Program-made: the position numbers and the translations under genes | The notes under the pieces: generated by a model | The model's database searches: none | Seen by the model: only the letters and a program-made list of their open reading frames with translations | Told to the model about the DNA's origin: nothing | Part shown: piece after piece, positions 1-52,855 of the stretch | How positions within the stretch are numbered: the first letter of the stretch is position 1 | Layout: each line of letters opens with the position of its first letter | Source of the DNA: a virus | Length of the DNA: 52,855 bases | IMG/VR virus record: IMGVR_UViG_3300036820_000025 | Location: 1-52,855 of that record | Reading direction: 5' to 3' (one strand)

Positions 1-47
1 TCGGTAAGCTGTTCAACCAATGGCCCACGCGCCGGGTGAAGGCATGA
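1..47 (+). pseudogene. 3' end of the gene at 52163, split by the contig ends
   Basis: Read in frame, these bases give the last residues of the protein encoded at 52163-52708 (GKLFNQWPTRRVK, then Ala and TGA; the right-hand copy ends in Gly). It is not a separate gene but the left side of the circular join. The stop TGA (45-47) overlaps the ATG at 44-46, so the two genes are translationally coupled across the join. Confidence 0.9.
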
Positions 48-194
48 GCGGGGGCAGGGCATGCAAGGACCCCACGCATAGGCCGGCGTGGGTCGTGCTC
101 GTGCGCGGCGGGAATCATTCAGCGTTCAACGGGTATCGTTGGCAGCCGAGCGCGTACAGCTCAGTGCATTGCCCATGCTGCCCGGCGAACTGGC
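1..194. repeat. Left copy of the terminal direct repeat
   Basis: These 194 bases recur at 52662-52855. By direct comparison they differ at only four positions (43, 49, 59 and 67 of this copy). The repeat means the contig is circular or terminally redundant, with a unique length of 52661 bp. Two of the differences change a residue (the last codon of the gene ending here, and residue 6 of the gene at 44) and two are silent. That pattern suits two natural variants better than random sequencing error. Confidence 0.95.
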
Positions 195-244
195 GCACCA
201 AGGCCAGTTATGTTGCCTCGTTGCCCGACCGGCCACCATATTGA
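44..244 (+). CDS. Small cysteine-containing phage protein, unknown function
   Basis: The product is 66 residues. Its centre reads GGNHSAFNGYRWQPSAYSS, followed by HCPCCPANWRTKASYV near the C-terminus. I recognise this pattern from small uncharacterised proteins of other proteobacterial phages, where the same place usually holds a CxxC-type metal-binding knuckle before WRTKAAYV. The ATG is chosen because it overlaps the preceding stop (ATGA). The N-terminal part (to residue 50) is present again at the right end of the window with one amino-acid change. A zinc-binding role is possible but not shown; function is unknown. Confidence 0.7.
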   Translation: MSGGRACKDPTHRPAWVVLVRGGNHSAFNGYRWQPSAYSSVHCPCCPANWRTKASYVASLPDRPPY

Positions 245-247
245 ACT

Positions 248-289
248 GTGACGCGGCGCACGGTATTCTGACGAGCGCGTCAGTACACT
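248..289 (+). promoter_or_regulatory. Rightward early promoter with palindromic operator
   Basis: It has a GTGACGCGGCGC box (248-259), an 8-bp spacer, the palindrome CTGACGAGCGCGTCAG (268-283) and a TACACT -10-like hexamer (284-289). The box-to-hexamer distance of 36 bp is the same as at the promoters near 13650, 46120, 47548, 49317 and 52150. Nothing at the -35 position resembles TTGACA, so an activator or a phage-specific mode of recognition is likely. It precedes the gene at 320 with about 24 nt of leader carrying a GGAG ribosome site. Confidence 0.75.
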
Positions 290-319
290 ACGCACACTGA
301 CTAAACTGGAGCTACTGAG

Positions 320-481
320 ATGGAAACGATTCGAGAAGATGTCACCAACGCGGTTGCGATGGCTCAGCTTGAGCTGACGCACAGCGAGGCCGCCAAGGCT
401 GACACCTACAATTACAAGCTCATCGAGAGCTACCGGAGCGACCCGGTAGAACTCGGCGAGTGGCCCGGCGACGCGCGATGA
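320..481 (+). CDS. Small hypothetical early protein (53 aa)
   Basis: The 53-residue protein starts METIREDVTNAVAMAQLEL and is probably one or two helices, rich in Glu and Ala. A GGAG site lies 9 nt before the ATG, directly downstream of the operator-bearing promoter at 248-289. Its TGA overlaps the ATG of the next gene. No family is recognised. It heads the 320-2357 operon, and its position behind an early-type promoter suggests early expression. Confidence 0.65.
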   Translation: METIREDVTNAVAMAQLELTHSEAAKADTYNYKLIESYRSDPVELGEWPGDAR

Positions 482-708
482 ACGCCGTCGCCACGCTCGC
501 GTCGCTGGCGCTCTACCTTGTCGGTGGATTCGTTGCTACCGCGGTCGTCGGGCACGTATGGGGCGTCCACGCCGGGGCTGAAGTGATGGCCGCCAATGCA
601 TTACTTGGCTTCGCGCTCATCCCCGGAATTCTCATCGGTCGCCCGCTCGTGCGATGGATCGCGCGGCGCTGGCGCTCACACAACTACAGGATACGCCGCT
701 ATGCGTGA
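478..708 (+). CDS. Small membrane protein
   Basis: The protein has 76 residues from the ATG at 478, which overlaps the previous stop (ATGA). Two hydrophobic segments are visible: about residues 4-29 (ATLASLALYLVGGFVATAVV) and about 38-58 (VMAANALLGFALIPGILIG). A basic tail follows (RRWRSHNYRIRRYA). This is an inner-membrane hairpin topology with a positive C-terminus. Its partner in the operon is a lipoprotein at 1168, so an envelope role is plausible. An in-frame ATG at 460 would lengthen it by six residues but lacks the coupling to the upstream stop. Confidence 0.65.
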   Translation: MNAVATLASLALYLVGGFVATAVVGHVWGVHAGAEVMAANALLGFALIPGILIGRPLVRWIARRWRSHNYRIRRYA

Positions 709-946
709 CACTCCGCATTGCATACATGGACAGTTAATCGGGCATGTCTGCCAGCAATGCCCGTTCGGCTTCGCAATTGCTCATGCTGATGGCATCGAGC
801 GTCACGAGTACGTATACACGGACGGTATCGTCGTGGCTGAGCATGCGATGTGGTCCGAGGACGAATTGCAGATGGCGAACGAACGCGCGCAGATTGCGAC
901 CGGCGGCACGTGGCGTTGGGAGCTGCGCGAAGGGTATTTGTACTAG
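701..946 (+). CDS. Hypothetical protein (81 aa)
   Basis: The ATG at 701 overlaps the end of the membrane-protein gene by 8 bp. The protein has an N-terminal HCIHGQLIGHVCQQC cluster (His/Cys, possibly metal binding) and a C-terminal SEDELQMANERAQIATGGTWRWELREG segment. No family is recognised. The tight overlap and shared strand mark it as part of the 320-2357 operon. Confidence 0.6.
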   Translation: MRDTPHCIHGQLIGHVCQQCPFGFAIAHADGIERHEYVYTDGIVVAEHAMWSEDELQMANERAQIATGGTWRWELREGYLY

Positions 947-958
947 GAGGCATTGAGA

Positions 959-1168
959 ATGACTGACGGTTTTGTGCCAATAAGTGAGCTGGCCCCGCGC
1001 ATCGGCGAGGTTGAGCGCATCGAACTCGCGGGACCGTTTGCATATCATTCGGTTGCGCCCGAGCACGTGGCGCACTACGAACAGATTGCAGCCGGCGCGC
1101 ACGCGCAGATGCTGCGCAGGCTGTGCATGGAAAATTGCGGGCGTCCGCAGCTTAGGAGGGTCAAGTAA
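959..1168 (+). CDS. Hypothetical protein (69 aa)
   Basis: It starts at ATG 959, preceded by TAGGAGG ten bases upstream, a strong ribosome site. The product is 69 residues (MTDGFVPISELAPRIGEVER...). No domain is recognised and it is probably soluble. Its stop TAA (1166-1168) shares its last base with the ATG of the lipoprotein gene at 1168, so the two are translated together. Confidence 0.6.
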   Translation: MTDGFVPISELAPRIGEVERIELAGPFAYHSVAPEHVAHYEQIAAGAHAQMLRRLCMENCGRPQLRRVK

Positions 1169-1725
1169 TGAGCACTCGTGAAATGAAACTGTTGTATTTG
1201 CTCGCACTCGTCACGTGCGCCGCGCTGTGCGTGGGGCTCGGCGGATGCGCCACCATAACGCCGGCTGACTCTACGGTCACGGCCGCAGCTACGGCCAGCG
1301 TTCCCACGGGAACAGAGAGCGCCACGCCCGAGCAGTCGGTCGTATTCCAAAATATAGTGAGCGAGGAAAAAGCCTCGATGTACGCCGAGGGCGCTTGGCT
1401 CGTGCTCGACGGCATCGACACTGCACAGACGATGCGGATAGCGCGCGAGCCCAACCGATTCCAAGAGAACGACCCGATTGCAGCGGCGCTCTATGGTGGC
1501 AAGCACCCCAACCAATACCGCGTGCTCGGCATCAACGTGGCGCTTGCATTCGCTCACACGCTTGTAACCTCGTGGCTCGACGATGAGGTATCGCAGCGCG
1601 AGATAAGCGACCCACACGGCACGCTCGGCGCATGGTATTGTGCGCGGGTTGCGTGGCACGTGGTCTCGATTCTAGGCTCGGGCAGCGCAGTGATTCACAA
1701 CTACAGCATTGGAGTTACGCCGTAA
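1168..1725 (+). CDS. Early phage lipoprotein
   Basis: The 185-residue protein begins MSTREMKLLYLLALVTCAAL and has a hydrophobic core ending in the lipobox LGGC (Cys about residue 27). It should be exported and lipidated at this Cys. A Thr/Ala/Ser-rich linker follows, with the palindrome that encodes VPTGT at 1300-1313, and then a folded domain (residues about 60-185) with several Trp and His. An AGGAGG site precedes the ATG. Phage lipoproteins made early often block superinfection or adsorption (for example Cor and Llp). That role is an inference from location and lipidation, not from homology. Confidence 0.7.
   Translation: MSTREMKLLYLLALVTCAALCVGLGGCATITPADSTVTAAATASVPTGTESATPEQSVVFQNIVSEEKASMYAEGAWLVLDGIDTAQTMRIAREPNRFQENDPIAAALYGGKHPNQYRVLGINVALAFAHTLVTSWLDDEVSQREISDPHGTLGAWYCARVAWHVVSILGSGSAVIHNYSIGVTP
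1300..1313. repeat. Dispersed palindrome GTTCCCACGGGAAC, copy 1
   Basis: One of six copies of GTTCCCRCGGGAAC found in the window (others at 8232, 21888, 37377, 43898 and 50729). It lies in the linker just after the lipobox of the lipoprotein and is read as Val-Pro-Thr-Gly-Thr. All six copies lie inside genes in the same codon phase. Confidence 0.8.
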
Positions 1726-2012
1726 TGTTTATGCGACGTGGAATAGGCGGCCGATTGGGTCCCGTCTCGATTCTCGGGGCTGCCCTCGCTATGGCGATGG
1801 GACAGCAGGTCATCCGCGTACAGCCTGCGCCGGAGCCCATCGAGGCGCCTTCGGCGCCCAAGCCTGCACGCAAGCGTCAGATTGGCACGCGCAAGGGGCG
1901 CCGGGCACTGCATGCAATGCGGCGTCGTGCCGAGCTGCAGCAGAAAAACCGCGGAAACAAAATAGCCGCGGTGCTTGCGAAGGGCAAGCACGGCCACGCA
2001 ATCTACGGATGA
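1725..2012 (+). CDS. Basic hypothetical protein with an N-terminal hydrophobic segment
   Basis: The ATG at 1725 overlaps the lipoprotein stop (TAATG). The 95-residue product has a short hydrophobic stretch (about residues 10-26, GRLGPVSILGAALAMAMG), a Pro-rich section (PAPEPIEAPSAPKP) and a very basic C-terminal half (KRQIGTRKGRRALHAMRRR and onward). The layout could be a membrane-anchored or processed basic protein. No family is recognised. Confidence 0.55.
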   Translation: MFMRRGIGGRLGPVSILGAALAMAMGQQVIRVQPAPEPIEAPSAPKPARKRQIGTRKGRRALHAMRRRAELQQKNRGNKIAAVLAKGKHGHAIYG

Positions 2013-2102
2013 GCCCCGGGGCAGCCCGCGCGCTCGCGTCGATGGCGAGCGACACCCCGCGGGAAATTCAGCGAACAGAAACGCCGCGCACGACAACGCG
2101 GC

Positions 2103-2357
2103 GTGCCCTTCGAGCTGACGTTCGCGCAGTGGTGGGAGCTATGGCAAGAGTCTGGAAAATTCGAGCTGCGCGCGACCAACGGCAAAGGCTACGTGATGCG
2201 TCGCTACGGCGACGAGGGCGCCTACCGCGTGGGCAATGTCTATATCGGCACGCACACCGAGAATGCCATCGAGGGTTGGCGCAATGGATTGTGCAGGGCT
2301 GCTATGATCCGCGATGCCCGCGAGCACGAGCGCCTATACTGCCCTGCCGATGATTGA
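2103..2357 (+). CDS. Conserved small phage protein with GDxGxYxxGNV motif; start possibly frameshifted
   Basis: The protein FELTFAQWWELWQESGKFELR...GDEGAYRVGNVYIGTHTEN is a pattern I recognise from small phage proteins, sometimes annotated as HNH-like. Function is not established. The only usable in-frame start is GTG 2103, but coding-like sequence continues upstream in the same frame (GKFSEQKRRARQRG) to the preceding gene's stop without any start codon. Frame 3 of the same stretch offers ATG 2042 (MASDTPR). A single-base indel in or near the CCCC run at 2055-2058, or a +1 frameshift, would join the two parts. Confidence 0.6.
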   Translation: MPFELTFAQWWELWQESGKFELRATNGKGYVMRRYGDEGAYRVGNVYIGTHTENAIEGWRNGLCRAAMIRDAREHERLYCPADD

Positions 2358-2386
2358 TTAAGCGCGCCAGAAATAGACGCGCAGCG

Positions 2387-2414
2387 GCCCGAGACGAACG
2401 CATTTCCGTCGGGC
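2387..2414. terminator. Hairpin in the convergent gap 2358-2461
   Basis: GCCCGAGACG and CGTCGGGC can pair with a bulged GA around a 10-nt loop. No T-run follows on either strand, so it would be a weak terminator at best. It sits between a rightward operon (ending 2357) and the leftward primase gene (ending 2462), where a terminator is expected. Nothing else was seen in this 104-bp gap. Confidence 0.3.
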
Positions 2415-2461
2415 GCCCATCAATACAAACGGCGCATTGCGCCATCTGAGCCCGACGCATA

Positions 2462-4756
2462 TCACTCGGTCTTAACCCATCGCTTCGCCTGCATGCCGTC
2501 AACCCGCATGTTACGGCTCTCGTACCCCAACTGTTTGAGGGTCCGCGCGACCCGCTTCTCGGCCTTGGCGTCCATGCGCTCTTTATTCATCAGCAGAGCA
2601 TCGCGCAGGACCTCAAACGCTGTGAAGGGGCGCGAGCAGGGGGCCGGCACAACCTCGCCATTAGGGGCCGCTGTGGGCGTTATGAGCCACTGCCCGATGA
2701 CAGTCTCCCACACGTCGCGCTGCTCATGGCGGGAGTGACGGCCTTTCGCAAGGCGCTCGGCCTCCTCGAACTCAACGCCCGGCAGGTCGAGCATTTTGCG
2801 CATTCGGTAGATGTGCGCGCCCTCGGCCCATAGTTGATTGCGGTCGCGCTTTATCAGCTCGCGTAGGATTTGCCCGATTTCCATTGGCAACCATCGGCGC
2901 TGCCCGGTCTCATCGAGCGGTAGATGCTGCTCTTGATTGGTCGTTGCAAAGAGCATCCCGCGACGAGCGTACCGAGTCGGTAGCGTCTGCCACTTCTCGA
3001 CCCACTCCTCGTGTGTGCGCGTAATAACGCGCTTGATGTGCTCGGCTGAACCTGTGGATACGTTGACCATCTCCGCAATTTCCGACACGAGCTTGCCCTT
3101 GAGCATGCGCTTAAAATTGTCGTCATCTTTGGATAGGTCGAGCCCATCGGTAAAAAACTCAGGGTCGGGCACCAATGATTTAAGCGCCGAGGATTTGTAT
3201 AGCCCTTGCTGCCGCGAGAAAAACGTCGGCACCATGTCGAGCTGACAACCGGGCTCGAAGATACGCGAGGCGAGCCCCGACCAAATGTAGCGGCTCACAG
3301 CCTTGGCGTACTCGTCGTCGGCTGCGCCGCAGTAGTCGGCCATGAACCTATCGACGCGCGGCACGCCATCCCACGCGAGGGAATCGAGCCACACCATTGC
3401 GCTGTCGAACTTCAGGCGATCCGCCACGAGCGCGAGCGCATCGCGCATCATGTCTTTGCCGATTGCCGCATAGCGCAGCTCACGTTCGAGCTTTTCACGC
3501 AGCGCAGTCATATCGTTGTCGGTTAGGCGCATCCAATTGGCGCCGCCGTCCCGCGAAATCATGATGCACCCCCGGAACTCATCGAACCCGACCATGGTCT
3601 GCGTCTGCGAGCCTAACGTCTTAACGAGATTGGGCAGGCTGGCCTCGGCGAGCCCCTTACCGTTGATAGTAAGGTTTGCCATCGTCGTGGCTGTGACCGG
3701 AGGCGGCGGGGGCTCGGCTCCGACAATCTCAACAGTTAGAGTAGTGCCGGTTACAGCGTCCGGCGTCCCGCTTAGCTGCGCCGATGAGGTCTCCGCGGGG
3801 GGTGCAGAAGACAACGGCAGGGACTGCGCGGGCTCAGCATACCACTGCGTTTGAGACGCGCAAGCCCGCAGTATCGTGCCCCGGAAGTAATCGGGCCGGT
3901 GCCACTTGTCGCGCTGCAGTCCCTCGCATTTCCACATCAGCCGGGCCATGCGTTCGCAATCGTTGCCGGTCCAAAACGCGAGATGATTCGCGAGCGCGAT
4001 GTCGGCGCCCGAGCGGTCCCACGCATCGTGTCCGTTCTGCGTGGGGAAGGCTCGCGACAGAACATCAACGTTGGCCGTCCACAGAGCCGCGAATGAGGCG
4101 CCCTTGCCGAACGCGGCCTGTGCTGAGGTCGAGCGCATGGCCCGGTCTAGGAGCGCCGTATCGTCTGCAGGGCCACGCCACGCGGCGACAGGCTTGTCGG
4201 TCCATTCGACGGTGCCGTCGGTTTCCTCGCGCGGCGGGAAGTAGGCGGCAAGGAACCGCAATAGAGTGCCGGTACAGTCGGTCAGCACTGAGCCCGAAAT
4301 ATGCTGCCCAAGAGCGATGAACCGCGCCTCGGTATAGCACTCGGCCCGGTAATCGCTGTTGCGCGTGCGATGGTCGGGCAGCTCGCCGTGATAAGCACCG
4401 ATGATATGACCGCCCGTGCCGCTGACACTGCGCTCGACGTAGGCGTCGGGGAACCACTGCAGGAACGCGGCCACGTGGGGCTGCCAGCCGCCGGAGGGCT
4501 CGACGCATTGGTCAAAGTCGATGGCGAATCGTCCTGACTCGCGCGTAATGACGATGCCCACGCCGTAGCCGGCGCCCCATTGCTCGGCCCACATCGCGGC
4601 CTCGGCCGGCAGCATGTGCGTAGCAGGGTCCTGCGCGTTGATGGCTTCGCCCGAGAGCGGGTCAATCGGTATCTTGTCCGTCTTGCCGTTCTCTCGGGGA
4701 ACGAGCTTGTACAGGACGAACAAGCGCCGGTTTGACAGCTCGTCAAGTATGCTCAT
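2462..4756 (-). CDS. Primase-polymerase/VirE-type helicase, probable replication initiator
   Basis: The protein has 764 residues. The N-terminal part looks like an archaeo-eukaryotic primase (prim-pol) fold: FAIDFD (residues 77-82, acidic pair D80/D82), SGTGGH (112-117) and RFIALGQH (145-152). A linker rich in Pro (about 305-355) leads to a VirE/VapE-type ATPase domain (about 440-640) with ATTNQEQHLPLDETGQRRW (604-622). The P-loop is odd: SRQQGLYKSS (514-523) replaces GxQGxGKST and lacks the first Gly. It should prime DNA and unwind the origin. The start overlaps the -10 of an antisense promoter; its own ribosome site is weak. The TetR-type gene lies 55 bp upstream. Confidence 0.85.
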   Translation of the reverse strand: MSILDELSNRRLFVLYKLVPRENGKTDKIPIDPLSGEAINAQDPATHMLPAEAAMWAEQWGAGYGVGIVITRESGRFAIDFDQCVEPSGGWQPHVAAFLQWFPDAYVERSVSGTGGHIIGAYHGELPDHRTRNSDYRAECYTEARFIALGQHISGSVLTDCTGTLLRFLAAYFPPREETDGTVEWTDKPVAAWRGPADDTALLDRAMRSTSAQAAFGKGASFAALWTANVDVLSRAFPTQNGHDAWDRSGADIALANHLAFWTGNDCERMARLMWKCEGLQRDKWHRPDYFRGTILRACASQTQWYAEPAQSLPLSSAPPAETSSAQLSGTPDAVTGTTLTVEIVGAEPPPPPVTATTMANLTINGKGLAEASLPNLVKTLGSQTQTMVGFDEFRGCIMISRDGGANWMRLTDNDMTALREKLERELRYAAIGKDMMRDALALVADRLKFDSAMVWLDSLAWDGVPRVDRFMADYCGAADDEYAKAVSRYIWSGLASRIFEPGCQLDMVPTFFSRQQGLYKSSALKSLVPDPEFFTDGLDLSKDDDNFKRMLKGKLVSEIAEMVNVSTGSAEHIKRVITRTHEEWVEKWQTLPTRYARRGMLFATTNQEQHLPLDETGQRRWLPMEIGQILRELIKRDRNQLWAEGAHIYRMRKMLDLPGVEFEEAERLAKGRHSRHEQRDVWETVIGQWLITPTAAPNGEVVPAPCSRPFTAFEVLRDALLMNKERMDAKAEKRVARTLKQLGYESRNMRVDGMQAKRWVKTE

Positions 4757-4759
4757 AAT
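4732..4759 (+). promoter_or_regulatory. Near-consensus sigma70 promoter, antisense to the primase start
   Basis: TTGACA (4732-4737), a 16-bp spacer and CATAAT (4754-4759) match the sigma70 consensus at 11 of 12 positions, the best promoter seen in the window. It points rightward, against the primase gene whose ATG is at 4756-4754. Transcription would start about 4764-4768 and meet the terminator at 4783-4813. A TGAC/GTCA inverted pair (4733-4745) resembles a shortened form of the genome's operator. Confidence 0.65.
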
Positions 4760-4765
4760 GGCCGG

Positions 4766-4813
4766 GTGCGTGCGGTGACATTGGGCGGGCTCTCACGGGC
4801 TCGCCCTCTTTTT
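4766..4813 (+). ncRNA. Predicted OOP-like antisense small RNA (about 48 nt)
   Basis: This is the stretch between the strong rightward promoter and the terminator. There is no room for a coding gene. The RNA would be complementary to the 5' leader of the primase mRNA and to the last bases of the TetR-type gene. The arrangement resembles lambda OOP RNA, a short terminated antisense transcript between a regulator gene and a replication gene. Existence and start site are predicted, not shown. Confidence 0.5.
4783..4813 (+). terminator. Intrinsic terminator, rightward
   Basis: GGGCGGGCTC (4783-4792) pairs with GGGCTCGCCC (4797-4806) through ten pairs (two are G-U) around the four-base loop TCAC. 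TCTTTTT follows. The T-run is on the + strand, so it stops rightward RNA although both flanking genes run leftward. This is why a dedicated rightward small RNA is proposed. Confidence 0.75.
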
Positions 4814-5108
4814 ACGCGGCCAGTATGCGCGCAGCTTTACGCTTCAGTGCCTCCGGGGCTTTTCTAGTTGGCAGGTAGTCGATTGCGAGCCCCTGCGCGA
4901 CGACTTCTAATACCTCGTGCTCGATGGCGTGGGCCATGATCGCGGCGCGCATATCCCGCATTGTGCCGAAATGGTACGACACAGTGCCCTCGACGCAGCC
5001 CGCGGCCTTGGCGATTTCAACGCGAAACACCCGCATAAACCCTTTCTGCTTCGACAGATTGACGGCCGCCTGCAATATGGCGTTTTTTAGGGCGACTGTG
5101 TTTTGCAT
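4812..5108 (-). CDS. TetR-type DNA-binding domain protein, candidate master regulator
   Basis: The protein has 98 residues. Residues 8-60 match the N-terminal helix-turn-helix of the TetR family (ILQAAVNLSKQKGFMRV, then EIAKAAGCVEGTVSYHFG, then MRAAIM). The usual C-terminal ligand and dimerisation domain of about 120 residues is absent; only a 38-residue tail remains. The gene's own upstream region carries the palindrome TTGACGTAGCCGTCAG, of which seven further copies lie at other phage gene starts. It is the only recognisable DNA-binding regulator here, so I propose it binds these sites and autoregulates. Whether it represses or activates cannot be told from sequence. Confidence 0.75.
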   Translation of the reverse strand: MQNTVALKNAILQAAVNLSKQKGFMRVFRVEIAKAAGCVEGTVSYHFGTMRDMRAAIMAHAIEHEVLEVVAQGLAIDYLPTRKAPEALKRKAARILAA

Positions 5109-5114
5109 GTGCGT

Positions 5115-5144
5115 ATCCTACTGTAGCGCTGACGGCTACGTCAA
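5115..5144 (-). promoter_or_regulatory. Leftward operator/promoter of the TetR-type gene
   Basis: On the minus strand the order is TTGACGTAGCCGTCAG (5144-5129), CGC, TACAGT (5125-5120), overlapping TAGGAT (5120-5115), then ATG at 5108. TTGACG and TAGGAT are 18 bp apart and could be -35 and -10, which would make the mRNA leaderless. Alternatively AGGA (5119-5116) is a ribosome site and the start lies further upstream. The block is almost the same as that at 44093-44064. Confidence 0.6.
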
Positions 5145-5608
5145 AGAGTGTCGGCAGTATTTGTGATGATAGCCCGGCCGCCCTGCGCGTTGACGAGGGC
5201 CGCCCATTTATTTTGTGCCATGTCTTCAAGGCTGTTAGATGGTTTCCAATTACGGCGCTTGCATTCCACGCTGAGGAATTGCGCGACGACACGCCCCACC
5301 ATCTCGGGCCGTATCACGAGCGGCTGCCATCCGATGAGATCCCCCGATTTAAACTCGTCGCCAAGCTGCTTAGAATCATTGGCGAGCCCGTACCGCACGA
5401 ACGTTCCCGAAGCCATTTTGCCGGCGCCGCGGTTGTTGCGGAATAGATAGCGGCCTGACTTTGCAGCCGCTAAGCGTACCTCAGACTGCACCCGCGCCTC
5501 AAGGTCGTTATCATCAGCCGGCGCGATGTACTGCGCAGATTCGCACAGCTCGCGCAGCGCCTCGGGCGGTATCTTCCATTTGAGCGCCCATTCGATTAAT
5601 GAAGCCAT
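5141..5608 (-). CDS. VRR-NUC domain nuclease
   Basis: The protein has about 155 residues. It carries the VRR-NUC signature order: VQSEVRLAAAKSGRYLFRNN, then VRYGLAND, then KSGDLIG (acidic residue), then FLSVECKRRNW (the E-x-K of the PD-(D/E)xK core), and a C-terminal QGGRAII segment. The family is a compact endonuclease fold thought to act as a Holliday junction or flap nuclease in phage replication. The start is taken as ATG 5608 because an upstream ATG at 5623 increases overlap with the DUF1643 gene and has no ribosome site. It ends within the TetR-type gene's promoter region. Confidence 0.85.
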   Translation of the reverse strand: MASLIEWALKWKIPPEALRELCESAQYIAPADDNDLEARVQSEVRLAAAKSGRYLFRNNRGAGKMASGTFVRYGLANDSKQLGDEFKSGDLIGWQPLVIRPEMVGRVVAQFLSVECKRRNWKPSNSLEDMAQNKWAALVNAQGGRAIITNTADTL

Positions 5609-6093
5609 CGGGTAGGGTTCCATAGTTGGGGTTCGAGGTCGCCCGGCAAGTACAGCGGGTGCTGCGGATTGCCGGCCTTAGTGACGCGCATTGAGTAGAT
5701 GGGGCCAAGCGGGTGCATAGTGTTGACCGCGCGCTGCGCGAGGTCCTTGTGCGCCTTGTCGCCCCATCCGCAGATGACTTTCGCAGCGTAGGCGATAGCG
5801 TTCACGAGCCACGCATCATTGGTAGATAGCACGTGTTCGGGCGGCACCGTGGCGAGCTTGGGGTCAGTCGAGCGGAACGGATTTGTGTTGACCACGACCA
5901 TAGCCGCATAACGCCAATCGAGCGTATATTGCCACAAGCGCCGCACCGTGGGGTCGTCTTGCTCCTCGTCGGCTGTGCTCGGATTGTTGAGCACCCACGC
6001 AATAAAGGACATGCCCGGTTGCCACGAGTCGATGCAACGGCCGAGTTGCATACGGTACAGCCGGTCGGGGCTGATGACTGCCCAGCGGCGCAT
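5596..6093 (-). CDS. DUF1643 family protein
   Basis: The protein has 165 residues and the family hallmark LNNPSTADEEQDDPTVRRL near residues 35-53, then VVVNTNPFRSTDP and CGWGDKA. DUF1643 proteins occur in many phages and bacterial genomes; their biochemical role is unknown. The gene lies between the nuclease gene (overlap about 13-28 bp, depending on the nuclease start) and a small gene that ends at its own first base, so it is part of one tightly coupled replication operon read leftward. Confidence 0.85.
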   Translation of the reverse strand: MRRWAVISPDRLYRMQLGRCIDSWQPGMSFIAWVLNNPSTADEEQDDPTVRRLWQYTLDWRYAAMVVVNTNPFRSTDPKLATVPPEHVLSTNDAWLVNAIAYAAKVICGWGDKAHKDLAQRAVNTMHPLGPIYSMRVTKAGNPQHPLYLPGDLEPQLWNPTRWLH

Positions 6094-6350
6094 TAGAACG
6101 GCACCGCGTCAGATTTTGAGTACCAATCGCGCATAGCCTGCGCCACGTCGAGCGCATCATAAAATTTCTGCCGCTGCTCGACGGTCATTGCAAGCCATCC
6201 GCCTTTACTCTCGCGGTACTGCGTGGCCCACATGATGACTGCGGCCGGTGCCGCCGGGTCGTTGGCGCGCAGCACGAACACGGGCTCGTCAAGCTCGGCG
6301 CGATTCCAGCACGAACGCGGCTCGATGATGTTGTCGGCTTTGGTGCTCAT
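6093..6350 (-). CDS. Conserved small phage protein (85 aa)
   Basis: The product contains RSCWNRAELDEPVFVLRANDPAAP and a C-terminal helix (TVEQRQKFYDALDVAQAMRDWY). I recognise the RSCWNRAxxxEPVFVLRAND pattern from small uncharacterised proteins next to helicase or nuclease genes of other phages. No function is known. The ATG overlaps the helicase stop, and its own stop overlaps the DUF1643 start. Confidence 0.7.
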   Translation of the reverse strand: MSTKADNIIEPRSCWNRAELDEPVFVLRANDPAAPAAVIMWATQYRESKGGWLAMTVEQRQKFYDALDVAQAMRDWYSKSDAVPF

Positions 6351-8029
6351 GCGGCAGCCTCGACTACGTTATGTTTGTTGAGCTGTTCGACGATACGCGC
6401 CTGCAGCGCCTCGGCCTCCGGGCGGCCGAGCGTGCGCGCGGTTTCAACATCAACCCCGAAGGTCAGATAAAACCGCTTTTGCGCCTCTCGGTCGCTCTCG
6501 CCGACGAGGGTACGCCAACCGCCCCACAGTCGCATGGCGTCGCGTAGGATGGCCTGCGCGCGCTGCCGCTCGGCGTGGGCACGCTGTATGTACGCTGGCC
6601 CGAACATCACGCCATCAATCCGGGCAATCTCGCCGCGGATGCGCGCCAATACTGCAGGGTCCAATTCCACGAGGTCGCCATCGACCGCCTCGGGCGTGCC
6701 TCGGCCGCCGGGCATTGGGACCTCGGCGCCGCAGTATGGGCAGCACGTGCGAAAGCGTTCATAAGGCTGAGCGCATGATATGCAAACCCGCAGCGGTATA
6801 GCGTCGCTGTTGCCTCGTGATTCACGGGCCGGGCGCCGGTCGAGGCTGTATTGTTGCGGGACATCGGGCAACCCGTGATAGATGCAGTTGCCCACGTGGT
6901 CGATAATGATTGCCTTGGGTTTCGGGCTCGCGGCGATGATTGCGAGCCGTTCCGCGTCGGTGAACTCGTGCAGGCGATGGTCAAAGCCCGGCGCCATCAC
7001 ACGCAGCGAGCGGCCGAACTGCTGCGCATAGAGCTGAAACGATGCCGTCTTGCGCACCATCGAGACAACCTCGATTGCTGGCACGTCTACGCCCTCGCCG
7101 AGACAGTCCACGCTCACGAGCTGCAGCAACTGCCGCGCGCGAAATTGCGCCATGAGCTGCGCGCGCTTACCTATCGGCGTTTTGGCCGTGATGATTTCCG
7201 CCGGCACGCCGGCCGCGTTGTACCCGATTGCCAACTCGCGCGCGGCTTCGATGTCTACCGCGAACGTTACGCCAAGTCGTCCGGCGGCCACTTTGAGATA
7301 ATTTTTGACAACATCGCCAACGATGCGGTTTGACTTGTGAGTGACTGCTCTAAGCTGTGGCATAGAATAGTCGCCAGTGTTCCCAATCGAAACGCTGCTA
7401 AAGTCGATGTCAGAGCTAGGGCACAAAAGACGGTAATCAGTGAGATAACCTCGGTTGATGAGTTCGCGGCACGAAGGGCCAATAATGAGGCGATCAACAA
7501 GCCCGTCAGCGCTGCGCCCGAGACCACTGCCATCAGCGCGTATCGCGTGAGCCGTCGGGAAAAGGCCGCGAGCGTTGGGGAACAACTGCATTGCAGTAGC
7601 CCATTTATTGCCTTGTACGACGTGGTGTCCCTCGTCGATGACGACGAGTCGGACGGCAGCGAGCCATCGGTCTGCGGGGTCGTGTCCTGTGAGGGTATCG
7701 ACTCCGGCGACGCGCACGTCGGCTCGGTAGTGGTAGCTAGAGTGTCCGTGTGTTTCATGCTCGGCCCTCACAATCTGCTGAATAACAGGTTTCGGTGCGA
7801 TGATTCCGTGCGGAATGCGTTCGCGGTTCAGCGCGAGCGCGGTTTGCGCGACAAGCTCTTGTCGGTGCGCTATGGCGACGGTTGGCTGTTGGCAATCTGA
7901 GATGATGCTGCAGAACGTAACCGTTTTGCCCGAGCCCGTGGGCATTACAGGCATGACGTTGTAGACATTCGGCTCAGACCATGCGGCGTACACCGCCGCT
8001 TTTACGTTCTGTTGGAAGTCTCGAAGCAA
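6347..8029 (-). CDS. SF2 DEAD/DEAH-like helicase
   Basis: The protein has 560 residues. Motif I is MPTGSGKT (29-36) and motif II is DEGH (132-135), followed by a second RecA lobe with LGEGVDVPAI and motif VI QQFGRSLRV. A four-cysteine cluster (CISC...CCPYC) follows in the C-terminal third. The architecture fits phage ATP-dependent DNA or RNA helicases of the UvsW/RecG-like group, acting on replication or recombination intermediates. The start is TTG 8029, chosen because AGGGG lies seven bases upstream and the family usually begins with LRDYQ. It heads the leftward replication operon. Confidence 0.85.
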   Translation of the reverse strand: MLRDFQQNVKAAVYAAWSEPNVYNVMPVMPTGSGKTVTFCSIISDCQQPTVAIAHRQELVAQTALALNRERIPHGIIAPKPVIQQIVRAEHETHGHSSYHYRADVRVAGVDTLTGHDPADRWLAAVRLVVIDEGHHVVQGNKWATAMQLFPNARGLFPTAHAIRADGSGLGRSADGLVDRLIIGPSCRELINRGYLTDYRLLCPSSDIDFSSVSIGNTGDYSMPQLRAVTHKSNRIVGDVVKNYLKVAAGRLGVTFAVDIEAARELAIGYNAAGVPAEIITAKTPIGKRAQLMAQFRARQLLQLVSVDCLGEGVDVPAIEVVSMVRKTASFQLYAQQFGRSLRVMAPGFDHRLHEFTDAERLAIIAASPKPKAIIIDHVGNCIYHGLPDVPQQYSLDRRPARESRGNSDAIPLRVCISCAQPYERFRTCCPYCGAEVPMPGGRGTPEAVDGDLVELDPAVLARIRGEIARIDGVMFGPAYIQRAHAERQRAQAILRDAMRLWGGWRTLVGESDREAQKRFYLTFGVDVETARTLGRPEAEALQARIVEQLNKHNVVEAAA

Positions 8030-8042
8030 ACAATATCCCCTG

Positions 8043-8072
8043 TTGACGGCGCCGTCAGGTTAGCAGTACAGT
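8043..8072 (+). promoter_or_regulatory. Rightward promoter with operator, divergent region
   Basis: TTGACG (8043-8048) is the left half of the palindrome TTGACGGCGCCGTCAG (8043-8058) and can serve as -35. With an 18-bp spacer, TACAGT (8067-8072) is the -10. It drives the gene at 8115, with about 35 nt of leader. A regulator on the palindrome would block the -35 directly. It lacks the GTGAYGC box of the other rightward sites. Confidence 0.6.
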
Positions 8073-8085
8073 TCGCCCCGTTCAA
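8057..8085 (-). promoter_or_regulatory. Possible leftward promoter of the helicase operon
   Basis: On the minus strand TTGAAC (8085-8080), a 17-bp spacer and TAACCT (8062-8057) lie just upstream of the same palindrome, which would then cover the start site. Both hexamers are poor matches. The position, upstream of the AGGGG and TTG start at 8029, is the main support. Confidence 0.35.
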
Positions 8086-8114
8086 GCCTCACACCGCACA
8101 TCGGAGCACCAATA

Positions 8115-9074
8115 ATGCGCTTGGAAATTGACACCACATGCGACCATTCACAGCAGGAGCTGCGCGCCGCCGCCGCATTCCTGTTGTCGCTCTCGGGCGA
8201 TATTACGCTCGAAGCTCTCGACGCCGCACGAGTTCCCACGGGAACACCGAAGCCCCCTGAAGTTCCCCGGCCGCCGCGCGCTCCTGCCGAGCGTCCTAGC
8301 GACCCCACGCCGCCGACTGCTCCGAGTAGCGAGCCGTGGCCGCCCGCGCCGCCGCCGGCCGCAGAGTCGAACGTGTTGCCTTTTCCGACGCCGCCCGCGC
8401 CTGCCGTTGTTGCGGCGCCCCCGGCGGCTGCGTCTACCCTGATTGCCCCCACGGCTGGCGAGAGCGTGCTTGCCCCCACTGCGGGAGCTACGGCCGCTGT
8501 CCCTGCTGAGTATGACAGCGCCGGCATGCCGTGGGACGCGCGCATTCATCAAAAGGCCAAGAGCAAAAAGAAAGACGGTACTTGGAAACTGCAGAAGGGC
8601 ATCGACATGAACCTAGTTCAGTCGGTGACTGCTGAGCTTGCCAAGGCAAAGCTCGTCGCTGCCGCCCCGAACGCCGCGATTGCCGCCGCGCTCGCCGCTA
8701 CTCCTACGGTCTCGGCTCCCGTGCCGCCCCCGCCGGCAGCGGTGACAGCCGCGGTGCCACTTCCACCAAGCGGAAATACCTTGCCTCTGCTTCCGCAGTC
8801 GAATGGAGCCGCCGATAACGGAGTGCCTGTGCCGCCGCCTCCCGCGTCTGTGCCTGTTCCGCCAGTCGCCGCCGTTGGGGGCGTACCTTCACCATCAGAG
8901 GTCATCGTAAAGCGATGCGTTGATGCGACCGTCGCAAAGAAACTCACGCCGGTTGAAGTTCGCGACCTGCTACTGCGCCACGGATGCCCGGGGCTGCAGA
9001 TGCTCTCGCAGATGCCTGACCTTGTGCCGGCAATCAGCGCTGAGCTTGACATTATCCTCGCGGCGAAGGGCTAA
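8115..9074 (+). CDS. Pro/Ala-rich phage protein with PWDARIH motif
   Basis: The protein has 319 residues. It has an N-terminal segment (1-40), a long Pro/Ala-rich linker, a conserved block EYDSAGMPWDARIHQKAKSK with a following KKDGTWKLQKG (about residues 135-166), a second Pro-rich linker and a helical C-terminus (about 270-319). The SAGMPWDARIH...DGTW block is one I know from phage genes located just upstream of DUF2800/DUF2815 genes; its function is unknown. A GGAG ribosome site precedes the ATG. The palindrome at 8232-8245 marks the N-domain/linker border (VPTGTPK). A role in the replication complex is inferred from neighbours. Confidence 0.7.
   Translation: MRLEIDTTCDHSQQELRAAAAFLLSLSGDITLEALDAARVPTGTPKPPEVPRPPRAPAERPSDPTPPTAPSSEPWPPAPPPAAESNVLPFPTPPAPAVVAAPPAAASTLIAPTAGESVLAPTAGATAAVPAEYDSAGMPWDARIHQKAKSKKKDGTWKLQKGIDMNLVQSVTAELAKAKLVAAAPNAAIAAALAATPTVSAPVPPPPAAVTAAVPLPPSGNTLPLLPQSNGAADNGVPVPPPPASVPVPPVAAVGGVPSPSEVIVKRCVDATVAKKLTPVEVRDLLLRHGCPGLQMLSQMPDLVPAISAELDIILAAKG
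8232..8245. repeat. Dispersed palindrome GTTCCCACGGGAAC, copy 2
   Basis: Read as Val-Pro-Thr-Gly-Thr, followed by Pro-Lys, at the border between the N-terminal segment and the Pro-rich linker of the 8115 protein. The copies at 37377 and 43898 share the flanking GTPK and the bases CTTCGGT or TTTCGGT. Confidence 0.8.
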
Positions 9075-9077
9075 GCG

Positions 9078-10226
9078 ATGGCAGGCGCACACGCACGCAT
9101 CGCGCCCTCGGGGCTCGCCCTCACGGTTGCCTGCCACGCTTCAGTGCAGTTGCAGGAAGCCGCGGGCGAGCAGCCCGAGACCGACGAGGAGGCCGAAGGC
9201 ACAGCGGCCGACCTCGTGGCGCAGGCATACGCTGCCGGCGACCCGTGGCCGATTGGGCATAAGTTTGAGAGCAGCGGCCGGCAATGGGCGGTCGATGTCG
9301 ATATGGTGAACGGCGCGAAACTGTTCGTCGAGACGCTGCGCGGCGAGGGCGGCGACGTGCGCCTGCACGATGGCGTGCGCTGTTCAGCCATTCACGAAAC
9401 GGACTGTTGGGGTACGCCCGACGGTTGGCGCTTTTTCCCGCGTGGCACTGGCCCGCAGCAAACACCCGTGTTGCGTGCTGTCGAGTACAAGTACGGGTTC
9501 CGTTATGTCGAAGTGTTCGAGTGTTGGCAGCTCATCGCTTACGCCGTGGGCGTCATTGAGCGTCTGCAGCTCGACGACCAAAATTTGATACTCGAACTCG
9601 TCGTCGTGCAGCCGCGCTCGTACACCATCGAGGGCAAGGTGCGAACGTGGCGCGTCTCTGCGACCGATATTCGCGCGCTCGTCAACATCGCCGAGCATGC
9701 TGCCCACGAGGCGCTAAAGCCGAACCCAACAGCAACAACCGGCGCCCATTGCATCGACTGCAAGGCGCGCCATCTCTGCACGACTCTGCAGCGCTCGGCG
9801 GCCAATCTCGTGGACTACAGCGCGCAGGCCGACGCAAACGAGCTGAGCGCGGATGCGATGGGCTCGGAGCTGCACATTCTCGACCAAGCAATGCAGCGGC
9901 TCGAAGCCCGCCGCACGGGGCTCGCAATCCGCGCCGAGGCCGCGCTGCGTGCTGGCGTGCAGGTCCCGTTCTATGAGCTGAAACCCGGTCGGTCCAATCT
10001 CAAATGGTTGGAGACTGTGAAACCCGAAGACATTGCCGCGCTCGGCGATATACTAGGGGTCACCGTACGCAAGCCGCTCGAAGTTTTCACGCCGCGCCAG
10101 TGCATTGACGCCGGCATCGGCGAGGACCTTATCAACAACTACGCCAGCCGACCGGCCGCCGGGCTCAAGCTGGCCCCCGTTTCCATGACCGCAACCCGTA
10201 AAATGTTTGGAGCTAATCGCACATGA
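9078..10226 (+). CDS. DUF2800 family, PD-(D/E)xK nuclease-like protein
   Basis: The protein has 382 residues. It starts with the APSGLALTVACHASVQL block typical of DUF2800. The catalytic-type residues are in CWGTPDGW and VEYKYG (D...ExK), and CIDCKARHLC resembles the cysteine cluster of Cas4/RecB-like exonucleases. The C-terminal part holds GRSNLKWLETVKPED and KPLEVFTPRQC. Such proteins are thought to act with the neighbouring DUF2815 protein in phage DNA recombination or replication. It is 3 bp after the previous gene and overlaps the next start by 4 bp. Confidence 0.85.
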   Translation: MAGAHARIAPSGLALTVACHASVQLQEAAGEQPETDEEAEGTAADLVAQAYAAGDPWPIGHKFESSGRQWAVDVDMVNGAKLFVETLRGEGGDVRLHDGVRCSAIHETDCWGTPDGWRFFPRGTGPQQTPVLRAVEYKYGFRYVEVFECWQLIAYAVGVIERLQLDDQNLILELVVVQPRSYTIEGKVRTWRVSATDIRALVNIAEHAAHEALKPNPTATTGAHCIDCKARHLCTTLQRSAANLVDYSAQADANELSADAMGSELHILDQAMQRLEARRTGLAIRAEAALRAGVQVPFYELKPGRSNLKWLETVKPEDIAALGDILGVTVRKPLEVFTPRQCIDAGIGEDLINNYASRPAAGLKLAPVSMTATRKMFGANRT

Positions 10227-11182
10227 GCACCGCACAGCCAAAGAATTTCGTTTCAGATACCGGCCGTATCCTATGGGGCGACCTGTACGCACCGCAGACC
10301 GAGGACATCGACGGCAATCCGTTGTTGATTAAAAACGGCCCCGATGCTGGCAAGCCCACGCAGCGCTATAACTTCGGCCTTGGGGTCGAGAAGCGCCCGG
10401 GGGAGACGCATTGGTCACAGTCGAAGCTCGGCGCCGAGATTTGGGCCGCGGGTTATGCCGCATTCCCACATCTACAGGACCCGACCACGCGGCAGCTACC
10501 GGAAACCTTCGCGTGGAAAGTCACCGACGGCGACTCGACCAAGCCCGGCAAACCGTTTCGTGGCAAGCCCGGCCGCAGACCCTGCGACAAAGAGGGCTAC
10601 CCGGGGCATTGGGTATTCAGTTTCAGCAGCTCCTACCCGCCCAAGGTCGTGAACGCCGACGGCTCGGCTTATATCCTCGACAAAGACGCGGTGCAGCCGG
10701 GCGACTACGTGCAGGTTGCCGGCAGCGTGTCGGGTAACTCGGGCTCGAATCCGGGGGTGTACCTGAATCACAATTTTGTGTCGCTGCAGTACAAGGGCCA
10801 GCGGATCATGAGCGGCCCCGACCCGTCTGCATTGGGCTTCGGCAGCGGCGCCAAGCCGGCCGGATACCTGCCCCCCGTGGGCGGTATGGCGGCCCCGCCT
10901 GCCGCCGTCCCTGCGGCTACTCCGGGCGCCCCCGTGCCTCCGCCGGCAACCCCGGCGGCCCCCGCCGCCCCGGCGCCTGCTCCGGTGCCCGTGGTGCCCT
11001 CTGCGACGTTCATTCCGCCAGCCCCGGCCGGTGCTGCCCCGCCGCCTCCGGCTGCTCCTGCAGCGCCTCCGGCGCCCGTGGGGCCGCAGATGACACCCAA
11101 GGCGGCCGGGATGAGTTACGACGCATTCCGCTCGAAGGGCTGGACCGACGAACAGCTCCGCGCAAACGGGTACATGGTCTGA
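10223..11182 (+). CDS. DUF2815 family, predicted single-stranded DNA-binding protein
   Basis: The protein has 319 residues. The N-terminal 210 residues form the DUF2815 domain (GRILWGDLY, RYNFGLGVEK, GYPGHWVFSFSSSYPPKVV and YVQVAGSVSGN), an OB-fold-type protein associated with phage replication. A Pro/Ala-rich tether of about 80 residues follows, then a conserved tip MSYDAFRSKGWTDEQLRANG, which may be a protein-interaction tail like that of bacterial SSB. It overlaps DUF2800 (ATGA). Confidence 0.85.
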   Translation: MSTAQPKNFVSDTGRILWGDLYAPQTEDIDGNPLLIKNGPDAGKPTQRYNFGLGVEKRPGETHWSQSKLGAEIWAAGYAAFPHLQDPTTRQLPETFAWKVTDGDSTKPGKPFRGKPGRRPCDKEGYPGHWVFSFSSSYPPKVVNADGSAYILDKDAVQPGDYVQVAGSVSGNSGSNPGVYLNHNFVSLQYKGQRIMSGPDPSALGFGSGAKPAGYLPPVGGMAAPPAAVPAATPGAPVPPPATPAAPAAPAPAPVPVVPSATFIPPAPAGAAPPPPAAPAAPPAPVGPQMTPKAAGMSYDAFRSKGWTDEQLRANGYMV

Positions 11183-11198
11183 CGAGCCGCGGGGCTCG
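11183..11198. other. Short GC hairpin after the DUF2815 stop
   Basis: CGAGCC (11183-11188) pairs with GGCTCG (11193-11198) around GCGG. It follows the DUF2815 stop directly with no T-run, so it may protect the 3' end or pause the polymerase. It opens the 209-bp gap before the DNA polymerase; the rest of that gap to 11297 is GC-rich without an obvious gene. Confidence 0.4.
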
Positions 11199-11297
11199 CC
11201 CGAGCGGTCGGCTGTCCCTGCCGAGGGATACCGCGACGGCGAGCCCTGCCGCATGCGTTCGGCCCGTGCGCGGCGCCCGGACGACGCGCGGGCGAGC

Positions 11298-11377
11298 CGG
11301 GCGGGTCGGATCAGCTCGGGGCGGGAGTCATAACCCCGCCCTCGGGGCGCACATCCCCGCGACCCGTTCGTTTTTTT
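11298..11377 (+). terminator. Branched intrinsic terminator or structured RNA before the DNA polymerase
   Basis: An 11-bp helix (11298-11308 with 11360-11370, two G-U pairs) closes a three-way junction. It holds hairpin GGGGCGGG/CCCGCCCT (11318-11325 with 11335-11342) and hairpin CGGGG/CCCCG (11343-11347 with 11355-11359). Seven T follow at once (11371-11377). The outer helix plus T-run is a strong terminator. The enclosed branches are unusual and suggest a regulated or processed RNA end. The polymerase start TTG lies 15 bases further on. Confidence 0.65.
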
Positions 11378-11391
11378 AAGGATCTGCTGAA

Positions 11392-13617
11392 TTGATCGAG
11401 CTACTAGCAGGGCAGCAGTTCATCGCCGGCCACGGTGTCGCAACCGTGGTAGCCGACCTCGATTTCGAGACCTATAGCGAAGCCGGTTACCGATGGGACC
11501 CGCTGCTATGCAAATGGAAGTCACTCGAAGGGCTCGCCGAACAGAACCGCGGCCTTCCGGCCGTGGGCGTCTACAACTACGTGACGCACCCAACGTTCGA
11601 GGTTTTATCGGTGGCCTACGACCTCAAAGACGGCCGCGGCAAGCGTTGGTGGCGCCCGGGCATGCCACAGCCCGAGGACCTGCTGCAGCACGTGCGCGAG
11701 GGCAAACCGCTTGAGGCTCATAATGAAGGGTTCGAGTGGCACGTGTGGATGCTCTATTGCGTCCGCGCGTTTGGTTGGCCGCCGCTGCTGCCGGAGGCCG
11801 AGCGCTGCTCGCAGGCTAAGGCTCGCGCGTGGTCGTTACCTGCGAAGCTCGCGAACGTCGGTATTGCACTGAGGCTCCCGCCGGAGCTGATGAAAGACAA
11901 AGACGGCACGCGACTGATTCAAAAATTGACGGTGCCGCGCAACCCTACTAAGGGCAACCCTGACCTGCGTTGGTATCCCCACACGGCACCCGAGGATTTC
12001 GCAGCGTTCTATCGCTACAACGTGCAGGACATCGAGAGCGAGGGCGCGGCGAGCATACGCATTCCCGACCTCGTGCCGCGCGAGCTGGAAATATGGCGCG
12101 TTGACCAAAATATCAACCGCCGCGGAATGCAGATAGACACCGTGGGCGTGCAGCACTGCATTAACATTGTTGAGCAAGCCACGGCGAAGTATAGCGGCCG
12201 ACTGCGCGAGATTACCGGCTACCGCGTGCATAAGCACACCGAGGTTGCGCAAACCCTCGAATGGTTGCAGACGCAGGGCGTGTACCTTGGCAATCTCGAC
12301 GAGGAGACGGTCGGCGAACAACTGAAAGTCGCACACTCCGATGGCGTCAGAGAGGTCCTGCGCATCCGGCAGGCACTGAGCTTCGGCAGCGTCAAAAAGC
12401 TCTATGCGATGCGCGCGCAAGTCTGCAGCGACGGCCGGCTGCGCGATCAGTACGCATTCCACGGTGCCCATACCGCGTTGTGGAACGGGCAGGGCGTGCA
12501 GGTCGCGAACCTATACACTCCGGGCGATGCGTTCAAATCGCCCGATAACGTCGAGATGGCGCTTGCGTGCATTGCTTCGGGCTCGCTCGATTACGTCGAG
12601 GGCGTGTACGGCGATGCGCTCGAATGCGTGGCGAACTGTTTGCGCTCAATGATTGTTGCGCCCAAAGGCAAGCTATTAATCTCGTCCGACTTCACAGCGA
12701 TACAGGCCGTCATTACCTCGGCGCTCGCAGGCGAGCAGTGGCGCCTCGATGTGTTCGCTACGCACGGCAAGATTTATGAAACTATGGCGTCGCTCATCAC
12801 GGGCAAGCCGCTGCAGTTTTATCTCGACTACAAGAAAGAAACCGGCAAGCACCACGCCGACCGGCAGCTCGGCAAGCTGGCCGTTCTGTCGGCTGACTTC
12901 GGCGCGTGGATCAACGGATGGAAGCGATTCGGCGCCGACAAAATCCTCGGCCCCGATGAGGAAATCAAGCGCGTTATTCTGCTCACGCGCAACGCGCAGC
13001 CGATGGTCGGCGAGCTGTGGGGCGGACAGGTTCGCGACAAATTCCGCTCGACGGAACGCCCCGAGCTGTTCGGGCTTGAGGGCGCAGCTATCAAGGCCGT
13101 CCTCGACCCGGGCAAATGCTACGGCTACCGCGGCATCCGGTATGTTGTCCATGATGACGTACTCTACTGCCAGCCGCCCGGCGACGGCGCGCCGCTGTGC
13201 TACCACGAACCCCGGCTGACGCCCACGCATCGCGAGTACAGCCGCCCGTGGGAACTCGATTTGTCATATATGGGCTGGAACTCGAATCAGACCAAAGGCG
13301 CGGGCGGATGGGTTCGCATGCCGCTCTATGGTGGCGTGCTCACGCAGAATGTTGTCGCTAAGTCAGCGCGCGAGTTCCAAGCCGACGCCCTCGTCGAGTT
13401 CGAGCGCTCGGGCTGGGCCGTCCCGGTCATGCACACCCACGACGAGGGCGTCTGCGAAATCGACGAGGAGCGCGGAACCAAGGCCGAGGGCATATGTAAA
13501 GCCGAGTTTGAATACATGATGACCGTACGCGCCCGGCGCCCGGAGTTCGCCGGCTGGCCGATCAAGGCGCCGGGGGCTTGGATACACGGACGTTTCGGTA
13601 AATGGGAAGGATTGTGA
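11392..13617 (+). CDS. Family A DNA polymerase with 3'-5' exonuclease domain
   Basis: The protein has 741 residues. The exonuclease motifs are DLDFET (22-27), EAHNEGFEW and YNVQD. Polymerase motif A is SDFTAIQAV (432-440), motif B RQLGKLAVLSADFG (491-504) and motif C HDE (683-685). Two active-site positions differ from E. coli Pol I: the Glu of motif A is Gln (438) and the Tyr of motif B is Phe (503). The start is TTG 11392, with AAGGA nine bases upstream. It replicates the phage genome together with the two helicases and the primase. Confidence 0.9.
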   Translation: MIELLAGQQFIAGHGVATVVADLDFETYSEAGYRWDPLLCKWKSLEGLAEQNRGLPAVGVYNYVTHPTFEVLSVAYDLKDGRGKRWWRPGMPQPEDLLQHVREGKPLEAHNEGFEWHVWMLYCVRAFGWPPLLPEAERCSQAKARAWSLPAKLANVGIALRLPPELMKDKDGTRLIQKLTVPRNPTKGNPDLRWYPHTAPEDFAAFYRYNVQDIESEGAASIRIPDLVPRELEIWRVDQNINRRGMQIDTVGVQHCINIVEQATAKYSGRLREITGYRVHKHTEVAQTLEWLQTQGVYLGNLDEETVGEQLKVAHSDGVREVLRIRQALSFGSVKKLYAMRAQVCSDGRLRDQYAFHGAHTALWNGQGVQVANLYTPGDAFKSPDNVEMALACIASGSLDYVEGVYGDALECVANCLRSMIVAPKGKLLISSDFTAIQAVITSALAGEQWRLDVFATHGKIYETMASLITGKPLQFYLDYKKETGKHHADRQLGKLAVLSADFGAWINGWKRFGADKILGPDEEIKRVILLTRNAQPMVGELWGGQVRDKFRSTERPELFGLEGAAIKAVLDPGKCYGYRGIRYVVHDDVLYCQPPGDGAPLCYHEPRLTPTHREYSRPWELDLSYMGWNSNQTKGAGGWVRMPLYGGVLTQNVVAKSAREFQADALVEFERSGWAVPVMHTHDEGVCEIDEERGTKAEGICKAEFEYMMTVRARRPEFAGWPIKAPGAWIHGRFGKWEGL

Positions 13618-13655
13618 CGCAGGTCTCGACAAACTGACGCGGGCGTCAGTATGAT
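13614..13655 (+). promoter_or_regulatory. Rightward early promoter with palindromic operator
   Basis: GTGACGCAGGTC (13614-13625), an 8-bp spacer, CTGACGCGGGCGTCAG (13634-13649) and TATGAT (13650-13655). It gives the helicase gene at 13684 its own promoter inside the replication block. The GTG of the box overlaps the polymerase stop codon region. TCGACA at 13626-13631 is a fair -35 here, unlike in the sister sites. Confidence 0.75.
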
Positions 13656-13683
13656 GGCTCCAAGATAAAACGGAGTCTCAGCC

Positions 13684-15144
13684 ATGCCCACTTGGTCGCC
13701 CTATCAAGAAACCGCTTTCGACTTCATCGCCAACGGCGCCGGCAACGCGATTGTTAAAGCCGTCGCGGGCTCGGGCAAGACGACGACCGGCGTTGAGATG
13801 GTCAAGCGCATCCCGGCCGGTAAGTCGCACATTTTCTTGGCCTTCAACAAGTCGATTGCGACCGAGCTGTCATCGCGCGGCATCAACGGCCGCACGTTCC
13901 ACAGTCTTTGCTACTCGCCTGTGCTGCGCGCCAAGGACGTGAAAACGGTCACGACCGACAAGCTGCGCCGCGGAGTCGATGAGAACATCGGCGACGCCGA
14001 GGCGCGCCTGTATGGCTCGTTTATCGTCCGCCTCGTGGGGCTCGCTCGCAACGCTGGCGTGGGCGTGCTCTCGCCGGATGAGCCCGAGACGTGGGAAGCC
14101 CTCGCCGAGCACCACGACCTCGAACTCGACGACGAGGCTGCGAAGCCGGCGCGCGCCATTGAGTTGGCCCGCAAGCTCCTCGCGTGGTCGAACAGCGCCG
14201 ACGCGCTCGACTTCGACGATCTGCTGTACCTTGCCGTCAAGGACGGTATCAGCCTTCCCAAGTTCGACTATGTGTTCGTCGATGAGGCGCAGGACACCAA
14301 CGCGATACAGCGCGCCATCCTGCGCAAGCTGATGAAACCCGCGAGCCGCTTAATCGCGGTCGGCGACCCGGCGCAGGCCATATATGGTTTCCGCGGTGCC
14401 GACAGCGATTCAATGGGCCTCATCAAAGACGAGTTTGCCTGCACTGAACTGCCGCTGACAGTCACGTACCGCTGCCCCACGTCGGTTGTCGAATTCGCCC
14501 GCGAGTGGGTTGACCACATCGAGCCGGCACCGGGCGCAGCCGAGGGCACCGTCACAGAGCTGGGCGAGTCGTGGAAGCCGGCGCAGTTTCAGGCCGACGA
14601 CCTCATCGTGTGCCGCACAACCAAGCCCCTCATTGCGCTGTGCTACAGCCTGATTCGTGCCAAGGTGCCGGCCCGCATGATGGGCCGCGAGATTGGCGCC
14701 GGCCTTAAATCTCTCGTCACTCGCATGAATGCCAAGGGCATCGACGCGCTCGTCGAAAAGCTCAGCATCTACACGGCGCGCGAAGTCGAGAAGCACATCG
14801 CCAAGCGGCAGCAGGCGAAGGCCGAGGCCGTGCAAGACAAGACGGACGCGATTTTTTGTCTCATCGAAGGGCTGTACGAGACTGAGCGCACGGTGCCGGC
14901 GCTGCTCGCCGTCATCGACTCACTGTTCGATGAGGCTGCCGGGCAGTGCGTGCTCGCCACGATCCACAAGGCCAAGGGGCTCGAAGCAAACCGCGTATAT
15001 TGGCTCAACAGCTCGCAGTGCCCCGCCAAGTGGGCCACGCAACCGTGGCAGCAACAGCAGGAGCGCAACCTGTGCTACGTCGCCGTGACGCGCGCCAAGA
15101 GCGAGCTGCTATTGATTGAGGAACGAAAGGAGCGCAACCGATGA
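13684..15144 (+). CDS. UvrD/Rep-type SF1 helicase
   Basis: The protein has 486 residues. It carries AGSGKTTT (28-35), LAFNKSIATEL, FVDEAQD (198-204), AVGDPAQAIYGFRGAD, TYRCP, TIHKAKGLEANRVYW and CYVAVTRAKSELLL, the full set of SF1A helicase motifs in order. It should unwind DNA 3'-5' during replication or recombination. It is shorter than UvrD (about 720) because the accessory subdomains are reduced, which is usual in phages. A GGAG site precedes the ATG, downstream of an operator-controlled promoter. Confidence 0.9.
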   Translation: MPTWSPYQETAFDFIANGAGNAIVKAVAGSGKTTTGVEMVKRIPAGKSHIFLAFNKSIATELSSRGINGRTFHSLCYSPVLRAKDVKTVTTDKLRRGVDENIGDAEARLYGSFIVRLVGLARNAGVGVLSPDEPETWEALAEHHDLELDDEAAKPARAIELARKLLAWSNSADALDFDDLLYLAVKDGISLPKFDYVFVDEAQDTNAIQRAILRKLMKPASRLIAVGDPAQAIYGFRGADSDSMGLIKDEFACTELPLTVTYRCPTSVVEFAREWVDHIEPAPGAAEGTVTELGESWKPAQFQADDLIVCRTTKPLIALCYSLIRAKVPARMMGREIGAGLKSLVTRMNAKGIDALVEKLSIYTAREVEKHIAKRQQAKAEAVQDKTDAIFCLIEGLYETERTVPALLAVIDSLFDEAAGQCVLATIHKAKGLEANRVYWLNSSQCPAKWATQPWQQQQERNLCYVAVTRAKSELLLIEERKERNR

Positions 15145-15422
15145 ACACCTACGACCTGCCCGTCATCGACTACGGCAAGCGCCGTCGCAAGGCGCTTAAA
15201 TGGCTCGGCGTCCGCTACCTACTTGCTCGGCCCGTTCCGCGTCGCGAGCCAAGCTCGGTAATGCGCCGTAGTGTCGAAGTCACCGTCAACGAGCATGACG
15301 CCCTCGGGGCCGAGTGCTCGGGCGTCGGAGCGCCACGCGGGGCCACCGAACCAATGCACGGCAAGGTAGAACATCTGCGCTTGCGCGCGGGAGCAGCCGT
15401 CGGCAATCATCGCCGCTCGTAG
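15141..15422 (+). CDS. Small protein with RRRKALKWLGVRYLLARPV motif, tail overlaps DUF1353
   Basis: The ATG overlaps the helicase stop (ATGA). The first 40 residues (MNTYDLPVIDYGKRRRKALKWL and onward) look like a genuine small phage protein. Similar proteins normally end soon after this block. Here the frame runs on to 15422 and is antisense to the 3' half of the DUF1353 gene (15219-15674), giving an unnatural tail. The gene may have lost its stop at a deletion junction where the rightward and leftward blocks now meet. Function unknown. Confidence 0.45.
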   Translation: MNTYDLPVIDYGKRRRKALKWLGVRYLLARPVPRREPSSVMRRSVEVTVNEHDALGAECSGVGAPRGATEPMHGKVEHLRLRAGAAVGNHRRS

Positions 15423-15674
15423 AAACTCATCGTGGTTCGCTTTGTCGAGGAGCCCATGAGCCCGGGCGGATGCGTACAGCCAATCGTGGCCGGTCGCTGC
15501 GCGCCGGCTGCGGCCGTTAGAGCCAATGTGTAGCGGCGTCGAGGCAAGGTCAGTACGAAAGCCCACGGGTACCGTAATGCGGCCGAACGTGGGGTCAACC
15601 CATATGAGCGGCTTGTCGAGGACCCACACATTCGGTACGGGGTCCTCGCGCAGCTCAAGCTCGGTCAGGAACAC
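15219..15674 (-). CDS. DUF1353 family protein
   Basis: The protein has 151 residues with the family pattern FRTDLASTP, then GHDWLYA, then FLRAAMIADGCSRAQAQMFYLAVHWFGGPAW. DUF1353 genes are common in tailed phages near lysis genes; the role is unproven, with a peptidase-like fold suggested for some members. The start is GTG 15674, two bases after the preceding stop. It is the last gene of the long leftward late block and its 3' end overlaps the convergent gene at 15141. Confidence 0.8.
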   Translation of the reverse strand: MFLTELELREDPVPNVWVLDKPLIWVDPTFGRITVPVGFRTDLASTPLHIGSNGRSRRAATGHDWLYASARAHGLLDKANHDEFLRAAMIADGCSRAQAQMFYLAVHWFGGPAWRSDARALGPEGVMLVDGDFDTTAHYRAWLATRNGPSK

Positions 15675-15676
15675 CG

Positions 15677-16327
15677 TCAGCCGCCGCTGGCAGCAATCAC
15701 GGCGTTGATGACATCAGCCGCGGCGGCCTGCGCGTTTGCAAGCGAGGCGTTGCTGCCGATTCGCTCGGTAATCGCCACGGATAGGGCCGCCTCAAGAATC
15801 TGCGCCGCGGCGAGGTCGCCGGCCGGCAGCTTGAGGGATGCCAGCTCGACATTTACGACCCCGGCAACGGCCGCCAGCGAGGCCGAGGCGCCCTGATCGG
15901 CCGCCAATGCCTTGTGGGCAATGCTGTTGATTTGCGCGGCCGTAATGCCGTGCTGCTCGGCCGTGGCGACTGTCACATCGGCAACCGCGCCGAGCGTGGC
16001 CTGCCCGACCGGGCTCGACAGGGCGGCCGGCACCGAGGCGCAAGCAGTCAGGCCAAGGGCAAAGGCTACGGCCAGAACGGGCGCCACGGCTTTGGCTGCG
16101 GTCGTTGCGGCGGTCTGCACCGTCACGCCGCTGGCCTGTGCCTGATGGATGCCGAGGCCGGCAGCGGTCGCCACGAGCGCCACAATGCCAGTCGGCCCGA
16201 CGTAGGGCTGCAGCGGGGCGAGGCTCGGGAACTTTGCGACAGCGGCAGGGGTAAGGGTTTCAGCGATGCCCACGGCCGCGGCGACGTAGCCGAGCAGATG
16301 GGCGCCGTACGACTTCCAAAAATTCAT
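15677..16327 (-). CDS. Membrane protein with internal lipobox, possible holin/spanin-type lysis protein
   Basis: The protein has 216 residues. Two hydrophobic segments lie at about 7-27 and 45-62, as in holins. A third, VAPVLAVAFALGLTACAS (about 82-99), ends in a lipobox-like LTAC. The remaining 115 residues are Ala-rich helix. A protein starting internally, for example at GTG just before APVL, would be a typical small lipoprotein, like an outer-membrane spanin subunit. As read from ATG 16327 it is one polypeptide. The neighbours are endolysin and an XhlA-like protein, so a lysis role is likely. Its ATG overlaps the endolysin stop. Confidence 0.6.
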   Translation of the reverse strand: MNFWKSYGAHLLGYVAAAVGIAETLTPAAVAKFPSLAPLQPYVGPTGIVALVATAAGLGIHQAQASGVTVQTAATTAAKAVAPVLAVAFALGLTACASVPAALSSPVGQATLGAVADVTVATAEQHGITAAQINSIAHKALAADQGASASLAAVAGVVNVELASLKLPAGDLAAAQILEAALSVAITERIGSNASLANAQAAAADVINAVIAASGG

Positions 16328-16770
16328 GGTGCGATACCTGTTGATAGAATTTTGCGCAATGGGGCGTAGCGTGATGCGTCAAGACGTGCATCAGCGACGC
16401 TACACTGTTTCGCACATTCTGTCCAATCGCCCTTGGCCGCCGCGGCGAGCATGTGGGGGAAGCCACCGACGAGCCCATGCACGCCCTCGTTGTACGCGAT
16501 GTCGAGGAACACAGACTGCCGCGCCGGGCCGGCGTTCTGGTACCACGCATAACCCACAAGCTGCGCCTCGACCTGCTCCGCGAGATACGCGAGCATTACA
16601 GAGAACAGCCCGGCCGAACCGCATTGCATGAGGTTGAAGCCGATGCCCCACGATAGGTTGCCCACGGGGGCGGACACGGGCTCGTCGGTCGCGTCGTCGT
16701 AGGGTTTGAGCTTTGAGCCCTCCTCGCGCACGGCGCGGGCGACGAACTTCTGCAGAGCTAGACTGCTCAT
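16324..16770 (-). CDS. Endolysin, GH24 lysozyme-like
   Basis: The protein has 148 residues. The N-terminal block REEGSKLKPYDDATDEP followed by GNLSWGIGFNL matches the E-(x8)-D-(x5)-T-G type active site of T4-like muraminidases, with Ser/Trp at the usual Thr-Ile position. FLDIAYNEGVHGL is the second conserved helix. There is no signal peptide, so it needs a holin to reach the murein. Start and stop overlap the adjacent lysis genes. Confidence 0.75.
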   Translation of the reverse strand: MSSLALQKFVARAVREEGSKLKPYDDATDEPVSAPVGNLSWGIGFNLMQCGSAGLFSVMLAYLAEQVEAQLVGYAWYQNAGPARQSVFLDIAYNEGVHGLVGGFPHMLAAAAKGDWTECAKQCSVADARLDASRYAPLRKILSTGIAP

Positions 16771-17024
16771 CAGTGATGCCGCCGAAACAAAATCTCGAAA
16801 ATACTTGCAATCACGCCCGAGCCTACGACCGCGCTTGCGATAGCCTTCAACACGCGCGCAGCCCCGTGGCGCCGGTTACGCTCGGCTATCAAATGGTCGA
16901 GCTTCGCATTAACGCTCGTGAAGCCGGTCGATTGATCGGCCTTCAGCTCGGCGAACTGCGTATCGTGAACATCGAGCCGTGCGCCGATGGCGCCTAGCTC
17001 GCGGGCTACGTCGGTGTCGTTCAT
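16770..17024 (-). CDS. XhlA-like protein: coiled coil plus C-terminal membrane segment
   Basis: The protein has 84 residues. An N-terminal heptad-type region (RLDVHDTQFAELKADQSTGF, then NAKLDHLIAERNRR) is followed by one hydrophobic segment (AIASAVVGSGVIASIFEILF) and a basic end. The order resembles haemolysin XhlA/holin-associated proteins. It probably acts with the lysis genes downstream. Its stop overlaps the endolysin start. Confidence 0.65.
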   Translation of the reverse strand: MNDTDVARELGAIGARLDVHDTQFAELKADQSTGFTSVNAKLDHLIAERNRRHGAARVLKAIASAVVGSGVIASIFEILFRRHH

Positions 17025-17040
17025 TTTGAAGGGCCAACTA

Positions 17041-17478
17041 TTATTTATAATGGAAAGTGTTAGTGCCTACGCCCACGCAACCCGATGTGGTTGTCCACGT
17101 CCACGTGCCGGAGCCGCTAGAGAAAGCATATGCCGCGGAGCTTGAAGCGTACGCCGTCGCGCCGATAGTCAGTGTGGTGAAATAGCTTTGCCCTAAGTTA
17201 GTGCCCGTGCTGATCGTTAAAAAACAAACCGCTGAGCTTTGGGCAAACAGCTGTTCTATGTTGTGCCCATTTGCATCATTGCCCGGCGAGACGCTGCCAC
17301 ACGGGCCGCTAGCGCTGAAGCCGACCCCAGTCGGGCACGAGCCGCCGGTTGCCCCCACGATGGCGCCATTGTAAGTGAATGCCGGGGGGATTGACGCACC
17401 TAGCAAAATGTTGGTGACGCCCGTAGCGGACGCCGCGCCAACAGCAAGCAAGCACAGCAGAGGAAGCAGACGACGCAT
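17041..17478 (-). CDS. Secreted virion-adjacent protein with Sec signal peptide
   Basis: The protein has 145 residues from ATG 17478, which shares a base with the stop of the fibre gene upstream. MRRLLPLLCLLAVGAASATG is a classical signal peptide (basic start, Leu-rich core, small residues at -3/-1). The mature part is rich in Gly, Thr and Ser, with four Cys (disulphides possible). A signal peptide is unusual for a phage structural gene. The protein could be displayed in the periplasm or at the cell surface. Function unknown. Confidence 0.65.
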   Translation of the reverse strand: MRRLLPLLCLLAVGAASATGVTNILLGASIPPAFTYNGAIVGATGGSCPTGVGFSASGPCGSVSPGNDANGHNIEQLFAQSSAVCFLTISTGTNLGQSYFTTLTIGATAYASSSAAYAFSSGSGTWTWTTTSGCVGVGTNTFHYK

Positions 17479-19118
17479 CAGGAAACTCCCGAGCCGGTAA
17501 TACACGCAAACGTTGCCGTGGCAAAAAGGATCGTTGCCACGGATTGAGCGGTCATCGTGCGCGTGCCGGTCGCTGCGGTGCCATTGCACCATCCTAGCGT
17601 GACGCCAGCGCCCGCGGCTATAGTGATGGTTCCGGCGATATCAAAGATGGTGACAGTATCCCCTCCGCTGAAAACTGACGGCGGGATAGTGATTGTCTCG
17701 CCTCCGGCCCCGTGGTAATAAACGGCTTTACCGCGATCTGATAACGTCAGTGTATAACTTGAATTACCTTGGTCATTGAGGGGCGCCCCGAGGTACCCAA
17801 CGTTGAAAGGGCCGCCGCCGCTTGAATCTTCTAGCGTAAGAGTGCTATTGAACCGCCATGCGCCCGTCATTGTCGGCGCAATTGATTGCGACAACGCGGG
17901 GGCGGCGTCTGAGCGCATCCACGTGCTGGCCGACCCGTTAACCGCAGTCAGCCCCACTGAGGCCGAAGGATTCGCGCCATTCGCCGGCAGGTCAGCCGCA
18001 ACCATCGCGCGGAAATTCGGCTGAGCCGCGCTGCCGCTCGACGGGCCGGCAAATATCGTATTGGCACTCTGAGTTTTCAGCGTCTCCGTCAATGTGCCCG
18101 ACGTTGTGACGGGCGAACCACTGATGGCATATATGGCCGATGTGCTGCCATCCGCCAGCGACACACTAGTAACGGACCCTGCGCCCCCCGTGGGCGTTAC
18201 GCACTGACCATCGCCGCGCAGGTAGGTGCTGCTGCTGCATGTGCCTGACCACAGTCCGGTTACATCGCCATAGAGTGCCGCCGTGAATGGCGACGAGCCG
18301 TTCGCCTTGAGAATCCCGGTAATCGTGCCGGCCTCGCCGCTGCCGCCGTAGGCCGCGCCTACCGCAGCACCCTGCCACGTACCTGCGCCAATGGTGCCCA
18401 CGGTCGCGAGTGTTGACGCCGATGTGAGCGCCGGTAATGACGTGGGGATGTCGTCGGATGCGATGGCGCGTAGCCCAATCGCGCCGCTTGAACCGTCAGG
18501 GGTTGCAAGAAACTCGTTAGCCGTCTGCCCCGTGGCGAACGTCAGCGCAAGCGTGCCCGCACCCGTGACAGGCGAACTGCCCACAGAAAATACGGAGGGG
18601 GTCGATAGGCCCACACTGGTAACCGTGCCTGCGCCTGCGCTATGGCACGCACCATCGGCGCCGAGATATTCCGTGCCGCTGCAACTCGTGAACAATCCCA
18701 CGATGTCGGACGCGGCGGCCGTGCTGAATCCGCTGCCCGTCCCTAAGAGCGGCCCCGATAGGGTCGTGGTGACGGCCAGCGTGGCGCTATTGGTTACGGG
18801 CGAGTTCGCGACTGCAAAGCCGCTAGGCATTGATAGGCCGACACTGTTGACAGTGCCGCCGCCAGTGCCCGGGGGCGTCGCGCACTCCCCATCGCCGCGC
18901 AGATAAGTCGTGCTACTGCATGTTCCGGTCCACAGGCTTTCGACATCGCCGGCTGCAGCAGCGCGTGTCTGCGGCGAGCTGGAATCGCCATATAGAATCC
19001 CGGTGACGGGGCCGAAGTAATTAAACCATGTTGATGCGAGCGCGAGCCCGCCGACCAACGTAAACCCGGCCGCGGCCCCGATAATCCAACTGCGAAAGCG
19101 CTTCAAGCTGCTACCCAT
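17478..19118 (-). CDS. Tail-fibre-like repeat protein with N-terminal membrane anchor
   Basis: The protein has 546 residues. The N-terminus MGSSLKRFRSWIIGAAAGF plus about 14 further hydrophobic residues looks like a signal anchor. Next come at least three repeats of the form GTVTSVGLSxPSxFxVxxSPVTxxGTLxxT, each followed by TCSSxxYLRGDGxC. A C-terminal beta domain (about 440-546) follows. The repeat pattern is known from tail fibre and receptor-binding proteins; the N-terminal hydrophobic segment is not typical of virion fibres. It lies in the fibre cluster. Confidence 0.7.
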   Translation of the reverse strand: MGSSLKRFRSWIIGAAAGFTLVGGLALASTWFNYFGPVTGILYGDSSSPQTRAAAAGDVESLWTGTCSSTTYLRGDGECATPPGTGGGTVNSVGLSMPSGFAVANSPVTNSATLAVTTTLSGPLLGTGSGFSTAAASDIVGLFTSCSGTEYLGADGACHSAGAGTVTSVGLSTPSVFSVGSSPVTGAGTLALTFATGQTANEFLATPDGSSGAIGLRAIASDDIPTSLPALTSASTLATVGTIGAGTWQGAAVGAAYGGSGEAGTITGILKANGSSPFTAALYGDVTGLWSGTCSSSTYLRGDGQCVTPTGGAGSVTSVSLADGSTSAIYAISGSPVTTSGTLTETLKTQSANTIFAGPSSGSAAQPNFRAMVAADLPANGANPSASVGLTAVNGSASTWMRSDAAPALSQSIAPTMTGAWRFNSTLTLEDSSGGGPFNVGYLGAPLNDQGNSSYTLTLSDRGKAVYYHGAGGETITIPPSVFSGGDTVTIFDIAGTITIAAGAGVTLGWCNGTAATGTRTMTAQSVATILFATATFACITGSGVS

Positions 19119-19855
19119 TTGTCTGCACCTTGCGAATACTGAATTGTGATGGATTGATTGTGAACTAGCCCGACATCGGCCGCCAAGCGCATCTGATTCC
19201 CGGTCAAGCTGCTGCCGCTAAGTGCCGAGAATGTTAGCAGGTTCGAGCCGGTGCCTACGTTGGTGAATGTCACCCGCTGGCCGTCTCGCTGCGCTACGAA
19301 GCCGGTATAGTCGATTGCGCCGGCTGAAGTGTCCACGTCAATGACGTAATCGGATGGCCCGGGGAGCACAACGTTATTTGTGCCCGTGAGCGCAACCACG
19401 CTATATAGTGGTACCGATGAAATCCAACCCGCTGCGCCCGGCGTGCCGCTGTCCGGGTCGCTTGCATTGCCATCAACGGTGTTGATCCACAAGGCAGACG
19501 TGTCGCCGGTCTGCTGCAGCACTGCGCCGAGCGCGTAGCCGCTCATATCTTCGGCGAGGTCTGCATCGAACGCCGGAATTTGCCCGGCCGCGAGGAATGC
19601 AACCCACGCACTGATGAGGTACAGGATACCGTTCATGTCCTCGCCCCACGGCGGGATGCCGCCCGCTGTGGGGTCGGTCATCGTCAGCGGCGGAAACCCA
19701 TCGTTCAACGATGCCGCACCATTGATGACGCCGGTTTGCGATGGCACCGGAAACGGGTTCGTCTTCGCACCCGCGGTGCCATTAGGCGCCGTGACATTCG
19801 GGGCGTTGACCGCGAACGCTTCAACTATCCGCGGGGGTGTCGGTTGTCCGGTCAT
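19103..19855 (-). CDS. Tail fibre protein
   Basis: The protein has 250 residues from ATG 19855, two bases after the stop of the neighbouring fibre gene. It contains NDGFPPLTM and PPWGEDMNGILYLISAW, a block shared with the 19858 gene (GGFPPITM, PPLGQDFNGLFFLLS), so the two fibres have related N-terminal attachment domains. The C-terminal half (NVVLPGPSDYVIDVDTSAG... YTGFVAQRDGQRVTFTNVG) looks like a beta-helical or trimeric shaft. It probably contributes to host recognition. Confidence 0.7.
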   Translation of the reverse strand: MTGQPTPPRIVEAFAVNAPNVTAPNGTAGAKTNPFPVPSQTGVINGAASLNDGFPPLTMTDPTAGGIPPWGEDMNGILYLISAWVAFLAAGQIPAFDADLAEDMSGYALGAVLQQTGDTSALWINTVDGNASDPDSGTPGAAGWISSVPLYSVVALTGTNNVVLPGPSDYVIDVDTSAGAIDYTGFVAQRDGQRVTFTNVGTGSNLLTFSALSGSSLTGNQMRLAADVGLVHNQSITIQYSQGADKWVAA

Positions 19856-19857
19856 GG

Positions 19858-21054
19858 TCAGTACCCTATCGCGATCCACACGCAAGCGCAGTAAGTGTTC
19901 TCATTATTGACCTCTTTCATGGTCACGTTGAATTGATTGGTTGCGTACCCCCACGTAGACCAATAGCCGCCGGTACTGTCGAGCATTTGCCCGGACTGGC
20001 ACGCCATTGCCTGCAACATTGCATTGGGAAAAGCAATGTTCAGTGGCACCGTAAACGAGGTCGTAGCGTTATGAGATTGCCCGCTGTCGTATCGGCCCCA
20101 CTGAACAATCAAACCGCCGGGCAATTTTATGTAGCCGTTGGCCGCAATACTCGTGGAAAATCCAAGCTGCGACAGGAAATTCGCCAGCGTGGCGAACCGG
20201 ATATAACCATCGGCCGCGGTGCTCATCACGGCAACGGAACCTATCGCCGGATTCTCCGACGGGCTCGCGCTGCTGTTGAAGTACGTCGCGAGCACATAGC
20301 CCGCGTTGGTCCGCTGCACAAGCGTCGAGCCCGTGGGCGATTGGCTGTAGCTTGGCAGCGTGGCCGCCGCGGTCTGCGGGTAGATGCTCCCGTCGCCGAT
20401 GCCGTACACCGGAACTGGCGCAGCGAATCCGCCCTGCGCAACCTGCACGCTATTGGCACCGCCAGCGCTCACGGTCGTTGTAAACGCCCCCGTGGTGTTG
20501 TTGATGATGAGCCATTCCTGCACGTTTGCCGGCAGGACAATCGTCAGGTTCGACACGAGCGCGCCCGTCAGCACGAGCACCGGCTTTTTCGACTGCGCGG
20601 CCGTCAGCGTGACTGTGCCGCCGGTCAGCCCCGTAATGGCCGCATAACCGTAGCTCGCAATCGGCACCCATCCGCTGCCGCCCGTGTCCGGGTTATTGCT
20701 GTTGCCGTTGGTCGTGCAAAGCCACATGCCCGAGCCGTCGGACATGCCGAGCACCGTGCCGGCGAGATAGCCGCCAATCGCGGTTGCAAGGTCGGAGTTG
20801 AACAGGTAGAGCTGCCCACACTCGACGTACAGCGTGTGCGAGGACAGCAGGAAAAATAGACCGTTGAAATCTTGCCCGAGCGGGGGCTTGCCGCCTGACA
20901 GCTCGGGCTCCATCGTGATAGGTGGGAAGCCGCCAGTAACCGACGCCGAGTTCGAGCCCGTGGGGCTTTCGGGCATCGGGTTTGTAATGTTCCCGCCTGC
21001 GGCAGCCGAGGCAATCGCAGCAAGTAGGTTCGGGGGTGTAGCTGCACCGGGCAT
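19858..21054 (-). CDS. Tail fibre protein with gp53-like C-terminus
   Basis: The protein has 398 residues. The N-terminal block (about 1-80) is the fibre attachment type shared with the 19103 gene. The middle includes TVTLTAAQSKKPVLVLTG and the C-terminus has GYIKLPGGLIVQWGRY and the terminal VWIAIGY, typical of phage fibre tips of the gp53-like C-terminal domain. It is a likely receptor-binding protein. It lies 6 bp after the DUF2313 gene and is followed by the second fibre. Confidence 0.75.
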   Translation of the reverse strand: MPGAATPPNLLAAIASAAAGGNITNPMPESPTGSNSASVTGGFPPITMEPELSGGKPPLGQDFNGLFFLLSSHTLYVECGQLYLFNSDLATAIGGYLAGTVLGMSDGSGMWLCTTNGNSNNPDTGGSGWVPIASYGYAAITGLTGGTVTLTAAQSKKPVLVLTGALVSNLTIVLPANVQEWLIINNTTGAFTTTVSAGGANSVQVAQGGFAAPVPVYGIGDGSIYPQTAAATLPSYSQSPTGSTLVQRTNAGYVLATYFNSSASPSENPAIGSVAVMSTAADGYIRFATLANFLSQLGFSTSIAANGYIKLPGGLIVQWGRYDSGQSHNATTSFTVPLNIAFPNAMLQAMACQSGQMLDSTGGYWSTWGYATNQFNVTMKEVNNENTYCACVWIAIGY

Positions 21055-21060
21055 CGTTTG

Positions 21061-21708
21061 TTACCTGTTGAACACGCCAAACTCGAAAGGCTTCACAATC
21101 GGCCCGGCCTCGGCAAATCCAAAATTGCCGCCCGTGGGAATTACCACGATGCCGACGAGCACCCCGGCCGGATGGGGCAGCACGCCGCTATTTGACAGTA
21201 TAGCCAACTCGACCGAAGACAGCGAGAATTCAAAGACATACCGCATGGACATATTGCCGAGGTCGAGCGTATAGCAGCGCCCGCGGCCCGGGAATAGGTT
21301 TTGTATCAGGGCGTTAAGCGCGGGAGCTGTCGTCGCCACGATGTTGGCGAGGGCTTTCGTCAGGATCAACGTGCGGTAACTGCTGTCGCTGAGCGCATAC
21401 CCGCCGGTCGTCTGCTGCCCGGAGAAAAACGGGCCGCCTCCGAAATTCTCCCAATCCGGCGGCACGTCGTCATTGTCGAAGCCGAACGAGCCGGACGTGC
21501 CCGGGATGGGGATGACGCGCGACACGCCGACGATGCGGCCCCAAATGTCGAGCCCAAAGCCGACAGCCGTGTCGATGTTCCACACGTTGTTGTAGAACGC
21601 GAGCAGGTCCGCGCGCGGGTCAATGTACCCGTTCAAATTTGCGATGAGCTGCGACAGCGTGGGGCTGTTCGCATACTGCGAAATGATTGTCTGCTCGTAG
21701 TTCAGCAT
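21061..21708 (-). CDS. DUF2313 (YmfQ-like) baseplate-fibre connector
   Basis: The protein has 215 residues. It contains DIWGRIVGVSRVIP and FRTLIL-like SYRTLILTKALANIVATTAPALNALIQ, the usual DUF2313 layout of a protein that links baseplate J to the fibres (Mu gp48/P2 gpI-like role). It sits between gpJ and the fibre genes, as in other myoviruses. Confidence 0.8.
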   Translation of the reverse strand: MLNYEQTIISQYANSPTLSQLIANLNGYIDPRADLLAFYNNVWNIDTAVGFGLDIWGRIVGVSRVIPIPGTSGSFGFDNDDVPPDWENFGGGPFFSGQQTTGGYALSDSSYRTLILTKALANIVATTAPALNALIQNLFPGRGRCYTLDLGNMSMRYVFEFSLSSVELAILSNSGVLPHPAGVLVGIVVIPTGGNFGFAEAGPIVKPFEFGVFNR

Positions 21709-21712
21709 CGCA

Positions 21713-23203
21713 TCACACGAGATTTACAGTGATGGTGCCCAGCGTGGGCGCTTGGTCGATGCCGATTTGCTGCGCAGTACCGCCGGCCATCGACACGGCC
21801 TCGGCGCTCTCGTCGGCCGTAGCATTGGCTGAGAGCTGGTAAGTTCCCACGCCGCCCGCGCTGCCGCTGAGCTGCTGCACAATCGTTGTTCCCGCGGGAA
21901 CACCCGTAGCAGTCACCACTGAGCCAATTTGCACAGCGCCCGAGGTCACAACCCCGATGGTCAGCACACCGCTGCCGTTGGTCACTGAGCCCGTGCCTAC
22001 GAACGCGCCGCCGATGAAAATTGACAGGACCTGTACGGGCACGCTCGGCCCTTCGCACGTCGCCACGGGGCCGTAATAGCTCGCAGCGAGAAGTAACGCG
22101 CCGATGCGCGCCCGCTGGCCGCTCGTGCTTGGCGTTACGCCATTCGAGGCAAGCGGGGTGTTGGTCACGCCGTTAAACTGTTGCGTGATAGCGCCTTGCA
22201 CGTCCGTCGTGATTGTGCCCGGCAGGTTCGAGCTGTTCACGATGTTGACGACAAAATTTATCGTCGCCGCGTTCTCGGCGTTGTTGTTGTACTTGATGGT
22301 ATATGACGGGAACGGGTAGCTGTAGCCGCTTTGGTCAGTGACCGTCTGCGACGTGTTGCCGTTCATGTTGGACCCTTCATTTTTCTTGGTCCAAATCGCG
22401 TTGGCGATATCGGCCGCGGCGCCCCCAATAACGCCGACAAAAAATGAATGCGGCAACAGCTCGTAGTTGGTCGAGCCGATATAGATAGGGTTGTCGGTAA
22501 CGTTCTCGTACACGTAGCAGTCGATAACGTCGTCAACATCGAACACGGCCGCATAGATGCTCGGCAGCGACCCGTGGGCATTCGCCGCGACGCTGTTCTG
22601 CCGGCGGAACTCGAAAGCCGCGGCAGTCTCAACATTCGAGCCCTCAATGCCGGCCGCCGCGTTGTTGCACGTATCCCAACCGGCGCCGAGCGGCCCGGCC
22701 TGATAGATAATCGTGACTGTATCCTCGGGGCACGGCACGGGGCCGAGTACGACATTGGCGAACGGAAGCGTAATCGAGCCGCCTACCGGAATTTGCCCGG
22801 TCTGCTGGCACACGTAGATATTGCCGCTCGTATCCTGAACTTGCGCAGTACCCGCCTGTATCGTAGTGCCGAGCTGCCCCACGCAGAGAACCTGCACCGT
22901 GGTCGGCGTGCCCGGGTTGCGGTTCATGAAATAGATTCGGCCGATAGCGTCCTGCATGAACCCGGTCGCGTTGTCCGGGTCCACTTGGTCAACGAGCTGT
23001 GCGATGGCCGCATTTTTGTCCGCAATGATGGCGGTCTCGCTCGATGCGAATTGGCCCTGCGGCGTCTGTAACGCAGGGTTCATGTTGCCGCCAAAGGCCG
23101 CATTCATGTCCGCTTGGGCGCCCGCCAATATCTCGGCCTCGGTCGGCAGGACAAGCCCCGTGGGCGTCCACTGAATACCGGGCACGCTGCTCGTGTCGCT
23201 CAT
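21713..23203 (-). CDS. Baseplate J-like protein
   Basis: The protein has 496 residues. Baseplate wedge features: TEAEILAGAQADMNAAFGG near the N-terminus, AAFEFRRQNSVAANAHGSLPSIYAAVFDVDDV in the centre. A segment near residues 395-480 (TGVPAGTTIVQQLSGSAGG, then VGTYQLSANATADESAEAV) is a copy of a small domain also found in the sheath and cement proteins. It forms part of the contractile-tail baseplate wedge. Confidence 0.85.
   Translation of the reverse strand: MSDTSSVPGIQWTPTGLVLPTEAEILAGAQADMNAAFGGNMNPALQTPQGQFASSETAIIADKNAAIAQLVDQVDPDNATGFMQDAIGRIYFMNRNPGTPTTVQVLCVGQLGTTIQAGTAQVQDTSGNIYVCQQTGQIPVGGSITLPFANVVLGPVPCPEDTVTIIYQAGPLGAGWDTCNNAAAGIEGSNVETAAAFEFRRQNSVAANAHGSLPSIYAAVFDVDDVIDCYVYENVTDNPIYIGSTNYELLPHSFFVGVIGGAAADIANAIWTKKNEGSNMNGNTSQTVTDQSGYSYPFPSYTIKYNNNAENAATINFVVNIVNSSNLPGTITTDVQGAITQQFNGVTNTPLASNGVTPSTSGQRARIGALLLAASYYGPVATCEGPSVPVQVLSIFIGGAFVGTGSVTNGSGVLTIGVVTSGAVQIGSVVTATGVPAGTTIVQQLSGSAGGVGTYQLSANATADESAEAVSMAGGTAQQIGIDQAPTLGTITVNLV
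21888..21901. repeat. Dispersed palindrome GTTCCCGCGGGAAC, copy 3
   Basis: Within baseplate J it is read (minus strand) as Val-Pro-Ala-Gly-Thr in the VPAGTTI part of the repeated small domain. It may be partly explained by that protein motif. The related cement protein uses GTGCCGGCGGGAAC at the equivalent site, matching 12 of 14 bases. Confidence 0.75.
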
Positions 23204-23574
23204 AGGTCTATCAATCCGGGGTTGCCGTTGTTATCGACGAACTGAACCTGCCCCTTCACTAATCGCGTGGCAGGATCAAATGAGGTCACAACGCAGCGAG
23301 CTTTCGCCACGTACACATCGCCCGTCGTGGGCGCCGCCGTCAACGCAGCAGCGACTAGTTGCTCCTGAAAGTACGACACGGGCGGCGTCTTTCCTAGTAT
23401 CTGCTGGAAATACTCAACGCCGAGTGTGTCGTCGTACCAGCACTCGGCGAGGAATGTGCGGCATGCGCTCGCGACATCCTGCGCGAGCCCATAGGGCGGC
23501 GACGCCACGGCCCAATTACCGGCCGCGTCGGTGAACACATCCCATGTCGATTGATCGAGCAATAGCGTATCCAT
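23200..23574 (-). CDS. Baseplate protein, GPW/gp25- or gp46-like
   Basis: The protein has 124 residues from ATG 23574, which shares a base with the stop of the spike gene. The pattern DTLLLDQSTWDVFTDAAGNW, then LAQDVASACRTFLAECWYDDTLGVEYFQQILGK and a C-terminal VKGQVQFVDNNGN is that of the small wedge protein encoded just before gpJ (Mu gp46/T4 gp25 role). Assignment rests on this pattern and gene order. Confidence 0.75.
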   Translation of the reverse strand: MDTLLLDQSTWDVFTDAAGNWAVASPPYGLAQDVASACRTFLAECWYDDTLGVEYFQQILGKTPPVSYFQEQLVAAALTAAPTTGDVYVAKARCVVTSFDPATRLVKGQVQFVDNNGNPGLIDL

Positions 23575-24191
23575 CACGTATTGACCGAGCCGGAATTTCC
23601 TGTTACTGGCGTACTTCCGGCAGTATAACCTCCGGGCGGGTGCGTGTGCTGCAGGAAATCCACGCCGTCTATTGTGGTGTCTCCCCCGTTGCTCTTGATG
23701 TTGACCACGCCGGCAGCCACAACGTTTACCGTGGTGCCATCAACTTGCACGTAGCACGTGGGCGCGCCGTTCAGGAACCCGCCAAGGTACAGGCCGTCGG
23801 CCCAATCGTGCATGGCGTCGCTGCCCGGGTTGGCTTGCGCCTTGGAAGCCTTCACGAGCGAGATGTCACGGTCGCAGAATGCGCACATGCCGATGTCGCC
23901 CGCCTTGGGGTCCATGATGACCGCGGCCGGGCCGCCCTGCAGCCGGAAGTAAGGCACGTCGTACAGTGGGCCATGCGGCACCGGCTGCCCGCTGCCGGTA
24001 ACTTGATTGACGAGCGCCTGCACGGTCACGGTGCCCACGGGCGACACGCCGCCCGAGTTCGAGCACGCAATGACCTTGACGAGCTTCAATGTGTTGAGCT
24101 TCGCCAGCGCTTGAGCGATGACGAACAGCAGCACGTTGTAATCACTCGCCGCGGTGCCCGGCGTCTCGTTGCTTGTAAGAGTATCGGTCAT
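23574..24191 (-). CDS. Tail spike/puncturing protein (Gp138-N/gpV-like)
   Basis: The protein has 205 residues. The N-terminal OB-type domain carries PHGPLYDVPYFRLQGGPAAV and GDIGMCAFCDRDISLVK. The C-terminal part is a short beta-helix ending HTHPPGGYTAG. The HxH pair near the tip is the iron-binding apex seen in P2 gpV and phi92 gp138. It pierces the outer membrane on sheath contraction, which points to a Gram-negative host. Confidence 0.8.
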   Translation of the reverse strand: MTDTLTSNETPGTAASDYNVLLFVIAQALAKLNTLKLVKVIACSNSGGVSPVGTVTVQALVNQVTGSGQPVPHGPLYDVPYFRLQGGPAAVIMDPKAGDIGMCAFCDRDISLVKASKAQANPGSDAMHDWADGLYLGGFLNGAPTCYVQVDGTTVNVVAAGVVNIKSNGGDTTIDGVDFLQHTHPPGGYTAGSTPVTGNSGSVNT

Positions 24192-25105
24192 TGGCCGTAC
24201 TTGAACCCCGGCAGTGGCTGCAGGCGCATGGTGCTAAACCAAGGGCCATCGGGGAGCCCGGTCGCGAGATCGTGGTCGATGTTGATTATCTGCCACGTCC
24301 CGTTGACGTTGTACTGCGGGTTGTTACTGAGCTGCTGCGAGCCCTGAATTTTCGCTTGGCCGCCGTATACCAATGCCGGGTTGAACACGCACTGCGCGTT
24401 CACTATGTTGATGTCCTCAAAGCTCGGATAACCGACGAGCCCCGTCTGCGGCGAGAGCACGAACAGCGGCCGGTTGCGCGGGCTGCCGCTCGGCGTAATC
24501 TCGACCACGCCCGGTTGATCGGTGTACACCGCAATGCCGGCCTTTTTGCAGGCCGCCGCGAGCTGCTGCTTAGCTGTGCCCGGGAAGTAGGTCGAGCCGC
24601 TGAAAGTCTGCGAGACGCCCGTATTAACGAGCGCGCATGCCGGGCTGAGCTTTTGGCAGATGGCAGCAATTACCGTCGCCACATCGGCCGAGGGCGCGTA
24701 GCTCGTAGGCGTCGCCGGGTTGATCGCGTCAAACCCGAGCGTGAGCGCAACGAACCGCAAGCATACGTTCGGCAGGTCACTATAGTCGGGCAGCGTCGTG
24801 ACGAGTTGGCCTGCGAATATCGCTGACCATCCGGCGCCGCTGTTGGCTTCGATGACGACCGAGTTTCGCTGCGTGGTCAACACAAGCTGCGTCAGCGCTG
24901 TAAGCGCATTCATATCCGATTGCAACATGCCGTAGACGCGGCCCGCGACGGTCGGGAAAGCCGGCGGCGGCGGGAACGACATCTTGACCGCAGCGCGCAG
25001 CCCGGTAATGACGAGCGTGTTATTGGCGCCGCTGAACTTCGCGTTATTGGATAGCGTGAACGTGAATCGCAGTTGCTTTTTGGCGAAGGTCTGTGGGCCA
25101 CTCAT
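24188..25105 (-). CDS. Baseplate hub protein (gpD-like)
   Basis: The protein has 305 residues. The gene position between the spike and the baseplate plug and the content (SDMNALTALTQLVLT, then FAGQLVTTLPDYSDLPNVCLRF, QQLAAACKKAGIAVYTDQPG and IINIDHDLATGLPDGPW) fit the trimeric hub that caps the tube and holds the spike. Overlaps on both sides are 4 bp. Confidence 0.7.
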   Translation of the reverse strand: MSGPQTFAKKQLRFTFTLSNNAKFSGANNTLVITGLRAAVKMSFPPPPAFPTVAGRVYGMLQSDMNALTALTQLVLTTQRNSVVIEANSGAGWSAIFAGQLVTTLPDYSDLPNVCLRFVALTLGFDAINPATPTSYAPSADVATVIAAICQKLSPACALVNTGVSQTFSGSTYFPGTAKQQLAAACKKAGIAVYTDQPGVVEITPSGSPRNRPLFVLSPQTGLVGYPSFEDINIVNAQCVFNPALVYGGQAKIQGSQQLSNNPQYNVNGTWQIINIDHDLATGLPDGPWFSTMRLQPLPGFKYGQ

Positions 25106-25458
25106 TGCAGCACCGCGGCCAAGTCGCTGGCCTCAAGGTACAGCAGCACGTAACGCGAGCCGAGCCCGGCATACTGCGGGTCGCTCGTGCCCTGCGTATC
25201 CACGAACATAAAGTCGCCCACGAACCCGAGGTATTGCCGGTTGATGAGCAGACGCTTTTCGTTCAGGCACACGGCCGTAGTTGTCAGCGTCACGCCGTTA
25301 TAGCTGATGTCTGCATAGAGCTGCGCAGCCGTGGTGCTGAGTGTGGGGTCAGTCAGGTCATATCCGGTTTTCGTGTAAAACGATAGCGCGCACGACTGCC
25401 CGCCAAGCGTAATCTGCAGCGTCTGCGAAGGCACAGCGTTGAGAGGTATGGCTTGCAT
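25102..25458 (-). CDS. Baseplate plug-like protein (DUF6983 type)
   Basis: The protein has 118 residues, beginning MQAIPLNAVPSQTLQITLGG, then ADISYNGVTLTTTAVCLN and FMFVDTQGTSDPQYAGLGSRYVLLYLE. This is the pattern of the small beta-rich phage baseplate plug proteins encoded next to the hub. The name is assigned by eye. Confidence 0.65.
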   Translation of the reverse strand: MQAIPLNAVPSQTLQITLGGQSCALSFYTKTGYDLTDPTLSTTAAQLYADISYNGVTLTTTAVCLNEKRLLINRQYLGFVGDFMFVDTQGTSDPQYAGLGSRYVLLYLEASDLAAVLQ

Positions 25459-26156
25459 CAGTTGAACGTGTTGGTAATTGCAGTCTGCGCGGCTGCAGTC
25501 GCAGCGGCCGGAACGTTGGTCGAGGGCTGCACGTTCCCGAGCGATACCGAGGGGGTAGCGGCGGGGCTTTTGGCGTTGGTCGTGTCTGCGGTGCTGATGC
25601 TGTACTGCGCAGATACTTGGTTGATCTGCCGGAAAAATACATCGACCTCAATAAAGTACGCGCCCTCTTTGCTCCGGCGCACAAGTTCCGTGCGACGGAT
25701 GTTGCAATTGAGATAGGTTTTTTCGGGCGTCAGAATCGCATACAAATTTGTGTCGCCCGCTATGGCGTCAATGGCGTTCAGCATCTGCGTGCGATCCGCA
25801 AGGCTACCGCCTTTGTTGAGCCGCACCGACAGCTCGAACGGCAATGTTACTTTGTCGTAGCTCGCAAAGCCGCCATTCTGTAAAACGAAATCGGGCGTTT
25901 TCCACTCCTGCGATTGGTCGAATGCGTAGATACTGTCCGGCAACACCACGGGGTCGAGCCCCGCGGATAGATTGAAAATTCCCCACGAGGGCGGATTCAT
26001 GGCGGCAGCCGAGAGCAGCGCTTGTTGTTTCGTCGTCTGCGCGACGAGCTGCGTGTAGTTCGGGGGCTGATTCAACGCAATGCGAACGAGCTGCGGTACT
26101 CCGAGGAGCGCCGGCACGTTGGGGTATTGCGGTTTTGAGATGTTCGGCAGCGGCAT
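25458..26156 (-). CDS. Tail/baseplate protein between tape measure and plug
   Basis: The protein has 232 residues. The central WGIFNLSAGLDPVVLPDSIY and WKTPDFVLQNGGFASYDKVTLPFELSVRL blocks are typical of the conserved protein encoded after the tape measure in this myovirus type (a gp53-like tube initiator). The C-terminal 50 residues are Ala/Thr-rich. The exact role is inferred from gene order. Confidence 0.6.
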   Translation of the reverse strand: MPLPNISKPQYPNVPALLGVPQLVRIALNQPPNYTQLVAQTTKQQALLSAAAMNPPSWGIFNLSAGLDPVVLPDSIYAFDQSQEWKTPDFVLQNGGFASYDKVTLPFELSVRLNKGGSLADRTQMLNAIDAIAGDTNLYAILTPEKTYLNCNIRRTELVRRSKEGAYFIEVDVFFRQINQVSAQYSISTADTTNAKSPAATPSVSLGNVQPSTNVPAAATAAAQTAITNTFN

Positions 26157-27814
26157 CAGTTCATCCCCGAGTTAGCCTGCGCGATGACGCCCTTGCGCCG
26201 AATCGCCTCGGGTATCGTAGCAGCTATCCCGTTCGCGTCGGTCGCCTGCGTAACGATGTTGATATTGTCTATCTCAACGTTCGTGCCGCCCCCGCCCGTG
26301 GACGCCGTAAGAGCCCCTGCACCGGCTCGGCCGCCCGGGCCGGGCGCAGCAGAGGCCGACGACGCAAAGCCCGCATAGGCGCCCGCGTTGGGCATACCGC
26401 TGAGAATCCGCGGCACATACTGCAGCGTTTCGTCGGGCGCCGCGGTGCCGCCTTTTAGACGCTTGTCGAGGTTCCCCTGCCCGTCGTTGTAGGCCATCAG
26501 GGCAAGCATCATGTTGCCCTTGTAGACCTTCAGCAATCGCGACATCTCGCGGCCTGCGTCGTCAACGTCCTTGCCTTGGTCCTGCCCAGCATTCGGAAAA
26601 TACTGCGGCATGAGCTGCATTAGCCCCACGGCTCCGCGCTTCGACTTCGCGTTCGGGTTGAAGCTCGATTCAACGCGCGCGATGTTCTCAAGCAACCCCG
26701 TGGGCAAGCCGTATTTTTTCTCGGCTGAGCGGAACATCATTGTTTGCCGGGCGTCACCGTGAGATGGCGTACGACGCATGCTCTGCGTGGCATGGCTCCA
26801 TAGCTTCTCGACTGCATGCAATTGAAAATCAATCATGCCTTGCGTGTAATCGCCAAATCCTCGCAGCAAATGGCCGCCCGACAGATCATTGAGCGTTTTT
26901 GTGACGGCAGGCATTGTTTCGCCCACTACGTCTTTTTGCCACACGCCCCTAGCGGTGTTTTTCAGATTCGCCCACGCTCGCGAGGTAGCCTCGGCATTCT
27001 TGACCTTTTGGGCGTCAACCGCGTTGGTGCGTTCGGCCGCGCGTAGTATGTCCTCGCGCGCTTTGGCTTCCTGCACAACGTAGAGCTGCACAGCCGCGGC
27101 CGACAGCCCCATTTCTTCCATGTACTGCGCTTGGTCCTTGAGGCTCGCACCCGAGCGGCGCAGCGTGTCGCCGACATCTTTTAGAATCGCCATCGGGTCG
27201 CGGTCCTTGCCCGTCTTCGCATCGAATAGCCCGATGCCCTGCCGGCGAGCCCACGCGGCGAACGCATCAGGCGCGCCTATCCGTTGGCTGAACTGCGCGT
27301 GCGCGATTGTCTGCAGGTCGCGCGTCGCGTCCTCGGGTTTGCCTCCGACCTGCGAATATGCGTTGCCGAGCTTGCCGATAGTCTTTGGATCAACACCCAC
27401 GGTGGACGCAAACCGGCCTATATTGGCGAGGTTGCCCACGGTGTTGCCGTATTCGATAATCGCGCCCTTCAGCGTCTCGAAGCCAATAACCGCCGTGGCA
27501 GCCATGCGGCCAATCGACTTCAACCCGTCGATGGTCGCATCGGTATGTTTCTTTTGGTCGGCGGCGTCGCGGCGCGCCTGCTGCGATGCCTGCTGACGGC
27601 GCTTGCGCTCGGCCTCGGCCTCGACTTTGCGCGTCTTGGCGAGCTTAGCGCCGAGGTCGCCCGTTTTCTTGGTCGTCTGCTCCGCTGTGGTCGCGCCCGC
27701 AACGGTGCTTTTCTTCAGGTCCTCAGTGGCCTGTTTAGCGTCAGCCGCGCCCTTACGGAAGCCCTTGGAGTCGAGCCCGAGCGTAACTATCAGCGAGTCG
27801 ATAATCGTTGCCAT
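26156..27814 (-). CDS. Tape measure protein with lytic transglycosylase domain
   Basis: The protein has 552 residues. The N-terminal coiled-coil region (LDSKGFRKGAADAKQATEDLKK, then KARKVEAEAERKRR-like) is typical of tape measures. A transglycosylase-type domain near 355-450 has KKYGLPTGLLENIARVESSF (catalytic Glu), GAVGLMQLMPQYF and LMAYNDGQG. It sets tail length and opens the murein during DNA entry. 552 residues implies a short tail. Its ATG lies on the stop codon of the frameshifted chaperone product. Confidence 0.85.
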   Translation of the reverse strand: MATIIDSLIVTLGLDSKGFRKGAADAKQATEDLKKSTVAGATTAEQTTKKTGDLGAKLAKTRKVEAEAERKRRQQASQQARRDAADQKKHTDATIDGLKSIGRMAATAVIGFETLKGAIIEYGNTVGNLANIGRFASTVGVDPKTIGKLGNAYSQVGGKPEDATRDLQTIAHAQFSQRIGAPDAFAAWARRQGIGLFDAKTGKDRDPMAILKDVGDTLRRSGASLKDQAQYMEEMGLSAAAVQLYVVQEAKAREDILRAAERTNAVDAQKVKNAEATSRAWANLKNTARGVWQKDVVGETMPAVTKTLNDLSGGHLLRGFGDYTQGMIDFQLHAVEKLWSHATQSMRRTPSHGDARQTMMFRSAEKKYGLPTGLLENIARVESSFNPNAKSKRGAVGLMQLMPQYFPNAGQDQGKDVDDAGREMSRLLKVYKGNMMLALMAYNDGQGNLDKRLKGGTAAPDETLQYVPRILSGMPNAGAYAGFASSASAAPGPGGRAGAGALTASTGGGGTNVEIDNINIVTQATDANGIAATIPEAIRRKGVIAQANSGMN

Positions 27815-28418
27815 CAGCTCGGCCGTTCATTGTGGGCGTCAACTGCGACGACTTCCAAAAGGTCGTATGCGTCCTGCGTACCATACACGGTCTGTAACTC
27901 TACGAGCGACGCAACGCCCGCCGATACCAGCCGCCCAACGACTCTAGGAACGTTGGCGTATTCGACGGCTTTTCGCCGTTTTCCCCCTCCGTGGATGTAC
28001 CCGAAGTCGGGGGCGCGTCGGGCACGGAAAAACCTAGATGCAGCTCGAACACAGCGAGGCGTAGCGACAGGCGCGTGGTTACCTCCTCAATCTGTGAGTT
28101 GTTGCCCGTCATCAGCTCCTGCGGCGCTATACGCGCGTCTGCGGGCTGATACTGCACGCAGGTAAACATCTCCTCAAGGAGCGGCTGTGCGGTCTCCCAC
28201 GAGAGGCCGCCGAGCGCAGACACGCCGATAGCCGCAATGCTCGCCATGCCGGCGTGCAGCGCATCCTCGGAGATGACCGCACCGGATTGGATGAGGGCGA
28301 GCAGGGCGCGAATCGCCCAGCGCTCGGCTTGGTCCGCCGGGAGTTCCGTGATAAGGAACGACTTACCCTTATCTCGACCCTCGGCGGTAATCGTTACCCG
28401 CTTTGTCTTTCGTCCCAT
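27814..28418 (-). CDS. Frameshifted tail assembly chaperone product (-1)
   Basis: After the first part of the 27900-28418 gene, a -1 shift opens a second frame encoding SAGVASLVELQTVYGTQDAYDLLEVVAVDAH..., a pattern typical of the second half of tail chaperones. This frame has no start of its own. It is open from at least 28010 and ends in a TGA that shares its A with the tape-measure ATG. Candidate slip sites on the minus strand are CGAAAAG (27975-27969) and the run GGGGGAAAAC (27987-27978); neither is a perfect XXXYYYZ heptamer. A G/GT-type frameshift is usual at this gene position. Confidence 0.6.
27900..28418 (-). CDS. Tail assembly chaperone (G-type)
   Basis: The protein has 172 residues (KTKRVTITAEGRDKGKSFLITELPADQAERWAIRALLALIQ and onward). 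It lies between the tube (28434) and tape measure, the standard place for the tail chaperone. It would bind the tape measure while the tube polymerises. The C-terminal 45 residues (DAPPTSGTSTEGENGEKPS) are low complexity and contain the slip region. The gap 27815-27899 is filled by the -1 frame product. Confidence 0.75.
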   Translation of the reverse strand: MGRKTKRVTITAEGRDKGKSFLITELPADQAERWAIRALLALIQSGAVISEDALHAGMASIAAIGVSALGGLSWETAQPLLEEMFTCVQYQPADARIAPQELMTGNNSQIEEVTTRLSLRLAVFELHLGFSVPDAPPTSGTSTEGENGEKPSNTPTFLESLGGWYRRALRRS

Positions 28419-28433
28419 ACATGCGTGCGCTTG

Positions 28434-28865
28434 TTAGATCGGTGTGGTTGTGATGTCCTGAAACCCGATTGAGTACGACTGAGGGTCGAGTACCTTTTTG
28501 GCGTCGGGCAGCGCCTTGAAATTCTTCAGCCATCCCGTTGTGAGATGGTATGCCTTGCCGATGCTCGGGAGCACCACAGTAAGCGAGCAGGCGAATTTTT
28601 CCTTGGCCTGATTCTCAGCCTGCCCCCAAATATCGAACGCGGCCACGCTCGATGAGTCGGGCTGAAACGTGATGTGGAACGGCTTCTCGTTGGGCGTGAA
28701 GCCTGCCGACAGAACGCCATCGACGCCCATGCGGGTCTCTGCCGTGTCGTATGCGTCCTGCGTAAACGCATCGTCGGCAGCGAAGCCCTGCAACTGCACG
28801 GAAGTCGGGAACACGCCCGGTACGCTGAGGAATACCTGCGAGTTCGCTGATGTGATCGTGGGCAT
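28434..28865 (-). CDS. Tail tube protein (DUF3277 type)
   Basis: The protein has 143 residues. TITSANSQVFLSVPGVFPT at the start, then TRMGVDGVLSAGFTPNEKPFHITFQPDSSS and a C-terminal PQSYSIGFQDITTTPI fit DUF3277, the inner tube of contractile tails. It lies next to the sheath gene, as expected. Confidence 0.8.
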   Translation of the reverse strand: MPTITSANSQVFLSVPGVFPTSVQLQGFAADDAFTQDAYDTAETRMGVDGVLSAGFTPNEKPFHITFQPDSSSVAAFDIWGQAENQAKEKFACSLTVVLPSIGKAYHLTTGWLKNFKALPDAKKVLDPQSYSIGFQDITTTPI

Positions 28866-28883
28866 GTGCTATCGCCTCGGGAG

Positions 28884-30644
28884 TTACTGAACGTCGATGC
28901 TGGCGAGCTGGACCTGTTGAATCGAGCCGCCGTCGGTGTACCAAAAGGTCATGGGCGGCGACGTGCGATTGCCGCGCGTCTGCGCATTCGCCGGCAGAAT
29001 CTGCAGGTACCAGCCGGTTTGCGCGATGGTCTGCGCCGCAGTGCTGTTGCCCGCGGCCGTGTTGATCTGCTGAATTTGCGACTGCGACAACGCAACGCCC
29101 GGCTGTATCGCGCCGAAATTCAGAAACTGCGTGATAGGGTCGAGCAATGCGGCGCGCAGCCCGGCATAGCCCGAGCTGTTGTACGGCAGGCTCTTGACCG
29201 ATGTCAGATACGACATGATGGCGAGCTGAAACGCCGAGTTCATGAGGATTTGGTCGATGTACGCATCGGCCCATTTCCACGGTCCCGGCATCGAGCCCGG
29301 ATACTCGAACGTGAACTGCTGATTTGCAGTCCCATACGTGCCGTAATAGTTGTAACCGTTCGACTGCAGATTTGCGGCCGTGGTCGCGTCGGTCACGTCC
29401 GCGGCGAGCCCGGCAGTGCTCGTCTTGAACGCGAAGGTAATGCGGCCCTGCGTCTCGTTCACGTCGATGCACGCAGCGCAGCCCATGACGAACGCGGCGC
29501 CCGCGCCGCTCTGCAGGTCATAGCGCACATACGTACCGTTGTAGCCGGCGGCCTTCACCGCGGAGCCGAAGCAATCGGTAAGGTTCGCCGTCTGCCCGGG
29601 GGCCTTGTTCGGGTCCCATCCTACGTACGTGAACCGCTCCTGACCGGCCGGGCTCGCCGCGGAGGTCCACGCGCTGAATGCGAGCTTGTTCGTGTAGACG
29701 CCCGGCTCGTCGGGGTCGTCCACAGTGGCAAAGGTCACCCAATTCTGCGTGGACGCCACAACGCCGTTCATGGCGCCGGCTGGCGTGGCCGCTGCGGCGC
29801 CAATCGACTGCACCGCACCCGTGGCCGAGGTCAGCAGCACATCGGCCGACAGCGTGCCCGTGGCGAAGCCTACGGAGCTATTCGCCCCCGTGCTGCCGCT
29901 CTCGACGACGAACGCATTGCGGAGCGCATCATATGTGACGGTCGCATCGCTCGACACCGTGACGGCCTCGGCCTCGGACACCGTAGCCGTGGCGTTCTGG
30001 CTCAGCGTCACCGTGCCGACGCCTGATTCCGTGGTGTAGGTGCCAAACGCCGTAATCGTAGTTGCGGCCGGAATGTCCGTGCCGACCACAACGTCGCCGA
30101 TGTGCAGCTCGCCCGAGACGGTCGAGGCAACGGTCATCGTCGGCGTGGCCGTGACGAGGGTCGCCGTACCGCTGAAAATGCCGCCGGTCGTCTGCAGGGC
30201 GGTCTGAATCAGGGCCGCCGCGTTGCTCTGCGAGGTCGCGCCGGCAAGATTGATCGCGGCCGAGGTTACCTCGGCGCCGTCAATGTCGATGATGAGGTCG
30301 CCCGAGTAACCCACGAGCACCGACAGCGCCGGCAGCTCGCCCGAGCGCAGGTACGCGGACGCCGCGGCGTCGTTGTACTGATAGAAATACAGCACGCCCG
30401 GGAGCTGATTTGCCCCGTTAAAGCCGCTGAAATACTGCTCGGCTAGGGTCGCCTGAATCGAATTCGCCCCGTACCAGTCCTCGACAGCGAGCAGATTCGG
30501 GAACCCTTGCGCAACCCCGATTGGGATTGAGGTATCGCCGCTGTTATCCACGAGTACGCCGTTAGGCGACAGGGGATTGCCGCCCGCGCCAAGTACGCTC
30601 GGGATGGCGCTGACAATCTGACTCGCGGGGATGGACTGAATCAT
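28884..30644 (-). CDS. Contractile tail sheath protein (DUF3383 type)
   Basis: The protein has 586 residues. QLPGVLYFYQYNDAAAS, then SAWTSAASPAGQERFTYVGWDP, GRITFAFKTSTAGLAADVTD and FLNFGAIQPGVALSQSQIQQI are DUF3383 features. A segment near 165-235 (TVSGELHIGDVVVGTDIPAATTI, then GVGTVTLSQNATATVSEAEAVTV) is an inserted small domain that also occurs in baseplate J and the cement protein. The sheath contracts to drive the tube through the cell wall. A 61-bp gap to the next gene holds no recognised feature. Confidence 0.85.
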   Translation of the reverse strand: MIQSIPASQIVSAIPSVLGAGGNPLSPNGVLVDNSGDTSIPIGVAQGFPNLLAVEDWYGANSIQATLAEQYFSGFNGANQLPGVLYFYQYNDAAASAYLRSGELPALSVLVGYSGDLIIDIDGAEVTSAAINLAGATSQSNAAALIQTALQTTGGIFSGTATLVTATPTMTVASTVSGELHIGDVVVGTDIPAATTITAFGTYTTESGVGTVTLSQNATATVSEAEAVTVSSDATVTYDALRNAFVVESGSTGANSSVGFATGTLSADVLLTSATGAVQSIGAAAATPAGAMNGVVASTQNWVTFATVDDPDEPGVYTNKLAFSAWTSAASPAGQERFTYVGWDPNKAPGQTANLTDCFGSAVKAAGYNGTYVRYDLQSGAGAAFVMGCAACIDVNETQGRITFAFKTSTAGLAADVTDATTAANLQSNGYNYYGTYGTANQQFTFEYPGSMPGPWKWADAYIDQILMNSAFQLAIMSYLTSVKSLPYNSSGYAGLRAALLDPITQFLNFGAIQPGVALSQSQIQQINTAAGNSTAAQTIAQTGWYLQILPANAQTRGNRTSPPMTFWYTDGGSIQQVQLASIDVQ

Positions 30645-30705
30645 GGCGTGGGGGCTCCGGCTGCTTGCCCCGCGAGTATATGTCGAATCGCCGGATTATG
30701 CCAAA

Positions 30706-31245
30706 TTAGGTCGGCGGGTATGCCTCATCGACGTTCACAAGCACGACCTCGGCCTCGGCCATGAACTGCTGCGAAATGGTCGTGACGGGGTTGTACTGCA
30801 GGATCGCGCCCACAATCCAACGCTGCTCGTACTGCTCCTCGGAGTCGTCGAGCGGGGCAAGAATCGGCTCCTCAGCGTACAGCGGGGCGCATGTTGGCAG
30901 CAGCGCCTCGACTCCGGCCGAGTCTTTCAGCACCGTGGACAGCATCGTCGCCCAATCGCCGGCCGAGGCGCCGTAGCAATCGAGCTGCATGCGTATCTCG
31001 GTGCCCTGCTCAAGCTGTAGGGTCGTCGGCGCCGGGTTCGTGGTGTCCCACGTGTCGATATTGTAACGCAGGCGCTTGGTGCGCGTGACCGTCATCGACA
31101 CATAGCCCGGCGAGGCCGGCGGCATCGCGGCACGATTCGGCAAACCCTGAATAACGACGCTGCTGTCGAGCCCGGTTACTGCGGCCACAAACGGCTGCAC
31201 GGCCTCGTAGAGCTGCTGCAGAGTAATGCTGACGCTGTAAGTCAT
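30706..31245 (-). CDS. LIC_12616-type tail terminator/completion protein
   Basis: The protein has 179 residues from ATG 31245, which overlaps the upstream stop (ATGA). It has SITLQQLYEAVQPFVAAVTG, then MTVTRTKRLRYNIDTWD, then GTEIRMQLDCYGASAGDWATML. Genes of this family sit before the sheath in many myoviruses and are thought to cap the tail. Confidence 0.7.
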   Translation of the reverse strand: MTYSVSITLQQLYEAVQPFVAAVTGLDSSVVIQGLPNRAAMPPASPGYVSMTVTRTKRLRYNIDTWDTTNPAPTTLQLEQGTEIRMQLDCYGASAGDWATMLSTVLKDSAGVEALLPTCAPLYAEEPILAPLDDSEEQYEQRWIVGAILQYNPVTTISQQFMAEAEVVLVNVDEAYPPT

Positions 31246-31667
31246 GGGTTCGCCGGGTCGAGCTGCAGCGTCACGATAACACGGCACCACGCAAGGCCAC
31301 CGTTGCCGGCGGTCCAAGGCTCATCGACTTTGGTCACGAGCCACGTGCGCGGCGAGCCGTTCGGGTACTGTGGGAACACGAGCTTGTCGCCGCCTTTCGA
31401 TTCCACGCGGTTGATTGCATCGGGCGCACCGTACATATACACCGCGCGGAACACCCCCTGCGCCTGCAGGAAATTGTACTTGCGCAGGTCCTGCCCGGTC
31501 ACAGCCTGAACCTGCGCATTCAACGTCACGGGCGCCGCGTATGCCGCCGTTTGCTTCCCGCCGGTCGCCGTCGTCGCGCCCATGCTCACGTACCACTGCA
31601 CGGGAATATCGGGGTTCACGGTGTTGATGGCGCCGCGCACGAGCCCGTGTAGATTGCCGATGCCCAT
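31242..31667 (-). CDS. Head-tail connector/neck protein
   Basis: The protein has 141 residues (VNPDIPVQWYVSMGATTATGG, then LNAQVQAVTGQDLRKYNFLQAQGVFRAVYMYGA). The pattern is that of a conserved neck-region protein in this phage type. The role as connector is inferred from position between the gp10-like protein and the tail terminator. Confidence 0.6.
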   Translation of the reverse strand: MGIGNLHGLVRGAINTVNPDIPVQWYVSMGATTATGGKQTAAYAAPVTLNAQVQAVTGQDLRKYNFLQAQGVFRAVYMYGAPDAINRVESKGGDKLVFPQYPNGSPRTWLVTKVDEPWTAGNGGLAWCRVIVTLQLDPANP

Positions 31668-32230
31668 TACTTCACAACCTCATAATCGACATTGCGCTGC
31701 ATGACGTCGCTGTCGATGAGCCCTTTATTGAAGCCCTTAATTTCCACGGTCAGCGGCGCATTGTCAGACGGCCAATCAACGATGGCTTTTACAATTTGGT
31801 CCTTGATGCGCTCGCCCATTGCTCGCAACACGGTCTGTGTGTTGTAGCCCATTGCTTTGGCGATCTTTCCTAGGTCCTCGCCCCACGCGGGCGACTTATC
31901 GCGCACAGTGTTGCTGAAAAAAGGCCGCGCGGGCGAGCGCGCAGTACCGAAGTTATTCCAGAACGCAACCTGTGCAACGGGAAGCGGAGCACCCGAGAGT
32001 GGCAGCCGCATTTGCGGAGATGGCGCGCCCGGAGCTTTGGCGCCGGGCTTCCTCGGCCCCATGATGCTGGCCTTGAATTTCGCGACGCCTTTCAAAAATC
32101 GTTCGGTGCCGTTCTCAACCGGGTACATCGCCGATTCAAGGAACCCTACGCGCACAGTGCCCGAGGTCATTTTGCGGGCCATGTCGCCGAGCTTGAGTTC
32201 GAGCCGGCGCCCGCCGGACCCCGAGGCCAT
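31667..32230 (-). CDS. HK97 gp10/virion morphogenesis-like tail completion protein
   Basis: The protein has 187 residues. VAFWNNFGTARSPARPFFSNTVRDKSPAW is the conserved core (N.fGt...PaRPFf) of tail-completion proteins. The C-terminal IKDQIVKAIVDWPSDNAPLT supports the same family. It joins the tail to the head. Confidence 0.75.
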   Translation of the reverse strand: MASGSGGRRLELKLGDMARKMTSGTVRVGFLESAMYPVENGTERFLKGVAKFKASIMGPRKPGAKAPGAPSPQMRLPLSGAPLPVAQVAFWNNFGTARSPARPFFSNTVRDKSPAWGEDLGKIAKAMGYNTQTVLRAMGERIKDQIVKAIVDWPSDNAPLTVEIKGFNKGLIDSDVMQRNVDYEVVK

Positions 32231-32733
32231 CAGCCTACGCCATCGTCAAAAAACGAGAAGCCCGGGCCATTCGGCCCATATGACGGTGCAGCAGTGTAGA
32301 ACGCCATGCGATAGGCCATCGTCTGCTGCCAGAACTTCGCGCCGTACTTGGTCTGTATGTAGTAAGCCTCGCTCTGCGACACCTCCGAGCTGTACTCGGC
32401 GCTCACAGATACCGAGCCCTCGGCAGCGTTCGCCACGCGGCCCACGATGCCCTGCGGCGGCGTCACGTTGCCGGCGCCGTCGTTCGTGCCGAAGTCGATA
32501 GCGCACACGTGAGCCGTGAGCGTATAGAGCAGGATCAACCGCTTGTTGGCGTCCTGCACGGCCGAGCCGCACGTGTTGTCGAGCAGGAGCTGCGCGTCGT
32601 TGAACGCTGTCAGCATATTCGCGTTGGTCAGCCCCGCAAACTCGGGCCACAACGCCACGAACTCAGGCGCAGAGAACTGAACGATTCCCCGCGTGACCGG
32701 AGGGCATGGCGAAGGGCACGAGACTACGGGCAC
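32230..32733 (-). CDS. DUF4054 head-tail adaptor protein
   Basis: FSAPEFVALWPEFAGLTNANMLTAFNDAQLLLDN and LLYTLTAHVCAIDFG, then YYIQTKYGAKFWQQT are DUF4054 features; the family is a gp6-like head completion protein. The start is uncertain: GTG 32733 follows the upstream stop by 4 bp, while ATG 32775 would overlap the upstream gene by 38 bp. I prefer the GTG. Confidence 0.75.
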   Translation of the reverse strand: MPVVSCPSPCPPVTRGIVQFSAPEFVALWPEFAGLTNANMLTAFNDAQLLLDNTCGSAVQDANKRLILLYTLTAHVCAIDFGTNDGAGNVTPPQGIVGRVANAAEGSVSVSAEYSSEVSQSEAYYIQTKYGAKFWQQTMAYRMAFYTAAPSYGPNGPGFSFFDDGVG

Positions 32734-32737
32734 GGCT

Positions 32738-33199
32738 TTACTCGTCGATGCGCTTCGAGATTTCGTTCGCTTCAATCTTCATCGTGACGCCCGGGTCGAG
32801 CGGCGCGAAGACTTCCGGCGATTTGGCCTTTGCGTCGAGCACAACGGCTTTCGTCGTGGATGTGTCAGTCTTCGGCACGAGGAAAATTTGCCCCGTCTTG
32901 AGAGCCCACGAGCGCGGGTTCTCTTTTACCCAACGGTCCCAAAAATCCTTGGGCACGCCTTGGTTGATGAACGGCTCGCGCCCAATCTGCGCGGGTGCCG
33001 TGGCGAATGGCTTGCCCTGCGCGTCACGCAGCAGCGAGCGCTGATTCAGCCCCTTGAGCACAAAAACTTGGTAGTCCTCGTGCTTGCGATACAGCGCGAA
33101 CGGCGCGCCGCCCTTGCCGGGGTCGTTGACACTGAATCCGACTTCGAGCCGATAGCCGTTCGGCAACCGGCATCCGATAGATACTGTTTCGGTGCTCAT
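32738..33199 (-). CDS. Conserved virion-region protein (153 aa)
   Basis: The start ATG 33199 has AGGA seven bases upstream. The product includes CRLPNGYRLEVGF, then IGREPFINQGVPKDFWDRWVKENPRSWALKTGQIFLVPK and a Lys-rich end. The pattern INxGVPxxFWxxWxxxNxxxxxVxxGxIF is known to me from structural-region proteins of related phages; the role is unknown. Confidence 0.65.
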   Translation of the reverse strand: MSTETVSIGCRLPNGYRLEVGFSVNDPGKGGAPFALYRKHEDYQVFVLKGLNQRSLLRDAQGKPFATAPAQIGREPFINQGVPKDFWDRWVKENPRSWALKTGQIFLVPKTDTSTTKAVVLDAKAKSPEVFAPLDPGVTMKIEANEISKRIDE

Positions 33200-33206
33200 T
33201 TTGTCC

Positions 33207-33782
33207 TCATGTAAAGCGTGCGTTCGATGAAACAATCGCGAGCCCGCGGCCGGCGTTCTGGCACACCTTGAACCGTGTCGCCACAGTTCCCGAGGCTGCA
33301 CCCGAGACGGCCGAGCCATCGGCCTGCGAAGCGTAAACAGTATCCCCGTAATTGGCCCCGCCGGCAAATCGCAGGTAGAACGCCCCCGTGGGCATCAGTG
33401 TGACCACGAGCCCGGCACGCAGGCGCCACGCCATGTTGCCTCGATCCCACGTCATCCACGTCCAACGCGCTTGAGGGCCGCCAAGGCGCGCAGGGCCGCC
33501 TACAACGCCGCCATTGGCGTAGTTGATGCTCTCCAACGGGATGACCACGCCGAGGGCGTCCTGCGCGGTCTGCTGAGCGTTTGAGACGAGCCCCGTTGCA
33601 GGGTCGCCCCATCCGAACCGGCCCTGCAAGAGCCCGCCCGGAGCGGCGCGCCACGCGCCCGTGCCGCCGAGCGCGGACGCGAAGGGCGCGAGGGTTTCGA
33701 GGTTCTGACCGAGAACGGCAGAAGCAAACGCCCCCTCATAGGGGGCGTTCGTTGGGCCGCCAGTGCCCCAACCGGGGCGCAT
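33207..33782 (-). CDS. Structural protein, cement-like
   Basis: The protein has 191 residues. LLQGRFGWGDPATGLVSNAQQTAQDALGVVIP and WRLRAGLVVTLMPTGAFYLRFAGGANYGDTVYA recall the cement protein at 34855 (GNFAWVGPEGQVSQSY, EGFMITLFNEGDFWANFPAGAAPGDYVYA-like). It is probably a second capsid decoration or cement protein, directly after the major capsid gene. Confidence 0.6.
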   Translation of the reverse strand: MRPGWGTGGPTNAPYEGAFASAVLGQNLETLAPFASALGGTGAWRAAPGGLLQGRFGWGDPATGLVSNAQQTAQDALGVVIPLESINYANGGVVGGPARLGGPQARWTWMTWDRGNMAWRLRAGLVVTLMPTGAFYLRFAGGANYGDTVYASQADGSAVSGAASGTVATRFKVCQNAGRGLAIVSSNARFT

Positions 33783-33786
33783 CGCT

Positions 33787-34815
33787 TTACCCGAGCATCG
33801 AAGCGACGAGAATCGGGCGGTAGAAAATCACGCCCCAAGTTCCCGCCGACTTCTTCTGCTCCCACGAGGAGGTTTTGACGACCATCGCGTGAGCGCGCAT
33901 CTTCTCGGTGAATGCCGCCTCGACCGTCTTCCCGCCCTCGGGAATCTCGGCGATGAGCTGCACGAACTCCGTACCGCCGGCAACCGCACCGCCGCCAGCG
34001 ATGGCGAACTCGGGCACCGTCACGATGGACAGATTGGGAAAATTCTTCGCAATCTGATCGTTGACGTTGTAGTTGTACTGGTTCGTCTTGCTGAAATTTG
34101 AATTGTTGCCGGGGCTCAGGCCAAGACGAAATTTCGTGTTGGTGTCCACGAGGCCGTTGCCCTGCGCGATGGCCTGCTGCACGAGGCGCAGCACGTCGCC
34201 GAAAATGACGGTCGGGTCCGACTCGGTGAACCAAGACTCGGTGGGCGCAATCGGCGCCGGCAGGTACGGGTCGTTGGTGCCGCCGTAGTTCTGCAGCCCC
34301 GCGATGCCGTACAGGTACGCGAAATTCTGGTACTTCTCGATGGACAGCGCAGACGACCGCTGTTTCCAGTTCGCGAGGTCAACCTTTGCCTCGGCAGCGC
34401 GCGCGATTTCGCGCTCGCCCCAACGGGTGTTGGTCTGGTAGTGGTAGCTCTGACGCTGCGGAAAGTCGAGGTTCGCGTCGGACATTCCGTCCTGATTGAA
34501 GTCACCGTAAGACACGACCTCGCCCGTACGCTCCGCCTGAATGAACATGGCGGTATCGGAGACCCATGTGCCTTTCTTGACCTCGCCGTACAGCTCGGCA
34601 GCCTTGGTCGGCCGTACCAGAATTTCAATCTGATTCGGGTCAACGTAGGTCGTGAACAGCGACGGGATACCCGCGTTCGCCTGCGTCACGAGCGTCGGCT
34701 GCGCATCAAACGCAAGCCGCTCGGGGCTGTCGTAGTACATGGTGCCCTGACGGCCCATGAACACGATGCCGTAGCGTCGCTCAAGGTCCGCATGGTCAAC
34801 TGCAATCCGCGTCAT
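33787..34815 (-). CDS. Major capsid protein (DUF2184 type)
   Basis: The protein has 342 residues, a normal size. IEILVRPTKAAELYGEVKKGTWVSDTAMF, then SYGDFNQDGMSDANLDFPQRQSYHYQT and a C-terminal TWGVIFYRPILVASMLG fit DUF2184, an HK97-fold capsid. It lies with cement, scaffold and DUF2213 genes in the usual order. An AGGA ribosome site lies ten bases before the ATG. Confidence 0.85.
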   Translation of the reverse strand: MTRIAVDHADLERRYGIVFMGRQGTMYYDSPERLAFDAQPTLVTQANAGIPSLFTTYVDPNQIEILVRPTKAAELYGEVKKGTWVSDTAMFIQAERTGEVVSYGDFNQDGMSDANLDFPQRQSYHYQTNTRWGEREIARAAEAKVDLANWKQRSSALSIEKYQNFAYLYGIAGLQNYGGTNDPYLPAPIAPTESWFTESDPTVIFGDVLRLVQQAIAQGNGLVDTNTKFRLGLSPGNNSNFSKTNQYNYNVNDQIAKNFPNLSIVTVPEFAIAGGGAVAGGTEFVQLIAEIPEGGKTVEAAFTEKMRAHAMVVKTSSWEQKKSAGTWGVIFYRPILVASMLG

Positions 34816-34854
34816 GTTCGTATCCTGTTATCGGTCGGTCGTTGGTCGAAACTG

Positions 34855-36027
34855 TTACCGGGTGCTGATCTTCCAAACGCCCTGATCCGTGGGCGCCTGA
34901 TTCGCGGTATAGGTGCCGCGCACCCGGAACCCGGTGTCTTGCGCAGTGCCTGCCACGGTGACAGTCGTCGGCGCCGACGCGGTGCCGATGGCCTGCGGGC
35001 CGTCACTGATGGTGTACAGTCCGGTGCCGCCGGGCGCATCCGCCGTGGTGACTGCCACGCCGGCCTGCGTCACCGTCGAAGCAGCCGACAGCGTGTAGAC
35101 GCCGACGCCGCCCGGAGTGCCGCTTACCTGCGCGCTGATGGTCGTGCCGGCGGGAACGCCATCGGCGACCACAACTGCGCCCACGCGCAGCAGGTCCGTG
35201 CCGGGCTGGACCGAAGTCACGGTCAACGCCGTGGAAGTCGCCAGCGAGCAGACGCCCGCAAACGGGGCCGCCTGCCCCTCGACGGTCGTACCGCTCGCAA
35301 CGCCCGTGCCGGTAAGGACATCGCCGAAGTTCAGCGAACCGTCAGCGACCGCAGTCACGAGCAGGTAGCTCGACTTGACGACGATGGCCTCGTCGCTTTC
35401 GTCCGCGGACGCATTCGCCGACATCGTGTACGTGCCAGCGCCGCCCGGAGTGCCGGTCAACTGATTCAGAATCGTTGTGTTGGACGGAATGCCGGTGCCC
35501 GTGATTGAGTCGCCCGGCGAAATGATGCCGTGGGTGACAGTGGTCACGGTCAGGACCGCGCTTCCGCTCGTCAGACTGGCTGAGGACGAGGTATTGCCCG
35601 CGGTCGCCGTCACAGTGCCCAGCGTGGGGGCGCTGTCAGTTGAGGCTGCAACCGGCGTGCCGTCGTTCGGATCGGCGAACACGTAGTCGCCGGGGGCGGC
35701 GCCCGCCGGGAAGTTCGCCCAAAAATCGCCCTCGTTGAACAGGGTAATCATGAACCCCTCGGGAACAACCATCGAGGCTTCGCCGAGAAATTCTGTGATA
35801 AGCGCCTGCTCATTGCGGCCAAGGAAACCGAGCTGATAGCCGGCCACGTAGGACTGTGAGACCTGCCCCTCGGGGCCGACCCACGCGAAGTTGCCGACAA
35901 TCAGGCCGCCAGCCGGAGCAACGAGCGCGCCGGGACCGGCGAGGACGTTCGCAAACGGGTTCGTCGAGGCGAAGTCGCCAGCGACGCCGGGCGCCTGATA
36001 ATCCTTGATGACTGTCTGAAACGGCAT
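34855..36027 (-). CDS. Capsid cement protein with three tandem small beta domains
   Basis: The protein has 390 residues. Residues 1-130 are the structural cement (Gp24-like) domain: FQTVIKDYQAPGVAGDFAS, then GPGALVAPAGGLIVGNFAWV. From about 140 to 350 at least three copies follow of a repeat with the core GxGIPSNTTILNQLTGTPGG-AGTYTMSANA. Related copies lie in the sheath and baseplate J. These probably decorate the capsid surface and may bind cells or glycans. They enlarge the protein well beyond the usual cement size. Confidence 0.75.
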   Translation of the reverse strand: MPFQTVIKDYQAPGVAGDFASTNPFANVLAGPGALVAPAGGLIVGNFAWVGPEGQVSQSYVAGYQLGFLGRNEQALITEFLGEASMVVPEGFMITLFNEGDFWANFPAGAAPGDYVFADPNDGTPVAASTDSAPTLGTVTATAGNTSSSASLTSGSAVLTVTTVTHGIISPGDSITGTGIPSNTTILNQLTGTPGGAGTYTMSANASADESDEAIVVKSSYLLVTAVADGSLNFGDVLTGTGVASGTTVEGQAAPFAGVCSLATSTALTVTSVQPGTDLLRVGAVVVADGVPAGTTISAQVSGTPGGVGVYTLSAASTVTQAGVAVTTADAPGGTGLYTISDGPQAIGTASAPTTVTVAGTAQDTGFRVRGTYTANQAPTDQGVWKISTR

Positions 36028-36051
36028 GTTCGTTGTGTCCTGCGCTGAAAA

Positions 36052-36738
36052 TTAAGAGAGCCGGCCGTAGTGCGGAATCAGTTTCGTGACTTCCGCGCGC
36101 ATGCCGCTGTCCATCGTGACGCCCGTCGGCGTTGCAGCCGCGGCGCGATCCTTGGCGAGCTGCAGCACCGTGCGGAGCGCGCTGTCGTGCATGTCCTTGT
36201 GGTCGATGCCGAGCTTGTCGAGCGCGGCGCGGTACGCGGCGGGCGCGCTGTCGAAGGTCACGACACCAAGTACCGGCTCGACTTCGCGGCACGCAGCGTG
36301 CGCAGCGTCGCGCACAGCGACAGCGGCAGCGATGCGGCGGTCAACCTCGGCTGAGTCGAGGGCACCCTTTTCGCTCTTGCCACCGTGGGCGGCCGTGCTC
36401 GGGTCCGCTTGGGACAGGTCGGCGTCGGTGCCCTCGGGGTCCGTCTCCGCGTCCTTGGCGGCCTTGCGGTCGGCGGCGCGCTTGTCGCGAGCAGACTTGC
36501 GCGCATCGCGCGCGGCCTTGCGATCCTTGGCGGCGGCGTCCTCGGCCTTTTCCTTGTCGGCCTTTTCCTCGGCCTCGTCCATACCTGCTTCGCGCGCATC
36601 CATTGCGGCTTCGCGCTCCTCCGGGTCGGCGTCCTTGGCTTTCTTGTCGGCGGCAATGACCGCGCGGCGCAGGTCCTCGGGCGTCTTGTCCGCGGCCAGC
36701 AAGGGCGCGGCAACCTTGAGCAAGTCAGCGAGTTTCAT
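36052..36738 (-). CDS. Scaffold-like charged coiled-coil protein
   Basis: The protein has 228 residues. Residues 30-100 are almost only Ala, Lys, Asp, Glu and Arg (a long charged helix). The C-terminal 90 residues (LDSAEVDRRIAAAVAVRDAAHAACREVEPVLG and onward, to IPHYGRLS) match the C-terminal region often fused to DUF2213 proteins. The place just before the capsid gene and the composition suggest a scaffold. Confidence 0.65.
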   Translation of the reverse strand: MKLADLLKVAAPLLAADKTPEDLRRAVIAADKKAKDADPEEREAAMDAREAGMDEAEEKADKEKAEDAAAKDRKAARDARKSARDKRAADRKAAKDAETDPEGTDADLSQADPSTAAHGGKSEKGALDSAEVDRRIAAAVAVRDAAHAACREVEPVLGVVTFDSAPAAYRAALDKLGIDHKDMHDSALRTVLQLAKDRAAAATPTGVTMDSGMRAEVTKLIPHYGRLS

Positions 36739-36799
36739 TGTGGGGAATCTCGATTATGGAAAATAAGACTGTGGGCCGGATTATGTCGCGTGTTGCGAT

Positions 36800-37813
36800 C
36801 TATTGCAACTGCGTGGTGGCGCGGTCGTTCACCACGACATCGGGGCCGGTACGTCCGGTGTCCACGATGGCGAGATGATTCGCGCGAATGTCAAGCATGC
36901 GGCCATCAAACGGTTTGCCGTCGATAACGCCCGAGTTCATCTCGGGGCGATAGTAGTAGCCGGGGCTCAGCTCCTGCTGCCGCTCCGACTCGATGGCCTC
37001 AATACCGGCGGAATCCCACACGGTCAGGTCGGCAACCAAATATGGCGCTTGCCAACGCACGTTGGAAACGGTGCCTATCATCAGCTCTTTCTGCGGACTG
37101 TCGGCACTCACGCCAACGTGGTGCATCATCAACGGTATGCGCTCGAACGTCGGCGCAGCAGCCGCGAGCGAAGCCGCGTCGCGATAAAGGTTGTACACGT
37201 GCTCGGCGTCGAGCCCGAGCTTTTCAGAGTCAGGAATCTCGCGGCCGAGGTACGGGCATATGTTGGCCTTGCTGATGCGGCAATCGCGCACATGCAGGTA
37301 GCCGTTCACGTCCTTGGAGCGGAGCGAGCCGCGGTCGAACGCCATGCGCGGCAGCTCGTCGTGCGCGGCCTTCGGTGTTCCCGCGGGAACATCGCCGCCC
37401 TCGTCTTCGCAATCGACCTCAAGCTCGCGCAGCGCGGCCTCCTCAAGCTCGACATCGGGGTCGCCGTCACGACCCCCGCGACGCGCCGCCTTGATGGCTG
37501 CAGCATTGCGAGAATTGAAATTCTGTAGTTCGGACATCGCCTGATCGTAGTCGCGTTTCGCGGCCCGGTAGGCATCGTCTTTTTTGTGTTCGGGGGTCAT
37601 CCCCATCGCGCCCCCGCCCGAGCGAGATTTTAGAGCGCGGCTTGCGTCCTGCATCTTGCGGTATAGCCGGTCCTGCTCATCGAGCACACCATCGCTCGCG
37701 CGGCGCTGCGAGTAGGCAATCGCCACGGCTTGACGCTGCGGCTTGCCGGCGTTTACCTCAACCTCGACGTTGTGAGAGAACGCGGCCTTAGACTTTCCTG
37801 ATTCGAGAGGCAT
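36800..37813 (-). CDS. DUF2213 protein (prohead protease-like) with fused N-terminal domain
   Basis: The protein has 337 residues. The N-terminus SGKSKAAFSHNVEVEVNAGK followed by PQRQAVAIAYSQ is a DUF6496-like block. The DUF2213 part (about 155-337) has VNGYLHVRDCRISKANICPY, MMHHVGVSADSPQKELMIGTV and QELSPGYYYRPE. DUF2213 is thought to be a capsid maturation protease. The palindrome encoding VPAGT (37377-37390) lies exactly in the linker between the two parts. Confidence 0.75.
   Translation of the reverse strand: MPLESGKSKAAFSHNVEVEVNAGKPQRQAVAIAYSQRRASDGVLDEQDRLYRKMQDASRALKSRSGGGAMGMTPEHKKDDAYRAAKRDYDQAMSELQNFNSRNAAAIKAARRGGRDGDPDVELEEAALRELEVDCEDEGGDVPAGTPKAAHDELPRMAFDRGSLRSKDVNGYLHVRDCRISKANICPYLGREIPDSEKLGLDAEHVYNLYRDAASLAAAAPTFERIPLMMHHVGVSADSPQKELMIGTVSNVRWQAPYLVADLTVWDSAGIEAIESERQQELSPGYYYRPEMNSGVIDGKPFDGRMLDIRANHLAIVDTGRTGPDVVVNDRATTQLQ
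37377..37390. repeat. Dispersed palindrome GTTCCCGCGGGAAC, copy 4
   Basis: Read on the minus strand as Val-Pro-Ala-Gly-Thr, followed by Pro-Lys, between the N-terminal and DUF2213 domains. The + strand bases just before it (TTCGGT) are the same as at 43898. Confidence 0.8.
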
Positions 37814-37845
37814 GCCGCCATATTACGGCGGCACGTTCTGTTAAA

Positions 37846-39540
37846 TCAATCGTCACGCCCGGAGCTGTCGGGAACCTGCTTCAGCTCTTTGGCGCGACCG
37901 TGGGCGGCCTCGGCCGACTCCTCGCCGCGTTCGTGGTCCGCTTGCTTGCCTTGCTCGCCTAGCTCGGCGCCGACTTGCTGCTCCTGAATCTGCGGCGGGT
38001 CCGGCGCGTCGCCTTGCAGGTCGTCGTATCCGCTCTCGGGGTCGCGGCGCAGTTTGTCGCGTACCTCATCAGCGCTCACGATGCCGCCATTGACGAGCGC
38101 GACATCACGGTCAGCGTCCGACTTACGCAGGTCCGCAAGTTCCTTTGGCGTGGGTTCGTACAGCGACAGCCACTCGAACGTAATGTCGTCATCCACGGTT
38201 CCGAACAGGTCCATTTGCACGAGGTCAACAACGCGCTTCATATGCGGCGTGTAGCCGAGTTCCTGCAACGCATGCACGTAGTCGTACCACGCTTGGAACT
38301 CGCCGTCGCTCGTGGTGCTCAACCCCGTGGGCGTGATGCCGAAAAACTTGATAAGCGGCATGCGACCCGGAGTCGCCATGTGCTCCTGCGCCTGCGCCTG
38401 TAGCTTGTCGAGCGAGGCAAGCGATGCCTCGTTTACTGTTAGCTCCTCGGTGCTCTTGTTGATCGCGAGCAGGCCGCGGTTGTCGCGCTGTGCGACGAAA
38501 GCATCAAGGCGCTCTTTGAACTTACCCGGGTCCGACAGCAGCGCCTGCAAATCGGTCGCCAGCGTGAGCACTGAAAAAATGTTGATGAGGTCGTTAACAT
38601 TCTTCGCAGTGCGCAGCCACCGATTTACATACGGCATCATTAGCTGCGTCATGCTGATTCCCGCGAAATCGTAAGCGGGTTTCAACAGGTCGGGAACCTC
38701 GCGGAAAATGAACGTCATCAGCCGCGAGTGGTGCGTCTTTTTGCCGAGCACGAACCACGACTGCGGGCGGTAAAAATCGGGCTGCTCGGGCCGCAGCGAG
38801 TTCCACGAGTACGGCGTCAACCAATACGGCTCGATGCAGGTAAGCCCGAGCAACGTGCCTTGTTTGATAGTGGTCAGCGGTAGCTGTCGCGTGATGTCGT
38901 CGTCTTGGCCTTTGATCGACACGTAAATGTGCGAACGCCCGAACTGCTCCGTTTTTAGGGCAGCCTCGCGGAACAGGTCGCGTACGCGCAGCTCCTCAAG
39001 TCGCGCGTCGAGCTGCTTAATTTTCTCGGTACGTGCCTCGTCCTTGTCCGTGTCGATGTCCACGTCATCGGGCTCGGGCTGCTTCGCCTGCGCGGCTTTG
39101 CTGAGGTTCGACTTTTCGTTAGTCTCGCCCTTGCTCTTGAGCCGCAGCCATCGGCGCGTCATCTCGGTTGAGAGCGATTCCGCGGGCGTGCGGTACTCGG
39201 TAATCTGCGCCAGCTCGGCGAGATACGGGAACCCGAGAAATGCAAGCCCCGGCCCGAGCGCGCCGGAGCCAAGGCCGCCCCACGCAGCCGGCGCCCCGAG
39301 GTCCTGCGCCATGCGGCGCGTCTCGCCGCCGTGGTCCATCGCAAGTTTGAGCCCATCGCCTGACGGCAGCACAGTAGGCACCACGCCGGGCAACGGCGTA
39401 GGCATCACATATTCGCGCCGGCCATCGCCGACAGGGACTAGGGCGCGATCCCAGCGTATTGGCGTGGGTTTGGGGGCGGGGGCAGGGGCGGGGGCCGGCT
39501 GCGGAAACAGACGGCACCACAGACGGCGCAGGACGTTCAT
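37846..39540 (-). CDS. Portal protein (DUF1073 type)
   Basis: The protein has 564 residues from ATG 39540 (MNVLRRLWCRLFPQPAPAPA). EMTRRWLRL, then LFREAALKTEQFGRSHIYV, MPYVNRWLRTAKNVNDLINIFSVLTLATDL and PLIKFFGITPTGLSTTSDGE are DUF1073 features. The portal forms the 12-fold ring at the packaging vertex. The N-terminal Pro-Ala repeat is a low-complexity tether. The longer frame upstream to 39651 is antisense to nothing known but has no ribosome site, so I use 39540. Confidence 0.85.
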   Translation of the reverse strand: MNVLRRLWCRLFPQPAPAPAPAPKPTPIRWDRALVPVGDGRREYVMPTPLPGVVPTVLPSGDGLKLAMDHGGETRRMAQDLGAPAAWGGLGSGALGPGLAFLGFPYLAELAQITEYRTPAESLSTEMTRRWLRLKSKGETNEKSNLSKAAQAKQPEPDDVDIDTDKDEARTEKIKQLDARLEELRVRDLFREAALKTEQFGRSHIYVSIKGQDDDITRQLPLTTIKQGTLLGLTCIEPYWLTPYSWNSLRPEQPDFYRPQSWFVLGKKTHHSRLMTFIFREVPDLLKPAYDFAGISMTQLMMPYVNRWLRTAKNVNDLINIFSVLTLATDLQALLSDPGKFKERLDAFVAQRDNRGLLAINKSTEELTVNEASLASLDKLQAQAQEHMATPGRMPLIKFFGITPTGLSTTSDGEFQAWYDYVHALQELGYTPHMKRVVDLVQMDLFGTVDDDITFEWLSLYEPTPKELADLRKSDADRDVALVNGGIVSADEVRDKLRRDPESGYDDLQGDAPDPPQIQEQQVGAELGEQGKQADHERGEESAEAAHGRAKELKQVPDSSGRDD

Positions 39541-39554
39541 TCGCCGAGTGTACC

Positions 39555-40094
39555 CTAGGCGGGGATGCGGCGGCGAGTCGGGCAGTCCTTGCCGCGCGGA
39601 ATTGGCCCCGAGCCGTTGAATGAGCAGGCGCAGCCGATGCCGTGGCCCCACTCGCGGCCATCGTTGTGTGCGCCATCGTCGCCCCTGCGCGGCACTCTAG
39701 CCCGGGGCGCCAACGGAGCCCCGCCTAGCCGTTCGTGCAATTCCTGCGACTGCGCCAGCGCGCGCCAGCAATTCGCGTTGGCCTCATTGAGAATCAGGTC
39801 AACGAGCGCGTGAATGCTGCCGTCAGGAAGCATGACGGTATCCGCGCCGCGTTCGAGCAGCGCGAGCATGTCGGCCATGTCCATTTGATGCCGCGCGATG
39901 CAATCCGCGTGGTCGCTCGATTTGCCGCGCGCGTGGTGCATCTCCTCGCCCGGGTTGTGCTTGTCGTTGCCAGCCTTCGAGTGCTTCGCCACGCCAGCGA
40001 GCGCGGCCGGGAAGTAGCAATAGCAGCCGGTATGCACCGGCACATTTTTGCGGGCGGCACTGTCCCACGGTAGGGTTATCAGTTTCTCAGACAT
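39555..40094 (-). CDS. dATP/dGTP diphosphohydrolase-like protein (DUF5664)
   Basis: The protein has 179 residues. AKHSKAGNDKHNPGEEMHHARGKSSDHADCIARHQMD is the N-terminal signature of DUF5664 proteins, linked in some phages to purine deoxynucleotide hydrolysis. The C-terminal 60 residues are Arg/Gly-rich with several Cys and no known match. It lies next to an HD hydrolase gene, so the pair may alter nucleotide pools. Confidence 0.75.
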   Translation of the reverse strand: MSEKLITLPWDSAARKNVPVHTGCYCYFPAALAGVAKHSKAGNDKHNPGEEMHHARGKSSDHADCIARHQMDMADMLALLERGADTVMLPDGSIHALVDLILNEANANCWRALAQSQELHERLGGAPLAPRARVPRRGDDGAHNDGREWGHGIGCACSFNGSGPIPRGKDCPTRRRIPA

Positions 40095-40350
40095 TGCGGT
40101 ATCTCCAAGCCAGCGCGATCCACACCGTATTGCCGGCGACAATGAACAGGCCGCCAGTAAACGAGAGCCACTGCGCGAGATGAGGGTAATAAAACAGGTT
40201 CCAAAATCCCCACGAGGTAAAGAATGCTGTTGATTTCAGCGACACGCCGCGCGTGCAACGGTCGCGTGATATGCGGCGAACGTTGCCCCAAATCGCAACG
40301 CCGCCCCATCCCTCGAACAGCCCATTTATCAGGTCGGGCGTGTGGATCAT
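40087..40350 (-). CDS. Small conserved membrane protein
   Basis: The protein has 87 residues from ATG 40350. It has DLINGLFEGWGGVAIWGNVRR, FFTSWGFWNLFYYPHLAQWLSF and a second hydrophobic stretch FTGGLFIVAGNTVWIALAW. The pattern is known to me from small phage membrane proteins encoded among nucleotide-metabolism genes; the role is unknown. It overlaps both neighbours. Confidence 0.65.
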   Translation of the reverse strand: MIHTPDLINGLFEGWGGVAIWGNVRRISRDRCTRGVSLKSTAFFTSWGFWNLFYYPHLAQWLSFTGGLFIVAGNTVWIALAWRYRNV

Positions 40351-40985
40351 ACCGAGAGCGGGCGCAGCAGCCGGTACTCGGTTAGAAATCGGTCGTATGC
40401 CTCGCGCGGCTCCCAGCACCGTTGTAGGTCATACCGGCTCGTGCCCTCGTAGAGTTTCAGCGCGTAATCACGCATGCCGGGCTCGGGCTGCAGCCAATCC
40501 GCGGTGACATTGTGGCCGAGCAACTGTTCGGCTTCGATGTACAGCGCGCACCAATCGGCAAATTTGACGCCCGCGCTTACCGTGGGCGGCAAACCGAACT
40601 GCTCACGCATCGCGTGTTCGATTCGCGTCTCGAACGGCCGATAGTCCTTGACCGTGACTTTCCACGGGGCGGCCATGTCGGACACGTAGCCCTCGTGGGC
40701 GTCGTGCATCAGCCCCTCATAGGGCGTGCCGCCGCGCATAGCGATAGCCGGCTCATACATCAGCGTTGCGACGAGCACGCCATGCTGAGCGACGCTGTAG
40801 CGCCGCTGCACGTGGCCGGTAAACCGGCACTGCATCGAAGTCGCCCACGCCATTTCGCGAATATCGCATATGGGGCGCTGGCAGTAGAATTTGCGAGTGG
40901 CGAACCCGCCCTTATCGTCGGGGCGGATGGCAACGACGTATTGGTCGTCGCCGTCAGCCTCGTATGTCTCGGCTGCATTTTTCAT
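40347..40985 (-). CDS. HD-domain nucleotide phosphohydrolase (YfbR-like)
   Basis: The protein has 212 residues. The HD metal ligands are visible: SVAQH (64-68, His 68), MHDAHEG (93-99, H94-D95) and a later Asp. The PWK sequence after VSDMAA is typical of YfbR-like 5'-deoxynucleotidases. It would dephosphorylate dNMPs or pppGpp-like substrates. It stands alone among head genes, between the small membrane protein and a metallophosphoesterase. Confidence 0.8.
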   Translation of the reverse strand: MKNAAETYEADGDDQYVVAIRPDDKGGFATRKFYCQRPICDIREMAWATSMQCRFTGHVQRRYSVAQHGVLVATLMYEPAIAMRGGTPYEGLMHDAHEGYVSDMAAPWKVTVKDYRPFETRIEHAMREQFGLPPTVSAGVKFADWCALYIEAEQLLGHNVTADWLQPEPGMRDYALKLYEGTSRYDLQRCWEPREAYDRFLTEYRLLRPLSV

Positions 40986-41006
40986 GTGTGCGTGCGGTCC
41001 TAGTTG

Positions 41007-42497
41007 TTAGAGCGGTGCGCGGTATTCCCCGTCGATGATGAACAGGAGCTGCCGCTTGTCGTTGGCATCGAGCGCGCAATGCGCCTGATGCCACGACGAC
41101 GGGCCGGCGTTGTACTCAAGCCGAAGCCCGGTAGACGTGCCGACCTGCGTGCAACCCTCGTCCTCACCCGGGCTGTGCGGGTGCCCGGTAATCGTCTTGA
41201 CGCCGATGCGGCGTAGATTGCGGATTGAGCCCCGCGCGCCGTTCGGGCCGCGGTTGCCGTGCATGCCAAGCTCGTGGGTGCCAAGCATAAAAGACTCGTC
41301 CTCGTCGAGTATTCGAGTCTGCGGCATGTTGTAGCGGCGCATCCAATATGTGAATGCGTTCGGGTACTCGGTGCCCTTGTTGGTCAGCTTGGTATTGCGG
41401 ACCATATGCAGCGCCGTCTCAAGATACCATTCGGCGTTGGTAGGGTCCTCGCGCCAATCGGCATCGACGATGTACCGCGTCAAAAAGTCATCGTGGTTAG
41501 AGGTAACAATCACGTTCTGCGTGTCTTTGATCGTGTGCGCTTCGATGAACCGGCGCAGCGACTCCAAGCTCGCGCGCACAGAATCGAGGCCACCAAAGCG
41601 CTTTGCCACGCGATTGAACGGATTGTGCTTATGATGCGGGTTGACCGGGTAACCATCCGTCGAATCGTGCAGTAGGATGTTCCGCGGGCGCAGAACGCCA
41701 ACCATGCCGCCTTGTCCGTATGTGGCGCGAATGACGCCCTTGTCGGTGAATGGGTCATGCCAATCCCCCGTGATGAGCCCGAGCGCGCGGGGCGCCTGTT
41801 GCACGCTGTCGGCGAAATACTGTTCGCCGCGCGCGGAATCAATCGCCGACTTCGAGCGGCCATCGAAATGAATGCGGCGCATGTGGAACCGCTTTTTATT
41901 GACGACTTCCACGAGGACGCACGACAACGAGTGATGAAACTGGCCCACGCGCCCGGCGCGCGTATCGCTGTAGTTCTCGACCGTGCAAGAGCCCGAGGTC
42001 ATCAAAATTTTCGCCATGCGATTCTGTGGCGTGGCGATGGTGCGCGTCTGAATCTTCGGGTGTGCAACTATCGCGCTGGCCGCGCCTGAGACGGCCTCAA
42101 AGCCCGTCAGCGGGTCCGCGGCCGTGGGCTGTATCTTGATGTCTCCGAGCAGCGTAAGGTTGTCGTTCAACGGCTGGCGCACATTGGCGAGAAACGGCCG
42201 CGTTTCCTTGGCCCAAAAATCCTTGCCTTCCTGCGAGCCGACCCAACGCGACGTGGGGTTTTTATAGCGCATCGGCAACACCACGAGGTCGGCCCCGCGG
42301 TGCTCGGCGATGCGCTGTAGTACGGCCCACCACTCCGCGTGTACCGGCGTCGAGTTCTGCGCGGCGACGACGAGCAGCGTTTTAACACGCTTGCCGAGGC
42401 GCCACGGGAAAATCGCTACGGGCGATTTGTCCTCGTAGAGCGGGTCATTCTCCCGCGTGAACGTGTCAAGGTTGCGGGGTGTCGTTGAATTGGTCAT
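41007..42497 (-). CDS. Metallophosphoesterase-like protein (A1-like)
   Basis: The protein has 496 residues from ATG 42497. Calcineurin-type metal-binding motifs appear in order: GDWH (244-247), LHD (276-278), SNHDD (333-337) and GHPH (about 448). The N-terminal 230 residues are all-unknown but include IFPWRLGKRVKTLLVVAAQN. The closest pattern I know is the T5 pre-early A1-type protein found in several phages, implicated in host DNA degradation. That link is tentative. It overlaps the next gene by 32 bp. Confidence 0.7.
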   Translation of the reverse strand: MTNSTTPRNLDTFTRENDPLYEDKSPVAIFPWRLGKRVKTLLVVAAQNSTPVHAEWWAVLQRIAEHRGADLVVLPMRYKNPTSRWVGSQEGKDFWAKETRPFLANVRQPLNDNLTLLGDIKIQPTAADPLTGFEAVSGAASAIVAHPKIQTRTIATPQNRMAKILMTSGSCTVENYSDTRAGRVGQFHHSLSCVLVEVVNKKRFHMRRIHFDGRSKSAIDSARGEQYFADSVQQAPRALGLITGDWHDPFTDKGVIRATYGQGGMVGVLRPRNILLHDSTDGYPVNPHHKHNPFNRVAKRFGGLDSVRASLESLRRFIEAHTIKDTQNVIVTSNHDDFLTRYIVDADWREDPTNAEWYLETALHMVRNTKLTNKGTEYPNAFTYWMRRYNMPQTRILDEDESFMLGTHELGMHGNRGPNGARGSIRNLRRIGVKTITGHPHSPGEDEGCTQVGTSTGLRLEYNAGPSSWHQAHCALDANDKRQLLFIIDGEYRAPL

Positions 42498-42810
42498 CGG
42501 CCTTCTGCTTTGCTCGTGCCTTCGCGGCAATCTTTGCGCTCGCGAACCAAATATGCTTCTTGCCGTCTGCGTTCTCACGCTTCACCACGACGATATGCGC
42601 GGCGAATTGGTCTCGAACTCGGGCAAGGTCCTTTGGCGCGCAGCGGATGCGTTTCTGCAGCTCGCTCTCGGCCTCGTACCATTCTGCGCCGAGCTTGAGC
42701 ATTTCAGCAAGCGCGGCCCGTATCTGCTGCGGGAGCTTCACGGCTTTGACGTGAGTCACGCCGAAAGTATCAAGCGAACGTGCGGGTGCGGTGTTTTTCT
42801 TAGCGGACAT
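42466..42810 (-). CDS. Hypothetical protein (114 aa)
   Basis: A mainly helical, Lys/Ala-rich protein (VKLPQQIRAALAEMLKLGAEWYEAESELQKRI). It overlaps the metallophosphoesterase start by 32 bp, so the pair is probably translated together. No family is recognised. A DNA- or protein-binding role is possible from the basic C-terminus. Confidence 0.6.
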   Translation of the reverse strand: MSAKKNTAPARSLDTFGVTHVKAVKLPQQIRAALAEMLKLGAEWYEAESELQKRIRCAPKDLARVRDQFAAHIVVVKRENADGKKHIWFASAKIAAKARAKQKADDQFNDTPQP

Positions 42811-42817
42811 TGGTTGC

Positions 42818-43243
42818 TCACAGTGACAAACGGAAGTAGTGATAACGCTTGCCAGCGTATGGGGTCTCGGGTCGATAGAACGAGAACCCCTCGCGCAGCA
42901 GATTGACCATCGACGGATAGTTTTGCAGCGTTGTATAGGTGCGAATTTCTTCGGCCCCCTGCCACCATCCCCAAAACACGCGATGAGCTATCAGCCGGCG
43001 CTGTAAATGTTGCCCTTGATACTTCGCGACGACAGCAGCGCGCGATAGGAAAACATAGGGCTTGTCGCCCTCGGGGGCGCGAAATATCGCCGACGCAAAC
43101 CCCACGGTGCGGTTGCCGGCGTCGGGGTCGCGCGCGACCCAAAACGTATGATCGTCGCCGACCCATTTGTCAGCCTCGAATGCGAGGTCATGCAGCACGC
43201 GCGCCGAGTCGATGTCGTCGAGCCTGCGCACCGTAATTGTCAT
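42818..43243 (-). CDS. GNAT-type acetyltransferase
   Basis: The protein has 141 residues. The acetyl-CoA loop is VVAKYQGQHLQRRLIAHRV (V-x-x-x-YQG-x-x-LQRRL), and TLQNYPSMVNLLREGFSFY is the second GNAT motif. The substrate is unknown. Phage GNATs between head genes may modify a virion or host protein. The ATG overlaps the stop of the Mu F-like gene. Confidence 0.8.
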   Translation of the reverse strand: MTITVRRLDDIDSARVLHDLAFEADKWVGDDHTFWVARDPDAGNRTVGFASAIFRAPEGDKPYVFLSRAAVVAKYQGQHLQRRLIAHRVFWGWWQGAEEIRTYTTLQNYPSMVNLLREGFSFYRPETPYAGKRYHYFRLSL

Positions 43244-44055
43244 TCTTCAATCCCCGGGATGATTGCGCGGCTCGTGCAGCGGCAGTTGATAAGCTGGCCC
43301 GGCAAAACGAACTCTTTTTCGTCGGGGTCCCACATGCCTTTGGCGAGGTCGAAAATTTTATTATTCATCTCGACGTGTGCGGGCCGGGGCTCTTTGCCGC
43401 CGTGCGAGTGCTGCCATATGGCCTGCCGGATGCCGAGCTGCTGCCGGCGCGTGTTCTCAATAGTGGCCTTGGCCTTCGCGTTTTGATCGCGCGAGATGAG
43501 CGCGGCGCGGCGCACGGTCACGCCATACTGTTGCCGGAGCTTCACCGACAGCGCCGACATATCGCTGCCGCGCTGCACGGACTGCCACACGAGCGACTGT
43601 ACGTTCGTCAGGTACTGCTGCGGAATCGAGCGTATAAGCCCCACGTTCTCAGCGATGACAGAGCGGTAGGCGTCCATGCTCGCGCGCGTGGGCTTGAACT
43701 GCACCGTAAACCCGGCGTCACGCAATGCGGCCTTGAATGAGGTCTCGGCCGCGGCGAAATTCTTTGTAGCGAATTGCTTCGCAATCTTCGGCGCGAGCGC
43801 ATCGAACTTTCGCGCCCAGCGGTCGCCCCACATCTTAAGCCGCTGTTTAATCGAAGCGACGCCCGCGTCGTGCGCGAGCTGCTGCACGACTTTCGGTGTT
43901 CCCACGGGAACAACAGGCCACGCGGGCGCAAGCATAAGCATTAGCTCTTGGTGCGCCTGCTGTAGCTGTGCGTCGAGTTGGTCGTGATACCAAACAGCCA
44001 CCCCCGCGTTTGGTTGTATCGCGTGGACTGTCTTTAGAATGCGACGGGCCGGCAT
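43240..44055 (-). CDS. Mu F-like minor head (head morphogenesis) protein
   Basis: The protein has 271 residues from ATG 44055 (MPARRILKTVHAIQPNAGVA). The C-terminal domain has ARAALISRDQNAKAKATIE-like order, then FVLPGQLINCRCTSRAII, the hallmark of PF04233. It is ejected or built into the capsid near the portal. An upstream in-frame ATG (44139) lies upstream of the operator/promoter at 44093-44064, so the downstream ATG is preferred. The palindrome encoding VPVGT is at 43898-43911. Confidence 0.8.
   Translation of the reverse strand: MPARRILKTVHAIQPNAGVAVWYHDQLDAQLQQAHQELMLMLAPAWPVVPVGTPKVVQQLAHDAGVASIKQRLKMWGDRWARKFDALAPKIAKQFATKNFAAAETSFKAALRDAGFTVQFKPTRASMDAYRSVIAENVGLIRSIPQQYLTNVQSLVWQSVQRGSDMSALSVKLRQQYGVTVRRAALISRDQNAKAKATIENTRRQQLGIRQAIWQHSHGGKEPRPAHVEMNNKIFDLAKGMWDPDEKEFVLPGQLINCRCTSRAIIPGIEE
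43898..43911. repeat. Dispersed palindrome GTTCCCACGGGAAC, copy 5
   Basis: Read on the minus strand as Val-Pro-Val-Gly-Thr, followed by Pro-Lys, near residue 50 of the Mu F-like protein, between its N-terminal helix and the main domain. Confidence 0.8.
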
Positions 44056-44063
44056 GGGTGCGG

Positions 44064-44093
44064 AGCCTACTGTAACGCTGACGCTGCCGTCAA
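44064..44093 (-). promoter_or_regulatory. Leftward operator/promoter inside the TerL operon
   Basis: On the minus strand: TTGACGGCAGCGTCAG (44093-44078), CGT, TACAGT (44074-44069), then AGG and ATG 44055. It is nearly the same block as in front of the TetR-type gene (TTGACGN4CGTCAGCGYTACAGTAGG). TTGACG and TAGGCT, 18 bp apart, could be -35 and -10. It would place the Mu F-like gene and those after it under the same control as early genes. Confidence 0.6.
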
Positions 44094-44317
44094 TCCCCGG
44101 GCGACCGGGCGACGTGTGCGCGATAATTGCCATTGCCAATGTCTGCTTTTCCTGCTAGGAAATCGCCCCACGAGGAGCTGCCCCCGGCGACCCTGTGCCG
44201 ACGCAACCGGGCGCGCTGGCGGTCCTTGCACGAGCAGGGCGGCGCTACGCCCTTGCGCGCGTCGGGGTCGTTGTCGAGCGAAACGGCGCAATCGGGGTCG
44301 TGCACAAAACGCTTCAT
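44090..44317 (-). CDS. Small Cys-containing protein after TerL
   Basis: The protein has 75 residues (MKRFVHDPDCAVSLDNDPDA, then APPCSCKDRQRARLRRHR). The first 40 residues have three Cys and many charges. Its ATG overlaps the TerL stop and its 3' end contains the operator/promoter at 44064-44093. No family is recognised. Confidence 0.6.
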   Translation of the reverse strand: MKRFVHDPDCAVSLDNDPDARKGVAPPCSCKDRQRARLRRHRVAGGSSSWGDFLAGKADIGNGNYRAHVARSPGD

Positions 44318-46059
44318 ATAACCGCCATAATTTCAGGGCCAAAGTTCAGCGCCGGGCGCGAGTAACCGAACGCCATCATTACCGCGTCAGCCATATTCGG
44401 CGACGCCATGCCGTCGGGGGTTTTATCAATCATCAGCTTGCCATTTTTCGACCACGTGCGCGTGGGCTGTGCAAGCTCCGTTTCGAGCAGGCCGATAGCA
44501 ACTATCTTCGGGTTGATGATGATGACCTCATCGGGGTTGAACTTCTCGCCGTTCAGTCCCTTATAAACCTCGACAAACCGCATGCGCGTACACATCCACG
44601 ACTGCGCTTTGAGATTTTCATAGTAGTCCTTGTTGGTGCGATCCGAGCCCGGCGCGCGTGCGTCCGGGTCCTCGACCGCGCCGCCGCCTTGGAATTTCTG
44701 CACGAGGATAGGTTTTTGCCCGTTGGCTTTACGCTCCTCGTTCACCATCGCAAAGTATTCATGCCACGAGCCGCCCATGCCCGAGGCATCGTAAACGAGC
44801 CGCTTGCAGCCGTATTTGTCGCAGATAGAAAACGCGCGGCGAATCGACTGCATGGGGTTCGAGTTATTGCCCGACCATTGCTCGACGTGGTGCAGCTCGA
44901 CGCCGTGCCGGATCGCTACCGCATTTTTGTCGGTGCCTAGGTCGGCCACGTCGTAAGTTGCGACCCACTCGCCCGAGGGCGTGATGCCGAGTTTTTCACC
45001 CGCGCCTATCGCTGCGTGTATATGCACAGCCTCGATGACGCCGCCCTCGATGGACGCAAGGAAATCGCAGCCATACTCTTGGTTAAAAATTACCTCGTCC
45101 ATATCGTAGACGTGCTTGGCAAACTCGTGCGTAAAATCGCCTATGCCCACGTGCGCGATGTGCCGGCCGTCCTCGGTCGTCGTAACTTTCAGGCGCTTGC
45201 CGGCGCGGATTTTCTCGGCGTCCTCGGCGTTGAGTTCTATGTCGTAGGGCTCGCCTTGGTTGACTTTGGTCGGGTCGTCGCGGTAGCTGAAATCAAACCG
45301 TGGGATGAGGCCGCCGCGCGCATGTTCGGCAAAGACGTTGTTCACACCGCGCACCGTGGACATTTCGAGGCGCGTGTCGGTGTTGGCTGATAGGTTTGTC
45401 TCGATGAGCTTTGGCCGCTCGATGACTGCGTACTCGTCAACAAAAAACATCGAGGTTCGACCGCCAACGCCGATGTTATCGCCCGCGCCGCCCACGATGG
45501 CCGACTCGGTATTCGGATAGAGCAGGCGCATTTGCGCGCTGTGTTTCTTTGGGTCGTAGCCGGGCTTAAAGATTGCCGGCAGGTATTTGAGAAAGGTTCG
45601 GCCCTTGTAGAATAGGCAAGTAGGGTCGCCGCTCTTATCGACGAACTCCTCCTTTGCCGAGCCGAACCCAATTGTTAGGTTATCCCAAAACAGCGAGAGC
45701 GTAACGCTAATCGCCATCGCCATCCACGAGGCGCCGCACTCGCGCGACTTTACTAGCACGCCATTTTCGTGACGACGCCAACGCGCGATAACCCAATCAA
45801 CAAATTCGCGCTGCTTCGGGTAGAGCAGAAACGGCATGATGATAGGGCGCCCGCGCGTAGCGTTTTTCGGATTGACCGTGACGCCCCAATCTTGAATAAA
45901 GTCGGCCACGTGGTCGCGGTACCACATACGCGCGGCGACTAGTTTCTCCGGGTCGCTCTCAAGCTCTATCAGCTTGCGTTCGCGCTGCAGCCATATCTCA
46001 GTATAGGCCGCGGTCGGGTTGAGCCAATCGAAGCCCGCCGGGATTTTGATGAGTGACAT
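44314..46059 (-). CDS. Terminase large subunit
   Basis: The protein has 581 residues. Walker A is VKSRECGASW (103-112), Walker B is FFVDEYA (about 205), and the nuclease domain begins TYDVADLGTDKNAVAI. It cuts concatemers and drives DNA into the capsid. The small subunit is not next to it; it lies 3.9 kb away beyond a block of rightward genes. Its promoter region is shared with the divergent operator region at 46084-46125. Confidence 0.9.
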   Translation of the reverse strand: MSLIKIPAGFDWLNPTAAYTEIWLQRERKLIELESDPEKLVAARMWYRDHVADFIQDWGVTVNPKNATRGRPIIMPFLLYPKQREFVDWVIARWRRHENGVLVKSRECGASWMAMAISVTLSLFWDNLTIGFGSAKEEFVDKSGDPTCLFYKGRTFLKYLPAIFKPGYDPKKHSAQMRLLYPNTESAIVGGAGDNIGVGGRTSMFFVDEYAVIERPKLIETNLSANTDTRLEMSTVRGVNNVFAEHARGGLIPRFDFSYRDDPTKVNQGEPYDIELNAEDAEKIRAGKRLKVTTTEDGRHIAHVGIGDFTHEFAKHVYDMDEVIFNQEYGCDFLASIEGGVIEAVHIHAAIGAGEKLGITPSGEWVATYDVADLGTDKNAVAIRHGVELHHVEQWSGNNSNPMQSIRRAFSICDKYGCKRLVYDASGMGGSWHEYFAMVNEERKANGQKPILVQKFQGGGAVEDPDARAPGSDRTNKDYYENLKAQSWMCTRMRFVEVYKGLNGEKFNPDEVIIINPKIVAIGLLETELAQPTRTWSKNGKLMIDKTPDGMASPNMADAVMMAFGYSRPALNFGPEIMAVI

Positions 46060-46083
46060 AACGGGCCGGGAGCCTAGCAGACT

Positions 46084-46125
46084 GTGATGCAGTCGTGTTG
46101 ACGCCGCCGTCAGTTTTGGTATCGT
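46084..46125 (+). promoter_or_regulatory. Rightward promoter with operator, divergent from TerL
   Basis: GTGATGCAGTC (46084-46094) lies 36 bp upstream of TATCGT (46120-46125), the same geometry as other rightward sites. The palindrome TTGACGCCGCCGTCAG (46098-46113) is shifted 6 bp upstream here, so its left half can serve as -35 (TTGACG, 16-bp spacer). It drives the small genes from 46155. Confidence 0.7.
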
Positions 46126-46154
46126 AGCGCTCAGGGTTTAGGAGGGTTCACAAC

Positions 46155-46301
46155 ATGATGATTCGCAAATGGCAGAACAGCGCAGCGCGCCGCCGGGCGC
46201 ACGCCAAGTTTCGCCGCCATCTCTGCCGCCTGCTCGGTTGCCCGTTCGAGAGCTGCTACACCACGGGCGAGCTGCTGCGCGACGCGAGGGCTGCACGATG
46301 A
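46155..46301 (+). CDS. Small basic protein (48 aa)
   Basis: AGGAGG lies nine bases before the ATG, a strong site. The 48 residues (MMIRKWQNSAARRRAHAKFR and onward, with CRLLGCPFESC) are strongly basic with three Cys, suggesting nucleic-acid or metal binding. Its stop overlaps the next ATG (ATGA). It is first in the 46155-47515 run of tightly overlapping genes. Confidence 0.55.
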   Translation: MMIRKWQNSAARRRAHAKFRRHLCRLLGCPFESCYTTGELLRDARAAR

Positions 46302-46690
46302 ACAAGACGCAAGCTATAGCCGCCATGCTCAAACTCGTGGGCAAGCGGGTTAATTATCGCTATGACGAGAGCGCCCCCAAGGCCGAGGAGCGCGAGGAGC
46401 TGCACGCCAAACTGCCGGCGCTGCAGGCTGCTCGGGACGCCACGCGGACAGCGATGGACCAACGCATTAAGGACCTGCTCGCAGGCGATGCCGAATACCA
46501 GCGCCTGCGCGCCGAAGCAGCAGCCGCGCGCAAGGCCGCTGCCGACGCTTCAAGCCGAGCACGCCACTACCGCGTGACCATCGGCGATAGTAGCGACGGA
46601 TTCTGCAACCTCATTCTAGCCGAGGGCGACAACTGGCAAGACGCCATCGACAAGCTGAAAATCGCAGTCACACGGACACGCGCACGATGA
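46298..46690 (+). CDS. Helical hypothetical protein (130 aa)
   Basis: Residues 1-90 form long Ala/Glu/Arg-rich helices (KTQAIAAMLKLVGKRVNYRYDE and onward). The C-terminal part (YRVTIGDSSDGFCNLILAEGDNWQDAIDKL) looks like a small alpha-beta unit. It is in an ATGA chain with both neighbours. No family is recognised. Confidence 0.6.
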   Translation: MNKTQAIAAMLKLVGKRVNYRYDESAPKAEEREELHAKLPALQAARDATRTAMDQRIKDLLAGDAEYQRLRAEAAAARKAAADASSRARHYRVTIGDSSDGFCNLILAEGDNWQDAIDKLKIAVTRTRAR

Positions 46691-46974
46691 GCCTACTATC
46701 ACGCATCGCCGGGCTGTTCCGCCGATTCCCCGAGCTGGACATCAAGACGGCCGCGGGGCGGGACCTCGACCGCCTCGCAGGGCTCAAGGAGCGCCCCGCG
46801 GGCATGACCGACGCAACCCTGCGCAGCCTCGCCATAGCCGACGAGCCGGCCCCGTGCGTCATTTGCGGGCAGATGGCAAACCCGCCGTTTTGGGTCGAAC
46901 GCCCGTTGCCGTTTCACGGAATCGAACGCGGCGGCCCTTACTGCTTCCCGCACTGGCCGGGGCGGGCGTACTGA
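46687..46974 (+). CDS. Hypothetical protein with CxxC motif (95 aa)
   Basis: The centre reads APCVICGQMANPPFWVERPLPFHG, with a CVIC knuckle and a later GGPYCFPHW, so a zinc site (CxxC...C...H) is possible. Starts and stops overlap with the adjacent genes. The function is unknown. Confidence 0.55.
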   Translation: MSLLSRIAGLFRRFPELDIKTAAGRDLDRLAGLKERPAGMTDATLRSLAIADEPAPCVICGQMANPPFWVERPLPFHGIERGGPYCFPHWPGRAY

Positions 46975-47159
46975 TGAGCCGCCGTATCAAACGCCGCAAG
47001 TCGCAGCAGTTCCGCGAGAGGCGGCGCCGATTCAACGCCGCGCGCGAGGAACTGCGCAGCATGATGCAAGCCGAGATATTGAAGCTACTACGCGACGAGG
47101 CGAAGGCCGCGATTCTGCGGTATCAGGACAAGGGCGCGCAGGCCCGGGCGGCGGCGTAA
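46974..47159 (+). CDS. Small basic helical protein (61 aa)
   Basis: MSRRIKRRKSQQFRERRRRF and a helical rest (REELRSMMQAEILKLLRDEAKAAILRYQDKG) give a very basic N-terminus, suited to binding nucleic acid. The ATG shares a base with the previous stop. No family is recognised. Confidence 0.5.
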   Translation: MSRRIKRRKSQQFRERRRRFNAAREELRSMMQAEILKLLRDEAKAAILRYQDKGAQARAAA

Positions 47160-47515
47160 TGCCGCGCCCCACGGCCGCCGAGCTGACGGTGCAGTGCCGC
47201 GAGAGCGCGCTGCGCGAGGGCGCGCTGCGCGAAGCCCTTAACCTGATGGTCAACGACAAACCCGCGGCCGTCGAGCGCGTCCGTATCGCAGTAGGCGAGC
47301 GGTACGAGCTGCGGCTGTACGGCCCGCAGCGCGCCCACGGGGGCGTGGTCGTAACCGTGCATTATGTGAAGGGCCAGCGGGCCTACGTGGACGCCGACTA
47401 CCTCGACGCGCTCGCGCGGCGCTGGCGCGGGCATCATCCGGTAGGCGGCGCGTTCGAGCGGCTGGCCGTCACACGTGACAGAATCGTGAACGGGGTCACA
47501 ACGCCAAAAACGTGA
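47159..47515 (+). CDS. Hypothetical protein (118 aa)
   Basis: The ATG shares a base with the previous stop (TAATG). ELTVQCRESALREGALREAL, then ERYELRLYGPQRAHGGVVVTVHYVKGQRAYVDADYL suggest a helix followed by a beta-sheet domain. It is the last gene before the promoter at 47512-47553; its stop overlaps the GTGACGC box. Function unknown. Confidence 0.55.
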   Translation: MPRPTAAELTVQCRESALREGALREALNLMVNDKPAAVERVRIAVGERYELRLYGPQRAHGGVVVTVHYVKGQRAYVDADYLDALARRWRGHHPVGGAFERLAVTRDRIVNGVTTPKT

Positions 47516-47553
47516 CGCGGGTCCTAGAAAACTGACGCGCGCGTCAGTATACT
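47512..47553 (+). promoter_or_regulatory. Rightward early promoter with perfect palindromic operator
   Basis: GTGACGCGGGTC (47512-47523), an 8-bp spacer, CTGACGCGCGCGTCAG (47532-47547, a perfect 16-bp inverted repeat) and TATACT (47548-47553, 5 of 6 to consensus). This is the best copy of the element. It drives the genes from 47592 to 48977. Confidence 0.8.
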
Positions 47554-47591
47554 GGCCTCACTGAATAACGGAACGGATGAGGTCTCGCACC

Positions 47592-48059
47592 ATGAACAAG
47601 TTTGAAGCCGGCAAGTCATATTGGACCCGCGGCATCTGCGACCATGACTGCATCTACACATGCGCCCATGACTGCATCTACACAATCGCCGTCGTCTCGC
47701 GCACTGCCAAGACGGTCAAGATTCAGGACAACCGCGGCGAGCGCACGCTGCGCGTGTTCATCGACTACAACGGCCACGAGGCTGTCAAGCCGCACGGCTC
47801 CTACTCAATGGCCGCCATCATCAGCGCGGACGACGAGGGCAGCGGCCCCGCCCCGCGCCCGGAGCCGGCCTCGGTGCTCAAGCGCCCCACGATGACGCCG
47901 GCCGAGATGGTCGAAGCCTGCGCGCTGTCGATGGGCGACGCTAACGTGCAGCTTAAGGTCAACACGGCTAGCGGCTCGGTATGCCTGCCGAACGGCTCGC
48001 AGTGGCTCTACGACAGCCGTTTCGGCCATTGGGCTTGCACCCGGGGGCCGCGGTCATGA
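47592..48059 (+). CDS. Conserved small phage protein with duplicated HDCIYT
   Basis: The protein has 155 residues from ATG 47592 (AGG nine bases upstream; ATG 47577 is an alternative). The start MNKFEAGKSYWTRGICDHDC followed by IYT, and SRTAKTVKIQ, then HGSYSMAA match a widespread small protein family of unknown function that normally has one CIxT element. Here a 24-bp tandem duplication makes HDCIYT twice. The C-terminal 60 residues hold TPAEMVEACALSMGDANVQLK. Confidence 0.65.
   Translation: MNKFEAGKSYWTRGICDHDCIYTCAHDCIYTIAVVSRTAKTVKIQDNRGERTLRVFIDYNGHEAVKPHGSYSMAAIISADDEGSGPAPRPEPASVLKRPTMTPAEMVEACALSMGDANVQLKVNTASGSVCLPNGSQWLYDSRFGHWACTRGPRS
47642..47684. repeat. Tandem repeat, 19 identical bases with 24-bp period
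   Basis: CCATGACTGCATCTACACA occurs at 47642-47660 and again at 47666-47684. The period of 24 keeps the frame and adds eight residues to the family protein. It is probably a recent slippage or duplication. Confidence 0.85.
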
Positions 48060-48256
48060 GCGTGCAGGAATGGAAAGCCGAAATAGCCAACCGCGAGATA
48101 CGCGACCGACTCGCAGCGTACGAGGCGCGAGGTTATGACGTGTCTTGCACATCGACCGCGCGCCGCGTAGTAATGTGCCGCGTCGCCGAGCAACTATCGA
48201 ATTTAGGGATTCTATGCCTAGTCAAGAGCACAACACAATTGATCGTGTTTCCGTGA
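48056..48256 (+). CDS. Hypothetical protein (66 aa)
   Basis: The ATG overlaps the previous stop (ATGA). EWKAEIANREIRDRLAAYEARG is a helix; SCTSTARRVVMCRVAEQLSNLG follows. No family is recognised; part of the chain of small overlapping genes. Confidence 0.5.
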   Translation: MSVQEWKAEIANREIRDRLAAYEARGYDVSCTSTARRVVMCRVAEQLSNLGILCLVKSTTQLIVFP

Positions 48257-48408
48257 GCTGGCGCTGCCACGCGCATCCCGCCCACATGGACGGAGAAACC
48301 TGCGGCCACGTGAACGAGAACGGCGGCACCGTACACAACGACCTCGTATGTTGCGAGCGCTGCGGCTGCACGTGGACAGCGAGCGAGCACCGGAGGCGGG
48401 CAGAATGA
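48214..48408 (+). CDS. Small Cys/His-rich protein, likely zinc-binding (64 aa)
   Basis: The product has HAHPAHMDGETCGHVNENGG, then LVCCERCGCTWTASEH. The arrangement (H, C, then CCxxCGC) suggests a zinc ribbon. The start overlaps the previous gene by 43 bp, longer than its neighbours, so it is less certain. Function unknown. Confidence 0.5.
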   Translation: MPSQEHNTIDRVSVSWRCHAHPAHMDGETCGHVNENGGTVHNDLVCCERCGCTWTASEHRRRAE

Positions 48409-48617
48409 CGGCGCCTGTTCGCCGTTCACGGCAGCACCGCGCAGCGTTCGATGCCTCCGGGCTCACGGAGCGCGCCCGGTCATTCATCCGCGCGCAGGTC
48501 GCGCTCAATGACGGCGATGTCGAGCGCGTGGTGCGCTACTTCAGCCGAACCCTACGCTTTGCGCGCGCCGACGTGTGCCGCGCGATGGTAGTTGCAGCAA
48601 CGGAGCCGCAGCGATGA
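48405..48617 (+). CDS. Hypothetical protein (70 aa)
   Basis: The ATG overlaps the preceding stop (ATGA). The product is mostly helical and basic (RRSRQHRAAFDASGLTERAR, then SFIRAQVALNDGDVERVVRYFS). No family is recognised. Confidence 0.5.
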   Translation: MTAPVRRSRQHRAAFDASGLTERARSFIRAQVALNDGDVERVVRYFSRTLRFARADVCRAMVVAATEPQR

Positions 48618-48805
48618 GCCTAGAGGACTACTGCGCACACAACGAGCGACGCGCGGCGCCGGGCAAACCCTTCGAGTGCGTTGATTTCTACATCGACCCT
48701 GCCGAGGGCATAGTGCTTGTCGAGCATACGTTCGAGACTGCGGCCGAGCGCGATGCGTACGTGTTCCGCCATTTCGGCATCCGCGTAGGGCTCGCGCATG
48801 GGTAA
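48614..48805 (+). CDS. Hypothetical protein (63 aa)
   Basis: The ATG overlaps the preceding stop. The sequence MSLEDYCAHNERRAAPGKPF, ECVDFYIDPAEGIVLVEHTF and ETAAERDAYVFRHFG looks like a compact soluble protein. No family is recognised. Confidence 0.5.
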   Translation: MSLEDYCAHNERRAAPGKPFECVDFYIDPAEGIVLVEHTFETAAERDAYVFRHFGIRVGLAHG

Positions 48806-48977
48806 AGCCACTCGCCTTGCAGAACGTCGCGCGCGCCTTGAACGCTATCGGGCTGCGCGCTCGGCGTCGATGGACAACGCGCGATGCTACGAGCCGGGCA
48901 ACGAGTGGCGCGCGCAGTGGGTGCGTGTCGCTCGCGAGATGCACGCGCGCTTGATGGCGCGGCTACGCGCTACCTAA
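48798..48977 (+). CDS. Small basic helical protein (59 aa)
   Basis: Begins MGKATRLAERRARLERYRAA and continues with SMDNARCYEPGNEWRAQWVR. It is Arg-rich and helical, and overlaps the preceding gene by 8 bp. It is the last gene of the run that starts at 47592. Function unknown. Confidence 0.45.
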   Translation: MGKATRLAERRARLERYRAARSASMDNARCYEPGNEWRAQWVRVAREMHARLMARLRAT

Positions 48978-48984
48978 CGACTGC

Positions 48985-49242
48985 TCACTGCACGGTAATC
49001 GTAACGCTGTTCGACTGCGCGCTCGCGACGCCCTCGGCGTTGTACGCCTGCATGGGCGGCGCTGGCGTGGGGAATATCTGCGGCCCGGGCGTTGGGTGCG
49101 CTGTCCACGGTGCAGGAGCTGCCGCAGTCGGAGGCGGGGCGCTCGAAGTCGGCGCGCTAGGGCTCTGCGTCGTCGTGGTGTGATCCCCGCACGCTACGAG
49201 CGCGAGGCATGCGAGGGCAACGGCAAGTGTGCGGCGTGTCAT
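48985..49242 (-). CDS. Small Pro-rich lipoprotein
   Basis: The protein has 85 residues. MTRRTLAVALACLALVACGD is a lipoprotein signal with lipobox LVAC (Cys 18). The mature part is Thr/Ser/Pro/Ala-rich (a tether) and ends in SVTITVQ. It runs opposite to its neighbours and is convergent with the gene at 48798. Short Pro-rich lipoproteins in phages include outer-membrane spanins, but it is far from the lysis genes. Surface exclusion is another option. Confidence 0.6.
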   Translation of the reverse strand: MTRRTLAVALACLALVACGDHTTTTQSPSAPTSSAPPPTAAAPAPWTAHPTPGPQIFPTPAPPMQAYNAEGVASAQSNSVTITVQ

Positions 49243-49280
49243 AACGTGACAGCGTGCGCACGCAGCGAACGTTGCGCAAC

Positions 49281-49322
49281 GTGACGCAAATCACAGACGC
49301 GCCGCGCGGCCGGCAGTACAGT
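49281..49322 (+). promoter_or_regulatory. Degenerate rightward promoter of the same class
   Basis: GTGACGCAAATC (49281-49292) and TACAGT (49317-49322) keep the exact 36-bp geometry, and CAG precedes the -10 as in the others. The 16 bases where the operator should lie read GCCGCGCGGCCGGCAG and do not form the palindrome. The site should keep promoter function but escape control. A separate palindrome, ACGTTGCGCAACGT (49269-49282), abuts it. Confidence 0.55.
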
Positions 49323-49328
49323 ACGCAC

Positions 49329-49520
49329 ATGGACGCAGCACGCAGCAACCGCAAATATCCCTCCTACACGCTGGCCGACCTTGAGCGTTTTGTCGCCGAG
49401 GGGCAGGGCACGCCTTCGATGGTGCAGGAGATTGCCGACCGCAAGGCCGGGCGCAGTGTCACGCTGGTAACGCCGCAGCTCCTCGGCGGGCGCCCCGTCG
49501 TCAAGGTCGGCCGCCTGTGA
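49329..49520 (+). CDS. Hypothetical protein, predicted leaderless mRNA (63 aa)
   Basis: The ATG at 49329 lies six bases after the TACAGT hexamer, so transcription should begin at or next to the A of ATG; there is no ribosome site. The product (SYTLADLERFVAEGQGTPSM and onward) is soluble and without a known family. An upstream ATG (49254) in frame would lie before the promoter. Confidence 0.55.
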   Translation: MDAARSNRKYPSYTLADLERFVAEGQGTPSMVQEIADRKAGRSVTLVTPQLLGGRPVVKVGRL

Positions 49521-49813
49521 AACGCATCGCCGAGTACGTGCATGTGCCGGCGCCCGGCTCGCCGCTGCTCGACACGCGACTCGGCGCGTACTACGTGAGC
49601 GTGCAGGACGGCAAGCGCACGGCGCTACTCGCTGGCCCGTGGCCGACGCATCGCGAGGCGCTTGACATGGTGGATACGGTGCGCGCGCTGGCGCAGTCGC
49701 TCGACCCGCGCGGCGCGTTCTACGCTTTCGGCACTGCGCGGCTGCCGGACGACGACAGCGTGCCGCTACGCTATGGCTCGCTCAACGCGCAGCTTGGCTT
49801 GCCGTACCGCTGA
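49517..49813 (+). CDS. Conserved small phage protein (98 aa)
   Basis: It begins at GTG 49517, overlapping the previous stop (GTGA). PLLDTRLGAYYVSVQDGKRT, then LLAGPWPTHREALDMVDTVRALAQSLDPRGAFYAFGTARL is a pattern I recognise from small phage proteins of unknown function. A 107-bp gap to the TerS gene follows, with no clear terminator. Confidence 0.65.
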   Translation: MKRIAEYVHVPAPGSPLLDTRLGAYYVSVQDGKRTALLAGPWPTHREALDMVDTVRALAQSLDPRGAFYAFGTARLPDDDSVPLRYGSLNAQLGLPYR

Positions 49814-49920
49814 CCATCGCTGCGAGCGCCGGGCGCCCTTGGCTGTCGGGCAGTATCCACCGAACAGTGGCACGAGCCCTAGGCCGCGCACAGCAACGCA
49901 GAGCTTTGCGCAGCGGGCTA

Positions 49921-50850
49921 TCACTGCGACATTTCGAGATAGATGCGCGCCGCGGCTTCGGGCGTCATCTCGCGCGTGATCTTCGCGAGGCGCTTGGATG
50001 CAGCGACGCCAGCCATAGCGCCCGCTACCGCGCCACGGGCGACGCTGGCGGCATCGTCACCAAACGCCCCAGCCGCGCGATACAGGCGCTCTGCGGCCTT
50101 GTCCGGGTCGCGGGTGCGGTATTTGATGCCGTTGTTTGTTTGCTCGACGCCCATATACAGCGCTCGCACGTTCGGCGATAGGTGGCGCGTGTCAGCAAAC
50201 ACTGCGCGCTGTTCCCCGAGGCCGCCGCACACTGCGCACCCCGGGTGCGGCTCGCGGTTGCGGTCGAAGCCATATCCGCCCTCATCGCTCGGCAACGGTG
50301 CTTGGCGGGTGTGCTTCTCAACAGCGATGGCGTTGTCGTCCATGACCTTGGCGAGCGCGGCGATGTACTCGGCTGCGTCGCGATACTGGTACGCATGGTT
50401 GGTGCCGTGGCAATAGCGACAGCACGACCACACGTAACCGCTAAGCTCCTCGACGTGCTCGGCTGCGCGCACGATAGCGCGGTCTCGTTCCAACAGCTCG
50501 GCAACGTCGATGACCGCAAGGCGCGCGGCTTCGGATTCGAGTTCGGCAACACGCTTGCGCACCCACGGGCGGTTACTGACTTGGCAACCTTTCGTCCACG
50601 ACACGTTGAGCTGCGCATCGCGCTTGCCGTAGACCTCTCGCCATGCCTTCGCCTTGTTGCGGCATGCAACGTAGCGCTGCGCGAACAGCTCCTCGCGCGG
50701 CGTGCATTCGCGCCAGCCGGCGAGCTGCGTTCCCGCGGGAACCGACGGCGCAGCTTGCAACGCCAACGCGCCAGCGCTGCCCGAGGTTGCGGCAGGTTCG
50801 GCGGGCGGCGTCTCGGGGGCGGGCGCGGCGGTTTCCGTAAGCAATTCCAT
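49921..50850 (-). CDS. Terminase small subunit-like protein
   Basis: The protein has 309 residues. After a Pro/Ala-rich tail, REELFAQRYVACRNKAKAWREVYGK is the helix-turn-helix entry of terminase small subunits. WSCCRYCHGTNHAYQYRDAAEY and HPGCAVCGGLGEQ are Cys pairs found in TerS of Bcep-type phages. It would select the packaging site. It is 3.9 kb from TerL, beyond rightward small genes. The palindrome encoding VPAGT lies at 50729-50742. Confidence 0.75.
   Translation of the reverse strand: MELLTETAAPAPETPPAEPAATSGSAGALALQAAPSVPAGTQLAGWRECTPREELFAQRYVACRNKAKAWREVYGKRDAQLNVSWTKGCQVSNRPWVRKRVAELESEAARLAVIDVAELLERDRAIVRAAEHVEELSGYVWSCCRYCHGTNHAYQYRDAAEYIAALAKVMDDNAIAVEKHTRQAPLPSDEGGYGFDRNREPHPGCAVCGGLGEQRAVFADTRHLSPNVRALYMGVEQTNNGIKYRTRDPDKAAERLYRAAGAFGDDAASVARGAVAGAMAGVAASKRLAKITREMTPEAAARIYLEMSQ
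50729..50742. repeat. Dispersed palindrome GTTCCCGCGGGAAC, copy 6
   Basis: Read on the minus strand as Val-Pro-Ala-Gly-Thr at the border of the Pro/Ala-rich N-terminal tail and the DNA-binding part of TerS. Confidence 0.8.
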
Positions 50851-50895
50851 GCCCTACCTTGCCATAACTCAAGCCCGCAGCGCTACACCGTCGCA

Positions 50896-51071
50896 CGTTA
50901 CCGGGCGCATCTCCCACGGTTGCCCACGCTACCGAACCTGAGAGCGCTACCGCCGCGCCTTGGATTTGTTACCTGTTACCGCTGATACCCCCCGCCCCTC
51001 ATTCTTACCTTTAATTATTTCTTCTAGACCCCTTAATAGGGAAACAGCGGTAACAGCGGTAACAGGTAACG
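50896..51071. repeat. Iteron-like YGYTACC array around an AT-rich core, candidate origin
   Basis: Eight copies of an octamer close to YGYTACCG occur: five on the + strand at 50896, 50927, 50945, 50967 and 50974, and three on the minus strand at 51048, 51057 and 51064. The inner ones form a perfect 17-bp inverted repeat (GTTACCTGTTACCGCTG, 50968-50984 with 51054-51070). They flank about 40 bases of AT-rich DNA (51001-51040), exceptional in this GC-rich genome. The region lies between divergent genes. Origin or dual operator are both possible. Confidence 0.6.
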
Positions 51072-51116
51072 GTTGTTGAGAATCGTTCTCGTTATCTAGC
51101 GTTGTAGGCAAATTCC

Positions 51117-51196
51117 TGCGCACGTTGCACCTTGCAGCCTACAGCTTGCGCATGTTGCAACGTGCAGAATGGCCCTCAGCGTCGTGCAACGCGCAG
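51117..51196. repeat. Three ~21-bp direct repeats upstream of the 51227 gene
   Basis: TGCGCAYGTTGCAMCKTGCAG occurs at 51117-51137 and 51147-51167 (exactly 30 bp apart), and a partly matching third copy at 51176-51196. Helical phasing (about three turns) suggests a binding array for one regulator or initiator. It ends about 30 bases before the ATG, with AGGAG between. Confidence 0.65.
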
Positions 51197-51226
51197 GACG
51201 CGCACACTCACTAGGAGTCACGCTAT

Positions 51227-51907
51227 ATGGACGTTGTAACGAAAATCACTGCTGCCAAGTACCGCGCAACCGAAGCCGACATCGAGGCGCTGACCGCCGC
51301 GAGCGTTGAGTCATCGCGCATCGGCCCTACTTACATGCGTGCGCTGATGGCCGAGACGCTGCACGCCACGGGAGCCAAACGCCGCCCCGCGCAACTGAAG
51401 ATATTCGAGGCCACGCACGAGAGATTTTATGCCGCCGTTCTACGTGGTATTGATTCGGCGATTAAAGGCGCCCCGCCACCGGAGGCCGAGGCCGCCGTGC
51501 GACGCGCCCACGCCCTTGAGCGCAACCGGCAGGGCACGTTTGCCCGTTCGGCCGCCTCGACCGTGCGCTCGTACCTGCGTGCGGGCGGCGATCTGCGCGA
51601 CGTGGACATCGCTGCAGTGACCAAAGCCGAGCTGCGCGCGAAGTTCGCACCCAAGGGCACCCGCTCGGAGCGGATAGCCGCTCAGTGGCAACGAGCGCAC
51701 GATACGCTGCTGCGCATCGCGAAGGCCGAGGAAAACCCCACGCAGGCTCGCGAGCGGGTCGAGGGGCTGTTAGAGGAGCTGCAGGGCGTGCTCGATGCGC
51801 TCGACGAGAAGCCGGCCGCTGAGCCCGCGCACGAGCGTCCGGTACAGCGCGCGCGAGCAGCCCGAGGGCGCCGCCGGTCACAGCCTGCAGCGCAGCCGGT
51901 ACATTAA
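51227..51907 (+). CDS. Helical hypothetical protein next to the control region (226 aa)
   Basis: AGGAG lies ten bases before the ATG. The protein is nearly all helix (TKITAAKYRATEADIEALTA and onward) with a very basic C-terminus (RPVQRARAARGRRRSQPAAQ). It is the first rightward gene after the repeat arrays, so it could be an initiator or DNA-binding protein for them. No homology is recognised; this idea rests on location and charge. Confidence 0.6.
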   Translation: MDVVTKITAAKYRATEADIEALTAASVESSRIGPTYMRALMAETLHATGAKRRPAQLKIFEATHERFYAAVLRGIDSAIKGAPPPEAEAAVRRAHALERNRQGTFARSAASTVRSYLRAGGDLRDVDIAAVTKAELRAKFAPKGTRSERIAAQWQRAHDTLLRIAKAEENPTQARERVEGLLEELQGVLDALDEKPAAEPAHERPVQRARAARGRRRSQPAAQPVH

Positions 51908-51922
51908 GGTAACTCGGGCGCA

Positions 51923-52056
51923 CAACGGGGCTGGGCTGTAATAGGCTCAGTCCCGTTGGCGCTGTTTGAGACCCGGCGCCGGCAATTGGGCCGCGTTGCC
52001 TGCCGGTGCGATTGGTGCCGGTAGGGCGAACCCTCCCTTTCGTACCAACGCGGCCC
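51923..52056 (+). ncRNA. Predicted structured non-coding RNA, several hairpins
   Basis: In the 255-bp gap after the 51227 gene, helix 1 pairs AACGGGGCTG (51923-51932) with CAGTCCCGTT (51947-51956), ten pairs with one G-U. Helix 2 pairs GGCGC (51957-51961) with GCGCC. Helix 3 is a perfect 11-bp closing stem (51988-51998 with 52046-52056) around a 47-nt interior that holds AGGG-CGAA-CCCT. A terminator follows six bases later. No reading frame of note lies here. It is not a tRNA. It may be the processed 3' end of the 51227 mRNA or an independent RNA; no good promoter was seen. Confidence 0.5.
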
Positions 52057-52061
52057 CCTTT

Positions 52062-52105
52062 ACGCCCCGGCGTCTGAGCAGAACTCAGCACGGGGCGTTT
52101 TCTTT
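52062..52105 (+). terminator. Intrinsic terminator
   Basis: ACGCCCCG pairs with CGGGGCGT, with an inner CTGAG/CTCAG helix, followed by TTTTCTTT. It closes the 51227 transcript and isolates the promoter at 52114. Confidence 0.8.
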
Positions 52106-52113
52106 GGTGGAAT

Positions 52114-52155
52114 GTGATGCAGGTCATGGAATCCTGACGCGGCCGTCAGTATAGT
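52114..52155 (+). promoter_or_regulatory. Rightward early promoter with palindromic operator
   Basis: GTGATGCAGGTC (52114-52125), an 8-bp spacer, CTGACGCGGCCGTCAG (52134-52149) and TATAGT (52150-52155). The ATG at 52163 lies seven bases after the -10, so a leaderless mRNA is predicted. Confidence 0.75.
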
Positions 52156-52162
52156 GCAGCAC

Positions 52163-52708
52163 ATGGATACAGCAAACCTCATCGAACAGGCCGTCGCGCC
52201 TCTCAAGGCCGATGCAATGAACCGGGCCGAGGAGCAGGCAACGCAGCTCATCGAGCGCGTGCGCGCAGAGCTTGAGGCCGCCGGCAACGATGCCCAGCTC
52301 GCCGCGCCGTTCCCGAAGTCGTTCAACATGGACCGCGCGAGCTACATGCAGGCCAAGGCGAAATATGAGCTGTTCCGGCGCCTCACATTGTCGGCTGATG
52401 GTGCCGCCAGCCGTCGCCACGGTGCCCCCGAGCCGCGCGTGATGTCGCCCCCGGCCGCCGCCGCGCTCATCGCTGAGTTTCGCGAATCGGCCGCCGCGAG
52501 TTATGAGGCGTATGTCGCCAAGCTCGTGGCGAAGATTGGCCCCGTGCAGGCTGCCACGCTCGCAGGCGCCGCGCTGTGGGGCTACAGCGAGTTGACAGTC
52601 ACGACTGAGGCCGGCGAGCTGCAGAAATGGCGCACACAGATGATTCTAAACGTCAGCGTGCTCGGTAAGCTGTTCAACCAATGGCCCACGCGCCGGGTGA
52701 AGGGATGA
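52163..52708 (+). CDS. Helical hypothetical protein, predicted leaderless mRNA (181 aa)
   Basis: The start ATG 52163 is preferred over GTG 52154, which lies within the -10. There is no ribosome site. The protein (MDTANLIEQAVAPLKADAMN and onward) is helical, with SYMQAKAKYELFRRLTLSAD and a C-terminal NVSVLGKLFNQWPTRRVK. I recognise the type from uncharacterised genes in other phages but not its role. It ends in the terminal repeat; its stop overlaps the next start. Confidence 0.65.
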   Translation: MDTANLIEQAVAPLKADAMNRAEEQATQLIERVRAELEAAGNDAQLAAPFPKSFNMDRASYMQAKAKYELFRRLTLSADGAASRRHGAPEPRVMSPPAAAALIAEFRESAAASYEAYVAKLVAKIGPVQAATLAGAALWGYSELTVTTEAGELQKWRTQMILNVSVLGKLFNQWPTRRVKG

Positions 52709-52855
52709 GTGGGGGCAGGACATGCAAAGACCCCACGCATAGGCCGGCGTGGGTCGTGCTCGTGCGCGGCGGGAATCATTCAGCGTTCAACGGGTATCGT
52801 TGGCAGCCGAGCGCGTACAGCTCAGTGCATTGCCCATGCTGCCCGGCGAACTGGC
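52662..52855. repeat. Right copy of the terminal direct repeat
   Basis: This copy matches bases 1-194 with four differences. It carries the end of the 52163 gene and the first 50 codons of the next. Confidence 0.95.
52705..52855 (+). CDS. 5' part of the small Cys-containing gene (complete at 44-244)
   Basis: Same gene as at 44-244, cut by the window edge. Compared with the left copy, residue 6 is Thr instead of Ala, and codons 3 and 8 differ silently. The ATG overlaps the preceding stop (ATGA). Confidence 0.85.
   Translation, partial: MSGGRTCKDPTHRPAWVVLVRGGNHSAFNGYRWQPSAYSSVHCPCCPANW

Follow-up and report, generated by a model that had tools for sequence, protein, structure and literature searches.

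In 14 related bacterial viruses of soil type, the space between a regulator gene and the primase gene holds signals for a predicted tiny RNA that is antisense to the primase gene. As a whole, these signals are best explained by a conserved, phage-encoded counter-transcribed RNA that would act as a brake on the primase, a reading to which we assign a probability of roughly 0.7. The window, i.e., the whole stretch of DNA analyzed, comprises positions 1 to 52,855 (52,855 bp) of the IMG/VR virus record IMGVR_UViG_3300036820_000025, with a GC content of 62.4%. An integrase was not found in the window phage. A leftward operon contains, in this order, genes for a helicase (8029–6347), p85, DUF1643, a nuclease-like protein, the regulator (5108–4812), and the primase (4756–2462). 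The gap between regulator and primase is 55 bp long. The antisense signals are located there on the plus strand, with the promoter lying partly within the primase gene. The features of this locus are as follows:

2462–4756, minus strand: VapE-type primase/helicase gene (PF05272, 3e-50; PF22763; phrog_256, phrog_1829)
4812–5108, minus strand: gene for a 98-aa TetR_N-type regulator (PF00440, 9e-8; phrog_8723)
4732–4759, plus strand: antisense promoter, TTGACA (4732–4737), 16-nt spacer, CATAAT (4754–4759); sigma70 match 11/12; at the equivalent position in 13 relatives
4783–4813, plus strand: intrinsic terminator, hairpin (4783–4806) and U-tract (4807–4813), reaching to the regulator stop codon; kept, with covariation, in 14 phages
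4766–4813, plus strand: predicted antisense RNA of ~48 nt, with its start placed 7 nt after the −10 hexamer
4766–4782, plus strand: predicted single-stranded 5′ tail GUGCGUGCGGUGACAUU with the conserved core GUGCGUGCGGUG
4766–4777, minus strand: primase translation-initiation leader CACCGCACGCAC, without a Shine-Dalgarno sequence at normal spacing; predicted cis target

The original prediction had described a rightward TTGACA-16-CATAAT promoter matching the sigma70 consensus at 11 of 12 positions, a T-tailed terminator soon after the start site, leftward genes on both sides, and a transcript of about 48 nt antisense to the primase leader. Promoter, terminator, and gene orientation were confirmed, and the RNA itself is now strongly supported by the conservation of its signals in 13 relatives. 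A sigma70 match of at least 11/12 occurs a single time in the 52,855 bp, where 0.08–0.12 are expected per window (order-1 and order-3 Markov models). The −35 hexamer is inside primase codons, and the −10 hexamer overlaps the primase ATG. The hairpin has 10 pairs, eight of them GC, and a loop of 4, and is followed by TCTTTTT. Its ΔG is −20 kcal/mol, which is only modestly below that of shuffled sequences (z = −1.7). The predicted 48-nt RNA thus consists of a 17-nt tail, the hairpin, and the U-tract. It is the full complement of the regulator–primase gap to within ~10 nt of the ATG (less in several relatives), and overlaps the regulator gene by at most ~3 nt, within the stop codon.

Syntenic relatives were retrieved with the polymerase, helicase, and primase, the latter two as alignments. 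When the regulator or the primase was used as a single protein, scans gave distant relatives only or no close ones, and a scan of genome contigs gave remote helicases only. The group consists of the window and 13 IMG/VR relatives, all of them uncultured contigs that are not independent of each other. For promoter scoring, sigma70 use by the hosts was assumed, and an E. coli-like matrix was applied. Hairpin anchors in the score tests were picked by eye, and an automatic detector was used independently of them.

A terminator facing the same way follows the regulator stop in 14/14 phages, right after it or, in phages of the L025, L033, and L034 type, a few tens of bases away. In L004, L024, L025, L026, and L027, a hairpin lies directly or a few tens of bases past the regulator stop with the T-tract on the antisense strand, and L033 and L034 are likewise. 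A role of the hairpin as a leftward (sense-strand) terminator was rejected, as that strand carries no U-tract in any group member. The distance from the end of the −10 hexamer to the stem is 18–28 nt in 14/14 phages. In the first eight (window included), the −10 hexamer ends 21–27 nt before the stem, with p = 0.001–0.06 each against all same-strand windows and p = 0.004–0.04 against the starts of the remaining ORFs at these loci. In the latter comparison, 14 hairpin-less primase homologues gave p = 0.14–0.84. Six members found after the rule had been set (L118, L119, L123, L124, L127, L136) all passed (p = 0.003–0.034; Fisher 1.3e-7), and three hairpin-less relatives in the follow-up round failed (p = 0.75–0.93). 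When the worst p of each subclade is taken, the location test gives 6e-9 (3e-7 if the window is left out). With the 14 phages aligned at the stem, the promoter score averages 11.05 bits at −23, and this mean is at most 2.41 bits beyond −60 to +20 in a 1-kb span. The detector for promoter plus terminator found 14/14 group junctions and 0/31 other primase junctions. Its background was 26 units elsewhere in 1.2 Mb of strand, corresponding to ~0.0035 expected per 160-nt junction.

The original prediction would have fallen had relatives not kept the signals, and it has now passed this check. The primase tree agrees with a single gain and a single loss of the antisense unit, the latter apparently in L160 and L120. 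L160, which has a hairpin without a T-tract, gave a promoter p of 0.08. L030, with the same kind of hairpin, gave p = 0.034 at a distance of 40 nt and was excluded from the group for the missing T-tract. Around 9472–10015 of L030, the primase frame seems to be cut after ~150 codons; the T-tract is gone and the CACCGCACGCAC leader is kept, a pattern that possibly reflects decay of the unit. Isolated phages with a close primase (above ~46% identity) were absent from the best matches, and the isolates examined lack the antisense unit.

The promoter overlaps coding sequence, and coding constraint was considered as its cause. The −10 hexamers in the group vary (CATAAT, TTTAAT, TATTCT, TAGAGT, TAGACT, TATTAT, TAGTGT, TAACTT, TACTAT) and sit on differing codons; in L027, the hexamer precedes the start codon. 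L004 differs in that its promoter overlaps the beginning of an inserted HNH-like gene rather than the primase. This gene (2789–3160 of L004) is placed between regulator and primase, with antisense promoter and terminator at its start. On resampling of synonymous codons, the antisense promoter beats the alternatives (Fisher 6e-10; worst per subclade 7e-4). Single phages give weak values (window p = 0.22; L118 p = 0.61). Hence, coding constraint is rejected as the cause for the group, but not for the window taken by itself. With differing hexamers and codon positions, and with codon choice in favor of the promoter, coding constraint does not fully account for it.

The hairpin covaries. Its outer pairs are kept in 97 of 98 cases across the group, and all seven outer pairs show changes on both sides; slid hairpin controls pair at 26–58%. 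Pairs were counted on arms from individual folds, as the MAFFT RNA alignment misplaces the hairpin arms. The most conserved part of the RNA is the tail core GUGCGUGCGGUG. The sequence complementary to it, CACCGCACGCAC, stops no more than about 12 bases short of the primase ATG, and a perfect tail complement of 12–22 nt is present at the primase start in 7/7 phages scanned. None of the 14 primase leaders, read by eye, has a Shine-Dalgarno sequence at 5–10 nt, and some subclade members have weak G-rich runs at a distance of at least 11 nt. The predicted RNA length in the group is 40–63 nt.

The conserved promoter, terminator, and spacing, the covariation, the complementarity, and the codon bias can be read from the sequences themselves, whereas we infer that the RNA is made, its exact ends, its timing in infection, its block of translation, the autoregulation by the TetR-like protein, and the trans target described below. 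In the proposed mechanism, an RNA of ~40–63 nt would be driven by a sigma70 promoter of the host type that is embedded in the first codons and start region of the primase gene. This RNA would have a short tail at its 5′ side, followed by a terminator hairpin, and stop at or close to the end of the regulator gene. Its predicted tail perfectly complements the leader that directly precedes the primase start and lacks a Shine-Dalgarno sequence. Most likely, the RNA pairs with the regulator–primase mRNA, which would cover or abut the primase ribosome landing site and block primase translation; RNase III cleavage possibly follows pairing. An autoregulating TetR-like protein would limit transcription of the same mRNA, giving a dual brake like CopG/RNAII of pMV158.

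The putative promoter of this regulator was located upstream of its gene:

5115–5144, minus strand: regulator promoter, TTGACG-18-TAGGAT, with the operator TGACGTAGCCGTCA (5130–5143)

The −10 hexamer of this promoter (TAGGAT) ends 6 nt before the ATG (window 5108–5144), and the arrangement is similar in L004, L024, L026, and L027. The regulator mRNA would accordingly be leaderless or nearly so. The exact palindrome TGACG-N4-CGTCA overlaps the regulator promoter and occurs eight times in the window, where 0.03 are expected. The 14-bp sites are at 269, 5130, 8044, 13635, 44079, 46099, 47533, and 52135, each promoter-like and upstream of a gene or operon, and probably represent a phage-wide regulon of the TetR-like protein. 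The phage of L004 also has the palindrome at its regulator promoter and elsewhere. Action of the TetR-like protein on its own operon promoter via TGACG-N4-CGTCA is plausible from these sites, and a double control like that of pMV158 is therefore plausible as well. An element TGTGAYGC followed by R, mostly GGTC (CRP-half-site-like), was observed ~13–25 bases upstream of the operators at 269, 13635, 46099, 47533, and 52135, that is, at a near-fixed distance before 5/8 operators. These five promoters lack a clear −35 hexamer and may need an activator.

A shortened palindrome within the antisense promoter had been taken as a hint of control by the same regulator. This suggestion did not survive. 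The palindrome, TGACA-N3-CGTCA, is one base shorter than the operator, and it is absent from the other 13 promoters. TGAC-N5-GTCA alone is expected 0.6–0.95 times per window. Control of the antisense promoter by the TetR-like protein was rejected on these grounds.

A second candidate partner of the RNA tail is found far from the primase:

40347–40985, minus strand: deoxyribonucleoside 5′-monophosphate phosphatase-like gene (phrog_318, 2e-40; T5 dmp-like)
40988–40999, minus strand: candidate trans target GACCGCACGCAC, 2 nt before the dmp-like ATG, with 11 contiguous pairs to the RNA tail

The dmp-like gene is present in three group phages, namely the window phage and those of L136 and L119. Pairing of the tail lies across or directly beside the dmp start and comprises 11 pairs in the window, 12 in the phage of L136, and 15 with one bulged base in that of L119. 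When the 128–214 ORF starts of each phage are ranked by pairing energy with the primase set aside, that of dmp comes first in 3/3. The dmp proteins of the other two phages are 42–45% identical to that of the window; hence, the shared leader is not the result of simple recent copying. In the dmp-carrying phages, the RNA tail probably also pairs with the dmp mRNA in trans. At 40347–42578, the adjacent leftward genes resemble the T5 A1 DNA transfer protein (phrog_1745, 9e-127) and T5 dmp (phrog_318), and may represent a T5-like host-takeover pair in an otherwise different phage of ~50 kb. A more far-reaching reading is that one 12-nt tail of an RNA of ~50 nt, transcribed from a promoter within the first primase codons, acts in cis as a repressor of the primase and in trans as one of the dNMP phosphatase. 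Together with the TetR-like repressor, this would make up a plasmid-style copy-control circuit in tailed phages, with a new RNA family coupling two takeover steps. We put this reading forward tentatively, at somewhat less than even odds.

The most serious of the other explanations concerns the leader. As CACCGCACGCA is conserved upstream of both the SD-less primase starts and the dmp starts, it could be kept as a translation-initiation or protein-binding element common to both genes rather than as an RNA pairing site. The RNA would then exist, and its pairing with dmp would have no regulatory role; the shared dmp leader could be such an element instead of an RNA target. The motif is not general to the other genes of these phages, which speaks against this explanation, and we regard it as possible though doubtful. 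Transcription itself may matter instead, by collision with leftward polymerase or by opening or priming of a nearby origin as has been proposed for lambda pO, which affects replication independently of oop RNA (PMC3985674). The position of the promoter at the start of a replication gene would suit this, yet the conserved 5′ tail, the complementarity to the dmp starts, and a covarying terminator so near the start are left unexplained, and we consider it unlikely.

An action like that of OOP, in which the antisense RNA mainly destabilizes the regulator mRNA through an RNase III-sensitive duplex at its 3′ end, draws on the cII-oop-O layout and on complementarity to the bicistronic mRNA from the regulator stop codon on. 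However, oop targets cII mRNA, and the RNA here overlaps the regulator by ~3 nt at most. What is conserved in it is the tail across the primase start and not the stretch at the end of the regulator. We hold this, too, to be improbable. The terminator may also merely block rightward read-through, with the promoter being accidental. The genes at 1168–2357, left of the primase, are convergent with it, and the scan gave no strong plus-strand terminator between 2357 and 2462. A promoter that is favored by codon choice, stands at a near-fixed distance in 14/14 phages, and is absent from terminator-less homologues makes this very unlikely. Chance would account for the window signals insofar as a single 11/12 match is expected about once per ten such windows; it is refuted at the level of conservation by the 13 relatives that keep the signals, including the out-of-sample success, and is given almost no weight. 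The counter-transcribed brake on the primase remains our preferred reading.

The setting of replication by antisense RNAs is a classic theme in plasmids; in phages, the long-known example, oop, has a lysogeny regulator as its target. The original prediction had likened the RNA to oop. The likeness holds for the layout of regulator gene, antisense RNA, and replication gene, with the promoter at the start of the latter and an own terminator. It does not hold for the target: lambda oop RNA acts on cII mRNA, not on O-P mRNA (PMC3985674), whereas the phage RNA here scarcely reaches into the regulator gene and lies over the primase leader. Unlike oop, it is not complementary to the 3′ region of the regulator transcript, as it ends within the stop codon.

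RNAII of pMV158 is the closer working model. It is 48 nt long, requires a 17-nt 5′ tail for efficient inhibition, complements the copG-repB mRNA immediately upstream of atypical initiation signals, and acts with the repressor CopG (PMC4485353). In the 14 phages, the predicted counter-transcript is likewise opposite the gap of an operon of repressor and replication gene, and complementary from about the repressor stop to just upstream of a non-SD start. The architecture predicted for the window is also alike, with 48 nt, a 17-nt single-stranded tail, one terminator hairpin, and a U-tract. The pMV158 repressor acts on its own promoter; here, the operator overlaps the regulator promoter, and we infer binding. 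The systems differ in the regulator (TetR_N-type, not CopG), the replication protein (VapE-type primase, not RepB), and the carrier, a tailed phage of ~50 kb. The phage RNA further has a GC-rich conserved tail, a promoter within the first codons of the replication gene, and the dmp mRNA as a candidate second partner. No sequence relation to the pMV158 RNAII system was found.

R1, which combines CopB with an antisense RNA, is compared at one level only: the gene for a transcriptional repressor shares its mRNA with a gene farther downstream that is under replication control (PMC5717011). The virulent phage PAK_P3 also has antisense RNAs, mostly long and over structural genes; no primase gene is mentioned (PMC4933390). 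In the window, no Rfam covariance model matched at its gathering score, and the best sub-threshold match was sbrA (17.1 of 45 bits, E 0.27). An antisense RNA to a phage primase was not found in the literature searched, in which subscription papers were thinly covered, and this is weak evidence of novelty. We class the predicted RNA as a new family that would work like plasmid counter-transcripts and belongs to neither the oop nor the pMV158 family.

The rule of promoter plus terminator can serve to search further phages for RNAs of this kind concealed at the starts of genes, and the 14 natural variants are a ready mutational series for tail pairing. If the proposed brake is true, some tailed phages throttle their own replication by a plasmid-like double brake.

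Follow-up and report, generated by a model that had tools for sequence, protein, structure and literature searches.

A protein of 98 residues with the DNA-binding domain of TetR, encoded in the replication region of a phage, raises the question of what such a small regulator could control and by which DNA site. The original prediction had seen in it an autoregulated master regulator without a ligand domain, acting as a constitutive timer. The window, by which we mean the whole stretch of DNA analysed, is a virus record of 52,855 bases with a GC content of 62%, and the gene (here tetR, its product mini-TetR) stands in it between a nuclease-like gene (5141-5623) and a gene for a VapE-like primase/helicase, all of them leftward. 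The primase neighbourhood had been predicted, and the primase gene is indeed directly downstream (Table 1).

Gene, predicted fold and family of mini-TetR

The Pfam scan identified TetR_N at residues 11-57 (E 9.3e-08; 32.2 bits against a curated cut-off of 24), in agreement with the DNA-binding domain expected there, and found no second Pfam domain besides it; the protein also matches PHROG 8723, of unknown function, over residues 8-97 (E 8.9e-27). The AlphaFold2 model, obtained with an 11-row alignment, is compact (mean pLDDT 94.6, pTM 0.85), with helices 4-22, 29-36 and 40-47 corresponding to TetR_N and followed by helices 50-63, 67-75, 79-83 and 86-97. The absence of a ligand domain was thus correctly foreseen, but the description of the remainder as only a short tail does not hold, given four predicted helices past residue 50 and conserved residues in the tail in the family alignment. 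The large C-terminal ligand-binding/dimerisation domain of the TetR family is missing and, with 98 residues and no second Pfam domain, the product is therefore a TetR_N-domain protein and not a full TetR-type regulator. When the model was compared with solved structures, 787 of 919 aligned chains reached a Z of at least 5 and the best were TetR-family proteins with Z up to 12.1 (96 residues, rmsd 3.8), a value under 13 and as such no more than suggestive for helical proteins. Foldseek alone gave no match to solved structures at E <= 0.001, and among predicted viral proteins two matches, of 97 and 166 residues, gave a query TM-score of 0.95. As modelled, mini-TetR consists of the TetR DNA-binding domain and a small helical tail of its own, and has no ligand domain.

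Homologues were found by tblastn in 59 phage records, and in 95, 38 and 86 with other members as query, the lists overlapping; the recorded hosts of carriers are Klebsiella, Acinetobacter, Pantoea, Edwardsiella, Vibrio and Shewanella. In KpV52, MSW-3, vB_KsaM-C1, CWW26 and Scuro the gene lies in the replication region with the helicase and next or close to the primase, and record annotations of family members read 'TetR family transcriptional regulator' (often) or hypothetical protein. Longer proteins with two domain hits occur in Scuro, SppYZU01 and the L002 and L003 records (L and G numbers are our handles for loci and records). Tandem two-domain mini-TetRs of about 166-174 residues, perhaps covalent dimers, are encoded at 21424-21924 in L006, 38065-38565 in L028 and 3034-3555 in L002, the model of the last (pLDDT 42 without an alignment) being left unused. 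By profile search the same family includes the 'putative TetR' genes of Jedunavirus and the tetR-like genes of phiPLPE, CP-T1 and 138, noted in 2012 (Comeau et al., PMC3391216); the main text of that article only names the tetR-like gene and does not contain the words promoter, operator or palindrome. No description of operators or a regulon of these phage TetR proteins was found in the open-access literature searched. The novelty originally attributed to this regulator consequently does not extend to the gene itself, which is widespread, annotated and already named, and is retained for its operators and regulon: a known family of TetR_N proteins without the second domain of the TetR family, whose regulon appears to be previously undescribed.

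A palindrome repeated in promoter-like places of the window

The palindrome predicted in the tetR upstream region is present. The 16-mer at 5129-5144, which reads TTGACGTAGCCGTCAG on the minus strand, is an imperfect 16-bp palindrome whose arms form TGACG-N4-CGTCA 21 bp upstream of tetR, and this motif has 8 exact copies in the window (Table 1) where about 0.1-0.16 are expected. Among 1000 first-order simulated sequences it was absent in 905, occurred once in 90 and twice in 5, two being the maximum, and in the window the TGACG/CGTCA arms gave 8 copies at gap 4, and every other gap from 0 to 12 gave 0. When any palindrome with 5-bp arms is allowed, some GC-rich one attains 6-11 copies in simulated sequences, and the significance therefore rests on the sequence-specific expectation, the spacing, the placement and the relatives. 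The general form TGAC-N6-GTCA has 9 sites in the window, 6 of which are noncoding by crude gene calls, noncoding DNA making up 5.8% of the window; the site at 1266 is coding and lacks the TGACG arms, and those at 44079 and 52135 overlap called ORFs that may in truth start further in.

Table 1. Positions of the mini-TetR gene, its downstream neighbour and the candidate operators in the window.
Feature	Positions	Strand	Description
Mini-TetR (proposed regulator)	4812..5108	-	ORF with ATG start, 98 aa, TetR_N
VapE-like primase/helicase gene	2462..4756	-	Next gene downstream of tetR; also its neighbour by synteny in several relatives
Candidate operator	269..282	+	Directly before -10-like TACACT; upstream of ORF 320-481
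Candidate operator of tetR promoter	5130..5143		TGACG-N4-CGTCA; overlaps stop codon of upstream nuclease gene 5141-5623
Candidate operator TGACGGCGCCGTCA	8044..8057		Divergent promoter region, helicase 6347-8029 (-) / ORF 8115-9074 (+)
Candidate operator	13635..13648	+	Directly before -10-like TATGAT; upstream of ORF 13684-15144
Candidate operator TGACG-N4-CGTCA	44079..44092	-	-35 TTGACG, -10-like TAGGCT; start of leftward ORF 43240-44139
Candidate operator	46099..46112		Between ORFs 44314-46059 (-) and 46169-46690 (+); TTGACG + TATCGT rightward
Candidate operator	47533..47546	+	Directly before -10-like TATACT; upstream of ORF 47577-48059
Candidate operator	52135..52148	+	Directly before -10-like TATAGT; upstream of ORF 52154-52708

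The copies fall into two layouts. In layout 1 (5130 and 44079 on the minus strand, 8044 and 46099 on the plus strand) the outer arm reads TTGACG, a candidate -35 hexamer, and lies 16-18 bp from a -10-like hexamer. For tetR the outer arm on the minus strand supplies the candidate -35 (5144-5139), which a spacer of 18 separates from the -10 TAGGAT (5120-5115); this candidate -10 ends 6 nt before the ATG (window 5109-5120), so that a leaderless mRNA is possible. In layout 2 (269, 13635, 47533 and 52135) the palindrome ends one base before the -10-like hexamer given in Table 1. An element like TGTGAYGCRGGTC stands at 247-259, 13613-13625, 47511-47523 and 52113-52125, a fixed distance before the four layout-2 operators; its TGAYGC starts 22 bases before the palindrome, in promoters with a weak -35, and it is a possible second operator or activator site. 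Homologues of ORF 43240-44139, at whose start one of the layout-1 sites lies, are found in 8 of 10 palindrome-rich genomes.

By p-value the leading palindrome of the window is not TGACG-N4-CGTCA but GTTCCC-NN-GGGAAC, with 6 copies (1300, 8232, 21888, 37377, 43898 and 50729) and 0.007 expected. It was set aside as not belonging to the mini-TetR system, its copies lying inside ORFs, with VPxGT codons where the translation was read.

Occurrence and placement of the palindrome among relatives

A Megablast search with positions 1-20000 of the window found no phage record, which implies that the sites have not been carried along by DNA similarity to the phages considered here. TGACG-N4-CGTCA is nevertheless the top palindrome with 5-bp arms in L007, L011 and L013 (10 copies each, 0.11-0.18 expected), and related forms are TGACA-N4-TGTCA in Acinetobacter phage Scuro (5 copies, 0.03 expected) and TTGAC-N6-GTCAA in Edwardsiella MSW-3 (5 copies, 0.10 expected). 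The general form was counted in 41 tetR-bearing sequences, comprising the window, 21 named phage records (L004-L013, L023-L033), 15 IMG/VR records (G001-G013, G015, G016) and 4 IMG/VR loci (L018-L020, L041), with L001, a piece of the window, omitted; G003-G005, the records of L014-L016, are probably copies of KpV52, JD001 and PEAT2 and are still included in the 41. The yardstick was the reversed pattern for IMG/VR records (0-2 per record and strand) and arm frequencies for the others.

TGAC-N6-GTCA is clearly in excess in 23 of the 41, with up to 31 copies per genome: the window (9), L006 (5), L007 (14), L008 (12), L011 (14), L013 (15), L023 (13), L024 (16), L026 (9), L028 (2, with 0.03 expected), L032 (13), G003 (14), G004 (14), G005 (17), G008 (14), G009 (7), G010 (31), G011 (5), G012 (11), G013 (24), G015 (16), G016 (29) and L041 (8). 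No excess was seen in the other 18 (L004, L005, L009, L010, L012, L025, L027, L029, L030, L031, L033, G001, G002, G006, G007 and L018-L020), the cut being set by eye with L030 (3 copies, 0.77 expected) and L005, L010 and L025 (2 each, 0.8-1.2 expected) as the nearest misses. The genomes of about 50 kb that contain L037, L040 and L044 (G010, G013 and G016) thus stand several-fold above the window. As a spacing control, eight relatives (L036-L041, L043 and L044) have 4-10 copies at gap 6 and mostly 0 at other gaps.

Among the carriers without an excess are Psp6 (L030), the L002 and L003 records, and phiPLPE (L033), which had been chosen as a blind test and contains 1 TGAC-N6-GTCA against 0.61 expected. 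Scans of divergent regions and of k-mers yielded no convincing counterpart operators in these palindrome-poor carriers. Repeats of AGCCTATGCA in L004 (9, on both strands) and of GTTACGTAAC in L010 were observed and could be other regulatory sites. A rule linking Gly in the recognition helix to the presence of the palindrome was rejected, given that L022 and L043 have Ser together with sites and Psp6 and phiPLPE have Gly without an excess.

A scan with the window helicase retrieved ten relatives at 54-70% identity, eight of which carry both tetR and the sites (seven searched as whole records, L041 in its locus). The other two, L042 and L045 (helicase 54% and 56% identical), have no tetR in the whole record by family alignment or Pfam TetR_N and 0 palindrome sites in 42,387 and 31,264 bases, respectively, either of which may be a fragment. 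Their loci retain homologues of the polymerase, SSB, exonuclease, helicase and nuclease, and no homologue of the VapE-type primase was found in them, so tetR is not the sole correlate of the sites and the primase is a second one; with the window primase as query, no relative was found in viral_contigs. The outside controls lambda and Mu contain 0 and 1 sites. In the TetR protein tree, carriers with sites and carriers without them are for the most part separated by a single split, L022 and L030 each falling with the opposite group, and the lineages are therefore not fully independent tests. Conservation of the sites across such divergence would nonetheless be hard to explain without selection.

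For the placement of the sites, -10-like hexamers were scored after each palindrome in both orientations. Over 164 orientations from eight sequences they peak at a spacer of 17-18 from the TTGAC arm (offsets 8 and 9), with 28 against 1.9 expected; just these 28 have a good -10 at the right distance, and by this measure many sites are consequently without a clear promoter. In a fresh set of eight loci the hits numbered 11 of 105 at spacer 17-18 (1.0 expected) and, at offset 1, the layout-2 position, 5 of 105 (0.6 expected). Some palindrome sites lie inside ORFs according to crude gene calls. In KpV52, 4 of the 9 promoters annotated by the depositors contain a site. Of 19 palindrome-rich sequences inspected, 16 carry the palindrome just upstream of tetR (the window, L006, L007, L008, L011, L013, L023, L024, L032, L036, L038-L041, L043 and L044), and it is absent from that place in L022, L026 (CP-T1) and L028; the 19 do not include L014-L016, L030, which shows no excess, or L037, whose tetR stands at the far end of its record. 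The divergent helicase region holds a site in the window, L006, L007, L008, L011, L013, L023, L024 and L026. Jedunavirus has sites also at the starts of small leftward gene clusters between structural genes, an arrangement that would suit a shut-off of early genes. A stretch of roughly TTnATCGaCAA, perhaps a shared transcript start, follows the -10 of operator promoters in L007 (44368), L013 (44747), L008 (39680) and L022 (17032 and 17523).

Proposed repression by mini-TetR and competing readings

Because the palindrome occurs in many promoters of this phage and of many distant carriers of the gene, and is missing from the two tetR-less relatives, the 98-residue protein probably silences a group of promoters of its own phage. 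We consider it likely that mini-TetR is an autorepressed global repressor of phage promoters without a ligand domain, providing a delayed shut-off like that of Cro or Ner. It would bind the 14-16 bp (T)TGACG-N4-CGTCA(A), we infer as a dimer, at its own promoter and at seven other promoter-like places in the window. Bound there, it would obstruct RNA polymerase in both layouts, the one in which an arm serves as the -35 (layout 1) and the one in which the palindrome occupies the spacer as far as the -10 (layout 2). The host sigma70 polymerase would transcribe the palindrome promoters first, mini-TetR would accumulate and would then shut down the replication and accessory operons together with its own gene, a delayed negative feedback under which its own level would rise and then flatten. 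Of the master regulator first proposed, both the autoregulation and the multi-promoter role thus find good support in comparative sequence, through placement, conservation and co-occurrence, and a constitutive timer without ligand would fit the anatomy of the protein.

Mini-TetR could, however, bind the palindromes and activate some promoters as a dual regulator, in the manner of LuxR of Vibrio harveyi, a TetR-family protein reported as activator and repressor (PMC2628434). The weak -35 and the TGTGAYGCRGGTC-like upstream element, a possible activator seat, shared by the promoters at 269, 13635, 47533 and 52135 would suit this, as would the recurrence of the offset-1 -10 in relatives, but we find it unlikely, since the layout-1 palindrome covers a near-consensus -35 that needs no activator, the layout-2 palindrome lies between -35 and -10 in the position of a repressor, and the TGTGAYGCRGGTC-like element by itself shows no excess in the window (10 matches at <=2 mismatches, 6.6 expected). 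We give little credence to the binding of the palindromes by another factor, whether the VapE-like primase, the product of ORF 8115-9074 or a host TetR-family protein such as RutR, which, like mini-TetR with its candidate site, has a palindrome of about 16 bp (PMC10891134). Palindrome-rich genomes do have in common the primase, helicase, nuclease, exonuclease, SSB and ORF 8115-9074; primase homologues are present in 10 of 10 palindrome-rich and 2 of 9 palindrome-poor genomes and are likewise not found in the loci of the two tetR-less relatives, and the corresponding figures for ORF 8115-9074 are 9 of 10 and 0 of 9. Against these correlations stands the placement of the sites, which occupy operator positions in promoters, at a fixed distance from the -10, and occur at tetR itself. 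In addition, L042 lacks any site although a weak homologue of ORF 8115-9074 (E 3.4e-4) is retained there, the Pfam scan detected no HTH domain in that ORF family, and the six recorded host genera speak against a host protein. Among the shared proteins scanned in Pfam, no transcription-regulator domain was found except in tetR.

A different use of the same repressor, for immunity or pseudolysogeny rather than as a lytic shut-off timer, seems improbable to us, even though CP-T1 (L026), reported as temperate in behaviour with none of the known lysogeny genes (PMC3391216), carries mini-TetR and 9 sites (1.25 expected) and has 'induced lysogen' as its record source. Phage 138 carries the gene yet is listed as lytic (PMC3391216), no integrase was found among the window proteins scanned (Pfam, PHROG), and CP-T1 is without a palindrome just upstream of tetR. 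The most far-reaching version, in which a one-domain ligand-free TetR would be the genome-wide governor of a large set of phages without mutual DNA similarity, with the -35 as operator half-site at as many as about 30 promoters, and would act in phages without known lysogeny genes, CP-T1 among them, as the immunity repressor of a lysogeny-like state without a cI-type repressor or integrase, is a speculation in which we place slight confidence.

Read as a lytic shut-off repressor, mini-TetR would work as lambda Cro and Mu Ner do, a small self-limiting repressor of early promoters without an inducer. Cro is a small lytic repressor of early transcription, Ner is noted as such in the Mu record, and both belong to HTH families different from TetR; they have few operators, whereas mini-TetR has sites all over the genome. 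With the TetR family (PF00440; TetR, QacR, RutR) it shares the N-terminal TetR_N HTH, the TetR-like predicted fold and, at the level of sequence, a palindrome of about 16 bp within the promoter of its own gene, but it is phage-encoded, has 98 residues without the large C-terminal ligand/dimer domain, and has about 5-31 sites per genome in palindrome-rich carriers where members of that family control one or two targets nearby. The palindrome that is in excess in the window is also in excess in CP-T1 and Jedunavirus.

Carried by phages that infect Klebsiella, Edwardsiella, Pantoea, Acinetobacter and Vibrio, a gene usually just named 'TetR family regulator' thereby gains a likely target in DNA, together with a list of the promoters concerned and a simple mechanism. 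If the proposal is true, mini-TetR would be a minimal natural repressor without an inducer, a testable candidate for the timing of transcription in phages without cI or Cro, and a candidate explanation for the temperate behaviour of CP-T1.
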